Position numbers and translations under genes: made by a program
Notes under the pieces: generated by a model
What the model saw: only the letters and a program-made list of their open reading frames with translations
Told to the model about the DNA's origin: nothing
Databases searched by the model: none
Origin: Leptasterias polaris
Lineage: Eukaryota > Echinodermata > Asteroidea > Forcipulatida > Asteriidae
Direction of reading: 5' to 3'
Length of the DNA stretch: 64,000 bases
Assembly (NCBI GenBank): GCA_037783415.1
Contig: JAZGTN010000061.1
Span: forward strand, 682,001-746,000
Shown here: piece after piece, positions 1 through 64,000 of the stretch
Layout: each line of letters begins with the position of its first letter
Position numbering within the stretch: position 1 is the first letter of the stretch

Positions 1-167
1 TGAGCGGGGCCAGTGATTTTCTGGAGCCGTGGCTGGTCGTTGGTTGTGCCTGAATGTCTGTCTTTGTTCACTCTTGAACAGTCCATCCATTCGCTTTTGT
101 AGTCTATCCACTGCTTCTCTCAACATTTCGACTTCGTTCTTCGGCTGCTTGTGGATTTCTTCTTGCT
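1..167 (-). pseudogene. Continuation of retroelement gag in the -1 frame
   Basis: Immediately beyond the stop of the gag frame (168-965) the minus strand stays open in the -1 frame to the window edge. It encodes a charged, helical-looking stretch (motifs such as EVEMLREAVDRLQKRMD) that reads like the C-terminal part of a gag protein. The stop of the upstream frame and an ATG of this frame overlap as ATGA near position 165. This may be a frameshift mutation, a programmed -1 shift (there is a CAAAAGG run about 25 bases upstream) or stop-restart coupling. The rest of gag and any pol would lie outside the window to the left. Confidence 0.5.
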
Positions 168-965
168 TCATTTGGAAGCTAGTAGCCTTTTGAGGGCGTT
201 TGGTATAGCCTTCTTTCTATCTAACTTCTCTTCTAGCTGAAACTCGGTTGTTCTCACTTCACGAAGTAGCTCCATGAATATCGGTGGACCATCTGGTCTT
301 GTCTTCAGTTGAAGCAGGTTTAAGAGAGGATCATTAAATAAACAACCTCTCTGGAATTGGTTGCAGAGTACCTTGTCAATCTGGTCTTCCTCAATTCCGT
401 CCTTTTCAGCTACTTGAGTTAGAAGTGTGTGGATCCTGATTAAATAAGCTGAGGCTTGTTCATCTTCTTTTTGATATGAGCAACGGAAGGACGTCAAAAG
501 CTCATCACCGTCAGCGGTAGAACCATAAGCCCTGGTCAAACAATTCAAATATTGCTCTGCGGAACCATCTCCAACTGCCCACACAATATTGAGTGCGGGG
601 GGTACCAAGGATTCGGTTATTCTGCTTCTCTTTTCTACGTCTGATATGGTGTCATCTTTAACGAGCTGCCTGACAAGACGTCGCCAATTATCAAAGTCGA
701 GTTCTCCAGGAGGTGTAGGTGTTCTTCCGGAAAATATCCTCAGTCGCCGGTATGATCGATTCGAGCTCTTGTCTACGACGTGGATAACCTTAGGTTCAGA
801 AGAAGAACTTGTACTGGTACCGGTAGCATCTCCACCTGTGCTAGTATCGACGGACTTTAGATCATCCAATGTCTTCCCATGCGCAGACAAAAATTCTTTG
901 AGCGCTTCACTAAAATCAGATTCACTGGCCATTTTGCAGATCGCAAATTGTTTTGTTTTGAACAA
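168..965 (-). CDS. Ty3/gypsy-type gag, PNMA-like capsid protein
   Basis: The 265-codon frame has a variable Ser/Thr-rich N-terminus and then a block typical of paraneoplastic Ma antigen (PNMA)-like and Ty3/gypsy gag capsids: RRLRIFSGRTPTPPGELDF, W, then helical segments around ITESLVPPALNIVWA and AYGSTADGDELL (about residues 75-235). Gag forms the particle that packages retroelement RNA. The start is the ATG at 963-965; a second in-frame ATG lies 11 codons later. No protease, reverse transcriptase or integrase is visible because the downstream side is cut by the window edge. A domesticated PNMA-like host gene is the alternative, but the neighbouring repeat debris favours a retroelement remnant. 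Confidence 0.7.
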   Translation of the reverse strand: MFKTKQFAICKMASESDFSEALKEFLSAHGKTLDDLKSVDTSTGGDATGTSTSSSSEPKVIHVVDKSSNRSYRRLRIFSGRTPTPPGELDFDNWRRLVRQLVKDDTISDVEKRSRITESLVPPALNIVWAVGDGSAEQYLNCLTRAYGSTADGDELLTSFRCSYQKEDEQASAYLIRIHTLLTQVAEKDGIEEDQIDKVLCNQFQRGCLFNDPLLNLLQLKTRPDGPPIFMELLREVRTTEFQLEEKLDRKKAIPNALKRLLASK

Positions 966-1673
966 CTGAACCTACACCAAATCGATAAAAATGCTTAATT
1001 TTCAAGAGAGATGCAGTGTATAAGTCTTTATATTTATCTATCTAGTTATAAAATAACATAAATAGACATCAATGCAATATTATCATCAATTTAAATATAT
1101 ATAACGCTATCAATCAGTTCTGACAAACAAATCGAATAATAGAGCGTGATGATGAATAATCAACACAACATTGAAGAGAAAACAAGAATGGAATGTAATG
1201 CATACATGAAAATAACTCCGTAATTAAGCTTCCCTAAAAATAGAGTAGATATCGGCAATAACAAAGGTCAATTTTACTAATTTAAATATCTCCGGGTGGT
1301 GCCTCCATTTTGTCACAGGTCTTTCTAACTTTTGGCTAAGTAATTTTGAAGGACCTGGTCGGTTCGTCTATTAGTAAAAAAATAAAGATCAGACAGAGAT
1401 AGGCCTATATATGCATTGCTTCTTCTTATATTATTATTCAAATCAATCATCAAAACATATACAATGATTTACAATAATGTTGTGATTTAAGTACAATCGG
1501 CTTGTGTAATTAATTATGAGAAATAGGCTTCGATGAGCAGAGCTTCAAGGATATTCTCAGAGGTTGGTGTATCATCAGCACAAAGGGATGGAAAGCGTCA
1601 GAGGTTGTTATCATCAAAACAATGGGATGGAAATTGCGAAGAGGCGGACCGGGCCGGCTCCCCAAAGCGTGAT
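966..1673. other. Non-coding, AT-rich; possible 5' leader/LTR of the gag element
   Basis: No coding signal is seen. Its position upstream of minus-strand gag means it should contain the primer-binding site and 5' LTR if the element is complete. I could not find a convincing TG...CA pair or a primer-binding site, so no boundaries are given. Confidence 0.3.
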
Positions 1674-1781
1674 CTGTAAGGGACAGGGTAGATCAACGAG
1701 AGGTGATATACAATTATAAGAAAGAACACCGGAGAGTAATTGTTTCGATGTGATCACCTCTAGATCATTAACGCTTCTAAT
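1674..1781 (+). repeat. 108-bp direct repeat, copy 1
   Basis: It starts CTGTAAGGGACAGGGTAG and ends TTAACGCTTCTAAT. It recurs 384 bases downstream (2058-2167) with a 2-base AT insertion as the only difference seen. It includes TGTTTCGATGTGATCACCTC. It may be part of a duplicated LTR or internal region of the adjacent retroelement. Confidence 0.85.
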
Positions 1782-2057
1782 CATTGCAACAACAAAAATG
1801 ATCGACGTTACTTAAGTAAACAGCAATGAAGTAATTTTTATATAAACAACAATTTACTTTACGAAAATGTATAATGGAAAGAATTTCAATCTCACACATT
1901 CTTCAAAAAGTCAACAAATCTTTCTAACGTCAAATAAACTTAGGATTTATTTAACATAAAACGGAGTGGGATATTTCCTCTAAAATTATCGTCAATATAT
2001 TAAATAATACAATCATCGTTTATACAATTCATTAAGATAACAAAGTAAGAAGCCTAC

Positions 2058-2167
2058 CTGTAAGGGACAGGGTAGATCAACGAGAGGTGATATACAATTA
2101 TAAGAAAGAACACCGGAGAGTAATATTGTTTCGATGTGATCACCTCTAGATCATTAACGCTTCTAAT
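2058..2167 (+). repeat. 110-bp direct repeat, copy 2
   Basis: This is the second copy of the 1674-1781 sequence, with an extra AT after GGAGAGTAAT. The 276 bases between the copies are AT-rich and show no gene. Confidence 0.85.
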
Positions 2168-2309
2168 TATAAAGAACAAGAAAGTAAAATAAAAACAACA
2201 ATTTGCGCGCTGCGATAATCGCGTGCTGAAGAGCGCACGGGCGCAACGCACACAGAGGACGACTGCAATGCGACAGGGTCCGACATTAGTATTAGCAATG
2301 GTTGCTGAA

Positions 2310-2361
2310 GGAGTTTATTAGTGTGGTGCATGCACACCCACGGAGTGCATGCAGTGCACCC
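2310..2361 (-). repeat. Inverted partial terminus related to the 480-bp repeat
   Basis: TTTATTAGTGTGGTGCATGC at about 2316 is close to the reverse complement of the 480-bp repeat's left end (GTGCACCACACTAAATAA). It is followed by further GTGCA-type motifs and ends GTGCACCC directly before the GTAA at 2362. This looks like the end of a second, related element abutting head to head. Confidence 0.6.
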
Positions 2362-2365
2362 GTAA

Positions 2366-2845
2366 GGGTGCACCACACTAAATAAGCCAGAATTAATGCG
2401 CCAAGCTACTTATCATAATTTGTAAACCCACAACTTATTTTTAATTATAACGTTTTGGGGGTCATGCAATTAATAGATTGTGTAAATATAAAAATCTATC
2501 ACAACCTGGGGGTTCTGTGCTTCAACTTTTGAGGAGACTTGATAAATTTAGGCGTTAAAGTTGGCCCTATTTGACCGGGGAAGTGGAGAAGTGCTTCACG
2601 AAAACTGGCAGCAAGTCGGTTTTGGAAAAAAAAAAAAAATCGTGTTTTTTTCTTCTGGGGTAGTTAGCAAAAATTCCAAACGGCTGACCTGCCAAAAATT
2701 GAAAAGAATTCTGAAGTTTAGTTGTCCGGAAATATGTCTGATTGGTTTTCAAGAGGCTGAGAGACTTACACGATTTTTTGAGTATTTTTGAATAATTATC
2801 ATTTAGCATTGGTTCCTATGGGAGATCATTTAGAGGGGTGCGCCC
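2366..2845 (+). repeat. 480-bp terminal direct repeat, left copy (MITE-like)
   Basis: It is bounded by GGGTGCACC... and ...GGTGCGCCC, which are imperfect inverted repeats of each other. The interior is AT-rich with an A14 run. By reading, it has the same sequence and length as the right copy (constant offset of 4115), implying a recent duplication or recombination. The 76- and 80-codon frames in it are incidental. Confidence 0.9.
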
Positions 2846-3435
2846 TATATATACAACATGGTGGCGCCCTTGCAGCCATTTTTGTTGGGATTTAAACATG
2901 TCTGCCGTTTGTTTACAATTGCAGGCGTGACAGAAATGAGTTGTTTGAGACTTCTTTCGTCAGTTATCGCCGTTTTTTTTTATTGTTCGTGAAAACATCA
3001 CTCCTCTGGCTGCAAACAGTAATTATAATAAAATATAGATAGCAATAACATTGTCACTTGTTAACAGAATAATTCAACGTTTTCAAAGAGTGGCTTGCTC
3101 TTTTTTTAGGCATCCTATTCCTACACACTTAACAGTCAGTATACAGTGTGTAAGACGGGACAAACTACGATCGACGGTACGACTATCGTGTATGACTATT
3201 TGATGAGACTGTGATGGTAAGTCACTTTCAAGAAAATCATGGGTCAACAGCGGCTGGTTGCTTCCTCAATTAGGAAGAAATAAACATGTTGTAAACATCA
3301 TCATCATTCATACAATACATGGCATGGTTGGTATTAACTAATAACTGAACAAGAAGAGTGGGGGAGGTGTAAACATTGCATTATTATGAATGTCAAGTTT
3401 CCGGAAAAGTCAAGTGATTCAATTAGAGTTACACT

Positions 3436-5565
3436 CTATCGGTTTTTCCATTTTGAGAACATTCTGCTGTAATTGTGCTCCTTGTGAATCTTTGGCCCCT
3501 CATAGTTATACGATGAGTTAGTGTCCTGTGACTTTGGATTTAGTTGGCCAGGTTGATACAAATTTTTTTTAGCATAGTAAGTGTGATATCGTTCAGCTCG
3601 ACACTGTGCTCGTCGCTTTTTGTAGATCTTTCCCATAACACGTTTTTTGTGATATTGTTGTTTTTTGTCCATTGCATCGAGGGCTTTTGCAGCGGGTGAT
3701 CCAGCAGTAATGGGGCAATGAGTTGCCTCACACTTTTTGATAATAGAGTTTGCATGTTGGTTGTTCACCAGATGGATGGCGCTGTGATCTCTTGAAGCTC
3801 CGTTCCTTGAAAAGGTTAGTGTTCCTTTTGGATTTGTCATGGCGTAGGCATGATTCATGGATTCAGACTTCTGGGAACTTGTTCTGTACTTGGTTCTCTC
3901 TATCGCTTCGTCTCCTATGCGTTTTTCCAAAATTGTTTTAAAGATTTCCTCATCTTTAGATGTTAAAATAAATCTGCCGCGGACATAGCGAGAGAGGTAT
4001 GGGTACTTGTATTTACCGTTGCAAACATGAGAATTTTGTTTGCATTTCTCATGGTCTCCCATGTAGCAGTTCGGAATTGCATCAATCGCCTTTGCAGCCA
4101 GTCTTTTCATGCTTGCTGTGTCATTTCCGCATTTAATGGAAATATGGTGTGCCTCAGCCTGTGCTCTGTGACTCACGTCATCAGCAAATCGGTCCTGTAC
4201 TCTGTTTCGGTCTCTTGCACTGTTCCCAGGGAACATGTCACTGCTAAAGTTTGCTCGGCTGACTGCCGCACAAAGCGAGCGGTTCAAGTGGGATGGGTCC
4301 AGCAGACTTTCCATTTCCTTTCCCGTTCTTCTTCTCATGACAGAATTCATTCCTTTTGCTAGACAGCCGTCAGCGTCTGTTGTTATTCTATCCACAAGAA
4401 CTGGTTCCGTGCACTCCAAAAGTTTAGTCGCACATCGAACACCCCCTTCTCTCTCATCTCCCATATTGAAATGCGCTGGACGAGTAGCTGTGCACTTGTC
4501 GCCGTGCTTAGCGGATGTGCATTGTTGACCGAATGATGATGGTGACATTTCACCACTTTTACAAAGCTTGTTTTCTTGATGGTACATTATAACAAACTTT
4601 GAAGTAGTTGCGTTCTCGCACACGGTGTCTCTTGTCTGTGTTGCAGGAACAAATGGGTTTTTTTTCCTACAGTTGCGCAGGGGATTATTATACTGCCTGT
4701 CCATTTCAACTGCAATTGGACTTTCTCGTTCAAAGCCTTGGAGCTCACGGATGTCTTTCACTAGTTTCCTCTTGTCTGCCATGTCTCTGATATTTTCATT
4801 TTTGATAATTTCACCACATTTGTTCAAAATTTTTTGCAGCCCACTAGCTGTGTCCATTGATGTCAAGAGCCTCCTCGCACCTGCGGTTGCAATGCCAGTG
4901 TTCTGCAGGCCAACTTGGAAAGACATGTTTGGGGTTGCAGTGCGTCGTCCCCGCTTCCTACCCTCGTTAGCTATCTCACTGTAAAGTTTTGTCTTTTGTG
5001 TTTTAAAACCACACTTTTTGCAGGACATTACCTCTGAGACGGCTAAACCTCTACGCTCTTCTGCCTCAGCCAATAGTTTAGGTTGACCATCACACTTAGG
5101 ATGTGTTTGTTGATGATCAAGTACAGCTTGTGCACCCAGCTCTAGAGCTGAGTTGATGTCTACAAAACGATAACCTCCTCCTTGGTGATCAGTTCCTCTC
5201 TTGGGCAGTGGCTGGCCACATTTGTTGGCTATTGGGATCACTCCCTTGAGCTGGATCTTGTCAACTGGAGCCATTTCTACAACTTTTGGGCGAAGGAGCA
5301 TCACATTTCTGCGGTTGTCTTGTTCCATCTGTGCTGCAATGTGGCAGAAATCTCCTCGCTCTGTATTTGGGGCGGCTAAACTCAACTGCTGATGGGTTGG
5401 CCTGACATACCGTGGTGTAGGTATACTTTGAGTTTCACTGCCTTTGTCTTGTAGTGAATTAAATTTATTTTTCGGCTTGAACCAAGTTTTTTGCATCTTG
5501 AAAATGCCGCGTCTAGCTCTACCCATTTTTATGGCAATGGATTTGTTACAAACATTGAATGGCAT
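3436..5565 (-). CDS. Mutator-like transposase, intact 709-codon frame
   Basis: One uninterrupted frame. The N-terminal third is basic and has a Cys pair (CKKCGF, about residue 180) that may belong to a zinc-binding unit. The C-terminal half resembles the Mutator-like transposase proteins common in marine invertebrate genomes: an Asp-rich segment (TTDADGCLAKGMNSVM), a RFADDVSHRAQAE motif with following Cys/His residues (CYMGDHEKCKQNSHVC), and a C-terminal block TSSQKSESMNHAYAM...NPKGTLTFSRN. Such enzymes cut and rejoin element ends in the nucleus. No stop or frameshift breaks the frame, so it may be active or recently so. Which ends it acts on is unclear: classical Mutator elements make 8-9-bp duplications, whereas the junctions here are 4 bp. 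A highly basic tail (QYHKKRVMGKIYKKRRAQCR) is present. Confidence 0.75.
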   Translation of the reverse strand: MPFNVCNKSIAIKMGRARRGIFKMQKTWFKPKNKFNSLQDKGSETQSIPTPRYVRPTHQQLSLAAPNTERGDFCHIAAQMEQDNRRNVMLLRPKVVEMAPVDKIQLKGVIPIANKCGQPLPKRGTDHQGGGYRFVDINSALELGAQAVLDHQQTHPKCDGQPKLLAEAEERRGLAVSEVMSCKKCGFKTQKTKLYSEIANEGRKRGRRTATPNMSFQVGLQNTGIATAGARRLLTSMDTASGLQKILNKCGEIIKNENIRDMADKRKLVKDIRELQGFERESPIAVEMDRQYNNPLRNCRKKNPFVPATQTRDTVCENATTSKFVIMYHQENKLCKSGEMSPSSFGQQCTSAKHGDKCTATRPAHFNMGDEREGGVRCATKLLECTEPVLVDRITTDADGCLAKGMNSVMRRRTGKEMESLLDPSHLNRSLCAAVSRANFSSDMFPGNSARDRNRVQDRFADDVSHRAQAEAHHISIKCGNDTASMKRLAAKAIDAIPNCYMGDHEKCKQNSHVCNGKYKYPYLSRYVRGRFILTSKDEEIFKTILEKRIGDEAIERTKYRTSSQKSESMNHAYAMTNPKGTLTFSRNGASRDHSAIHLVNNQHANSIIKKCEATHCPITAGSPAAKALDAMDKKQQYHKKRVMGKIYKKRRAQCRAERYHTYYAKKNLYQPGQLNPKSQDTNSSYNYEGPKIHKEHNYSRMFSKWKNR

Positions 5566-5696
5566 CCATCATAAGTGATCTCACATTAGTTGTGGTCTAA
5601 AGCAAAAATACTTTTAGAGTTCTCCCGATGCACAAGCTAGCGTATCAGGGCCGACACTACGCTGAACGCACAAATTTCGGCCGATATGCCAAAATA

Positions 5697-5727
<31 letters not shown>

Positions 5728-6476
5728 CAATTTCAGATAAATTTCACAAAAATTCATCAAGATAAAACCATTGCCAATGCTCCATATTGGACAGTAGGAC
5801 CTGTGAAAAGGCCCCCATCCCAGGGGAATTGTCTAAGATAATAGCCATCTGTTTCTGGATAGAGTTATAACTTGTCCCCATCAACCAGAAACAATCATAA
5901 TGGTTTGGCCTTTTTCAACATGCCCCGCCCACGCCCCGCCCACCCTTTCCCCTTTTACCCCGTTCCAGAGGTAGAATAAAATTTGAAAGGGCAGTTAAAT
6001 GTACAAAAAGTGACCTATGTGTTTTCTAAATTTTATAAAGCTCCCCATTTTAGACTAATATGAATGCATGGTTAGAAAAATTTAAGGGAAAGCAAAATGT
6101 GCCCCCCCCCCCCCCCCCCCCCGGCCAGCCCCCTTCCATTTTTACAGCTTGTTCATGCCAATTAACCCCTTCTTAATGATTAATTAAATAACTTGTAAGG
6201 TTTTTATGATCCTGTGATAAAAAAGAGACATGTTAATAACTTTTTGAGTGAGGACTTGGATATAACTTCTGACTTGTCCTTAGAATGTACACAGTGTGTC
6301 GTGCAGGTTTTTCTTCTCGCATTGCTTAGAGTACATGTAAATGCTCCAACATGTTGGACCTTGTTGTAGACGAACGCAATAACATTTCACTTTTTTTTTC
6401 CCAGATATCAAGTCAGTGACTTATTCTCAACAATTTAAGCATAATTTTTTAACCATAAAGAATAATTAAGTGCCCT
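5566..6476. other. Non-coding part of the composite element
   Basis: Upstream side of the transposase on its strand. It contains an (AT)n run at about 5692-5720, a C-rich block at about 5930-5970 and a C22-type homopolymer at about 6101-6122. No second gene is visible. Confidence 0.6.
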
Positions 6477-6480
6477 TATA

Positions 6481-6960
6481 GGGTGCACCACACTAAATAA
6501 GCCAGAATTAATGCGCCAAGCTACTTATCATAATTTGTAAACCCACAACTTATTTTTAATTATAACGTTTTGGGGGTCATGCAATTAATAGATTGTGTAA
6601 ATATAAAAATCTATCACAACCTGGGGGTTCTGTGCTTCAACTTTTGAGGAGACTTGATAAATTTAGGCGTTAAAGTTGGCCCTATTTGACCGGGGAAGTG
6701 GAGAAGTGCTTCACGAAAACTGGCAGCAAGTCGGTTTTGGAAAAAAAAAAAAAATCGTGTTTTTTTCTTCTGGGGTAGTTAGCAAAAATTCCAAACGGCT
6801 GACCTGCCAAAAATTGAAAAGAATTCTGAAGTTTAGTTGTCCGGAAATATGTCTGATTGGTTTTCAAGAGGCTGAGAGACTTACACGATTTTTTGAGTAT
6901 TTTTGAATAATTATCATTTAGCATTGGTTCCTATGGGAGATCATTTAGAGGGGTGCGCCC
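6481..6960 (+). repeat. 480-bp terminal direct repeat, right copy
   Basis: Same sequence as 2366-2845 by eye. It is preceded by TATA (6477-6480) and followed by GTAA (6961-6964). Its right end lies 200 bases before the WDR36 start codon. Confidence 0.9.
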
Positions 6961-7160
6961 GTAAGTTTTAAGTTTAGTATTCCGCCCTCAATATCTCAAA
7001 TACGATCAGTTTTTATTTAGTCAGATACCTTGTAACCTTTTGTAACCCTACATTTACTCGCTAAGACGTCAAGGTAACATACCCATACAACATGTGCGTT
7101 TGATCGGTACATCAGCCAACTTATGAACTGCAATAATTTTCTCTGCAAAAGTTGTTGAAA
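6961..7160 (+). promoter_or_regulatory. Residual 5' flank / 5' UTR of WDR36
   Basis: Only these 200 bases separate the composite element from the WDR36 ATG, so the core promoter and 5' UTR must lie here, within the element, or beyond it. No TATA box or initiator is convincing. The placement is inferred from the gene start only. Confidence 0.4.
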
Positions 7161-7304
7161 ATGCCTGAAGGGAGCCAGATATTTGTTGGCTTTCGAGCTT
7201 TAGGCTTCCACTGTAACCATGTTCCGCTAGCACTCCGTTATAACCAGAGACACAAGGATCATTATGTTGTTACGGCGGTGGGAAAGGCGTTCCATACATA
7301 CAAC
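7161..7304 (+). CDS. WDR36: WDR36 exon 1 (N-terminus)
   Basis: It encodes 48 residues including IFVGFRALGF, CNHVPLALRYN and VTAVGKAFHTYN, which match the start of the first propeller of WDR36 (human: ALGLFSNDIPHVVRF, TCVGKSFHTYD). The ATG at 7161 is the first in frame. The exon ends at AAC|GTGAGT, phase 0. It is separated from exon 2 by 4.6 kb. Confidence 0.9.
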
Positions 7305-10300
7305 GTGAGTTGAAAATAAAAAGTAACCACACGGTTACACCGATGTGGAGTCGGTCACTTCGTACCCAAGTCACTTCGTACCCAAATTGTCGTACCCAAG
7401 TCACTTCGTACCCAAGTCACTTCGTACCCAAGTCATTTCGTCAATTGTCTGACTCTGACTGATGGCCTGGCCTTCATTATTTTCTTTCATGTGGACATCG
7501 ACACCGAAACCGATTATATTTTCACGGTAATTAAAAACAACTTGCACTTGCAGGAAGATCGGAATAAAAGTTCACCTTTGTAAAAAAAGTGTCCAGTTAT
7601 TATTATTATTGCTGAAATGTTCTTCACTTTGACGCGATTTTCTCATGGGCTCCGTTTTTGACTGGTCTGATGGAGAATTGCACGCATTGAGGGCACATTT
7701 TACACAAGCGTTTCCTCCGTAAATTACTACGTTTGCTGTTTTAAAACACAGCCAAAACTTTCACACTAAATATATGTATTTCCTTTTTGTTGAGTTACAT
7801 GCAAATACTAGGGACTGCACATGAAAATTGATAACTCCTCTGACTGGTTCCAAACATAGCTTAATGGAAAGAGTGAGAGAGTCTGATTACAGTACTTTTT
7901 GAATGGGGTCAATAGGTGTTCCGGTTGTGGAGTTATGACAATTTAAGGATTTATGAATTACAGTAATTTTGTATCTATTTCCCAATGCAATCAATCGTGT
8001 TTTAAAACCTGATTTTGACTGTTTACATCTAGTTTTAATAGTAAACAAATTAATAAACAAATTCAAATTGTTATAAATCATTAACCATAAGGTGTATGAT
8101 ACCCAGATTTTGTGTACAGGTAACTGTTGAATTGTTCTTCACGATCGCACATTAACGCAATGCGTTGCGTAAATTCTCGTTGTCATGGAAACGACGATTA
8201 ACATGTTGTTTGTTTATTGGGAAATTTTGCGGAAATAATCATATTTGAAGGTAAGTATCCATATTTTAAAATTCAAAAATTGTTTGTACATGTCTTGAAA
8301 CGTATTCACACACAAAATAATCAACTCACTATTCTTTATTTTCTTTATATTACTTGTTTTATTTGTTTACATCTTTTTATAGTGTATATTACAGGAATGG
8401 AAGCAGTAAACAAAGTAGTAAACAAATTGAAACAGCTATGGATCTTGAAGTACAAGTCCGAAGACCACCAAATTGTGTGCACATGTTGCTGATAAGTTGT
8501 CCTTTGCAATAAGACAATAATAAACTATGTGGCATATACAGTCGCTGTCATGGTAACAACAGTAAACAACAATAAACAAGTTATTTGTTAATTGCGGAAA
8601 AATTGACATTTCAAATCACAGTATGTGACTGTCAATATTATGACACTGTGTAAACATGTTGTTAAACTTATTGAAACAAATACATGTATCTTATTTTGCT
8701 CTTTGGTCTATAAATAACATGTTTAATTTGTTTACCTCTCTTAATAGTATAGATTAACATGATCAGAAACAGTAAACAAAGTAGTAAACAAAATAAAATG
8801 GCTATAAATCTCAAAGTATAGGCCCGAAGACCACAGAATTTGATCTCAATGTTAGAGGTGAATTGTCCTTTCAAACCAGACATTTATGAATTATATGGCA
8901 TCAACAATTGTTGACATAGTTTAACATCTTTTAATATTGTACATTATATGATTGAAAGCTGTAAACAAAGTAGTAAACAAATTCAAATGGCTATGATTCT
9001 TAAAGTATAGGTCCGATAAACTACCAAATGACTACCACATTTTGCAATGATTTGCCAATTGTATACACTCTCAATTCTTATAATGTTGATGCTGTGTATA
9101 ATAATGGTAATGAAACAGAGTAGCAAACATTTGATTTTGTACACATATTGCCAATTGATTTTATTGTATTTATCAGCATGAAAATAAATATCATGCCAGA
9201 TTAAGAAACAAAATGGCTGGTCATTTATATTAAAATAGACAAAGACTTATCATTGTAGTCATCAACCAAGCGCAGGGAATATACCTTTGGATCATTCTCG
9301 TACTTAATATTAAACCATGAAGGGAACCCTGGCACTTGGCTTATGACAGTTCCAATGTAAGCTTGGTCCCCATCTTGGTCCCCAATACGTTGTCGCCAGG
9401 TTTCTAAAGACACGCCCATTACACATTCTGAAAAAATAATAATAAATAATTTATTAGTTTACATTAATCAAAAGCAAATGGGCATCGGTTCGGTTCCCCT
9501 TCGATAAGACCAGCAAACAAAATGCATGCGATATACATGGAATTGCTAATGGGCATCGGTTCGGTTCCCCTTCGATTAGACCAGCAAACAAAATGCATGC
9601 GATATACATGGAATTGCTACCAACAATGCCTAGACTGCCAGAGCCAATAATAAATGAAAAATTGGGCATAGGTTCCCCCCTCTCGGCGCGGGCCAGCAAA
9701 CAGTTAATGCATGATAATAAATCGAACCATGGATTTTCCATCCACAATCAGAATTTATTGCCATGATTAACTTTTTTTTTAAATATTTTTATTTAAATTT
9801 AGGCCTACTTTGGTAAATAAAAGATTCCCAAACTGATATTTACTCAAACTAATTTAATTAATAAGCCAACTTAAACACGTTTTCAGACCATTTAAACCAT
9901 TTTAATGGGCTGACAATGTCAAATATGGTCAAAATTTCAACCTCAAAATCTATCATTTTCATCTTAAAATGACAATCGCTTCTTAGCGCTGTCGAATTCT
10001 GCTACGTCTATGACGCTATTAACCTAATGCGGTATCGATCTTTCCATTTCCGGCATCGTATTTGAGCCTACCCCTACCTATGTGTCATAAAATTACGTTT
10101 TAAAAGTACTTACCGGCAAATGTGTCCACAAATCAGCCAAAATACGGTCGAATTCAACGGTTATTTTTTCAACTGGAAGCTACGATAGTGTTCTGAAAAA
10201 GGAGTCAGGTCGTCAGGGGAAGCTATCCCAGCATGCCTTGCGAAGAAGCCGATCCCGATCGGGGGTCTCAACATCGGCCGATTGCGTGGGCAAAACGATA

Positions 10301-13300
10301 CTCGGAATTTCGATGCCGCGCATGCGCAGTAATCTATGTTGCGGTCCCTACAAATACATCTTCAAAAAAAGAAATTTACCACGCAATACTCACGGTTGTA
10401 TTGCTCTTCATCGCGGCACACAGTCACAGGCAGCGTTCTTGCATTGCGCAAAAATTAAGACAGCGCGGTGTCCGCGGCTAAAGACAGCGTGATGTACGCG
10501 TAGCCTTCTGCCTGGCTTCCGGCGCACACCGCCCTGCCTTTAGGCTCCGCGCACACCGCGCAGTCTTAATTTTTGCGCAATGCGTGAACGTGACGCACTA
10601 TATACGCTAAACGTATAGTGTTTACGGAGGCCCAAAATGTTAGACCCCTATAGTATAAGGCTCACAGTTTCTAGAAGTAGGAGTACACATAGCCTAATTC
10701 ATAGTTATTATACTCTTAGCTACAAAATAGAAAAATAGAGATAACAGAATCCCTAATGACAGGAGGAAGATTGTTCCAAATCATTGGTCCAGCTACACTG
10801 AATGCTTTTTGACCCAGAACTTAGTTTGCACGGGGAACATTTAAGCATGGAGGTAGGCCTACCTCCATGATTTAAGTGAGTGATGTCAAGTGTGGACCAA
10901 AGAAAACGTTGAGTGAGTGTTAAATGACAGTAAATTATAAACAAAATGAAGTCACAACCAGTAGAATTGTCCTGGGTTGAAGGAAACATTGACTTGAAGT
11001 TGATGTGGTCAGGCACATTGTTAAAGGGTGTGTACAACATTGGTAAGATTGAAAATATACATGTTCACAGATTTGCAAATAACTTATTACAGGGTATAAA
11101 GATGGTTATGGTGGAAAACTTCCCTTGAAATAGTTTTACTTGAAATGCCATTGATAGTTTTTAGCAAATTAGTAAAACAATACTAACATGCAGGATAACA
11201 TCCGATGTTTGAAAAACAGATTTTTCACTGTTTTCTCATGACTCCGAAGACCGATTGAGCTGAAACTTCCACAGGTTTGTTATTTCATGTATATGTTAGG
11301 TCACACATCAAGTGTTGATATAGGTCTTTGGCAATTATCAATGTTGTACACACCCTTTAAACAATAAACTACTAAACCAATCATTTTACAAATCAAATTC
11401 TTTCTCGTTGAAGGTTTGTGGCCAACTTGCGATAGTCAGAACTCTCTGTTTGCACAATCTTTAAAAACACACCTTTAGAAAATTTGTGTTAAGCAATTTT
11501 TTCTGCTTAAGCGGCTCTATGAAATTGGGCTTAGTAAATTCACTCTAACAGGACTTTTTCACTCAATACTTTATCAATAAACACTTTATTGCCACTCAAT
11601 CAATATTATGTGGATATACAGGGATTTTAAGCTTAAGTACAAAAAGTAGAGCTAGCTCAAAACGAATCTTGCTTACCAGAATTGGGTTACCAGCAAACAT
11701 TTCAAGTGTCAAGCAAGATTCGTTTTGTGGCTGGTATCCAGCTTATTTTGGCTTAGCATTGTTAAACAGTAGTTGCTGCTTGAAGCAGCCCTATGAAATT
11801 GGGCCTACATGTAGATCTTGTTGAGAAGAAATCCTCACTCCATGACGTGTGTTGCTTAACAAAATAATTTGTATACTACGGTAAATTAAAAGAACTATAT
11901 TTTCCTTTGTTTTTTTCTTGCAGTGTTCGAAACTAGGAATCGTCAGTGTGAGTAAGTACCTAGTTTGATGAGCTCTATGTTCCTGAAACTGTGTCACAAT
12001 GATAAATGTGGAGAATAAGTCAAAGTCAACACCAAAATATCCCACAAATTGTGGCTGCAGTGACCAAAATGGGCCACAATTTTCTTTTAATAAAAGTTGC
12101 ATTCACTTAGCAGTCGTGGAAGTGAAGGTTTTGAGATTTGTCCAGCGGCAAATTTTAATCTTCCTACTATCAGCAGGTTTCTCAATACAACCAACCCATA
12201 CCTCACTAAACCTCAACAATGTCATGTTGGGGCACACACATGCTGATGTAGAGAGCAGAGCCATACATTTGTAGCTCAAAGTGCTTTAATGAGAGTGGTA
12301 AACTGGACAAGCCACCAGATGTGCTCAATTGCAATAGAATTTGGGCCACTGTTGGAAGAGATATAATGTTCTCAACCTTGGTCAATACACCGATCCATTA
12401 AGCCACGCCCATTTATCATTGGCCAATCACAACCGCGAAATCTGATCACCATTTGAGCCATTTGGTGATCTTTGCACTAATGGTGATCGGGTTTCGCGGC
12501 TGTGATTGGTCAACTCGTAAGGAGGCGGGGCTTAATGGATCGATCTATTTCTGCAGAGGGCTAATTCTTGCTGCTGCAGACTAGTCAACAAAAGTGCAAT
12601 TATTCCTACATTGTATACTGTACTCATAAATTCCTTAAGGTCTCCTACATATGTCAAGTGTGTTAATTAGCACAGCAGCCCTCCAAGACTTCATTCAAGT
12701 TTTTCTTAAACCCCCCCCCCCAAAAAAACCCCAAAAAACAAAACAAACCCAAAAAACCAATCAAAAACCAAACCCTCTTGTCATTCACATTTCAGTCTTT
12801 GTAAAATGTTGCTCTTTGTTCAAATCTTCAGAAAAAAGAAACACCTAAATAAGATTGGAATGAAACGGCAAGAAAATTAAAATTTTAATTTTGTTTTGTT
12901 CATGTAGTCGTTGTTGTACAAGTTTTCCCTGGAGGACAAATTTGTTTTCCCTTGCAAGCTCATTAAATATAGAGCTTCTGTCCTAGGCTCAACTCAACCT
13001 CTGACCTTGTTTACCTGGATGCAGAAGTGCTATTTTATTTCCATTTTTCACCAGCACTTATGGGCTAACTGAGAGTAGTAGTAAAGCCATGGGTGAATTA
13101 GCTGGGGCTGGATCATGATGTAAACAAGCGTTTACAACAGCCGCAACCACCAATTTGGAATTGGCCTTCAAGAAAGACTCTGTCTGCTAGGGGCGAAACA
13201 TTAGGCCAAATGCAATGTGGAATTGTGGAATGTATTTCAATTTGTCATTCTGACAACTCTCAGAAAAATGGTTTGAATGTAAATGCCAGTGGTCTTAGCG

Positions 13301-16300
13301 ACACCTTTTAAAACCCTCCTACAATTGGTGCCTTTTTCGAACAAGTTGATACACCATTTTCAAAACCATTCACTTTTGTGGTTTTGAATGGTGTGATAAC
13401 TGTGCATATGGTTGATTCCCCAAATGGTTTTGAATGGTGGTGCAGCTAATACAGTCCAGATCTATCACATACCTTCACTGTGGGGTTTATGCACCATCTG
13501 AAACCATTCGGCTATGATAACACACAGGTGTAGTGTATGCACCATTCAATACCACTTGAATGGTTTTGAGCGGTAGTACAGCTCACCATCAACACTGTTC
13601 AAATGGTAATGCCTGGTAATACTGATAACTCATCTTAAGATGAATCTTAGTGCTTTGTGAAATCGACCCCTGGTGCAGAAAACCCTTAACTAAACTGACA
13701 TCTGTGAACCATACAAATCAACAGAAGGAGAAACAACTTATTGAAACAACTTAACTTCCTTTGATTTTCTGGTTGTACTTCTAAGGTAACGCCCATCCTG
13801 ATGACATCACATGCTTAGCTGCAGATGCTGTCCTGGTCTTTACAGCCTGTCAGAATATTGTACATGCATTCACCCAGGGTCGACAGGTAAGAGAAATAAC
13901 AGCAGGTAGCTCAATGGGAGACACTTACACTACAGTTACATATATATGTGGTAGAAAATTGTTCTTGAATATACTCTTATACTTTACTCAGACTAACAGT
14001 GATTCGCAGTACAGTATGTCCTCGACAATTTACCAGGGAGAGGCCATTTTTCCAGAAGGGGTGTACAACTAGGCTGTGTACAGGCAGTTTGGGACCTAGG
14101 GGCACATTGCGTTCAAATCGCTCAAAATGTTGCCGTTGGGAAATACTCCTTATCCTTTTCAAGAGTTTTTTATGCACAAAAACATCTAGTGTTTTGTAAT
14201 TATTGAGTAGTGATTAAAAAATAAAAACTTGCCTCTTAAAGTACACCCAGTGGAATACGGCCCACCATTTTGTGGAGTCAAAAGTTTATTTTACAAAATA
14301 GTTTTTGTCATGAAATTACATAAAAACCACACAATTTCAAGGGTATTTACGTGAATCATTTTATTCTACTTTTAAAATATCTTTCCAATTTCAAAACTAA
14401 TGCTTTTTATAGCCCAAAGTGTACGTTCCGAAGGCAATGTGCCTCGTTAAGTGGCTTACATGATCGTGGAAAATGTTGACCTGCCTCGCAATTGATTACC
14501 GTCTGAAGCCTTGAACACAACACAGAAAAACAGAACCTTTCTGCTTTGCAAACCATGAGCTATTTGAAACTGGGTGAGGACCAAAACTTGTTGACCTTTT
14601 TCTCATGATAGACTGTGAAAAAAGCCTCTCCTTGGAAAACTCTAGAGGGCTCACTGTAATGGAATTACCTTTGTTACATTGACAATGAGAATTAGATATT
14701 AAAATGCCTTTTAAAGGGACACACCGGTTACCTGTTTACGTAATTTAGTCATGTTGAATTAAAGACAATTATTTCAAGATGGTTTTTATATTTTTTTTAT
14801 ACAAAAATATCACGTAATTAACGAGAAGTTACCGAAAAAAACAAAAGCGGTCAAAGGTCACCGTATACGCTTTACCAGCTGTTGCAAGTGTCAAATTTAC
14901 GGGATACATACTGTGCAATGTTGCAAGTCGACTGGTGCTCTGTTTATGTAAGTGTTTTACTACGACAAGGCATGAGGATCCAGTCCACGTTATCCATCTG
15001 AAAGTGTGTATAAAAAACGGACACGGAAACCAGTCAACTCGCCCCCCAGCAAACTCGCCAATTACAAAATCGCCAACTGCAAAACAAACTCGTCTCCTCT
15101 CAAAGTCGCCCCTTACAAAGGAATGTACCAAATTTGTGTGATTGGACTTCAGGGGAACGAAAGCTATCTTGAGGGGACAAAAGCTATCTTGAGGGAACGA
15201 AAGAGGAATTCTGGGGAACAAAATCTCATTGCGAGAGAACGAAAGCGTATTTTTAGGGAGCGAAAGCATATTTCGGGTGAATGAAAGTATATTTCGGGCA
15301 AAAAATTCAAAGTCGTATTTCGAGGAATCGAAAGCTTTTTTTTAGGGAACGAAATTTCCTTTCGAGGGAAAGAAAGTGTTCTTTAGGGAAGGAAAGCATA
15401 TTTCGAGCGAACGAAAGTATATTTCTTGCGAACAAAATCATATTTCGAGGAAACGAATGCGTATCTTCAGGGAATGAAAGCATATTTCTGGGGAACTTAA
15501 TTGTGGTTCGGTGGAAAGAAAGCGTGTTCAAGGGAACGAGAACCTATTTTCTGGAAATAATCTATTTCGTTACCTAGAAAAACACACTGCGTTCACAAAA
15601 TGAAAAATAATATTTTGTGAGACAAAATTATATTTTCATTGAATTAAACAATATTTTGAGGAAACAAAATGATTTTGTTGGAATTTTGTGTGTCGAGGGA
15701 TGCAATAGAAATTTCGAGTGATTTTTTTTTTCTTCCACCTTTTATTTTTTTATTTCTTTTTCACTTGTCCCTTCAGGGGCTCCGTTTTTTTAGTTTTTTT
15801 TTTTGGGGGGGCTCGTTTTTTTGGAATTGTTTGTCACAAATTTTGTTTAAACTAATTGTACCGTCAATATAAAAGTGGTATTCCTATGTATTGACATAAA
15901 TCTTATTTAATTAACAAGAAACTCAGGTCAAGGAACGTACACAGAGCATTGAAAAGTTGCGATTTTGAAATAACGGATTCGATCAGCGAGGTGTACCGAC
16001 TAGCAAACCCGCAATAACAGCAACGTAGCTGGTGGTCTGGCTCGCAAGCGACACAACTGCCCCTGTGTTACGTGTAGCTAGTCCCCACGCTGTGCACTGT
16101 AAGACACGCTTCCGTTGCTCGGACTCTCTGAAATAAAATCTTACGTTCAACTTTTTGTATTACTTACAACTTGTATCCATAATTTGAATACGTATTTTTG
16201 TGTGTCAAATACTCATTAATTCTTGTTAAAAAACAGAGTTGAATTCGGTGCAGTAATTAATTTTTATACGGCTGGAAGTAAAACTAACTCCGAAGATCAC

Positions 16301-19300
16301 GAGGGTTATCCGAACCAAAAAAGTGGTTCGGATAACCCATGTGACCTTCGTTTTTTGAAAAATGCTCAAAAACGACCAAAATTGATGGTTTCTTTTTGGA
16401 ACCGTTCTTCTCCATTCCTGTAAGACCTTTGGAGTCGCATTTTAGTCTATTTTGTAGCCAAAATAGTCCAACGAAGCCGGTTTGTCCCTTTAATGCATAG
16501 CATTTCCTTTTGGGGTGTATGGAAGCCGACATAATGACCTGTTCACTACCAATATTCCCAACAACGTCAAGAAAGACATGGGCTGTCAGCATAAAACCCA
16601 ACAGTGCTCATTAACGTCAAAGCAACATATATTTATTGCAACTAAGTGTTCTTACAGGAAAAATTCAAAGTTGAATGAATTTCAGCATTGTCGGCCTTAC
16701 TACACATGGTTTCCTGTGGAATGCACAAATGCTATAACATCTATATTTGGGAAAACTTGTATAAGCAGTAATTAGTGTGACCTTCTAATTACACTACTAC
16801 TAGTGATATGAGGCTGTCAACACAAGGCAAAATGTATCCCAATATCAAGAAAATTATTTGATCCTTCCAACGTTTTGTGGAGCGGTGTATTTCACTGGAG
16901 TGTGGGTTCGAATCCCAGTCATGACACTTGTGCCCTTAAGCAAGGCACTTAATCACAATTGATTCGTAAAAAGTTTGGAAGCTAGTGCATTCTGCTCTAC
17001 CAGCCAGGCTCCGTGGATGATACCCATGCCTACATATTTACGGACTGTGAAGGGGGTAACCCTGTTTCAGCCCCAGCAGTACAGTGTAGGTGGCAACGTG
17101 CCCCTGGTGACAGTTGATTTGGGTCAATAGCCCAAATCAGTTAAGTGTAGCCCTCACCTTGAAGTGGTTGTCCGTGGCCTTGTGATGTTAGGCGATCTCC
17201 CATTACAAAAAAATAAAAAAAATGTATGCAGTTTTTGTGTGTGTTTATACTATGCCTCGCGGTTGGCAAAGCTACTGAAGGGCATACTCTTTCTTCCATG
17301 AATTTGTGCTCGAAACCTTATGGAGACAGAGGACAAAAGAGCAATAGGAAAAAAAAAAGTCTCCATATGGAAATTCTTAAGACTGGCGTGCTCCACAAGA
17401 AATGTTGTGTACAAAATCTCTATAGGAGGATATTAAGTACAGGGACAAAGGAGAGAACAACAATTTAATTCTTCACAGGGATGCATATTTGAGACCATAT
17501 CATTGTCTGGTGACACAAGAAGAACTGAAAACTTGGTTTGTGGATTGGTCTCGGTTTAGTAATACAAGACATTTATATAGCGCATAATGCAGGAGCCTCT
17601 ATCTACTCTACTCTACTCTATCCCGTAGCTGTTAGGCTGTAGGGGTGAAGAGATGGCAGCCACAAAACACTTCCTCCAAAACTCTTGATCTTCAGCAGTC
17701 CTCAACAATTGCTCCCAGTTCAGTCCCGTCCACTCCTTCACTGCGCAACACATAACATGAAATAATGAATTGGTATCCCCAGTAGCCTATTGCTTTTGGA
17801 CCCCCCTAGGTCAAATTTCAAAGTCATTGTGGCTAAAACGAAAGAAATGTTGTCCGATAACTCAGGAAGGACTTGGCATGTCAACTCCAAAATTGGTTTG
17901 TGGATTGGTCATGGGATCCCTAGAAACTTATTGGTTGTTGACCCTAGCCCTGGTCGATATCGTAAATTTTGACTGGCGATATATCGTCGGTTAATATCGC
18001 TGATATGTCGATATATCGTGAAAAATTTCCGAACACGGAAAAATGATTTTACCGCAGGGAGGACATGAGCAATAGAATAAATAAGACATGACTGTATGGA
18101 TAAACCGCTGAGAAAAAATCACTGAATTTAATATCCATATTCCATGAAAACAAAACGTCTTACATTTTTATGTGCTTTTTATAACTGGCTCCGACACAAT
18201 TAATTCATGGTTTTACCTCGACGATTGAACGTTGCGCTCTCTAAATGCTGGTGCCTCTATGTTGATTCCGATCCTGTACATGTGCGTGTTATGTAGAAAC
18301 GTTCTCCCGACGTTTCCCGACCACGCAGTGATTTCTCATCAAGGGAATTTCCCTCGCCTTTTCGCTCCCACGGCTACACGCCCTTCCTTCACCCCCTTAC
18401 TATAAAGTTTACTAAGTTAGGAGCAAGCACATCCGCAGGATCGAGGTGATAAATACTATTGAATGGCAGCGCTGTGAGAAGCATGACGTCATAATTATTC
18501 ACGCCAATCTAGTGAATTTCGGCCAATCGGAAAGCGGCCATTCAGAAATCAGCCAATCAGCCTGTGCCGATCACGTTCCTCGCCACGAAGAAAGACAACC
18601 ATGGCTAGATGGGAAGACGTGCACAATGGGACCGGCTTCCTTCGATATACAAATCGAAAGCCCCAATTCATTCAACTAAGTCTAATTTTGCGGCATTTAC
18701 ATTAAAAAAAACTAGCGTTTACAAATATTAAGTCGCCGTCCAAATTAGGTCGGCGTCCAAATTATTGAATGGCCTACAAAAATTGGAACCCTTTGAACGG
18801 AAAAAGCGTGATAAAGCTTTCTTTAAAAACATATCGTCTATTTTATATAATATCGCGAATATCGCGATATTTCGATATTTTTTAAAACCATCGACATTGT
18901 CAATATTGTTTCAATATCGCATCGCGACGATAATATCGTCATATCGTCAACCCTTAGTTGACCCCTAGGTGAAATGCCAAGGTTATTATAGCTAAAAACA
19001 CAAGAAATGTTGTCCGAGTGATAACTTTAGAAGGACATGGCATATTATCTCCAAACTTGGTTTGTGGATTGGTCTTAGGATCCTCCTGAAGCCTATTGTT
19101 TTTTTACTCTCTTGGTCAAATGTAAAGTTCATTATTGCTAAAACAATTGAAATGTCAGAGCAGTAACTCAAAAGTGACTTGGCATATTATTTCAACACTT
19201 GGTGTGTGAATTTGAGGCAATAAATTAATTTCTAATTTATTTGAATTTGTCATTAGGTCATCTATACATACACAGGACATGAGAAAGATGTTCACTTGCT

Positions 19301-22300
19301 TCTGCCATTTGGTGAGCATCTGGTGTCAATTGATGAATCCAGCAATCTCAAGATATGGGACATCAAATCAACAGGTAAAATATTAGGTTGTTTTAACGAA
19401 AATTGTGGCCGAGTGCTGTAGTGTGCATCAAAGGTAAGTTCTGTTGGCAAGGTCATCAGAGTGTGGGTTTGAATCCTGGTCATGACACTTTCTGAGCAAG
19501 ACACTTAACTATAATTGCTTTTAATAAAAGTAGCTTTTTAAACACAGTGTCTTGTTTTTTAAATGTAAGTTTCTTGTTTTAATTGTTTTCAGAGGTTTAT
19601 CTTGAGATTCAGTTTTGCAATGAAAGCTTCCAGGTTTCTGCCCTCATGCACCCGACTACTTACCTCAATAAGATCCTTCTGGGAAGCAGACAGGGTACCA
19701 TGCAGATCTGGAATGTCAAATCAAAGTAAGATGTCTCATTTCAAACAACAAATCTGTACATAAAGATCTATAGACCTATCCACTACGTTCCGCCCCTTTA
19801 CGCATTGACCAATCAAAACTGGGAATGTGTGTGATAGATCTTTATCATGCTACCCCCATCTTGGTTATATTCCATGTGTCAACTAACAGTAATAAATGTT
19901 AGAGTCTTTTCCAAACTTCAGCTTGGATTTCGACTCGACTTGGGCTCCCACATGGGCTCTGTTGATATAAAGGTGCAATGGTGCAATGGTAGTTGTGACT
20001 TGCTGGATCGGTGTATTATAATAAACTCATTTAAAATGATATTACTTTTATTTTTTCAAGTTATCAATTTTATGCAATAAGTATGAATTCTGTTATAGAA
20101 TCAACTGGACTTGCAATTTAATTGTAACAACAGTTCCATGTCCTATCCCGAACCCATCATTAGGCCGACTGATCTTGTGGTAGCAAAAAGTTGTTGACTT
20201 GTTTCAGGGTCAATTCACTTCATGATTCAATGGAAAACAATCATAAATACCTTTTATGCAATATTTAATTGGTGACTTTAGGATGGTTAATGGTAGTTGA
20301 CAAACTTTGAATCTTTGCCTAACTTTGTCAAAACCATTAACTCCAAACATCCTCATTAAAGAGAATAGAAGCTTGAGTCGGAGCTCATTAAATACACTTG
20401 AAATGCCTGGAAGTAACATTAGGGTGTCTTACAATGTGGTGATCCTTCAAATCACCAAAACATAATAATTAATGATTATTTGTCTACGCCTGAATTACAG
20501 CACAAAAATTCTGACAAACAAATTGAGGACTTTCAGTTTGCCACTGGGCATTTCAAAAGAATGCCGTTGTATTATAGACTGGTTTTTGGAACTTCTATTA
20601 AGACCATTTAAACAGGATTACTCGGTGCTTTAGTGGAGTTGAAGATATACTTGAACTTTGATCGGTGGAAACACCTTTTCACGAGTTTGGTTGTGCTGCT
20701 GTACAGTTGTTAGGACCAAATGGTTACCAAGTTTTGTGTAAGGCATTGTGTCAAGTTGCTTGATTTTACAAAGTGCGCAGTTTTACAAAGTGCGCAGTTT
20801 TACAAAGTGCGCAGTTTTGTAGCTGCATTATAATGAATTTGTTATTTTGATTTACAATAGTCTTTATTGAGGAATCATATTCTGGCTCATTGGATTAGAT
20901 TGAAGCTTCTTTACATGAATACTAACTTGTCTTCATTTAATATCTTGGTTCTTTCCTCAGTAAACTTGTGCACACTTTCAAGGGCTGGGGATCTCCAATT
21001 ACAGTAATAGAGCAGGTAATGAGTTATTATTGATCCTCAGATTCATTAAGTTTCTACTGATTAACTGTTGTGGCCCTTTACCTCAGCGGTTGTTGGCGCA
21101 CCACTGATTACTTTGCAACAATATTTCCATGCCTCTCTGTCCTCCACTGCCCTCCGTTTGTAACAATCTTTCTGCATGCCTCTCTGTTCTCCACTGCCCT
21201 CTGTTTGTAACAATCTTTCTCCATGCCTCTCTGTCCTCCACTGCCCTCTGTTTGTAACAATCTTTCTCCATGCCTCTCTGTCCTCTACTGCCCTCTGTTT
21301 GTAACAATCTTTCTCCATGCCTCTCTGTCCTCTACTGCCCTCTGTTTGTAACAATCTTTCTCCATGCCTCTCTGTCCTCCACTGCCCTCTGTTTGTAACA
21401 ATCTTTCTCCATGCCTCTCTGTCCTCTACTGCCCTCTGTTTGTAACAATCTTTCTCCATGCCTCTCTGTCCTCCACTGCCCTCTGTTTGTAACAATCTTT
21501 CTCCATGCCTCTCTGTCATCCACTGCCCTCTGTTTGTAACAATCTTTCTGCATGCCTTTCTGTCCTCCACTGTCCTCTGTTTGTAACAATCTTTCTCCAT
21601 GCCTCTCTGTCCTCCACTGCCCTCTGTTTGTAACAATCTTTCTGCATGCCTTTCTGTCCTCCACTGCCCGCTGTTTGTAACAATCTTTCTCCATGCCTCT
21701 CTGTCCGCCACTGCCCTCTGTTTGTAACAATCTTTCTCCATGCCTCTCTGTCCTCACTGCCCTCTGTTTGTAACAATCTTTCTGCATGCCTCTCTGTCAT
21801 CCACTGCCCTCTGTTTGTAACAATCTTTCTCCATGCCTCTCTGTCCTCCACTGCCCTCTGTTTGTAACAATCTTTCTCCATGCCTCTCTGTCCTCCACTG
21901 CCCTCTGTTTGTAACAATCTTTCTCCATGCTTCTCTGTCCTCACTGCCCTCTGTAACAATCTTTCTCCATGCCTCTCTGTTCTCCAATGCCCTCTGTTTG
22001 TAACAATCTTTCTCCATTCCTCTCTGTCCATCACTACCCTCTTTGAGTTGGTAATCTCTAGTCTTGTCTGCTCTTTGATGTCTGTCTGTAACCTTCCTCA
22101 AATACAAACCAAATGTTGATCATTTAGCCTGATGTATAACTGACATTTTAGAGCTACAGAGCTTGGACTTCTTTCAGGCAGGATTTGTACAAAACTCAAC
22201 ATAAGAAAATTGAAATCTTACATTTTCTTGAGGTTGAACCGTAAGATTTTAAAGAATGTTTGATACAAAGAAAAAGGGCATATCTCAAATCTTGTTCAGC

Positions 22301-25300
22301 AGTTATTTGTTTAATTTTTGATTTTATGTGGTAAATATTATACAATTTAATACATTTCTCATCTGACCAGTGTAATATCTTGCCTGCCAGGAAATACACT
22401 GGATTGTAGGCTACAAGGGCAATATTTTTATAAACAAGGTGACATGATCTGTAGACAAATCCATTTTAGGTCAACTTCATAAGTTCCTTACCAGTGTTTT
22501 CCACCATTGGGTGCACCGAGATCCAGATTCGGATCTCATTTCAATTTTTGACTCTGATTTCTTGATGTACAGGCGCCAGCTGTAGACGTCGTAGCAGTCG
22601 GTCTTGACGATGGCAGAACCATCGTACACAATTTGAGATATGATGAGACCATTGTTACCTTCACCCAGGACTGGGGCCCAGTGACAGCCATTTCTTTCAG
22701 AACGGGTAAACAGTTTATCAAAAATGTCCTTAAATCAGTCCTCAGTCAGGTTGTGGATCGGAAGTCAAAATTTGAAAGGCATTCATTAGGTGCTTTTGAA
22801 CACTGTTACCGGGCCCAATTTCATAGAGCTGCTTAAGCACAAAAAGTAGCTAAGCACAACATAGGTTAGCAGCCAAAATACCATGTCTCATGTACCATAC
22901 TCATGTAACATGTACCATGACTGGTATCCTGCTCATTTGTGCTTGCAGAAAATTGTTAAGTGATATTTTCTGCTTAAGCAGCTCAATGAAAGTGGGCCCA
23001 GCACCTCATCATGTGAAGGTATACCTGAAATCATAGAGCAGTCTCCTTAGGATCAGCCTTTCTCTTACAATCATGGTCAGTTGGCTGAACATCTGAGGAT
23101 AGCCCCGATGTACACTCAAAAGAAGTTCCCGCTGAAATACAACGTTTTTGCACGGAGAATTCTTGTGCGAGATACGTTTATGCAAAATAAAGATACAACA
23201 TTTTTGCACGATGGGACGATATGAAATGTGGACTGGTTTAAAAGCTGGAGCGCTTTATAATGAAACAAGTGTCTAGTCACTGAGATTGTGATGGGAAACT
23301 CTGCTTAGGATTCTGGTATTTTATCCCTATCAAAGAAATCTGCTACTTAAATGAACTTTTTCTCCTTAATACCTTGAAGAAAATTTGCCTTTTCAAGGTT
23401 TACTATTGATGGGGAAAGGTGGCATCATCTTTTACTGTGAGGAGACAGGCAGAGGCCCACTTCACCGAAAAGCAATTGTATCTAATTTTTGCTTTACTTA
23501 ATACAATGAGTTTTTTGAATTATTTATGAAATATGAATTGACCATCTTTGTGTCTCTTAAGCAGACGGTCAGCCCATCATGGCCACTGGAAGCACCGCTG
23601 GGCACATTGCTCTCTGGAATCTAGAAGAGAAACGTTTTCAAGCTCAAATGAGAGATGTCCACAAGTCTGGCATAGCTGGCATGAAGTTCCTATCATCGGA
23701 ACCGGTCATGGTGACAAACTCCGCTGATAACGCCCTCAAGGTGTGTTTGATGTCTATCCCATCACCTATCATTGTTTCCCTTGGCATGTGAACTTCTCGC
23801 AGACTTCCTCAAAAACCTGTTTGATACTACAATACATTTTTCACTTAACTTTAATGGTGATTCTAAACTTTAATGGTGATTCTAAACTTTAATGGTGATT
23901 CTAAACTTTAATGGTGATTCTAAACTTTAATGGTGATTCTAAACTTTAATGGTGATTCTAAACTTTAATGGTGATTCTAAACTTTAATGGTGATTCTAAA
24001 CTTTAATGGTGATTCTAAACTTTAATGGTGATTCTAAACTTTAATGGTGATTCTAAACTTTAATGGTGATTCTAAACTTTAATGGTGATTCTAAACTTTA
24101 ATGGTGATTCTAAACTGTTGTGGAGATTGCTGATAGAGTTTAATTCCGTTTATAAATATTTCTTTTCTTGTCTTAGATGTGGGTATTTGATCAGCCCGAT
24201 GGAAGTGGACGTCAACTACGTGTTCGTGCCGGTCACAGTGCACCCCCTGCTAAGATTAAGTTCTATGGGGAACAGGGGCAGAATATTCTCAGTGCAGGTA
24301 CAGTTGATGTCACAAATTATTGGTTTCTTGTTTTAAGTGTGTGAGTTTCCTGTGCGTCATTTAGTGTCATCCAATGTGTTTTTGATTGATATGTATAAAC
24401 TTTGCCGACCTGCATAGATAATATATTGAAACCCTGCAGTCTGAAGTTCAATCAACCAATGAAGAGTTTGCCATTTCAGAGTCTCATATCCTCTCCCAAA
24501 ATATAGGGCTCGAATTTTGCACTGGACCACAGGCCCGAGGCCAGTGATTTTAGTGTCAGGCCAGTAAACTCATGACTGGACAAGTCCTGCTGTCTTGTGT
24601 TTTTCAATTGAATAAAAATACCTCACTGTGTACAGTATCTTTTGAAAATTAGACAAATGATGTTCATATAACGACTTTGAGTCTGGTAAATACCTTTCAA
24701 ATCTGTTGAGTAGTGAAGAATACAAAAGAGATCAATCTTTTCTTAGTACAGTTGACATATTAGACTGTGTAGAAATCTGTTTTCCCCTTTTGATTCAATT
24801 CAATTCAATTCAAAAAACTTTATTAATCCTTGATAAGGCAATTACAAATTTGGGCAGCTCCATAATAAAAACAGTTTTAAAATACCAACAAGAGCAACAA
24901 CACCACAATAAAAATACGTATACCAAATAGCATATTTTTGTACATATTTACATATAAAACATCAAAATTTAAATTATGTATATTTAAGAAAGAAAGCAGC
25001 AAAATTTATAACTGCACTAGAAAATTAGATGGAAACTTCAGGGCTCAAATTCACAAAGCACTAAGATTCATTTTAAGATGAGTTGTCAGTATAACCGTAG
25101 TGATTCGTTGTGACATCATACTTTGCTTAGCAATTAAGACTGATTAACAGTAAAGATCAATCTTAGCTGTTTGTGAAATCAGCCACTGGTCTTGTAAAAT
25201 AAATTCTCGTCCAGTAAAAGTTTTGAGCCACAAGCCCCGTGGTCTTTTGGATTTTACCACCAAAATCGAGCCTTGCAAAATGTGATGAATGATATTCTTG

Positions 25301-28300
25301 TTTGTCTGAATGATTTGTCTCTGAAGGCCAAGACAGTAGCCTGAAGTCTTTCTCCACACTGCATGAGAAGCACAACAAAGACCTTGGCCAGGCTAACCTC
25401 AAGAAGAAGCTCGGTAATAAGAAGGGTCCCCTCAAGGAGAGATACAAGATGGCGCCTATCACACACTTTGCAGCAGGTATGTGAAATTATACATAGATAT
25501 TTATCATTAACAAAAATTGATCTGAAATACTGTCAAATAAAAAAATTGCGTTTAAAATAAAAACAGCAATTAAAATAAGCACATCTATATGTATACAGAA
25601 AATCCCTGCAGAATTTTTTTCTGTTTGTTTTCTCTAAAGCAAAATCACCTAATTTGATGCAATTTTTAAAGGTTGATTTTTCCTTTTTGTGCAGAATCCT
25701 AGGGTTGAAATCAATAAATAAATAATAATAATTATAGTGTACATTGATGATGTACCATGCCTGTCATTGATGACACTCCAGGGCCCAATTTCATACAGCT
25801 GCTTAACGGTGAGCAAATTTTCGTGCTAACTGTAGCAGACAAATTTGCTTAAGCATAAGCATATTTCACAGGTTAGCAAGAAAATAAGGCGGCCACCTTG
25901 CGCATTCACAATGGATTTGCATTGTTGCGTTATTCATTTTGGTGCAGTAAGTACCGGGAGGTTAGCGTACCTTTTCGTGTGCTTACGGTTAGCAGCGCTA
26001 TGAAATAGAAACTTGTACGTAAGCACAGAATCGGCCGCTAAGCAGCTCCATGAAATTGGGCCCTGGTGCAAATTGTTTTCAAATCTGGTGGAGATTATGA
26101 AGAATGAGGCAGTGAGACAAAGCAGCCATAATTACAACACCTTGAAAGAGATACAAGGTGAAGTTGTGCATATTGCTGCCAGACTAGCCAGAAACACCGA
26201 GGCAAACTCCTTCTCTTTACGATAAAGTGTACTGGATTCTTGTACTTGCATTTCACAACACACAGGACTTACGGTTTTATGTCACACCCGGGGACAAAGC
26301 AATAATGGTTAAGTGTCTTGCTTGTTAAGGACATAAGTGTTAACATCAGAATTCAAACCCATACTCTGCTGAACAGAACACCAGAGCTTGAGTCCGGTGC
26401 TCTTAGCCACTTGGCCACAACACTCCAGCTTGAGTCTGGTGCGCTCGACAGGTCAGCCACGACAGGCCCGAATTACTCCAAGGTTACTTTTTACATTCGT
26501 CCTGAGATAATAAACATACAACCCAACTTTCATCTCTTCATTTCCACCTCCATAGAGAAGAGTCGTGAGAGTGAATGGGACAGCATTGCAGCATGTCATC
26601 AAGGAACTAATATAGTGACTACCTGGAACTACCAACGTAGTACCATGGGCAACCACAAGATAAAATGCCCACATGTCAACCCATCAGCAGCTGTTGAAGC
26701 CACAGTAAGTAGGTCCTCCCCTTCATAGCAGCATTAGGGCCCAGTTTCATAGAGCTGCTAAAAAGCACAAAAAGTAGCTAAGCAAAACAAAAGTATGCTT
26801 ACCAGCATAAGGTTACCGGCCAAAAGACCATGTCACATGTTCACTTTGTGACTGGTATCCTGCTCATTTTGGCTGAGCAGAAAATTGTTGAGCAATATTT
26901 GCTGCTTAAGCAGCTCTATGAAATTGGGACCAGATTGTAAGCTTAGATTTCTCTGCCAAGCAGAAAATGTTACGAGGCACCATTCATAACAATGCCAAGT
27001 CTATGACATCATGGCTGGTAACCTGTTTCTGTTAAGTAATTTTGTTTAATGTGCTTGGGATATTTTTGTTGTGCTTACCAGTTTTGACACCTTGTGTATT
27101 GACCCAGTTCACCTGATGTCATCAATCACGATAAAAAAATGGTTGCACCAGTTTAAGATTCAGACTTCCATTTGTTACTTAGTAGTGCACATTTTAGGAA
27201 ACGCGGATGATATCATTACATGCAGTTTGACTCCCAACACTGCAGACGGTAGCTGTGTAGTCTATAGGAACATGCCCTCTAATAGTTTGATTGTTAGGAG
27301 GAAGCTAAGCTAGGATGGATGTCTTCCTTGTGCAGGGTTGAGACTGGAGTGTGGGTAGCTATGGATGTTATTGCATTAGTTGGTTTTAAACTTCTTGCAA
27401 TCTATGTAAAATAAAAACAAACTTTTGAACACAAACACACAAATTTGTATATGAATATTTGTTTGTTCCTGTTAGGCAATTGACATCACTTCATGTGGAA
27501 ACTTTGTCGTGATTGGTTGGAGTACAGGTCATGTGGACACTTACAACATCCAATCAGGGATCCACAGGGGTTCCTATGGCAGCCAAAAAGGTAAAAAAGA
27601 AAATTCAGTTGTTTTTCAAACTTTATGCCACTCTGTGGAAGACAAATATAAAGGCCTTGTTTCGCTCTCTCACATTGATAGATCATAAATAAGTTAATTT
27701 CTTAATTTTATGTTTACAGCGAAATGTACATTTGGATAATGTTTAACATACTAACCAAGTAGCATTTTTAAAAAATACTCAAAACCTACCTTTTCCTTAA
27801 TTTTTCATTGTTATTACTATGTGTTATTTATCTGATACACTTATTGTTAGTGTTGTGATTTTGTTTGCAAAGTAGAGCATTTTGAAATGCTTGGTAATAT
27901 TCATTTTATAACTAATCGGAGATAGTTTTCCTGGCAGGGTTTTATTTAGCGGAAGTTACATTTTTGTTTTAGCATCACTTTGTGATAACTTGTGTTTGGA
28001 GTAAAATAGTTAGTTTGAGTGTACAACTGCTGAGTATGGCATGCCATTGGTTGCAACAGACTATTACAAAAACCTACGCTTTCTTCTTCTATTTCGAGTG
28101 GTGTCCTCGGTCAATGATGTTATGACAGAGTTGTTCCCAGATCTCCCTGTCCCTCATGCATTAATTCATCTGCTGTCACAAACACATTGCCCATGCCCTC
28201 TTTAGACCGATCCATTTTAGTTTATTTGCATAGTGTCTGGTATCGTTTGTTCGAACATGTCACACGCATACTTCATGTTACGTTGCGCTGATGCTTTGTA

Positions 28301-31300
28301 TAGTGGTGTAAACTTCTTCGGTAAAATTGCAAGCATTGGGAGAAGAAATGAATGCTGTGTGCATTGTATGGAATAGTGTCTACCCAGTCATGTAATAGTC
28401 ACTCGGATTCATTATTACATAGAGTGTTGTTATGAGGCTTTGGTAAACACAAACATCACAATCAGTAAACATGTACCTGCAATAACCCAACAGTGTAGGG
28501 TGCTTGTCAACAGTTGTAGAGCGCTGAAGGCCCAAGATGGGGAACTCGGTCTGAAATGTGAAATGTTGACTGGATGCCATTTCAGCAAGCAATTCTTTTG
28601 ATGCAACAATAGATCAGTGCAGACAATGACCATTGGTATCAATGATAAAACAAAACATTTACTTGCTGAAATGACCCCTATGCGTCTGTCACATTTCAAA
28701 AACAGATAGAACTCCAATTTCCCATCTTGCGTCTTCAGCGCTCTATAATCTTTCTTGCTTGTGAGTGGCTCACTGTAAATTTGTTTCCTTAATATAAGTT
28801 GGTTTTAGTAACACAGCAAAGTTTGCTCAGCAGTGGTAAGAACTTCAAACCTGGTTTCTCTTCTTAGCAAAGATTAAGAGAAAGTTTTCATTTCTCAAAG
28901 TCAAGCAAAAAAGTTCCATTCTGGAATCCTTCTGATTTCTCAATCTTAAATAAGAAGCCTTACTTGAAAACAGAGAAATCTAATTTTAAGAAGGAGATTA
29001 TTGCGTAGGTTTTTCAGGGCTCGAATTTGGGGAGAAAATCCACAAGACTACAGGGCTTGTAGCTCAAAATCTTTACTAGACCAAACATTTTTTTTACAAG
29101 ACCAGATTCAAAATGTGAAAATAAAAAATTACTGCCACAGTTTAACATGCATTTGACTGCTTTTATATGAACCCGAACTGAGACAAGTAAGAGAAGAGTA
29201 TACTTGATTACTCATAGAATTGAAAGATAATTTATTCGACCCAAAGTCAACAGTTGAACATAATTTGTTTCTGTTATTCAATTGAAAAACACAAGACCAT
29301 CGGACTTGTTAGGTCATAAGTTTACTGGCCCAACACTAAAATTACTGGCCTCGGGCCTGTGGTCCAGTGTAAAATTCGAGCCCTGTTTTTATATGAAAGG
29401 GTTTGGAAAGAATCCTAATTAACGAAAGCATAGAGTAACAGATTGGTTGTGCATGGAAGGCACACATCAGGGAAAGAATATCATTATTTTTTTTTTTTAC
29501 AAGGATGAGAAATTTCAGACTTTCATCTGAATTCAGACGTTTTCAAGTGATCTCCCCTGTGAACAAAAAATGTACTTTTTTCCAAATAAAAGTAAGTCAT
29601 GCTGTTTGATCTTCTTCTCTAGCACTGAGGATACTGTCTCCAAAAGCTCCATGGAATCTATAACTACAGGGGTTACCAAAAGGTGGAAATGCCATCATTT
29701 CAATGTACAATGTACATGTACCTTTTAAAATCTTCAGATTTAAAAAAATAATGACTCTCCCTGATTCTAACATCGATTTGTGATAAGCACTGTTTACGTT
29801 GCTTTCAGATTCCTGTAGAAAAAAGCCTAGAGGCTCCTTGGGTGGGATTCGAACCAACAACCCTCACATTCTAAAGCGGTAGTCTTAACCACAGGACCAC
29901 CGAGTATTCCCGATGATGAAAGGCCAGTTCAAATTCTTTTCCCAGAACAGAAATCCTATTTGTTGCGCCGATGCAAACATTATATTTTTTAGTGTCCCCA
30001 CTATTAATTACAGGATTTGAACTGGCCTCTTCTCACTTGGATGGTCTAGCTGTTAAGAAGTTTAGCAGTCTTGTATTTTGTTAACCTATTGTACAAATAT
30101 TCTTTTAAGATTTACAAGTTTATTTATGAAGTTTTCAAGTCCAAACCACCTCCCAAAAGTTCTGCGAGTGACAGATGTGAAAAAAGAGCAAAAACATTAG
30201 GGTTTTTATAAAGATCAAGCAGTGAAAAGTCTCAGCTACAAGCCAGCTGAGGTTTTCTGCAAAATAGAGCTTTGAATTAGACAAGTACTCAGTAGTGCTT
30301 AAATCTAATCATAATTTTTCTGTCTTTTTGTGCAGCTCATGAGGGCGCAGTACGAGGCCTCATTGTTGACGGACTCAACCAAATAGTCATCACTGGGGCG
30401 TCCGATTCTAAACTGAAGTTCTGGAACTTTAAGTCCAAGAAGTTGCTTGGACATCTAACATTGAATGCAGCTGTCAACCAGATGCTTCTTCACAGAGAAA
30501 GGTTGGATTCAAAACTGTTTTGTAGTATGTTGCTAGGGGTGACGTAGGCTTCAGGTTGGCTCCATGGTTTCGTTCCCTGCCATTCACCTCTGTGGACCCT
30601 GGTTTGAATCTCAACACAGACCTAGAGCCTTGCATGTGGATGCGTGGGACGTGGGTTTTCCCCATGTGGGGTTTCCTCCCCTGTCTCAAACTGAACATTT
30701 CTTCGCGTTTCCTATTCACCATCCTGTTATTGGCGCTTGCGCTTTTTGGCGTGTAAATAAAAAAATAAAAAAATAAATGATTGATGTAGTGTATTAGACT
30801 CAAGTTCTGTTGACAGACTCAATGGGATGTGGGTTCGAACCCCATTTAAACATGTATGTCTTTCAGCAAGACCCTTAACTATAATTGCTTCTCTTCACCC
30901 AGGAGTAAATGGGTACCTGTGAGGAATGAAATAACTGATCTTAAGATGTGTATATAACTGTTTTTGTGCCATGAGCCTCAGCTGATTCCTGGGCTTTATA
31001 TTACATGCATTGTTGTCTTTTACTTCTGGTTTCTTTTACTTTGCTTTTATCAAAAAATTGTTCACTGTCATTGTTTGTCATTTTGGTTATTTAGTTCGAT
31101 GCTTGCTGTTGGACTGGATGATTTTGTTGTCGTCATTGTTGATACTGACCTGAGGAGAGTTGTGAGAAGGTTCAAAGGTCATCACAACAGGGTAACTGAC
31201 ATGGTAAGAGATTGCGTACATTTGTTGTGACTAGTTTCTTGCTATTTGTATTTATTTTGGGGGTTCGAAATGGCTGCAAGTCTTTATGAGTCTCACACTT

Positions 31301-34300
31301 TTACATTGAGGCAACTTGTGCCAGCTTGAAAAAAATCTGAATTGAATTATATTGTTGCGTTAAGCTGTTTATATCTTCATACTGCAGACCTTCAGCCAGG
31401 ATGCTCGATGGCTGGTGACATCATCAATGGACTCAACCATTCGAACGTGGGACCTCCCATCCAGCAGGTAAGAAACAACATTCTCAAGGATGACAGTGCC
31501 ACCCACCTCATTCAGCAGATTTTATGTGTCAATGAGTATTTGAATCCTTAGTCATAAATACACCAGACAGTGTAAAGCAATGAGTAGTTGTACAAAATTT
31601 TACCTTTTGGACTTTCGGGCTTGCATTGCATGTAGTGATTTGTCAATACATTATAAAGGGTGAAGCTCAATGGGATTGGTCTATTACTTTTAGTATACCT
31701 GGCTCCATGCCAAGTATACAGTGCTTGAATATGATGTCAAACTTGACTGAGTGTTGTGGTTGGTTTGGAAGTTATAAATACCACTCATCTTTTAATATTT
31801 TCGTTTTTGTGATTATTTTGTTGATATTAGTCTTGACTGTTTTCATTGTGCATATATCCACTGTCATGATTATTTTCTTGATATTATTGATTTGTTTTCA
31901 TTGTCCATTTTTCAATTATTGTGACTATTTTGTTAATATTAGTGGACTTTTTTCATTGTCCACATTTTCCATTATGATTATTTTGTTGATATTAGTGGAC
32001 TGTTTTCATTGTTCATACTTCCCATTGTTATGATTATTTGCTGATATCAGTGGACTGTTTTCATTGTTCATACTTCCCATTGTTATGATTATTTGCTGAT
32101 ATCAGTGGACTGTTTTCATTGTCCATATTTTGCATTAAGGTTATTTTGTTGATATCAGTGGACTGTTACTATTTTCCATATTTTCTATTGTTATGATTTG
32201 TTTGTTTATTGATGAACTGTTTTCAGTGTCCATACTTTCCATTGTTATGATTATTTGTTGATTTTGATGAACTGTTTTCATTGTCCATGTTTTCCATTAT
32301 TGTGAATATTTCATTCAGATCCCAATCCCAATAGATTTCATTGTCCATCTTTTCCATTGTTGTGGTTATTTTGTTGATTTTAGTGGACTGTTTGATTTTT
32401 CAAGTGTTCAATTGTTACAAATATTCTGTTGATACTGGTGGACTATTTTCATTGTCATATTATCCATTATTGTGAATATTTCATTTAGATTGGTGGATAG
32501 CTTTCTACTAGAAGATGCTGCAACTAGTATAGCACTCTCTCCAACAGGTGACTTCTTAGCTACATCACACGTTGACGACCTTGGCATATATCTATGGTAA
32601 GGGACATAACTGATTTTGTTTCAGAGGGAAACTCAGAACTTGCTGTGTCTCTGCAGGCAATTTCTATCCAAGTTAAAGGAATTGGTTGATCTTTAAAAAA
32701 AGTATATTGAAAACTTTTGAACTGGAATCATTCTTTTTATATGTACCAATTGTCTTGAGAAATATTACTGTCTTAAATGAGTATTGTTATTTGCAAGAAA
32801 ACAAATTGCATGCTTTCGAACTTACACAATATGCTAAACATAAATCAGTTATAATGTGGTTTTAACCCTTACACTGAAGTGTGTTAAGCATTGTATACTC
32901 AGTTCTTACCCGAGTTCTGTGAAAAAATCCACAGGCAAATCGTTCGAGTGGGATTCGAACCCACAGACTTTGCATTGCTAGAGCAGATGTCTTACCACTA
33001 GACCACCGAGCTAGCCCGATAGCTAGAGGCAGTTCGAATCCTTAGCAGCGGGTACCGCAAGGATTTAATAGATGTTGAATTTTGCATCGGGGATAAAGAA
33101 TATAATGTGGTTTTTACCCTTACACCGATGTGTGTTAAGCACTGTATACTCATTACTTACCCGAGTTATGTGAAAAAATCCACAGGGAAATCACTCGGGT
33201 GGGATTCGAACCCTTGACCTTTGCATAAATTAGTTGTCGTGTGTTATGAAACCGCCTTTTTTGCTAAACACTTATTGACGTAATCACATTTTCCTCTCAC
33301 AATCCAAAGGTCAAACAAGACACTGTATGCCCATGTACCGATATGTCCCCTGCCAGATGACTATGAGCCAAGCATTGTGTATCTCCCAGGAACTAGTCTT
33401 GAACCAGAGGGTAAGTCTTTGCAATAAATGATTCAGAAAAACTCATTCTCCTTCAAAAGGAAATATTTTCTTGTTGGGTTGTGTATCTCAGAGTGAAGTA
33501 GGTTATTTAAGAGATTGGCAGAGCGCGGTGCCAATCATTTTACTTGTAGAAAGTTTGGATGGGACATAAAGCTGTGAACATAAACATTTGCTGCTGTGTT
33601 TCAGGCATTGTTGGCTGCAGAATATGCCTCATCATCTTTCAAACCCGTACAAGGCTTTTTATAAAATGAGTTATATGCATCAAACATAGCTGTGTATACC
33701 CGTCATCAAATAATGCGTATTTTGACACATCAAAGATAAATTGCTGTACATGTATAAATGTATTTACATTATAAAGTAATGTTGCCTGGATAATTTGACA
33801 AAAAAGAGATAAATAAAGTAAGGTTGTGTATCGCCGTTGTCACAGACATTTTGTTTTTGGCCATCCCTTGTGGTCACTTGCAGGTCTTCAGGGCGCATAG
33901 ATGACACTAATGACCTCATTGCCAGTCAATATTGCCAGTCAAAATGGAGTTCATGTTTCTAAATATAGATCTTCATCTCTTTTTATAGAAATTCATGAGG
34001 TCGATTCTGCAGAGCTTGAATCTGATGAACTCGTGTTAGAGTTCACATCACCACAACAGATCTCAGCTGAGCTGATCACTCTCTCACTCCTGCCCCATTC
34101 AAGATGGAAGAGTCTTACCAACCTTGAACTTATCAAGGTCAGAGTTCAAACTTGTTTTTTATCACAGAATCATTGTATGTTTATGATAGTGGGTTTCCCT
34201 GTACTGTATTCCTATTTTAGTCTGATTTCTGATTTTTTGCCTTTGGGAAAAAACAGAAACATTTTGATTTAAAAAGCTGGAAAAGTCTATTAAGGCCTAC

Positions 34301-37300
34301 ACCATGTGTATATGTCGGTCAGCCCGTACTCGATAAAATGTTTCTACTTTTTCGAAGGACAAAATATCATGCCTGCTTGATACTCTCTGGTACTTCAATT
34401 AATAAATTCTTGAATACCTTGAGTTGGGTTCAAACCCATGACCTTTGCATTCTATCATGCTAGAGCAGACTTCTTAAACATAAAGTACAGGATTTGTAAT
34501 TGTTAAACAATAATAAATAGTTTCTATTTGACAGCTCACTGATGTTAAGCTAATACCAGTATTAACCCTTTAGAGAGATATGCATTATTGTAGTAAATGA
34601 ATGTTTTTTTGTGTTTGCTTTTATTTTGACAGAAAAGGAACAAACCTCAAGAGCCACCTAAAGTGCCCAAGGCAGCTCCTTTCTTTCTTCCAACGGTAGC
34701 AGGCCTTACACCTAAATTTGTTATACCAGACGCTGAGGGTGATACTAACAAGGTAAGTCCGTTTTTGTCCTTTTCATTTTGTATTTTAAGTAGTGAAGGA
34801 TGACTGTAAAGCACTTTAGCTGCTAAGCCCAATAATTTATCATGTCAATATTTTCGTTAGCAAAGACTGTTTACCAGTTAAATTGCCATGTTACATTATT
34901 GTGACCGGTGCCCCTCCATATTTGGCTTATGTGAAGTCTTGAGATGTGCCCCCTTTCTTCAAATCAAAAGTTGATATAAACATTCGGTGCAAACTTCATG
35001 AAATGTAAGGATGAATGTTTTCTTCCTCTGAGCTGTGTACAAATTGTGCCTGCTGTAAGTTCAAGTTCTGTGGCTCTAATGTAAACATGTGATTCTACAG
35101 CTGACACAGTTTGAATTGTGTAGCTCAACGGTCTGTTTCTATCCAGTGAATTAGGAATAATGGAATAATTTTATGGTAGTAAAGGCTGTACAGTTTCATT
35201 CTGTAAAACATGATTCAAAACACTTTTGTTGTGTTTTAAGCATGATGTAAAATCTATAGATGAGGGATCGCAAAATTCCAGACTTCAATCCCACCGCTGC
35301 CACCATTCATTTCCAAATCTATCAACCAAACTTTGTGATATTAGTAGTGACCTTCAAAGTGAAACAGATTTTAGTATTGTTTGCCCCCCCCCCCAGCTCA
35401 GTGAAATAACCTTCTGGTGTATGATTGTCTTTTAGTATTGTTTGCCCCCCCCCCCCCCCCCAGCTCAGTGAAATAACCTTCTGGTGTATGATTGTCTTTT
35501 TCTAGGATAAGGGAAGACCTTTCAGTCTGCAGAGCTTTGGGTCGCAGTCTGTCCTGTCAGCAGCATTGGAAAAGAGTCTCCATACAGAAACATGTAAGTT
35601 ACACTCAAATGTATGGACAAAAGGAAGTTGTATCGTTTAATGTTGTTTGGTTTTGTTTTCTTTTTCTCTTCTATTTATTCATTTTTTTAATTATCGTCTT
35701 CCTCATTCTCTTTAAAGGGAGTGGTAAGATTGAAAGTAAAAATGTTCACAGATTTGCATATAACTTACAGGGTGTAAAGATGGTCATGGTGGAAAACTTC
35801 CCTTGAAATGGTTTTGCTTGAAATGCCATAGTTTTTAGGAAATGAGTAAAACAGTTAGTCTTTATCACTGGTGATAAAATCCAATGTTTGAAAACAGTGA
35901 AAACAGATAATGTTTTTTTAAAGTGTTTTTCTCATGACTCCGGAGATCGATTTGGCTAAAACTTTCACAAGTTTGTTATTTCATGGGGTGGGGGGGGGGG
36001 GGGGGGGGGGGGTTGGAGGAAGCTGGGAACAATGAAAACAAGTACAAGGACTGTTCATTGTAAAGATAAAGATAGAGATCTATTGTTAGTGCAAGATTTC
36101 AGCATGCCATGGTCGATTATTGGCTGGTTTATTAGAATTTCCGCTTACTATTGAGATATGAAAGTATGTGAAGGCCATGTCTGAATGAAGTGACTTCGGC
36201 TCCGGCTGTTGCCTGCATCAATCTGGCCATAGCCACTAGCCACTACAGAAGTCATACCATTAGACACTGCATAGTTACCGACCTCTGCAGAAACCAAAAT
36301 TAGATTTAAGAAACCATAGTGGTAAACTTGTATAAATAAATCTGGAGACTTGTATAAATAGAAAATGAACAAAACGTGATAGTTCTTTATCTCAAGGTTA
36401 AAGAACAAATAAAGGAATTTTTAAATCACTCCAAACAAATCAAACCCTGGAGCAGTTATTATCAAAACTGAATAAATGGCTAAGAATGCAGAGGAGACCT
36501 TAATATACTTTGTTAGGTATTTTGTTCCGATGAAATAACTTCAAGACGAAGGACAGAATGGGTAACTAGTTTTTAGAAAACAATAACTTTATAAAAAAGA
36601 GACATAATTATTTTTTTTAATCTCAATTTTTTTCTTGTATGTTACTGTGGAGGCACGGGAAGGCAGGCCCTCTAATTAAAAAGGATGACCATTCACTAAA
36701 ATACTACACACAAAATCCATACAATGACATCTAAAATATGAAATAATCTCCTGCACTTGATTGATTTTAATCCTCCAATCAATAGCACACAATACAAACA
36801 GCACAACACAGTCACTTATGTGAAGGACAAGAGGTCAACACGAAGCTAGCTACATATACAAGTTTACAATCCCGATTCAACTAGGCCCTTAAAATATTTC
36901 TATGGATGTTAAAAAGATGATTTAAACACAAAACAAAACTCACAGGGAGCTTTTGGGACAATATCCCTCTTAAGTGAATACAATTCAGAGCAAAATACCC
37001 AGTGAAAATAAATGTGTTCTCTCTTGTTCAAAGCTAAAATGGATAAGAGAAAGGTCTGAAGGCTGCAGACAACTGTTAAGTTTTTGCAATAATAAAGCCT
37101 TTGAGAAAGACTCTGCTAGGGTCAAAACGTCCGGCCCTTAACTATTTTGTTTGCATTTATACTACAGGTCTTTTTGGTTGGTAAGCAGTTTGCAACAGCT
37201 AATCTTATTTTCTCATTTTTGCAAAAAATACGCAAATCAGGCCCAAGTTAGATTGAGGGTGCTCTTGCATTCACCGCATTACCAAGTTCACTTTTTGTGT

Positions 37301-40300
37301 TCACAGATGAAGATGTTCTTGCACTCATGAAAACACTGTCCCCATCAGAGATTGACGTTGAGTTTCGTAGTCTGTCACCAGTAGGGGGCGGTTCAACGGA
37401 GGCCATGAAGCAATTTCTTATTTTCCTTCATGAGAGTCTAGTTACCAACAGCGATTTTGAACTCATACAGGCGTACACGGCACTTTTTACGAAGGTAAGT
37501 TGGTCTCTGAGAAGTCTTGGCCAATGACCTCAGTTTGTGTTTGTACACTTTCATAGTAAGTCCTAATAGTGTACTTGTTATTATTAACAAGCATGACCCT
37601 CGATCACATAAAAATATTTAGAAGAAGTAGAAAACATGGCTATCGTTACATAGGAGGCAGGGGAATTCTCATCAAATCAAATAAGTCCAAGGTTTATAGA
37701 AAAAGAGGAACCTAATGAGTTGAATTTAGCCTTTAATACATCCCACGCGCTTCAGTCTGAATTATGCTATTAATATTTGTTATATCTGGAATGGACCTTA
37801 TGCATTGACGTCAACAAGCCGCCATCTTAGAGGTAAAACGGTGGTGCAACAATAGAAAACGCACATCTATGTACGCGCAGTACACATGATGGGCCAATGA
37901 GCGACCTTCATTTGACCTCTAGCCAAGGGTTCCCTTCTCAAAGAGGTCATGTGCATAAGGTCTATATTCAGGAGAGTATTATAGCACTTTACCTGTGTGA
38001 GGGTTAACTATTCCTCTCACAAACTTGTAATTTTAGTTTTCCAAGCTACTTCCTTGGTGAAGACATTGGTAATTTACTCTTGAAAACGTTAAAACATGTG
38101 ACATTGGATTAATGTGTAGTCATGTTCACCCGCATCAGACAATTAAAAAGACAACGGATACTTTTGAAGATCCAGACCTTTCATGCAATACACCGATCCA
38201 TTAAGCCATTTCCCATTTCTCATTGACCAATCACAACCGCGAAATCTGATCTGGTGATCGGGTTTCGCTGCTGTGATTGGTCAACTCGTAAGGAGGCGGG
38301 GCTTAATGGATCGATCTATTGTTTGGCTTTCACAGTATGGAAAATTATGTTTGTTAGTAGTGTGTAAGTTAAACAAAAAAAGGAAACTGACTTGATATAT
38401 TTTGAATAATTTGGGATTGAACAAAGAGAAATTGATTAGAGCGGGATTTGAACCAATGACCTGCGGAGGAACGTGCCAATGCTCTACCAACTGAGCTGTC
38501 CATAAAAAGAAATCTTTGGAGAGAGAATCAAAGTTTTCTTAATTGATTTTGTGTATATATTGCATTGTAACTGAACTTGGTGTTTGTTCTTCACTCGTTA
38601 GTGTCATTAAAATCTGCATAGGATGAGAAAAAATAGTTAAATAAAACAAATTTCTGCCTCAAACTTGACTATTTAAACTTTGATGAATTCTGCACTGCAT
38701 ACAACATTATCAGAACAAGTGAGAGTAAAAGTATCATAAATATTCAAACTTGTATTAAACCTTGGGTTTCCACGCACATTGCTTTAATGTTCAAATATGC
38801 GCTAGAATTAGTCATTATTACAAAGTCATAAAAGAGATGCCATATACATATAAACCCTTGGCCTAAGCCTTGAGCCTTTATAGCCTATATAATAATAGCA
38901 GACAATAATATAATGCCTAATTCCATCCCCTTAAAGGCACTGGACACGTTTGGTAATTACTCAAAATATATATTAGCATAAAAACTTACTTGGTAACGAG
39001 CAACGGAGAGCTGTTGATAGTATAAAACATTGTGAGAAACCACTCCCTCTAAAGTAACGTAGTTTTTAAGAAAGAGGTAATTTCTCACTAAAATATCAGG
39101 CATCAGAAAGCACACAAAATTGTGCAACAAGGGTGTTTTTTCTTTCATTATTTTCTTGCAAATTCGATGTCCAATTGAGCCCAAATTTCCACAGGTATGT
39201 TATTTTATGCATATGTTGGGATACACCAAGTTAGAATACTGTCTTTGACAATTACCAAACGTGTCCAGTGCCTTTAAGACATGTTGTATTTAAAGAATTT
39301 AAAACCTTGAATTGATTTGAAGTGGAGCTGAAAATAGAATAGGATTGAGAAGAATTCTTGATGAAACTACCTTGTAAAATTTTTTTGATTTGAACTTGGA
39401 TGTCAACTTGTTGCCTTCTGCGTTAAGGAATTGTGCCACAGTACAAGATGTCATCACATAGAAATACAAGGACCTTGTGTCTGGTTTGTTGATGATGGTT
39501 AATTATCCCATGTTATATTGAATATTCATAAATACCTTGGACAGTTTATCGATTCTGATTGGTGGAGAGCACGTCACGTGGGGGTGTTTAAACGTGTGAT
39601 ATAAACACGGCTAGAAGTGTTTAAACACGGCTGGCTTCGCGTGTTGGGCGCGCAAGCTTGTTTACGCACGCCAATTTACTTACGCGGAACGCAATATACA
39701 TCTATTAGTATACCCGCGCGTAATCTTGTCGACACGTGCGTGCACACAACCCAACGCGCTTAAAACAGAATTTTACAAAAGTTTTTGTGGCAGTTTTAGA
39801 GATTGGGGGCTGGAGGTCAAAATTCTGTGTCTATTTTGTGGTTGTAATGAACAACAAATTCAAATCACAAGCTCAGATGATATGGAAACACAGAAGTAGT
39901 TATCAAAACACAGCACCTATACTTTTTTCAGAAGTTATAGACCATCGGACGTTATTTAAAAGTGTGTAGTGGTTTATTTTGATTTCTTGTTACTTTATTG
40001 TAAGTGTGACCAAAAAGAGTTTGAAAAGGATTGTGAGCCTTTGGACTAATATTATCTCATATTAGTACCAATGAAACAAACCTTCCACTACTGAGAAAAA
40101 TATAGTGATTAACGCCTTGAACCAAGACTAATGCTTGCAGTGGGTGGTTGTGTAAGATTCAGCCTCACTTTCAATTCAATTTGACTTACCCCTTTTGTAA
40201 TGTCAGTGATGTGGTCTGACTCAATATAAATTAATGATGCATGCTCAATGATGCATAGCAAATTATTCCTTTGTGTAAAGGGTAACCAATGACATAAGTG

Positions 40301-40912
40301 GAAAATTGATGGGTTTGTTTAAACAATGTACAATAATTATATACACAAAATATTGTTATTAACCTGTGTCTCTTCCTCTACCCCTCCCCCCCGGACAAAA
40401 AACTGATAATTTAAACCAATTATTAAATAAAATTAAATGAATGAACAGTTATTTTGGTCAATTGTGTAATAAATAAATAGACAAATATATGTTTCATGTT
40501 TAGGGCAGTAATTAAGATTATATGAAAAATGTATTTTTGTTTAATTGAGCAATAATTTCCACTCACAGAACAAATGAGGTAAAGAACCCACTATTTTTAA
40601 AATCTTCACATCAAATGTTGTCAATAATTATTTTGTAATCAATATTTCTGTTTAAGATGAGAGGAATAGATACAAGGTCATCTAAACCTTAAAATGAACA
40701 TTAGGAATCTTACTGTTTGTAATCTTCATCGATATTTTGTCCTGTTTTTTGTTTATTTACAGCTCCATGGTGATGAAATAGCCAAAGAACCCAGCTTGGT
40801 TGAAGAGGTCAACCACCTAGTTGATATTCAGCAGTCGTCATGGCAACGTATCCAAGCACAACTCAACAAGTGTCTATGCTTGATAATGTACATGAAAAAC
40901 CCAGCGGTGTGA
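7161..40912 (+). CDS. WDR36: WD repeat-containing protein 36 (UTP21), 22 exons
   Basis: WDR36/Utp21 is a nucleolar component of the UTP-B part of the SSU processome that assembles on pre-18S rRNA. Exons: 7161-7304, 11924-11951, 13786-13886, 19257-19374, 19593-19725, 20961-21015, 22573-22705, 23565-23740, 24177-24297, 25327-25476, 26556-26704, 27476-27590, 30336-30501, 31095-31203, 31388-31467, 32489-32596, 33310-33410, 33989-34137, 34633-34752, 35506-35593, 37307-37494, 40763-40912. They sum to 2682 bases (893 codons plus stop) and every phase joins. The human protein is about 950 residues and has a longer N-terminus. Markers: FVGFRALGF (start), SFQVSALMHPTTYLNKILLG, TFTQDWGPVTAISFRT, VTNSADNALKMWVFD, VDGLNQIVITGASDSKLKFW, GDFLATSHVDDLGIYLW, EPPKVPKAAPFFLPT. 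Two beta-propellers occupy about residues 20-640 and the Utp21 C-terminal domain about 650-893. The exon 13 donor (AAAG|GTTGGA) is weak. Confidence 0.95.
7358..7442 (+). repeat. 16-bp tandem repeat in WDR36 intron 1
   Basis: Five copies of a CACTTCGTACCCAAGT unit, one shortened (AATTGTCGTACCCAAGT), begin about 55 bases after the exon 1 donor. Confidence 0.85.
8366..9060 (+). repeat. Three diverged tandem copies of an intronic segment
   Basis: The motif GTAAACAAAGTAGTAAACAAA recurs at about 8407, 8770 and 8960. Each time it is followed by GGCTATG/GGCTATA-type sequence, AAGTAtAgGtCCGA and a stretch containing ACCAcaAATTtG. The copies are clearly diverged and unequally spaced (about 364 and 190 bases). 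A weaker fourth relative lies near 8015-8080. No coding function is evident. Confidence 0.6.
9225..9427 (-). CDS. Single Spin/Ssty-type repeat protein (spindlin-like), last exon
   Basis: After an acceptor (TTTTTTCAG at 9428-9436) the minus strand encodes MGVSLETWRQRIGDQ, YIGTVISQVPGFPSWFNIKY and SLRLVDDYNDKSLSIL, 64 codons from the ATG at 9417-9419. The pattern G-x-V...P...W-F-x-I-x-Y-E...Y-x-L-x-L-x-D-D-Y...L-x-I-L is that of a Spin/Ssty repeat, the Tudor-like fold that in spindlins reads methylated histone tails. Spindlins have three such repeats; here only one is seen. An earlier out-of-frame ATG (9424-9426) opens a short overlapping frame. The gene sits antisense in WDR36 intron 1. It could be a small real gene, a fragment, or one exon of a larger gene. 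Confidence 0.5.
9477..9728 (+). repeat. 70-bp tandem repeat, two close copies and one diverged
   Basis: GGGCATCGGTTCGGTTCCCC to TACATGGAATTGCT occurs at 9480-9546 and 9550-9616, almost unchanged. A weaker third copy, GGGCATAGGTTCCCCCC...CAGCAAACAG, lies at 9663-9700. It is in the intron of both WDR36 and the antisense gene. Confidence 0.85.
10114..10200 (-). other. Possible non-coding first exon of the spindlin-like gene
   Basis: A good minus-strand donor, GCCG|GTAAGTAC, lies at 10106-10114. There is no ATG in the preceding bases, so the exon would be 5' UTR spliced to 9427. The 5' boundary is a guess. The region just upstream (10230-10600) is CpG-richer than its surroundings and could be a promoter. 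Confidence 0.35.
10434..10590. repeat. Foldback: 31-base arms with one mismatch
   Basis: 10441-10471 (GCATTGCGCAAAAATTAAGA...) and 10553-10583 are reverse complements with one mismatch, extending imperfectly to about 38 bases. The GC-rich spacer is 81 bases and itself contains CCGCG motifs. It lies within the CpG-richer stretch upstream of the antisense spindlin-like gene. Confidence 0.9.
11021..11360 (+). mobile_element. TTAA MITE, family A (TTAAAGGGTGTGTACAAC)
   Basis: The 340-bp element runs from TTAAAGGGTGTGTACAACAT to its mirror ATGTTGTACACACCCTTTAA. TTAA at both edges suggests a TTAA-specific piggyBac- or Kolobok-type mobiliser. Related copies lie at 35712-36013 (truncated) and 41737-42087 (opposite orientation). 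It is in WDR36 intron 1. Confidence 0.85.
11498..11809. repeat. Fragments of the GGGCCCAATTTCAT foldback family
   Basis: CTGCTTAAGCGGCTCTATGA...TTGGGC (about 11504-11530), AAAAAGTAGAGCTAGC (11640) and CTTGAAGCAGCCCTATGAAA (about 11779-11800) are pieces of the family found intact at 22811, 25781 and 26737. The acceptor of WDR36 exon 2 is only about 115 bases downstream. Confidence 0.65.
11924..11951 (+). CDS. WDR36: WDR36 exon 2, a 28-base microexon
   Basis: Between CTTGCAG and GTAAGT it encodes CSKLGIVSV plus one base. Joined to exon 3 it gives KLGIVSVSNAHPDD, matching human KLSLVAVSNSVPQD. Without it the reading frame between exons 1 and 3 would break (28 is not a multiple of 3). Confidence 0.88.
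12384..12549. mobile_element. Foldback MITE, family E (long)
   Basis: It begins AATACACCGATCCATTAAGC and ends GCTTAATGGATCGATCTATT. Internal inverted segments (ATTGGCCAATCACAACCGCG / TTTCGCGGCTGTGATTGGTC) make almost the whole 166 bp self-complementary. A second, 134-bp copy lies at 38187-38320. It is in WDR36 intron 2. Confidence 0.88.
13622..13675. repeat. Partial family I MITE (…GTGCTTTGTGAAATCGACC)
   Basis: GATGAATCTTAGTGCTTTGT followed by GAAATCGACCCCTGG matches one end of the elements at 25041-25189 and 54345-54483. It lies about 110 bases before WDR36 exon 3. Confidence 0.65.
15150..15560. repeat. Degenerate 24-bp tandem array, open on both strands
   Basis: About 17 units of a GGGAACGAAAGCATATTTCG-type sequence. 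Because the period is a multiple of 3 and the units avoid stops, both strands are open over 75-98 codons with 8-residue periodicity (GNESIFRxN on plus, SFPRNMLx on minus). I regard it as non-coding satellite-like DNA. Confidence 0.8.
16303..16338. repeat. Perfect 15-base hairpin
   Basis: GGGTTATCCGAACCA and TGGTTCGGATAACCC are exact reverse complements around an AAAAAG loop. Partial complementarity extends outward (ATCACGA / ATGTGAC). Confidence 0.92.
16880..17222 (+). mobile_element. SINE, tRNA-derived, with A-rich tail
   Basis: A B-box-like GTTCGAATCCCAGTCATGAC is followed by a SINE body (CCTTAAGCAAGGCACTTAAT, later GTTTCAGCCCCAGCAG) and a tail of ACAAAAAAATAAAAAAAATG at about 17206-17225. 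Related sequence is at 19428-19530 and 30800-30930, and on the minus strand at 26284-26425. WDR36 intron 3. Confidence 0.65.
17530..19240 (+). repeat. Diverged tandem units, split by an insertion
   Basis: A unit marked by AAATGTTGTCCGATAACT, CTTGGCAT and TTGGTTTGTGGATTGGTC recurs: a partial copy at 17530, then about 17815, 19000 and 19140. The second unit is split by the element at 17948-18956. WDR36 intron 3. Confidence 0.6.
17948..18956. mobile_element. Non-autonomous hAT-like element with duplicated flank
   Basis: About 1 kb beginning CCCTGGTCGATATCGT and ending ATATCGTCATATCGTCAACC, rich in ATATCG motifs at both ends (imperfect inverted termini). The flanks GTTGACCCTAG (17937-17947) and GTTGACCCCTAG (18957-18968) look like a duplicated target, about 8 bases or slightly longer, which suits hAT elements. 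The target lies inside an older tandem unit. No transposase frame is visible. Confidence 0.6.
19428..19530 (+). repeat. SINE fragment (tRNA-like head)
   Basis: It contains GAGTGTGGGTTTGAATCCTG, then GGTCATGACACTTTCTGAGC and AAGACACTTAACTATAATTG, the same body as 16880-17222. It lies in WDR36 intron 4, about 55 bases after exon 4. Confidence 0.65.
20765..20818 (+). repeat. 18-bp triplicate
   Basis: TTTTACAAAGTGCGCAG is repeated three times in WDR36 intron 5. Confidence 0.85.
21114..22045. repeat. 47-bp minisatellite, about 20 copies
   Basis: The unit contains TGCCTCTCTGTCCTCCACTG then CCCTCTGTTTGTAACAATCT and TTCTCCA. Copies differ by single bases and a few indels. It fills most of WDR36 intron 6. 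The long minus-strand frames through it (up to 226 codons, with 'GERLLQTEGSGGQRGMEKD'-type motifs) arise because a 47-base unit cycles through all three frames without stops. They are not genes. Confidence 0.95.
22811..22999. mobile_element. Foldback MITE, family D (GGGCCCAATTTCATAGAGC)
   Basis: It starts GGGCCCAATTTCATAGAGCT and ends AGCTCAATGAAAGTGGGCCC, with the interior CACAAAAAGTAGCTAAGCAC and a ...CTGGTATCCTGCTCAT motif. It is one of three near-complete copies in WDR36 introns (also 25781-26063 and 26737-26931). It begins 105 bases after exon 7. Confidence 0.88.
23847..24116 (+). repeat. 19-bp homogeneous tandem array, 14 copies
   Basis: The unit CTTTAATGGTGATTCTAAA is repeated about 14.2 times with no variation noticed. 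It fills most of WDR36 intron 8 (23741-24176) and ends about 60 bases before exon 9. The homogeneity points to recent expansion, and copy number may vary between individuals or be mis-assembled. Confidence 0.95.
24504..25275. mobile_element. Family H element interrupted by nested insertions
   Basis: The left end AGGGCTCGAATTTTGCACTG and the right end AAAATCGAGCCTT are inverted; an uninterrupted relative lies at 29015-29385. Nested inside are a (TTCAA)n plus AACTTTATTAATCCTTGATA segment (about 24797-24960), which looks like the antisense 3' end of a CR1/L2-type LINE, and a family I MITE (25041-25189). Its right edge is 51 bases from WDR36 exon 10. Confidence 0.65.
25041..25189. mobile_element. 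Family I MITE (CACAAAGCACTAAGATT…)
   Basis: GGGCTCAAATTCACAAAGCA at the left mirrors TTTGTGAAATCAGCCAC at the right. The interior has AAGATTCATTTTAAGATGAG and a mirrored GATCAATCTTAG. A relative sits in the CARD gene at 54345-54483. Confidence 0.75.
25781..26063. mobile_element. Foldback MITE, family D, second copy
   Basis: GGGCCCAATTTCATACAGCT to AGCTCCATGAAATTGGGCCC. It is longer than the other copies because of an insert with CTTGCGCATTCACAATGGAT. WDR36 intron 10. Confidence 0.88.
26284..26425 (-). mobile_element. tRNA-derived SINE head, minus strand
   Basis: On the minus strand it reads GTGTTGTGGCCAAGTGGCTA, AGAGCACCGGACTCAAGCTC and GGGTTTGAATTCTGATG: A- and B-box-like promoter halves with a long-variable-arm (Ser/Leu-like) spacing. 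The body continues ...AAGACACTTAACCATTATTG, matching the plus-strand copies at 16880 and 19428. Confidence 0.75.
26737..26931. mobile_element. Foldback MITE, family D, third copy
   Basis: GGGCCCAGTTTCATAGAGCT to AGCTCTATGAAATTGGGACC. It begins 33 bases after the WDR36 exon 11 donor. Confidence 0.88.
28517..28746. mobile_element. MITE, family G
   Basis: The left TAGAGCGCTGAAGGCCCAAG and the right GTCTTCAGCGCTCTATAATC are imperfect inverted ends, with ATGGGGAACTCGG / CCAATTTCCCAT inside. A second copy lies at 45137-45358. WDR36 intron 12. Confidence 0.8.
29015..29385. mobile_element. Family H MITE, complete
   Basis: CAGGGCTCGAATTT at the left and AAATTCGAGCCCTG at the right are perfect 14-base inverted ends. 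The right half matches 24504-24625 in inverse orientation (ACTGGCC...GGGCCTGTGGTCCAGTGT). WDR36 intron 12. Confidence 0.85.
29830..29905 (-). repeat. tRNA-like sequence, probably SINE-derived
   Basis: The minus strand reads GGTGGTCCTGTGGTTAAGAC ... GTTGGTTCGAATCCCACCCA, with A- and B-box-like halves. It does not close into a clean cloverleaf by eye, and the context is repeat DNA, so I do not call a functional tRNA. Confidence 0.5.
30528..30780 (+). mobile_element. SINE-like element with A-rich tail
   Basis: GGTTTGAATCTCAACACAG is a B-box-like motif. The body ends in TAAATAAAAAAATAAAAAAA. It lies 27 bases after WDR36 exon 13, whose donor is weak. A second tRNA-like head (GTGGGTTCGAACCCCATTTA, AAGACCCTTAACTATAATTG) follows at 30800-30930. 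Confidence 0.6.
31790..32485 (+). repeat. Degenerate array of roughly 55-60-bp units
   Basis: Repeats of TGTTGATATTAGTGGACTGT, TTTCATTGTCCATATTTTCC and ATTGTTATGATTATT, about a dozen diverged copies. It fills WDR36 intron 15 up to the exon 16 acceptor (ATTTAG at 32483-32488), which itself sits at the end of a unit. The 135-codon frame here is an artefact of the repeat. Confidence 0.85.
32860..33230 (-). mobile_element. tRNA-derived SINE, duplicated arrangement
   Basis: GTGGGATTCGAACCC occurs twice (about 32949 and 33201), each preceded by CCCGAGTT(C/A)TGTGAAAAAAT and CCACAGG(C/G)AAATC. The first copy continues into a tRNA-like head (CTTACCACTAGACCACCGAG) and then CAGTTCGAATCC. The second copy is cut after its B box. 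This suggests one SINE inserted into or beside another. WDR36 intron 16. Confidence 0.75.
35369..35505 (+). repeat. Duplicated pre-acceptor segment of WDR36 intron 19
   Basis: TTTTAGTATTGTTTGCCC..., then CAGCTCAGTGAAATAACC and TTCTGGTGTATGATTGTC, occurs twice in tandem. The copies differ mainly in C-run length (about 10 against 17). The second copy ends in the exon 20 acceptor TTTTTCTAG; the first ends in TCTTTTAG, a potential decoy acceptor 72 bases upstream. Confidence 0.9.
35712..36013 (+). mobile_element. TTAA MITE, family A, truncated
   Basis: It starts TTAAAGGGAGTGGTAAG, so part of the terminus is deleted relative to 11021. It continues with GATGGTCATGGTGGAAAAC and ends in a G-run of about 25 bases near 35988-36012 instead of the second terminus. 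Confidence 0.75.
37792..37965. mobile_element. MITE, family F (GACCTTATGCATTGACGTCA)
   Basis: Ends GGACCTTATGCATTGACGTC and AGGTCATGTGCATAAGGTCT are imperfect inverted repeats, with GCCGCCATCTTAGAGGT and TTGACCTCTAGCC mirrored inside. A second copy is at 60285-60458. The GACGTCA core at the tip is CRE-like. WDR36 intron 21. Confidence 0.85.
38187..38320. mobile_element. Foldback MITE, family E (short)
   Basis: Same termini as 12384-12549. The loop side lacks about 30 bases (the ACCATTTGAGCCATTTGGTG part). Confidence 0.88.
38345..38505 (-). mobile_element. tRNA-derived SINE, minus strand
   Basis: The minus strand reads GGACAGCTCAGTTGGTAGAG ... GGTTCAAATCCCGCTC, then TTTCTCTTTGTTCAATCCCA. The same head and body (GTTCAACTCAGAATTATT) recur on the plus strand at 54857-54975 in the CARD gene. 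WDR36 intron 21. Confidence 0.78.
38931..39277 (+). mobile_element. TTAA MITE, family B (TTAAAGGCACTGGACACG)
   Basis: The left TTAAAGGCACTGGACACGTT and the right AACGTGTCCAGTGCCTTTAA are perfect inverted repeats, extending to 27 bases (through TGGTAATT). TTAA at both edges. I recall this family as very abundant in sea star genomes. Confidence 0.9.
39521..39615 (+). repeat. Repeat shared with 60091-60177
   Basis: ATAAATACCTTGGACAG..., then CTGATTGGT, TCACGTGGGGGTGT and TGTGATATAAA. The two copies are similar over about 90 bases. It includes a CCAAT-type and an E-box CACGTG motif. Confidence 0.75.
40763..40912 (+). CDS. WDR36: WDR36 last exon (C-terminus)
   Basis: It encodes the final 49 residues of the Utp21 domain, ending LCLIMYMKNPAV then TGA; human ends SMCILNYLKSALL. 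It is separated from exon 21 by 3.27 kb that contains several MITEs. Confidence 0.92.
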   Translation, partial: LHGDEIAKEPSLVEEVNHLVDIQQSSWQRIQAQLNKCLCLIMYMKNPAV

Positions 40913-41450
40913 AGTCCCAATGGGCGTAGCTGTGTAAATGAGTTTGGCATTAGTCAGGTACCCAAACCCCTCCACCTTCCCCCTTCCCTCTCCTAAAAAT
41001 GACCATGTTTGGCTTTTGTAAAGGTATCAAACATGATAGAAAATTTAATAGATCTAATTATTGTATATGGGATAAAGAACATAATATTTTAGCATAAACC
41101 CCCAAAATATGATTAATAATGAAATTAAAAAAAAATATTTGTAAAAGGTTTTTAGTCCAAGAGTTTGCTTCTTGAAATATTTCCATCTGAAGTAATGCCA
41201 TTTGTGATAAAATGGACATCAAAACACTCATTCCTTTGTGAACTTTGACAACAACATGAAACAATTTGTTTTCCCTTTTTTTTTCTCAAAGACATCATTT
41301 TTATCTTTTTAATCCTGGCAGTGTCACCGGCCAATTAAAGTGACCTAATTTTCGGACTGCGTATTCCCAGGGCCAATTATTTGGGCCTATTTATAATGCA
41401 TTCGTGTTGTTTACAACATACATTTATATGAAGTTTCAAGTTATGACCAA

Positions 41451-41456
41451 AATAAA
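41451..41456 (+). terminator. WDR36: Candidate poly(A) signal of WDR36
   Basis: AATAAA lies about 540 bases after the WDR36 stop. It is the first canonical hexamer I noticed downstream. Usage is inferred. Confidence 0.4.
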
Positions 41457-41736
41457 GTAAGGCCAGTCAATTTTGAATTGTGTGTCCTTGACTGCAGTCT
41501 CCAGTAACAAAAAACAACAAATAAACAGTCAGAAAATTAGTTACACCCCAAACAAATTTGTATCAAAATTTATACTTTTCTCCTTAAAAATGTGAGCCAA
41601 CCAAATGAATTTATGTATCATGAATATATTCTGTACATGTATTTTTTGGTAACTTGTTCTTTTATAACAGTATAAAAATTTTCTTTTATGTATTGTACAA
41701 TGGCTTGAAATGCATCCATTATTTGCAAACCCTTTG

Positions 41737-42087
41737 TTAAAGGGCGTGTACAACATTGGTCATTGCCAAAGACCTGTATCCACACTTGATGTGACCCAAC
41801 ATATACATGAAATAACAAACCTGTGAAAGTTTAAGCTCAATCGGTCTTCGGAGTCATGAGAAAACAGTGAAAAACCCCATTATATGTTTTAACTTTAATT
41901 CAAACATCGGATTTTATCCTGCAGGATAAAGACTATTGTTTATTCATTTCCTAAAAACTATGGCATTTCAAGCAAAACTATTTCAAGGGAAGTTTTCTTC
42001 CATGACCATCTTTATACCATGTAAGTTATGTGCAAATCTGTGAACATTTATATTTTCAATCTTACCAATGTTGTACACACCATTTAA
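41737..42087 (-). mobile_element. TTAA MITE, family A, inverted copy
   Basis: TTAAAGGGCGTGTACAACAT to GTTGTACACACCATTTAA; the interior is the reverse complement of 11021-11360. It lies just downstream of WDR36. Confidence 0.85.
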
Positions 42088-45000
42088 GTTGGGCAGGATA
42101 GGCATCTCTATCATCATAATCGTCATCGTCGTTATCGGTATTAAATTATTATCCAATCATACCTCAATGTTTGATAAAACATAACTTTTTGAGCACAATT
42201 GCCCCTCACACAAACCCACACCCAAAGCTTTGTGTTGCATGCACTCTGTAGACATTCATTTGTTCTGGACATTAAAAGAATATCTTATACTTCAACACTG
42301 TAAAATAAAACACAGTGTGGACATGTGTAAGTTCACATACATTGTAGTGTTTCAAGTCTCTACACAGTGTAGACCTCTTTTGTTCTCAGGTCCACCTTTG
42401 GTATGTAACACTTAAACACACTCATGTTTGTTGATCAGGTAAATTAAGGACTTCTCTTTGTCCTCCAAATGTTTGCCTTTTTGTAGTGACAAAGAAGAGG
42501 AAACATCTCCAACAGGGACACTTTTAATTCTCAAATTTGTCTTTTGGTTTTTCTGTTATTTTTAACTTGTTGGCTTTGAGAACACATTTGCAACTAACTT
42601 TCGGCCGTCCATGCCAACCAGCGCAGTTTGTTAATTAACAACAGATATGTCTAATGCTTTGTATTTTATGTTTTGACATAAGAAATGATTAAGTTTCATA
42701 ATTTGTGAGGTTTCTGAGTCGTTATAGAGATTTTTGGGGGTCGTTTTTTAAGTATATGAGGGCACATAATGTGGCTGAAGTCTTACCTTTGCCGCCTTGT
42801 GTAATTTTACAGACCTAAACCATTTGCCTGCAAAAGAGCTTGCGCACGTGTTCTACACGTGATAGTTAAAAGAGCTCAACTTTGCCAAACAAATTTCTCT
42901 GAGTGTAGGTAAAACTAGGTGTTCGTGTTCGTGAATAGGATTAGACAATCTGAGAAGCGTTTCTGACATAAAAGTTTCTCAGATTCAAATTTTGGGGCAT
43001 AAAAACTGATATCTTTTACATTTCTTCGAAGTGAAATGTTTCCCAAAACGCTTTACACTATCGAAAGCTGCTGTAGGCTTCTAAACAAGACGTTTTTATT
43101 GCCATTAATTTTAAGAGTGATTCCAATCATATACATTCCCTTTAACTTTAAAACCTGCATCTTTGCCAATTCAGAAACAGAGATCTTTATCTGGCGTAAA
43201 AAGTTGTTTTGGGTTTGGTTTTTTACTTAATAATGTAAAAATAAAAAAATAAATCAGATGGCTATTCTCATGTTTTCATCGATGTTATAAACTTTCAGAT
43301 AAAAAGTCGTAAACGATAAGTAATAGTTTGTTAAAAAATACAAAACGTTGAGTTATTGTCAGGATCTGTCACTCTCTCACATTGGATAACACAATTATTT
43401 CCTGCATTGTACTTGACATACATTTATTTATTTATTTATTTTAAGATTTGAAATAGTTAACAGCATCATCTGTCAAAATTCGTTCAGTGAAATTTGTTTT
43501 TTTGGTCTTTCTGCTAAAAATCAGGCATTGCACCGTTAAGCATTTGCAATGTCTGCTTATTTACAAACTAGTGTATTGTCATGATAATTGGAAACGTGGG
43601 TTTTAGCGATACGCGTTGACTGGACAGCGATGGTGATTAGTTAAAGTATCGACTTCGTATTGTGTTTAATTATCAACATTTTTTGCCCATAATTTTAATC
43701 AATTAGCTTTCACTTATCACAACATAAACTCTTGGCACAAATGGAGTTTTTAATTGAGTAGAGAATATGTATCATCCAGGGGCTTGTGGGAGACAATTCT
43801 TTTTTTGATGACAGTTTTTAAACTTGTGTAGGCCTACTTCCTGGACTACTCCTGGTCAAAATGATTTAGTGTTCGAAGATTTAAAATGAAAGCAATAAAA
43901 TTAAAATCGTGCACTCATTCAAAAAACGGTGCATTCAACAATTTGTATTCCAAGGTGAACAGAAAAATGACAAATACAAACTGCGTCTGAATATGTAATT
44001 TTTTAAATATTATTACAGGACACTTTAGTTTGTCATGATAGAAACTGTACTTGGCGGGAAAGGATACATTATCCACAAGGTTGAATCGAAAGAACAAATT
44101 TCCACTCGTTTCTGACAAACAAATTGTGTAATGCGGTACCAAACAATCAAAGCAAAAAATGAAAACAGAAAAACATAACGATTGCATGGAAGCATCCAAA
44201 CTGCAAACCCTTAAAACAAAACAAGAAACTTAAGACATTTTTCAAGAAATAAAGCTCGTCTGCTCCACGTCATGACAAATAAACAATGCAATTGTGTAAT
44301 GCAGAGCAAAACGAAAACGAAACCAAGAACAAAGTTCAAGGAAATAATCACTTACCTTTGTCTGTATTGGTAAAACAACGTGTTAAACAATCAATGCTTT
44401 TTATTAGGTGTACGGCCTCCAGCCGAATATACTTACTGTTTAAACCTCAGTGACGACACTTCCTTTTAGTGGAAATATTTTTTTTTACTGTGACCTTCTG
44501 CGTTTTATAACAACTGACTAGAGGTTGATTGTAGTTAATGAAGCCTCGGTTTGTGCGTTCAATTTGCATATTTAAATAATTAACTGGTATGGAGTAAGGG
44601 CAGACTATGCAGGGATTCGCAAATATTTTTGGAACTGTTGGATTGCTTTACTGTGTGGTTGAAACGAAAGAATGCAATAGTCATTTATCATATAAGTGTG
44701 GCCGTCTTGATTTTTCTCCAATCCAAATAATAATGTAACCAAACCAAAGCTGTGAGGACAAATTAGCCTATGACAGTATGAGTCATGCGGAAAGAATTAG
44801 CCCACAGGCATCTCGGTTTGGATTCGAACCATGGTCCCTCCACCAGTACCCAACATTAAGGGTTCCTTTAATAGTTCGTTGTCATGCAGCAACCATCTTG
44901 GTCATGTTCCTTGTATCCAATAGCAGTAATGGATGTTAATATTCGTTGCACAGAAAGGTCGGTGTAAAAGCAAAAATGAATATCATAGTTTCATTTCATA

Positions 45001-45136
45001 ATAATAACTGCTGATAAACATGAGTATACACGAATAGATTTAAGTAAACTAGTAAGAATATTCAACGTATCGAAAAACAATGGAATATCACGAGGCATTG
45101 TGTCTTGGCGCCATCGTGTTGAGAAATAAAATACCA
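42088..45136. other. Intergenic, no gene recognised
   Basis: About 3 kb of AT-rich DNA between WDR36 and the CARD gene. Short frames here show no domain signal or splice context. One B-box-like TTCGAACCATGG lies at about 44820. Confidence 0.6.
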
Positions 45137-45358
45137 TAGGGCGCCGAAGGCACAGATGGGGAGCTCGGGCTGAAATGTGAATGTGTATTGGATGCCATTT
45201 TCAGCAAGCAACTATTTCAATGTAACAATAGATCAGTGCACAATGACAAATTGTTATTGATGATATAACAAAACATTTGCTTACTGAAATGGCGCCGGAG
45301 TATTTTGCGTTACACCAATAGATGGAGCTCCAGTTCCCCATCTTGTGCCGTTATAATC
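45137..45358. mobile_element. MITE, family G, second copy
   Basis: TAGGGCGCCGAAGGCACAG and CATCTTGTGCCGTTATAATC flank an interior matching 28517-28746 (GATGCCATTTTCAGCAAGCA, AACAATAGATCAGTGCA, ACAAAACATTTGCTTACTGA). Confidence 0.8.
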
Positions 45359-46331
45359 TTTGAAAGAATTTAAACAACGACAAGATGAAACGGACATGTA
45401 AACAGAAGCTGCCGTAAGACGGACACACAGATCGAGGAAACACAACACATACAAGCTTCAATTCTATGTCACCTATGTTATCTTTCTGGAGTAAAGATGT
45501 TCTTATATTCATGAAATTCTTTTGTGTGTCCACAGAATGTTTCCAAATCTTTTGTTCTCATGTCCAGTGCACGTTGTATGTAATGCATCTTCACTAGACG
45601 ATATTATGGCTGCGTAAAAAACAAAATAGGCCTATTGTTACCCTTTTGTTTTGAAAATGGTACCACTGCATAGTGAGGTAGCGTACATGTAGACAAATGA
45701 CAATAGGCAACTTTCACTATTAAATTCACCCCAATGCTGGATATTTGACGAACAGTAATAAAAAGGTACACCACTTTGAATATGCTCATAACGCAACATT
45801 CTTAACAATGGGCCTTTATTCAAAATAATTAAACGTGAGAATAACTCAGAATTTGACAGGGAAGCGCCGCTGAATGCTACTTGGCAACATCTCCCTAAAG
45901 ACAAAACAAACACCAAACGTCAAATGAATTTATGGTATTTAACGGTTTGTTGATTTTTTTTCCCCCATTATTACCGCTGCATAATTTCCGATCATAATAT
46001 TCAGGGAAATTTTCCTCTTGAACGATATGCCATTGTTATAACAATGGCGCTGCAAGTACCGTACAATATTGATGACTCTGTGGTAGTAATAAAAGCGTTA
46101 CCAAGGCTGCACCACCTGTAACCTTGGCATCGATTGGTAACCACTCCCAGCATCCATCAGCAATTTTTTTAATGAATACAATACAAGAGTACGGGTCGGT
46201 TGGTTGGCATGGAAACAAAAAACGCAGACAAATTCTAGTAGCACAACAGTCTACCACTACTTATTTACTGTACACACTGATGAGAGCACAGTTGACTGGT
46301 AGACAATATTATTATTGGTGTTAGTTTAAGA

Positions 46332-46662
46332 ATGGATCGCGCTGCTCGCAAGAAGCTGCTGGAATCCAAGAAAGCACAGCTTGCTGAAGTGATTGATGCA
46401 GATGCGATTGCTAAGGAATTAGTCTCAAAAGATGTTATAAACGAGGGCATCAGAGACCTGATCCTAAAGCTGAAGACCAACAAGGAGAAGACGAACAAAC
46501 TAGTGGACGCTCTTAAGATCACGAAGGGGAAGAAGTTTGAGCTGTTCTGCAATGTGCTGAGTGAACAGGGCCACGAGAAACTCGCCCAAGAACTCATGCA
46601 GAAAGATAATGACAAAGATATTGACGGAAGACGGAAGAACAGGACTCCATCTGCTGGTGATG
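46332..46662 (+). CDS. Exon 1: N-terminal CARD
   Basis: Starting at the ATG at 46332, it encodes MDRAARKKLLESKKAQLAEV, then AIAKELVSKDVINEGIRDLI, TNKEKTNKLVDALKI, and KKFELFCNVLSEQGHEKLAQ: the six-helix spacing of a CARD with the usual 'L...L..KG...F..F...L' end. It finishes GAT G|GTAAGT, phase 1. Intron 1 is 4.86 kb. Confidence 0.85.
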
Positions 46663-49600
46663 GTAAGTACACCAATATTTACATCGTATTCAAAATGACT
46701 ACTGGAGATTCAGTGTTGTAGCCAAGGGGGCTCCCGGGGGCACGTGCTTCTAGTGCCCCCAACGAGCAAAGCCAGACACAATGTATTGCCCTAAGAAACA
46801 TTTAAAAAGCACATTGCTCTTCCCCCCTTGAAAATGTGCGCCCCACTTAAAAACAAATCATAGCAATACCGCTGTGGATATTTTTGTGGATATAATTCAT
46901 TCCACTCCCCGCGGCAACCAGCTGAAAATCTAAGCGGAACTGAAATAAGGCGAGGCCAGCGGTCGGTGAGAGGGTGAGGACGTATACCCCGCAAGGTTCA
47001 TGTTTTTATTTCTTGGAATTTTTACGGTGAATGATAGAAACTTTTAGCAGACTTTATTTTAGTCATATTGAAAAAGCCGCATTGGTGTAAATTCTATACT
47101 ACTGTGGTAGGCACTTCAGTTGTCATTGTGGTGGGTTACTGCAATATTTGTTGTGTTAAGTTCATTTTGTGCGTTTACACAAGCTTCAAGAAAATTGCCC
47201 TTTTAATAAGATGATAATTCCATGTGGGGAGAATAACTTACTCAAAGAAAAAGTCTTGCTGTTCAAATTTGTTTTAATGCAAAAAGTCACGTTAAATTTC
47301 TGGTGTCATTGGTATCTCATGTGACGTAATGCGTGACGTAGTTCCAACACACACCAGATTGGTTCCAATACTCACAATAAGTAGTTTATCGTAAATTCAT
47401 TGAAATCTTATGTTTGGGATCCAAGTGATGGCACTACGCTTCCATGGTGTACAAAGTTTTTATGCCTGCAGGAGGTCTATAGGCTCTGTGGCTCTTTTGT
47501 AAACAAGTGATTTCACTAAACTGCACGCACAACAATAACCTTAAATTAATCATTTATTTTTTATTTTTTACATGAAGGAGTAGAGAGTCCATTTGTTTTA
47601 TTTCTCACACAAGTAGACTGGATAGAAAGTAGTATTGGGAAAATTGTTAACTCTGTCAACAATGTCCCACGTTGTCAAATAACCACTTGAAAAAGGCGTT
47701 TTTGGGCATACAGCCGGACCCATATTCAGACCCCTGCCAAATACCCATCAAAGATGTGATTGGTCTATCCTCATATCAGGTCACACACATACATATAGTT
47801 TATAACCAAATGTAATACAAAAGCAATCGGACATTTCTCTTAGGCACTAGAGGGTCTCAAATATGACGAAAAATCATTCCGCGGGCTAAAATATCAGTTT
47901 TTAAAGACCTATGACTTGATATAAAAATGTCTTATGCTACTTTTGACAGTATAGATTCTAGTTGACTGAGTACCAGGTACCCTGTATATTAATTTGCAGT
48001 TACATATCTTATCTCAATTTGTAGATATAGGCCTCTTAAAATGCCCAAAACTGAAAAAGTAAATTTAAAGGGGCGGGGCTTAAATTTTTAGGGGGTCATA
48101 TCTCAGAAATGTTTAAAAGGGGTAGGTTTCTAAAATTTGGTGTGTGTTCATGGCACCCATAGGGGAATGTTTGAATTTTTTTAAAGCAAAATCTGAGACG
48201 GAGCCTGCCCAACTTTTCAGAATTTTAGGTGATTTGGCACGGAATGACCCTTAAAGCTATTTGATATTATGAATTATTTCATTTGGAATAAGGACAAGTT
48301 TATGGTGGATTTCACACACAGTGTCGAACTTGAGCGCAATAAGATTAAAGGTCAGTTGAAAGAGGTCATAATGTACGTTTTGATCATTTATTTTAATGTA
48401 ATCTGCATATGATTGATTAATATTTCTATCATTGTTTTTTTTTATAAACACAAGCTTGTGAAATGAAATGAAATCCAGAGTTCGTAAAAGATACCAACAA
48501 CGATCATATTAATGCAGTAATTGAATAAGTCAGACTAATGTATGCCAGGCAATTCATGTCTCACGATGGTGTAATGACGTTTTTATTCACACAGTAGTGG
48601 TTTGACATGGTGTTTTTACACCCAACCGTTAACGCTATCAACTCTCAGATGATGACGTATAGGCCGTATTAGTTGCTTTATTCTTGCATTACTAAACGGC
48701 TAAAATAATACAAGAATTTCGTCATTAGAAATTGATCATAAGAACTGATTATAACTTTCTCGCACATATAGCCTCACTCTAGACGATATTGTCATTTATT
48801 GTTTAGAACTTCACTAATCGTGAATTAATCATGATCAATCACTCATGTCATGACCAATGTGCAAGGTCAGGATAACATTACGGATTATGATGTTAATAAA
48901 GCTATGATGTTAATTGCATTGATGTGGGCGTAGCTAGATGTTCGTTGACACCGATTGTTTTAGTAGTACATCACGATAAATCACTGTAGCGTGCAATCTG
49001 CAAACTCACTTTGTATAAAGTGCATACCAGTACCAATCCATCTGAAAGCTCACTGATTCTAAAGTTCATACCAGTACCAACCCTCCAGAGAAATATTTCC
49101 ATCTGAAAGCTCACTGATTCTAAAGTTCATACCAGTACCAATCCTCCAGAGAAATATTTCCATCTGAAAGCTCACTGATTCTAAAGTTCATACCAGTACC
49201 AATCCTCCAGAGAAATATTTCCATCTGAAAGCTCACTGATTCTAAAGTTCATACCAGTACCAATCCTCCAGAGAAATATTTCCATCTGAAAGCTCACTGA
49301 TTTTTAAGTTCAAACCAGTACCAATCCTCCAGAGAAATATTTCCATCTGAAAGCTCACTGATTCTAAAGTTCATACCAGTACCAATCCTCCAGAGAAATA
49401 TTTCCATCTGAAAGCTCACTGATTCTTAACCAGCAGGTCTACCAACAATAGGCCTACTTGTATTGGTTCTAGAAACAGCGATATTCATATCTCAACAAAT
49501 TAATCAGTCAAATAGTTCAACAATTTCAAAAACCTTTAAGATGGTTCTCTTTGTTCCTGCAGCGCTTTGCCTATGGTAGATACGTGCGCTATAAAGACTC

Positions 49601-52600
49601 ATGAACCTCTAGTATTAATTGTGTTTATCTGAATGGAATTATCGTTGTTTTTCCAGGATAGGTCGAGAATATTTCTGGGGAAAAAACCTACGTAAATTTC
49701 ATGGTGCTTGCTTAATGCATTCTGCACTTAAGGTCACATTAATTGTGGGGTAATTACTGACGAGTAACAGGCGACTCGGGGGCCGGGGTCGGGGTCGGGG
49801 TCGGTTCGGTTATTCCCGGAATATGGCATGATACATAATCGGCAGTTATCAAACAAAATAAATTAACGAATTTCGAAACAGTACAAAATATTGTTGTCTT
49901 AAATACTGCATATTGTCCCGTTTTTTCTTTTTTTTCTTTTCCAGTTCACATTAGGCAGGTCAGTGTTATTTCAGGAATCGTTAAAAACACAGATTAAGAG
50001 TGTGACTGACGAGTCGTACTCGTGAAGTTATTTACATAAAAGTAATATTGCGAGTTGCGACCTACTTATTTTGTTCCTTTGCACATTACTTGAAAATATT
50101 TACACGAAGGAGGTGAACCCGTAGATGGTGAAACTCTCCAATGTCAATGATAATCAAACATACAGCGGCTGCCGTTGTTGTTGACAATTTTACTTTCTTA
50201 GTTTCCGTCTAGGCCTACTGTTCAAATCCCCGTTTTCATTTCGGAATTGAAACAAAAGACACAAAAAGTAATTGTTCATCCTGCTCTGAATAAATTTTAA
50301 GGATGATTTTTTCCGGTTTATTTTACTTTGAGTAGTTCGTATGGTAAGACCCTTATGTTTGTGACTACTCAAGTTGGCCTGCCAAGTAAAACGTCTTTTG
50401 CTTGCCATCTTTTCTTTACTTTTCACTACAATTTTAGATTTCTGTGTATTATATAATATAAATGGTTATTCTTTTTAATGACAGGTCTGGGAGGGCACAT
50501 CTTTTTTAATGACAGTTTCTTGACTCTTGCCTTTGCTCGTATATTGTAATTCCAAAGAATTAGAATAAAATAAATACATAAAATTAAATCATGGATCTGT
50601 ATCAAAATACCCAAACAGCTTGATTATGGCCCGTTCGAAACCATGGCTTTGGCTTGTATGGGCTTCGGCTGAGGCTCTGTCAACCTCGTTGAAACTCCGT
50701 AAGGAAAGCCAACATGTAAGCCGGAGCCCAAGCCCAAACCGTGGTTTGGAAAAGGCCCTATAGGCCTACTTCTCTCAATTTCTTTCATTCGTCTGCGGTT
50801 CTTTAAAACAAGCATTCAAACATTTGAACACCATAATGGTTTCTCATTGACGAATCTTTGATGACATTATTGAGGGAGAAAGAAAGAAACTAGGTAGCGT
50901 GTGGCTAAGGCTGTGTCTGTTGCTAACGGCGTTGCTGTGGACGTTCTATACTTCAGTCTATGATGACGCAACGAAAATAAAATTCTCTCTTTAGATTTTT
51001 TTCTACTAACGAACTTTAATAGGGCGTGTAAGTTTTAAGAACGATTAGGCAAAACATACTTTCACTCAAAGAACGAAATTGTAACATGCAAACATTGTTT
51101 GTACGTGACTGATTACAAACTATTGCTGCGTTTCCATTTTTTCAGTTTTCTTTGTCGTTCAGTATCTCAAATGAAAGTATATTATCCATTACTACAGGAA
51201 AGAAGCTATCTTATACTTAATCAAATTCTGTACCATCAATTTGGTTTAGGAAAAAGACTAAAAACAAACAAACGACAAACAACCAAAACTAACAAACAAA
51301 CTTACCAAAAAACGAACAAACAAACAAACAAACAAACATTGTTACAAACTGTGGTTATCTATTTTTGTTCTGCATTTATGGCTTCCCATATAGTTTTCCA
51401 ACCTTGGTTGGCAAAAACACGGGCTGTGACGTTGTAATAGAAAAGTTTATTATTTAACTGTTGAATCTATTTTGTTTATGTTGTGTATCATTGAACGCCT
51501 TGAACCTTCTTTTTCTCCACAGACGCAAAATTAAACTCCTCCGTTTCAGGCAGCTACGTCGACGTCTTCAAAACCTGTCGTGATTGTTTCATCAGTGAAG
51601 TATCGGCCGACCCAGAGAGTTTAGTTCGAAAGCTGGAGGCGGGAAAAGGAGTCAATCTGACGAGCAAAACCAAGCGGCATCTGGAGATTGCAGCTGAAGA
51701 CATGAAGGCTGAGATATTATTCAACGCCATCTTGCCTCAGGTCAATGAATATGGGCCGTTTTTCGACCTTGTGCAGCTCTTACGAGATCCATTTCCACAT
51801 CTCTCAAACAGTTTATGGGAACAGTTGAAGAACATCGTAGTACCCCCAAAGAGTACGTTCAAATTGACCTCGTCTATTTTTGATATCATTGTGTTAAAAA
51901 TGATAATTTGCTGATACCATGTGATAGAATTAAATACCCCTATTTCTTTATGGGGATATTGTAAGCATTGTATATATTCTACTTGAATGTTTTATTCCCT
52001 TTTTAAAGCTTTTAGAAAAGTTGGCTAACAAACACTTCATGCATAATCGGGAAGAGTTTTATTTATATTTATATTTATCTTTATTAATTTTTCCGGCAAT
52101 TCTAAAAAGGACACATACAGTCACAATAGCAAAAACATTTGTAAAAAACCTACAAAAACAATGACCACACAAAGGAAGACGTGAGTGAACCAGCTGGAGC
52201 CTGATGGATTGCCGAAAAGAAACAAAGTTTCTGTCTAGAGGCTTTCCTCTCCAACTGGTTCTAAGAAGAACAAAAATAATTCATTGTTGAGATAAGTCTC
52301 TTTTGATTGAACATTTCTTGGGAAGAAGGATTAAAATTACTAAATATACTCATCGAACTCTGGATATTGTCAGTTTTCCTGAATTTTAGTTTTACTATAT
52401 ATCTTAGGTGGCTCCAACAGTAAGCGCAAGAAACACAGCGCTGGAAGTTTTCACTCATCTGTCCCTTCATCACCAGGGAGCCTAAGGGGCTCTCCAAGTT
52501 ACTCCCGAAATGGGGCCTCAAATGACGTCATGAAGTCACTGACAAACCTTCAGTCAGACCTAACGGAGTCACAGAGTGACAGTCTGAAGCAATCATTACA

Positions 52601-55600
52601 ACTGGAGAAGTGCATACAGACCACAGCTGAAGCCAACACGGCCATCAAGAAGCTCAAGGAGCAACTGGCACTCGCCGAGGAGGAGCGGAATGCGGCCACC
52701 TCTCAAGCAGACATGGCGAGGCAGCATGCCACCGAAGCACGACAACAGCTCGAAGTAGGCCTCCTTGAGTCGGAAGGAGAGAGGAAGAAGCTGGATGATC
52801 AGCATCGCAAGTGGGAGGGCCAGATGAGGAGGCGCATGGCAATGCTGGAGCAGAAGGAGACATATCTTGCATCCAAGGAAGTTGAGCTAAAGCGACGAGA
52901 GGAGGAGCAGAGGCAACGCTCCCAGCTTAACAGACGCCAACAGGACTCCATTGAAATGAAAGGACGGGACATGGCCTACCGTGGAGATCGCCAGGAACGT
53001 CGAAGCGCCGAGCATTACGTCAGAGAGGATCGGATAAAAGAGCGGGAAAGCAATATCGAGAACAAGGAGTTGCAGCTGGCTGAAAGAGAAGATGAGGTCA
53101 CAAAGAAAGAGGGCGCCCTGAAGAAGAAGGAGATCGAACTTCGCCGTAAAGAGATAGAAACGGTACGTCTTGAAGAACAGATAAAGACGATGCAAGGAGC
53201 ACAACGAAAGGTGGCAACTCAACTTAAACAGAGAGAGCAAACCGTTATCCGGGCAGAAGAAGATGTCAAGATCATCGGTGAGAGTCTTGAGCAGCGTGAG
53301 AAGAAGCTCAAGGAGAAAGAAGCTACACTCAAACAGAAGGATATGCAGATAAAAGAGAAATCAGAGGAGTTGGAAGAACATCAAAACCTAGTTGATAAGA
53401 AGGAAAGAGAAGTCCAAGAAATGGCACAGGAGCAGCGGGAGTGGGAAAACGCCTTGGAAACCAAGGCTCAGGAGATGGGCGATACTTCAAATGATTACGA
53501 GAAGAGAGAAGAAATACTGCGTCAGAGAGAAGATGATCTCCTCTTCAAGAAGAAAGAGCTGGACAGTCTGCAGGATGTCTTGGACTGTCGCCTACAGGCT
53601 CAGGAGAGAATGGAGCGTGCCCTGAGGATGATTGAGGTTGAGCAAATACGCCGTGATAAGGAGCTCCTCAACCGGGAGGCTGAGCACTTCCAGTTGCGTC
53701 TCCCAAACCGAAATAAGATCACTGAGATGGAAGATCGCTTGGAGGAGCTGGAGAAGAAAGACGGGGAGTTACAGAAACGCGAAGAGCTCCTCAGTTGGAT
53801 TGAAGTCGAGCAGCAGCGTCGAGAGTTAGAGCTGCAGAAGCAAGAGTTGACGACAGAGAAGGCCAGACGGAAGAAACAAGAACTTGGGGAGGATCCAGAT
53901 GGGGCTGATTTTGACATGGACGATGACCAGAGGACCGAAATTGACTCCGTTCCACTCAGCATGAACCAGGATATAGAACAGGACCAAGAAGCACACGGCT
54001 TTGAGATCGCTCTGAAGGGTGCCCGATATCCTAGGCAATCCAGAAAGGATTTCTTTGATGTCAAAGCAGCTGGACTGCAGACTGTCGGGGATTTCAAGAA
54101 CGTGTTGGAGGTAGAGGAAGGGATACCAGCCAGTTGGCAAAAGCTGTACATGAACGGTCAGCTCTTGGAAGACAACATGCCAATACCCAGCGTGGACAAT
54201 GGAGGTCCTAAACCCAAATTTGAAATGAGATTGGCAACACCTGCTATGAGTCAACGGAACCTTTTCAAACTGAAGGTGAGTTTACGTTTATTTTTAATGC
54301 ATTCCTGTCTTCAAATTTGTATAGGAAAAATCTCAACTTATACCCGGGCTCGATTTCACAAAGAGCAAAGATTGATCTTAAGTGCAAATCAATTATAGCT
54401 AAGATTGATCTTAGGTGCTAATTAATCTTAATCGTAAATACTGACAACTCGATGAATCTTGGTGCTTTGTGAAATCGACCGCAGGTCCTGACATTCCAAC
54501 TGACTCTTCAATCCCCACATTTTTAAGGGCATTTTGTTTTAATGAATATTGCATTCTTTTCGCAAAGATTTGTTTTTCCGTTAGTCAAAACAAAAGTTTG
54601 TTTTCTTAGCTCAGGGTAAATGAAAAGTACACACTTGAAAAAACACAAGTTGCATTGCGACTTCCTTTAATTAGTATTGTTAAATAAATACAAAAATCGC
54701 ACCCCCTCTTAAGGTGGTCCCTCTGCTGCCTCTTCCCAGGTTGTATCGTAAACATGGGCAAAATCCCTGGCTACACGGCAGTTACAGGTCAAATGGCTTC
54801 TGACTGGCAACCCCAAATTAAGAAATTAAAATCAAATAGGGAGACCGCCAACATTAAGGCTAAATAGCTCAGTTGGTAGATCGCCTACACGTTTATCCGG
54901 AGGTAGCAGGCTCAAATCCCGCTCAACTCAATTTGTCTTTGTTCAACTCAGAATTATTGTCATTAAACCCTTTTTAAATACCTGTTTATGTCTCGACAGG
55001 TGAAAAGCTGCCATGGTCCAACCCATACCATTGACTTCTCCTCAGAAGACACTGTAGCGTTGGCCAAGTGCCGAATTTACAAGTACACTGGCATACCCCC
55101 TCATCAGCAGCAGCTGTCCTACAAAGAAGTACTCCTCGAGAACCATGCCTCTCTCCAACTCTACTCGATCAGGAAGAATGCGACACTTGACCTCAGGTTG
55201 AGGTTTCCGGTGGTTGCTAAGCTGTCTGATACCGAGGAACTTGTGATAACCGCAGATGAAATCAACACCACTGCTAACATCAAAGCCACCATCTTCGAGA
55301 AGACCAAAATACCACTGGATCACATCAAGGTAAATGAGCTTTCCTTCAATGAAGAACAAACAACAAACAATAATAACAAAAACTTAAATATAACGTCACA
55401 AACTGTCTGAAATCATTTGGACAGAGTCCAATTCTATATGTTTAAAAAATTTATTGATATGACCAACATCCTGCGAGAATATTAGCTCTTACTTTTTACT
55501 ACGAAAAATCCTACCTTTGCAGCAGACGATTAATTATTTCTACTTATTTTCTGTTGCTGTTGATTTAGATCTCTTACAAAAACAAACACCTGGAAGATTA

Positions 55601-56006
55601 CCGCACTTTGTCCCATTACAACATCGATGAGGGCGCCATTCTGCAAGTCACGTGCCCGGTGGCGGTCCAGCTTCTCCCCGGCGGTACCGACATCAACGTG
55701 GACGTGGAACCAGGGATGACCGTGCACCAGCTGAAGCCACTCCTTTCCCGCAAGAAGAACCTCCCAGTCGACAAGATGTACCTTGTCTGCGGTGACCAAG
55801 TTCTTGCAGACGATCAAGATGTTGTTGATCTACTGCGGGCTAACAAGGAGATATCCATGCACGTTGGTAACGTCCTCGTGATGTCATCTTCTGGTCAGCG
55901 CATACAGGAAGTCGGTGAAGATAAACCAGCTCACTCACATCTAGACCAGTCTCTTGATCTCAGTGTGTCCTCATTGAATCTCAAGCAACCTCAGTCCAGC
56001 CGTTAG
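46332..56006 (+). CDS. CARD-CARD-coiled-coil-tetra-ubiquitin-like protein, 5 exons
   Basis: Exons 46332-46662, 51523-51852, 52408-54275, 55000-55329 and 55569-56006 sum to 3297 bases, 1098 codons plus stop, with all phases compatible. Domains in order: a CARD (about 1-95), a second CARD-like helical domain (about 115-215), a Ser-rich linker (222-255), a very long charged coiled coil (about 262-705), an acidic linker, then four beta-grasp ubiquitin-like units (about 749-832, 838-912, 913-983, 984-1052) and a 45-residue tail. There is no C-terminal Gly-Gly, so it should not be conjugated like ubiquitin. CARDs assemble death-fold filaments, and CARD plus coiled coil recalls CARD9/CARMA-type scaffolds of NF-kappaB signalling. 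Here ubiquitin-like folds replace the MAGUK part. A signalling role is inferred from domains only. I know no named family with this order. Confidence 0.85.
46663..51522. other. CARD gene intron 1: no gene, tandem array and simple repeats
   Basis: It contains the 61-bp array (49022-49431), a GGGGTC repeat at about 49785-49805 and an AAAC-rich stretch at about 51265-51340. Short frames have no support. Confidence 0.65.
49022..49431 (+). repeat. 61-bp tandem array, about 6.7 copies
   Basis: The unit is CTGAAAGCTCACTGATTCTA, AAGTTCATACCAGTACCAAT, CCTCCAGAGAAATATTTCCA, T. Copies are nearly uniform; one has TTTTTAAGTTCAAACC changes. Intron 1 of the CARD gene. Confidence 0.95.
51523..51852 (+). CDS. 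Exon 2: second CARD-like domain
   Basis: The exon corresponds almost exactly to one helical domain: VDVFKTCRDCFISEVSADPE, SLVRKLEAGKGVNLTSKTKR, AEDMKAEILFNAILPQVN, PFFDLVQLLRDPFPHLSNSL. The helix pattern and the 'F..L...L' end are CARD/death-fold-like, but sequence identity to known CARDs looks low. It is entered in phase 1 and ends AAA GA|GTACGT (phase 1). Confidence 0.75.
52408..54275 (+). CDS. Exon 3: linker, coiled coil and first ubiquitin-like fold
   Basis: 1868 bases. A Ser/Pro/Gly-rich linker (KRKKHSAGSFHSSVPSSPGS) leads to heptad-rich sequence with KE/RE repeats (for example KEVELKRREEEQRQR, KEGALKKKEIELRRKEIE) to about residue 705. Then comes an acidic stretch and UBL1 (HGFEIALKGARYPRQ...FKNVLEVEEGIPASWQKLYM). 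An ATG at 52530 lies inside this exon, but the upstream exons join in phase, so it is not the start. Confidence 0.88.
54345..54483. mobile_element. Family I MITE in CARD gene intron 3
   Basis: GGGCTCGATTTCACAAAGAG and GGTGCTTTGTGAAATCGACC are inverted ends. Two internal AAGATTGATCTTA palindromes occur. It begins 70 bases after exon 3. Confidence 0.82.
54857..54975 (+). mobile_element. tRNA-derived SINE in CARD gene intron 3
   Basis: TAGCTCAGTTGGTAGATCGC and GGCTCAAATCCCGCTCAAC form A- and B-box-like halves, followed by TTTGTCTTTGTTCAACTCAG. It is the same family as 38345-38505. It ends about 25 bases before the exon 4 acceptor. Confidence 0.78.
55000..55329 (+). CDS. Exon 4: UBL2 and start of UBL3
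   Basis: UBL2 includes HTIDFSSEDTVALAKCRIYK, TGIPPHQQQLSYKEVLLENH and a final strand TLDLRLRF. The 'Y..TGIPP.QQ.L.Y....L.....L..Y.I' pattern is ubiquitin-like. UBL3 begins PVVAKLSDTEELVITAD. It is flanked by TCTCGACAG and AAG|GTAAAT, phase 0. Confidence 0.88.
55569..56006 (+). CDS. Exon 5: end of UBL3, UBL4 and C-terminal tail
   Basis: UBL3 is completed by ISYKNKHLEDYRTLSHYNID. UBL4 has VAVQLLPGGTDINVDVEPGM, TVHQLKPLLSRKKNLPVDKM and YLVCGDQVLADDQDV. The tail ends QPQSSR, TAG. A decayed copy of the 3' part lies at 59253-59371. Confidence 0.9.
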   Translation: MSYKNKHLEDYRTLSHYNIDEGAILQVTCPVAVQLLPGGTDINVDVEPGMTVHQLKPLLSRKKNLPVDKMYLVCGDQVLADDQDVVDLLRANKEISMHVGNVLVMSSSGQRIQEVGEDKPAHSHLDQSLDLSVSSLNLKQPQSSR

Positions 56007-56119
56007 GGTTTCTTATCCTATTAAAAGAAACCTTAAGACCTAACCTTACCCTACCCTCTTCGTCCCCAGTGGGGCATACATGTCTAGCTTTGTACTATTG
56101 TCATAAAAGGCTCGGCTTT

Positions 56120-56164
56120 GCAGTAAACGTGACTGCGGTAAACGTGACTGCAATAAACGTGACT
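56120..56164 (+). repeat. 15-bp triplicate carrying a poly(A) signal
   Basis: GCAGTAAACGTGACT, GCGGTAAACGTGACT, GCAATAAACGTGACT. Only the third copy, by one substitution, contains AATAAA (56152-56157). Confidence 0.9.
56152..56157 (+). terminator. Candidate poly(A) signal of the CARD-UBL gene
   Basis: AATAAA lies 146 bases after the stop codon, a normal distance for a 3' UTR. Usage is inferred. Confidence 0.5.
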
Positions 56165-59100
56165 TTTACAGCAAAATCATCAGCTGATGTAGAAGCAACA
56201 TTTGTACAGTGACAGTATATCTTAAAGTAACAACTTTGATGGTGAAAAACACTTATTTTTCCTTTATATTATTATTTAATTATTGAATTATGCTTCATTT
56301 GAGCTTTAGTTTTTCTTATGAAAAATTCGTTATGCAATGATAAGGAATTCGAGTCCTCTACCTTTTCCAAAACATGCACCCTAACCTCCCTATATTTTAG
56401 AGTACGATGTATACATTTTTATTATATTTGCGTTTTAAAGTTTATGAAAGAACAGAAAAACAGCTTTTCCAGAATGCGCTCGTGTTCTAAAAACCTGGAG
56501 GATTTTCACTTTCACTTTGGAGAGGGCATTATGTTAAAAGTTGCTGGAAAAGAGTTAGGCTATTTAGTAAGGAAGGGTATGTTTCGCACATTTCCTGTAA
56601 ATGCATGGTGCAACTATCTTTTGGACAAATAGTTCAAATTATAAGTTGTTAATGTTGAAACTATATTCAACCACCTTGGACAAGGACTGGGCTGTTAGTT
56701 AATGTCTAACTACGTCATCATTACAATTAATTTTGGTTGCACCATTTTGAGAGTCTATATGTCCCAGTGTGTTTATGCCCATTGATCTATATTATAATAC
56801 CATAGAGAAAGGACAGAAGTGCGCGTTTTATGTGACGCGGCGCTTTTACCTGTTCACTCCCAAACTAGTGATCATGGTGTAGTCATCGAGTTCGACGTGC
56901 GTACAAGAGGTCAATACGCTGAGTTTTGGTGCAGGAAAGTAAAAACCCTAGACTTGGTTCAAGTCGGGTCTCGTGCTGATCGAACCAGAGTAATGATGTA
57001 TGGGACTTGGGTTCTTGTTTGTGAGTAGATGCTCTCGCGTGTGGCGTTATGAATTACCAACGGCAAAATTATTTTCAAACTGTGTATTTATTTTTCCTTC
57101 CTGTTATGACATATTTTTAATATTTGCTATTAGGAGAGTTATGCTTAGGCTGAAGATTTGATAACACGGTAAAAAAGAGAAGGCTGAAAACATTTATTTT
57201 TTCATCGTAAAAATGTGTGTAAAAATATAGAACAAATCATATATTTAATCATCTTATAATATTATGTCAATCAAGTGTAATCGTAAAAAATATATAAAAT
57301 GTGTTGTATAAAGTGAAAGATTATGTACTCTTAGTTTGCAACATCGGTTTTTTTTTTTATTACGTAAAATAAATGTTCATTGTTTACATTAATTTCACCA
57401 AACGCTTTTGACATTAGGATAAGGGTACGGCCACTATAGATTGTTTCTTGATAACGTAGAGCTGATTTATAAGCAACGTTATAAAGAAAGATACAATAAA
57501 AGTCACATGTGAAGGTTTCATTTGAATACAGTTACTACTTGCTGAGAAAAAAACAAAACCCTCGCCTTCATAGCAAGTACCAACCGCGTCTCTCTGGCCG
57601 CAGCATTTGCAAAAGGACCCAACCCTCAGACCCAACCCTCAAATAGTTGTTACTATCAACAGCTGCAGTGTATTTCACAAGTAAGTTTTTATTGTCATTA
57701 ACTTTTTGAGTATTTACTAATCTATAAATCTACCTTTAAAAGCGGAAGCAAGGTATAGGCCTACTTATACTATAGGGTAATTCTCAATACCAGGTTTCTG
57801 ACTTGGTGATCGATTTCTCAGATAAAATGTTTTTAAAATATTTTTTCCTCTTTCTCTAAATGGTCTCATTTCTATCAATGTTTTATAATATCAACAGCTC
57901 CCCAGAGCTATTTACCAAGTAAGATTTTATGGTCATTAATTTTGGGAGTAATTACCAAAGGTATACCTTGCCTATAAAAGCAGAAAGTTGTCAAAGATTA
58001 ATTTCGTAGTATTCTTGTAGTGTTAATTATTTGAAGAATATTTAAGGGCACATTACTACAGTGCTCTTGATATCTTGTTCTGTTTTAGTAAACAGATTCG
58101 AACATTGGCCCAACGGTATGACTGTGTCACGTAACCCACCTGCATTTTTTCGTATTTTAGTAGAAAGAATTTATAGAAACGAAACAAGCGGTAACTAGAG
58201 GTTGAATCCCGGATAACCCTAGAAAAGCCTCGAGGCTAACCTCCAGTTACTGTCTGTTAATTTGTTAGTTCCTCCATTATCCATCACATTAAGACATTAC
58301 AGCACGTTCTCATTTCCTTTCCGAGACTTGTTTTGAAAATATTTTATGCACGTCATTAAACAAAGTTGATTAGGACCTACACAATTTAGCTGAGTTCCGT
58401 AATGTTATACATGATTGAATTAAGCAATAAAAGAGAAAGAAAATTAAACTATCGTCAATTCAAGAGTTATAAGATTTATGAATGATGGTAGACTTACAAT
58501 GTATCATCGATATATCGTTTATTTATTTATAAACTTTGGTTGTGAATGAAGCCTAGGATTCTCAGAAAAGCAAACTTGCTATAGCCACTATACAAACCAA
58601 GACCTATGGAGTACCCCATGGTCTGACTCATTGCTGGTCAGGTCTGACTCATTGCTGGTCAGGCCTGACCCATTGTTGGTCAGGCTGACGAGGAAACTAT
58701 TGAACAATGAAGCAAGTTAGAGTTTCAGATGCAGAAGGAAAACCCCAGAGATTTATTCAAGGGAAAACCCACGCAATCAAGAAGGGACTGAAACCCAATC
58801 CACATAGTGCCCTGGCAGGATTCGAACCAGGGTCCTGGAGATGGAAGGAGAGGAAATATACTTTAAACCTACCACTTTATGTGTCATGATAGTTAAGGGA
58901 ATAAAAGAGAGAACTCTAAACATTCCTTGGTCAGTGACACATTTCTGGGAAAGGCTGACCCAAAAACTTTTATTTTATTTTTTTAACTCGGCATCTGCGA
59001 CAGTTTGATCCATTTCGGGGTCATTTTGACGCATTCTTAGTCATACTGACCACGAAATGGGTCAGGGCCCAACAGGATCAGGATACCGGGTCGATTATGA

Positions 59101-59252
59101 CTCGGTTTTTTTAAATAGATTTTTCTCATATTATTATGTTAAGACTATTTTTTCTCTTGTACCGAAGTACCGAGCACCACAATGTCAAGGACCGAGCCGA
59201 AGGTAAGGTAACAAGGAGATGGGCCCTTCAACATGAAATATTCAATTATTAT
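56165..59252. other. Intergenic, no gene recognised
   Basis: AT-rich. A 69-codon frame at 56819-57028 (start VLCDAALLPVH) has no recognisable domain. A 21-bp triplicate (GGTCTGACTCATTGCTGGTCA) lies at 58620-58690. A GGATTCGAACCAGGGTCCTG B-box-like motif is at about 58818. Confidence 0.55.
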
Positions 59253-59371
59253 TGCACGTGGGTAACGTCCTCGTCATGTCCCCTTCTGGCAAGGAAGCAA
59301 GTGAAGATCAGATGATCCAGACCAGTCTGTTGGTCTTAGCATGTCCTCACTGAATCGTAAGCAACCTCAGT
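59253..59371 (+). pseudogene. Decayed copy of the CARD-UBL gene's last exon
   Basis: TGCACGTGGGTAACGTCCTC, GAAGATCAGATGATCCAGAC, CCAGTCTGTTGGTCTTAGC, GTAAGCAACCTCAGT align with the end of exon 5 (55857-55997), including the part coding VGNVLVMS and the tail. Gaps and a frameshift destroy the frame. No other exon of a second copy was found nearby, so this is a relic of a tandem paralogue or a partial duplication. Confidence 0.8.
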
Positions 59372-60090
59372 TTCTGTAATAGCCTGTATTGGAAACGAGT
59401 TTCTTAGCATACTACGTCAAGAACCAAAACGTTTGAATTATATTTATGGCATCCTTGCCCTTTATCATCGTCGCCCCCAATTCGACAGAAGGCCGCATTC
59501 AGAAACAAAATTAGTTTCAAAATAGACCCATTATTGGCCATACACTTTTCCATTGTTTGTCATCTGAGATGGCGCTCAATGACATGATGTGCAGTCCATC
59601 TATAGTTGCAAATGTGAAAATATCATACCTTAGGCCTATGCATTGATTTATGTTATAAAATAGAGATCAATGATCTTATACGTGTGACGTCAATTGATTG
59701 GGATGCCTTTTCGTAGAGGTCAAAAGGCGGTTGTTCATTGGTCAATTATTCTGTGTGCCGTGCGTGAAATCTGTGCGTTTCCATTTTTTCATCATCGGAT
59801 CAGTGGATCAAGTTCGAGTGAGCACATTTCCCTTCCCCTTTCGCCATTTCACTATAGTGTCACTGGTTCCCGTCTGCGCTTTACACGGTATCATGAAACA
59901 AGACCAGGGACAAGAAACCATGGTCCCGAGGCTGGTTCCAAATGGTTGACCACAGTAGTCAACCAATGGTCGACCAGCCTGGGTTCGAGTCAAACTCAAC
60001 CATGTTGCGCCCTCGAACTTGCTCTAAAATGGCGGCTAGATGACGTTAATGCATGTCTATTACAACTATCTCCTTCAATGTTAATGGAGA

Positions 60091-60177
60091 TTAATAAATA
60101 CCTCGGAGAGTTTGTGCATCCTGATTGGTCGAGGACTGGTCACGTGGGGGTGTATTAACATGTGATATAAAGACCGG
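60091..60177 (+). repeat. Repeat shared with 39521-39615
   Basis: TTAATAAATACCTCGGAGAG, CCTGATTGGTCGAG, TCACGTGGGGGTGT, TGTGATATAAAGACCGGCT. It matches the WDR36 intron 21 copy with scattered substitutions. Confidence 0.75.
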
Positions 60178-60284
60178 CTCTGTAAACTAGCAAATAAATG
60201 GCCCCTAAACAAGCACAATGTTGTGTAAAAGTTCGTTCTGCACCGTGCTTGCTGTGCGGAAACTATCAAATCTGTTTCTTTGTA

Positions 60285-60458
60285 TAGACCTTATGCATTG
60301 ACGTCACCAAGCCGCCATCTTAGAGGTAAACTGATGATGAAACAATGGAAACGCGCTGATTTGTACGCGCGGCGCACAAGACTGGCCAATGAGCATCTTC
60401 CTTTTGACCTCTAGGTGAGGGCGCCCTACTCAAATGACGTCATATGCATAAGGTCTAT
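60285..60458. mobile_element. MITE, family F, second copy
   Basis: TAGACCTTATGCATTGACGT and GACGTCATATGCATAAGGTC are inverted ends; GCCGCCATCTTAGAGGTAAA and TTTTGACCTCTAGGTG mirror inside. It is better preserved than the copy at 37792. Confidence 0.9.
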
Positions 60459-60496
60459 TGTTTTTGGTTATTTTTACGAGGACAGGATGGTGCCGC

Positions 60497-60577
60497 GTGT
60501 ACGCGCATACCACGCGTGTACGCGCATACCACGCGTGTACGCGCATACCACGCGTGTACGCGCATACCACGCGTATG
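60497..60577. repeat. 19-bp GC-rich array, alternating purine-pyrimidine
   Basis: About 4.3 copies of ACGCGTGTACGCGCATACC. Within each unit CGCGTGTACGCGCATAC alternates strictly, so the tract could adopt Z-DNA. Confidence 0.92.
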
Positions 60578-60903
60578 CATAAACGCGCAGACAATGTATC
60601 ATTTTGGTAGCTGGTACGTGCATGGAGCCAAGGTAATGCAAAGCCGTACACCAACCAAAGTGTTTCTATTTATAGTGATGTTACTTTAAAAGTCTGGTTC
60701 TTCAAAATATGCACATAGTCATTTCTCTCCATTTCTGATATAGTTAATTAAGTGCAGGGGACTAGGAGCCACGCAAAAGTTGAACAGCCAAAAGAATGGC
60801 CCCTGAACATGAGTGGATTATTTCCAAAATTTACGGCGAAAGAAAAATCACAAATTCTGATGATTACTACCCTTTTTCTTCGTTAATGGTATTTATTAAT
60901 GGC

Positions 60904-61063
60904 AATAACAGTGTGGGTAGCCGGTCTTCACTGCGTGGTAATGACCTTGGTTGGTGGCTGGCCGCTGTTAATGGACCTCGCCTTCGGCTCGGTCCATTAA
61001 CAGCGGCCAGCCGCCACCCCGGTCATTACCACGCAGTGAAGACCGGCTACCCACACTGTTATT
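60904..61063. repeat. Foldback with arms of about 74 bases
   Basis: 60904-60977 and 60991-61063 are reverse complements apart from a small mismatched patch (TTGGTTGGTGG against GGGGTGGCGG) around a 13-base loop (TCGCCTTCGGCTC). Transcription through it would give a long hairpin RNA. Confidence 0.93.
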
Positions 61064-61424
61064 CCCTAATTAATGTTAAGGTCTTTTGCTCGTGTGCTTC
61101 ATCTTGAAGCCAGCTCATCAACTCTCATTCCATTTGGAGTATTTTGCCAGGGCCAAAGGTGGTAGTAGGAAATCGCTCCCATCCCAAGTTCTCGATTACC
61201 ATTGGTACTTTGAATTCAATTCTTAATCAGTTTATTTTCTCTGACTCATTTTGATATCACTTTTCAGGCCGCTTGCTTAGTTTCTTTTTGTTTTGCCTTT
61301 TTTTCATTTTGTCCGCCAACCAAACCTTTTTGCCCAACCCTTCCCCAGTTTGAACCCAAACGCCATTTGTGTCGGCACTATATTTTGGTAACCTCTGGTG
61401 CTTCTAGTTCTCTGCAAGGCCCAA

Positions 61425-61760
61425 ATCATGGCTCTGAAACCAAAAGCAAAGAATCGACACTTTTAACAGAAGTAGGGAATTCAGCGCTTACGTCAAGCGT
61501 ATTTCACGCGGGGCTGGGCCCAATTTCATGGCTCTGCTTACCGTAAGCAAAGAATCGGCGCTTACGGAAGCAGGGAATTCTGCGCTTACGTCAAGCGTAT
61601 TTCACGGGTTAGCAGGGAATTTTTGCTTCTGCGCGTGCGTAGTCCACGTTACTAGGCATTCTACGCTTACACAGCTAGCGCAGAAATTCGGCGCTTGCTC
61701 GGTAAGCGGAGAATGGTGACCACAAGCGCAGAATTCGGCGGTAATCCAGGCCTCCAAAGT
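61425..61760. repeat. Rearranged copies of a family D-like foldback
   Basis: Two tandem relatives (CATGGCTCTG..., AAAGAATCG(A/G)C(A/G)CTT, GGAATTC(A/T)GCGCTTACGTC, AAGCGTATTTCAC) at about 61429-61514 and 61525-61608 are followed by more GCGCAGAATTCGGCG-type pieces. GGGCCCAATTTCATGGCTCT at 61515 is the family D terminus. Confidence 0.7.
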
Positions 61761-63099
61761 CTCCTTTTCGTTCATGTCAAGCACCCCTGCTCTAAGTGTT
61801 TCCCGCGCTCCCATACCTACCTGTTTTCATGTAGATCGTCAGGGTTCTATTCTTGTTCCGCTGGAGTGCATTATGGCGCCACGGCCGGGTATGGTATGCC
61901 AGGCACATTTTTCACAGGGGGCGTATGTTTGCAATAAAATGTGGTGCACATTACTAGTGCTTAATTATTCGAGGTTGTTTTTGGTTTTTTGTGGTCTGAA
62001 TTTTGTTATAGAAGGGCCTATGTTCTACATCATTATGTTTTGCTGTTCTGTCACGGAAATTGTGTAAATCGTTCTGGAAGACACAGTTTTTCCGGGAGTA
62101 AAAAACCTTGCGCTGCCACCAATGGAGGTGCAGCGTGCATCATTTGCATTTATGGATTTGTCCATACCGGGGTCATGTGTGTCCATTTTTTTAGAGCAGC
62201 TTCTCACTGCAGCAAACATTGCTTAACACATTTCTGCTAAGCAAATTATAATGCGGGATACCAGTCACAGACAGCGCATGTAGAATTATATTTTGGTACA
62301 GCAGCCCTGAGCCCAACTTCGTTATGAAGACCGGGCGTTATGTGGTAAGCAGCCTGCGAAATTAAATCGTCTGAAGTGCCACGTTGATTAGAACTCAATA
62401 AAAGTATACATATAAAAGTAAATACCCCAAAATCGCTTGGAGGTGACTTTTTAAAATGTCCATGGTGTCCGTTTGAATGATTCCCTCAATACGGCCAGAG
62501 ATGCGGTTGGAAGCTACCCGCTGTCAACGCGCTGTACGTGGATGGATTCAACGTTCTTGATGAACATCTTGGTACACCCAGGCATCCTGACTCACCCCAA
62601 GCTGGTAAATTCTAGATACAGTCGACTTCTTAAACTAATAGTCAGCTCATCTAGCAAACTTTAAGAATTCACGAAGATTTACAGGGTACTTATTGTAGAA
62701 GAAATCTGGAGTTGATAAAGTTTGAGTATTCATCACTTCGATTCTTAACATTGTTTTTGTTTGGCACAAAACCTTTTGAAGGTTCTTTCGTTCCAGATTG
62801 TCAATACTTCGAGTAATTAAGACCTCGGCTACAGCTGGACCGCCGTGTCATCATGCGTTGGGGTATGGAATGCCCTTATAACACCACCCTAATGCAACAG
62901 TCTTATTAGCCGTAGCCATAGCCTCATGACAGAGAATTCCTATAAGAAGATATACCGATTTTGATTATGTCTGAATGAAGTTGAAGATTCCCTCCCAGAG
63001 TGCTCAAGATCTTTTGCACTTTCTGCAGTGCAGAAGTCTTACTGTGCAATTAGTTCTTGTAGCGTTTCACTGTGACGCACGAGATTCTACTTCTTTCTG

Positions 63100-63107
63100 T
63101 ATAAAAG
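63100..63107 (+). promoter_or_regulatory. TATA box candidate of the Ras-like gene
   Basis: TATAAAAG lies 123 bases before the ATG at 63230, which would leave a 5' UTR of about 95-100 bases. Inferred from motif and position only. Confidence 0.4.
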
Positions 63108-63229
63108 ATGAAGTTTACTGCGATAGAGCCATTCAGATTCAAATTCTCTGAGAAGACAAAAGGGAATCCAGCAACTTCTGCAAATCTTAATTGATAAAAC
63201 CTTAGATCACAGCTGCAATACCTAGCACA

Positions 63230-63871
63230 ATGAGGCAGCAAAGAGAAGACTCTGACTCCTACCGCCTGGTCGTCTTGGGCTCTACTGGTGTGGGCAAGTC
63301 AGCCCTTGTCTCCATGTTCCTTAAGGGTAACATCGACATGACCTACAAGCCAACGGTTGATGACATTCACGTCGGCTACGCGTTTCAGGGACGCAAGAAG
63401 TGTAAACTGGAAATCCTGGACACGTCGGGCAGTGACGATTTCCCTGCTATACGCAGACTGTATATCTCCACTAGTCACGTATTCCTCTTGGTACATTCCC
63501 TCAAAGACCCCAAATCCTCCGAAGAGGCTCTTGGTATCATTGAACAGATTAGAGACGCACGCACGGAACAAGATGTGCCAATACTTGTTGTCGGTACCAA
63601 ATCGGACCAGAAACGCCCGGGTTGCGTAAGCAGTGCCGAGGCTGAGCTCAGACTTATTGATTATATGGACGTCGTTAGATACGTGGAATGCAACGCCAAT
63701 AGTGCAGACAGTGTGAACAGGCTCTTTAAACAGGTTGCCAATGTGGCGTTGAACCCCCGTGACCGGGCGACTTCTTTGCCGGTAGAAACGGACTCACAAC
63801 CCCCGAAACGATCCATGTCATTATTAAGGAGACTAAAGAGCATTCGCCGAAACAAAAAACTGTTGACTTGA
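63230..63871 (+). CDS. Ras-like small GTPase, Ras-dva/RASD-related, intronless
   Basis: 213 codons in one exon. G1 is GSTGVGKS (residues 17-24), G2 Thr is T42 in KPTVDD, G3 is DTSG (64-67), G4 is TKSD (123-126). G5 is the unusual CNAN (154-157) where SAK is normal. The Ras Gln61 position is Ser68, and ILDTSGS with FPAIRRLYI resembles Ras-dva and RASD (Dexras/Rhes) proteins, which also have DTSG followed by N or S. Such proteins are Ras-superfamily switches at membranes. The C-terminus is basic (RLKSIRRNKKLLT) and has no CAAX box, so membrane binding, if any, would be electrostatic as in Rit-type GTPases. The stop codon is inside a tandem repeat. Confidence 0.88.
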   Translation: MRQQREDSDSYRLVVLGSTGVGKSALVSMFLKGNIDMTYKPTVDDIHVGYAFQGRKKCKLEILDTSGSDDFPAIRRLYISTSHVFLLVHSLKDPKSSEEALGIIEQIRDARTEQDVPILVVGTKSDQKRPGCVSSAEAELRLIDYMDVVRYVECNANSADSVNRLFKQVANVALNPRDRATSLPVETDSQPPKRSMSLLRRLKSIRRNKKLLT

Positions 63872-64000
63872 AGTCAAGACTCCTGCAAAAGAACTGTGCT
63901 AATCTTGTTGACTTGACGTCAAGACTACTACTACTGCAAAAGAACTGCGCCAATCTTGTTGACTTGCAGTCAAGACTACTGCAAAGGAGCTGTGCTAATC
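63861..64000 (+). repeat. 45-51-bp tandem repeat overlapping the GTPase stop codon
   Basis: TGTTGACTTG starts copies at 63861, 63906 and 63957. Each continues with AGTCAAGACT (or CGTCAAGACT), CTGCAAA and (T/C)GC(T/C)AATC. The TTGACTTGAAGTCAA core is an inverted repeat. The first copy supplies the last codons (CTG TTG ACT TGA) of the GTPase. The window ends within copy 3. Confidence 0.92.

Follow-up and report, generated by a model that had tools for sequence, protein, structure and literature searches.

Introduction

CARD signalling is frequently coupled to ubiquitin chains, which are recruited and can be removed again. Ubiquitin receptors read such chains through the Ile44 face, whereas ubiquitin-like domains (UBLs) often dock on subunits of the proteasome or of chaperones, and in the innate signalling proteins TBK1/IKK a UBL lies beside a coiled coil. 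Three described systems bear on the gene reported here. In CARD9, multimerisation through the coiled coil is described as favouring BCL10 nucleation (PMC9342958). OASL is described as an OAS-like domain with two tandem C-terminal UBLs and as lacking a CARD, and its UBLs were reportedly able to take the place of K63-linked polyubiquitin and to interact with the CARDs of RIG-I (PMC4446440). Finally, the CARD of NOD1 is reported to bind ubiquitin, using the Ile44 face when in solution but a Phe4-side surface in a crystal (PMC4134136).

Results

A five-exon gene conserved among sea stars

We analysed a window of 64,000 nucleotides of Leptasterias polaris DNA, in which five exons of the + strand, the strand of all features given below, join in phase into 1098 codons and a stop, as the first-pass annotation of the locus had claimed, with a GT donor and an AG acceptor at all four introns. 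Exon 1 (46332..46662) carries the start codon, the CARD and a linker (residues 1-110 and base 1 of codon 111); it is splice-consistent and in phase, aligns in 3/3 sea-star relatives, and an in-frame stop (46293-46295) lies just 5' of its ATG. Intron 1 (46663..51522, 4860 bp) contains a 61-bp minisatellite in 6.4 copies. Exon 2 (51523..51852) encodes residues 112-220 and parts of codons 111 and 221, and exon 3 (52408..54275) a Ser-rich linker, the coiled coil and an acidic linker, followed by UBL1 and the beginning of UBL2. The remainder of UBL2 and the first half of UBL3 fall in exon 4 (55000..55329), and exon 5 (55569..56006) holds the rest of UBL3, UBL4, the C-terminal tail and the stop. The tail (55896..56003, residues 1063-1098) bears a motif, LDLSVS..LN, conserved in the alignment of the sea-star proteins, and candidate polyadenylation signals are found at 56152..56157 (AATAAA) and at 56020 (ATTAAA).

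Proteins of 1092-1102 aa from Asterias rubens (89% identity), Patiria miniata (65%) and Acanthaster planci (64%) align end to end with the predicted product, and we see a single conserved gene across two sea-star superorders. Since these are full-length proteins of the same plan, exons 1 and 2 are part of the gene. Queries with the CARD region and with the coil returned 3 hits each, among 2349 and 729 candidates respectively, and the UBL region returned 5 among 3160, two of which are multi-ubiquitin proteins (P0004 and P0005) whose domain lists hold no CARD. No same-plan relative outside sea stars was found by any of these queries, in a search that reaches only proteins sharing 5-residue words with the query and having 0.55-1.75 times its length, so absence from urchins or hemichordates is not proven. 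All three CARD-region hits being sea stars, the label "echinoderm" given at first pass is supported.

That annotation had also called the protein undescribed, which holds within limits: the database names of the relatives ("trichohyalin-like" and similar) are uninformative, a literature search found no mention of LOC117297546, and no title or abstract opening among the matches listed names a CARD-coil-four-UBL order. Within those limits, we could find neither a name nor a study for a protein that combines a CARD with a long coiled coil and with four UBLs in tandem. Two proteins of sea stars are reported to contain TRADD-N domains, XP_022106408.1 at region 58-150 and XP_033636006.1 at region 300-388 (PMC8195603), and the differing positions suggest that these are proteins other than that of this gene.

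One CARD and a second conserved domain

For the N-terminal CARD (46353..46601, residues 8-90), the Pfam profile search bore out the original assignment, with E 6.2e-10 for the exon and, in the whole protein, 35.8 bits against the PF00619 cutoff of 23.9 (E 8.4e-9); the three relatives also exceed the cutoff (33.6, 33.2 and 26.2 bits), which makes 4/4 species. Alignment by hhalign to a four-sequence profile (CED-3, caspase-9 and two designed CARDs) gave 97.8%. When the CARD profile was searched against the PDB, CED-3, at E 7.1e-6, was the clearest solved relative; a design built on the Apaf-1 template 1cy5 came next (E 1.7e-4), and unrelated RNA polymerase chains reached E 0.016 in the same search. 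CARD9-family and BCL10 chains were absent from the 21 matches with E <=10, but natural caspase-9 and Apaf-1 were missed as well, so this is a weak test of subtype. The proposed comparison with CARD9/CARMA scaffolds stands for the plan, a CARD and then a coil with domain 2 intervening, and finds, in this weak test, no support for a CARD of the CARD9/BCL10 type.

Exon 2, which had been read as a second CARD occupying a whole exon, holds a single conserved domain (domain 2; 51552..51839, residues 121-216; 71% identity to P. miniata). This part of the claim stands and the CARD identity is not supported: the Pfam CARD profile matched in 0/4 species, the domain 2 profile gave a single chance match in the PDB (E 1.6), and comparison with the protein's own CARD was negative. 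In hhalign comparisons with small CARD profiles, column shuffles equalled or exceeded the observed score in 17/200 and 142/200 cases and the reversed control outscored domain 2 both times, whereas the same small CARD profile detected the N-terminal CARD as a positive control. The hydrophobic spacing of exon 2, which by eye we took to resemble that of IAP-type CARDs, found no support as evidence of a CARD.

A long coiled coil

The coiled coil, expected at about 440 residues, was recovered at roughly 445 (52512..53846, residues 256-700); it is highly charged and is the largest part of the protein. Its 3.5/7-residue periodicity was matched by 0/2000 shuffles over the whole length, and part by part by 90/2000 (residues 256-395), 26/2000 (396-520) and 0/2000 (521-700), the first third having the weakest and a modest periodicity. 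Across the four species the most conserved segments are 256-300 (87% of columns invariant) and 599-648 (88%), which are probably further sites of binding or autoinhibition.

Four ubiquitin-like domains that depart from ubiquitin

Each of the four UBL units was tested separately against PF00240 (cutoff 25.4 bits) and all exceeded it: UBL1 (53997..54254, residues 751-836) with 33.1 bits, E 4.9e-8 alone, its match being confined to positions 11-54 of the 72 in the profile; UBL2 (54258..54275 and 55000..55206, residues 838-843 and 844-912) with 52.5 bits, E 4.3e-14; UBL3 (55201..55329 and 55569..55661, residues 911-953 and 954-984) with 46.7 bits, E 2.7e-12; and UBL4 (55653..55880, residues 982-1057) with 28.3 bits, E 1.5e-6 alone. 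In whole proteins, Pfam marks four UBL stretches in the window's gene product, P. miniata and A. planci, and three in A. rubens. UBL2 and UBL3, and UBL3 and UBL4, adjoin in the alignments without a linker. Gly-Gly at positions 75-76 is absent from 16/16 unit sequences (four UBLs in four species), and instead of a conjugation tail the chain continues after UBL4 as the 36-residue C-terminal tail; four consecutive UBLs without a Gly-Gly end are thereby confirmed. Identity with the TBK1 ULD was not supported, UBL2 scoring 16.9 bits with the TBK1_ULD profile, far under its cutoff of 31.

All 12/12 unit sequences of UBL1-3 have other residues at the positions of Leu8, Ile44 and Val70, and 11/12 have another one at that of His68. 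UBL4 keeps Val44, His68 and Leu70 in 4/4 species, Leu70 through an alignment with an insertion, and Leu8 in 2/4. Position 44 of UBL1 to UBL4 reads Y/Y/Y/L, S/S/S/A, S/S/S/S and V/V/V/V across the four species; ubiquitin numbering in UBL1 and UBL4 depends on alignments with insertions. As aligned, then, UBL4 is the sole unit with a version of the Ile44 face, a conservative one, and the face is lost in UBL1-3. The Phe4 equivalent is retained only as Tyr, in UBL1, and that of Lys27, a residue buried in ubiquitin, in 16/16 unit sequences. UBL2, with Asp68 and Arg70 in 4/4 species, is the most conserved of the folded domains (79% of columns invariant), which indicates that its altered face is under constraint.

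Discussion

The anatomy makes the signalling scaffold proposed at first pass plausible, with its function predicted from sequence, and we lean tentatively, with close to but short of even confidence, towards an oligomeric CARD scaffold in which the coil clusters CARDs and the UBL arm recruits a dedicated partner. The coil would bring several chains together, and their CARDs, thereby held in close proximity, would nucleate a CARD polymer or engage another CARD protein. At the same time, the packed UBL array would form a fixed, non-conjugable arm that recruits its partner through surfaces unlike those of ubiquitin, above all on UBL2. From the CARD alone we infer that the protein may act in innate immunity or cell death. 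The scaffold reading is weakened by the modest periodicity of coil residues 256-395 and the partly ubiquitin-like face of UBL4, and CARDs are also found in non-polymerising proteins. It is supported by the conservation of the gene, the CARD in 4/4 species, the coil periodicity (0/2000), the four UBLs above cutoff and the altered face of the highly conserved UBL2, and by the precedent reported for the CARD9 coiled coil and BCL10 nucleation (PMC9342958).

The first-pass annotation had supposed that the UBLs replace recruited polyubiquitin. On such a reading the UBL array would act on the CARDs of its own or of other chains, as K63-linked chains and the UBLs of OASL do on those of RIG-I, and would stabilise a CARD oligomer without conjugation. 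The idea keeps a footing because the tandem UBLs of OASL are reported to act on CARDs, standing in for K63-linked polyubiquitin at those of RIG-I (PMC4446440), and it draws further on the binding of ubiquitin by the NOD1 CARD (PMC4134136), on the presence of a CARD and UBLs in one chain, and on UBL4 with its Val44, His68 and Leu70. However, the Ile44 face is lost from UBL1-3 and the Phe4 equivalent survives in UBL1 alone, as Tyr, which speaks against a built-in polyubiquitin of a generic kind; we consider the idea unlikely, and a dedicated partner surface would fit the UBLs better.

Equally unlikely, in our view, is a structural or cytoskeletal coiled-coil protein whose CARD serves self-association only and whose UBLs tether it to the proteasome or chaperone machinery. 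The highly charged coil as the biggest portion of the protein, the "trichohyalin-like" names and the docking habits of UBLs all suit such a role, but the almost invariant segments 256-300 and 599-648 go beyond what a passive rod needs.

A self-contained CARD switch would have the coil gather chains while the four-UBL arm folds back and clamps the CARD, or the oligomer of CARD and domain 2, through surfaces that co-evolved away from the ubiquitin code. We give this rather little credence; if it were true, a sea-star CARD assembly would form without a ubiquitin ligase and could not be reversed by deubiquitinases. More doubtful still is a negative regulator whose CARD caps the polymers of other CARD proteins and whose UBLs act as competitors of ubiquitin or recruit a deubiquitinase: a CARD with a non-conjugable UBL array could be compatible with a decoy, for which the long conserved coil would be superfluous. 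That prediction fused two genes, as the 4.86-kb intron 1 might suggest, is scarcely credible and we reject it, since three other, full-length sea-star proteins (themselves predictions), two of them merely 64-65% identical to the query, have the identical domain order end to end, and the CARD matches in 4/4 species.

A single chain that bears four permanent UBLs along with a CARD and an oligomerising coil would be a natural test of a hard-wired ubiquitin step. The gene may contribute to echinoderm innate immunity a component peculiar to sea stars, and the near-invariant coil segments and the diverged face of UBL2 are targets for finding its partners.

Set against known systems, the UBLs resemble polyubiquitin as head-to-tail units of predicted beta-grasp type (UBL2-3 score about 60-70 bits per di-ubiquitin against linear ubiquitin chains), and differ from it in lacking Gly-Gly ends, in the adjoining of UBL2, UBL3 and UBL4, and in the loss of the Ile44 face from UBL1-3. 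Unlike TBK1/IKK, the protein has no Pfam kinase match, and TBK1_ULD falls far under its cutoff. CED-3 offers, in the CARD of its caspase prodomain, the clearest solved relative of the sea-star CARD, but the sea-star protein has no protease domain. With OASL, as reported, it would share unconjugated tandem UBLs in a CARD pathway (PMC4446440), whereas here there are four UBLs, with a coil and a CARD, on one chain. Like CARD9, CARD10, CARD11 and CARD14, it places a CARD at the N-terminus, ahead of a long coiled coil that probably clusters the CARDs; it differs from them in an extra domain between CARD and coil and in its four C-terminal UBLs.

Gene structure and relatives among sea stars

Joining and translating the five exons at 46332..56006 (+) gives 1098 codons plus a stop, with a GT donor and an AG acceptor at all four introns (4860, 555, 724 and 239 bp) and an in-frame stop upstream of the ATG (46293-46295), which bears out the gene model of the first-pass annotation. 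With residues 1-222 as query, three of 2349 candidate proteins were matched at an E-value of 1 or less, with identities over these residues of 87% for Asterias rubens LOC117297546, 59% for Patiria miniata and 56% for Acanthaster planci. These relatives, of 1092, 1102 and 1100 aa, align end to end with the window protein at 89%, 65% and 64% identity, respectively, and the genera Asterias and Patiria represent separate superorders. An identity as high as 89% to A. rubens points to a forcipulatid sea star as the likely source of the window. Queries with the UBL (ubiquitin-like domain) region and with the coil returned no further protein of the same plan; the former also matched two multi-ubiquitin proteins, with no CARD among their listed domains. 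Judged from sequence, the five exons are one gene, and a sea-star gene.

About 3.2 kb beyond the gene's stop lies a decayed copy of the exon 5 3' end, in two pieces (59253-59289 and 59315-59371, +; DNA identity 89% and 84%) that stand in different reading frames and carry stops; this copy, at 59253-59371, is the relic of a duplicate. Upstream and on the same strand are exons of a WDR36/Utp21 gene (13785-40909, +; seven open frames matched). The window also holds a PNMA-domain open frame of 267 codons (171-971, -; E 1.9e-28), a Ras-like GTPase-domain open frame (63206-63868, +; E 1.2e-30), a tRNA-Ala(AGC) found by ARAGORN and Rfam (32939-33013, -), a tandem array of twenty 47-bp units with several frames open (21112-22042) and, within intron 1, a 61-bp minisatellite of 6.4 copies at 97% (49037-49426). 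A Mutator-like transposase-domain open frame of 710 codons (3439-5568, -; E 1.5e-41) lies between the two identical copies of a 300-bp direct repeat, 4115 bp apart (2365-2664 and 6480-6779), and no inverted repeats of at least 60 bp were found around it in 2000-7500.

One CARD and a conserved second domain

The proposed N-terminal CARD (residues 8-90) scored 35.8 bits against a Pfam cutoff of 23.9 and was matched in all four species. A PDB profile search placed CED-3 first (E 7.1e-6). Designed CARDs came next, at E 1.7e-4 and 0.0048; chains of RNA polymerase, which are unrelated, scored E 0.016 to 0.29, and those of RAIDD and MDA5 E 1.1. Up to E 10 the search matched no CARD9-family or BCL10 chain, and natural caspase-9 and Apaf-1 were missed there too. 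Read from its sequence, the domain is securely a CARD, but its subtype is insecure. A four-sequence profile (CED-3, caspase-9, two designed CARDs) matched it at 97.8% probability.

The domain in exon 2 (residues 121-216) shares 71% of its residues with its P. miniata counterpart, compared with 61% in the CARD. The second CARD once proposed here was not supported: Pfam assigned the window's exon to no family and reported CARD in 0/4 species (one species' exon had a DUF match, E 0.036), the PDB profile search gave a single chance match (E 1.6), and the protein's own CARD did not match it. Against the four-sequence profile it reached E 0.086, a score reached in 17/200 column shuffles, and against a profile enlarged with sea-star CARDs 142/200 shuffles scored as high, the reversed alignment being higher both times; these profiles are small, and a very diverged CARD could escape them. 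The conserved domain should carry the neutral label "domain 2".

Coiled coil and four ubiquitin-like domains

The coiled coil of ~440 residues was recovered as a hydrophobic heptad periodicity over residues 256-700 that 0/2000 shuffles reached (by parts, 90/2000 for 256-395, 26/2000 for 396-520 and 0/2000 for 521-700), compared with 1160/2000 for the CARD exon, 820/2000 for exon 2 and 1265/2000 for the UBL region. Its conservation is uneven, with 87% invariant columns at 256-300, 88% at 599-648 and 33% at 521-598.

Run alone, the window's UBL1-4 scored 33.1, 52.5, 46.7 and 28.3 bits against the ubiquitin family cutoff of 25.4, and UBL1 and UBL4, the units run from P. miniata and A. planci, also passed; in whole proteins Pfam marked four stretches each for the window, P. 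miniata and A. planci, and three for A. rubens. Aligned to ubiquitin, the equivalent of Lys27, a buried residue in ubiquitin, is retained in 16/16 unit sequences and a Gly-Gly end occurs in 0/16. The first call of four UBLs lacking this end is supported by sequence. No linker separates UBL2 from UBL3, or UBL3 from UBL4. Across the four species, position 44 holds Tyr/Tyr/Tyr/Leu (UBL1), Ser/Ser/Ser/Ala (UBL2), Ser (UBL3) and Val (UBL4); the residues at position 68, in the same order of units, are Arg/Arg/Lys/Arg, Asp, Gln/Gln/His/Leu and His. At position 70 UBL2 has Arg, and UBL4, adjoining an alignment insertion, has Leu. The face of UBL2 is changed, yet with 79% invariant columns UBL2 is better conserved than any other folded domain, and this face is therefore probably a binding site.

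Comparison with known CARD systems

The UBLs of OASL are reported to be able to replace K63-linked polyubiquitin and to interact with the RIG-I CARDs (PMC4446440), and the NOD1 CARD to bind ubiquitin both via the Ile44 face and via a surface on the Phe4 side (PMC4134136). OASL is thus a precedent for tandem UBLs that act on CARDs, which makes it reasonable that the UBLs here might replace polyubiquitin, as first suggested; but most of the residues needed for this are lost, other than in UBL4. The sequence data appear to be explained better by a scaffold in which the coil would cluster the CARDs and the UBL arm would engage a dedicated partner than by a polyubiquitin stand-in. Coil-driven clustering of CARDs is a principle shown for CARD9 (PMC9342958). 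CARD-coiled coil proteins are described as ancient in animals (PMC5978004), and we would file the sea-star protein as a probable functional counterpart of that family and a possible member.
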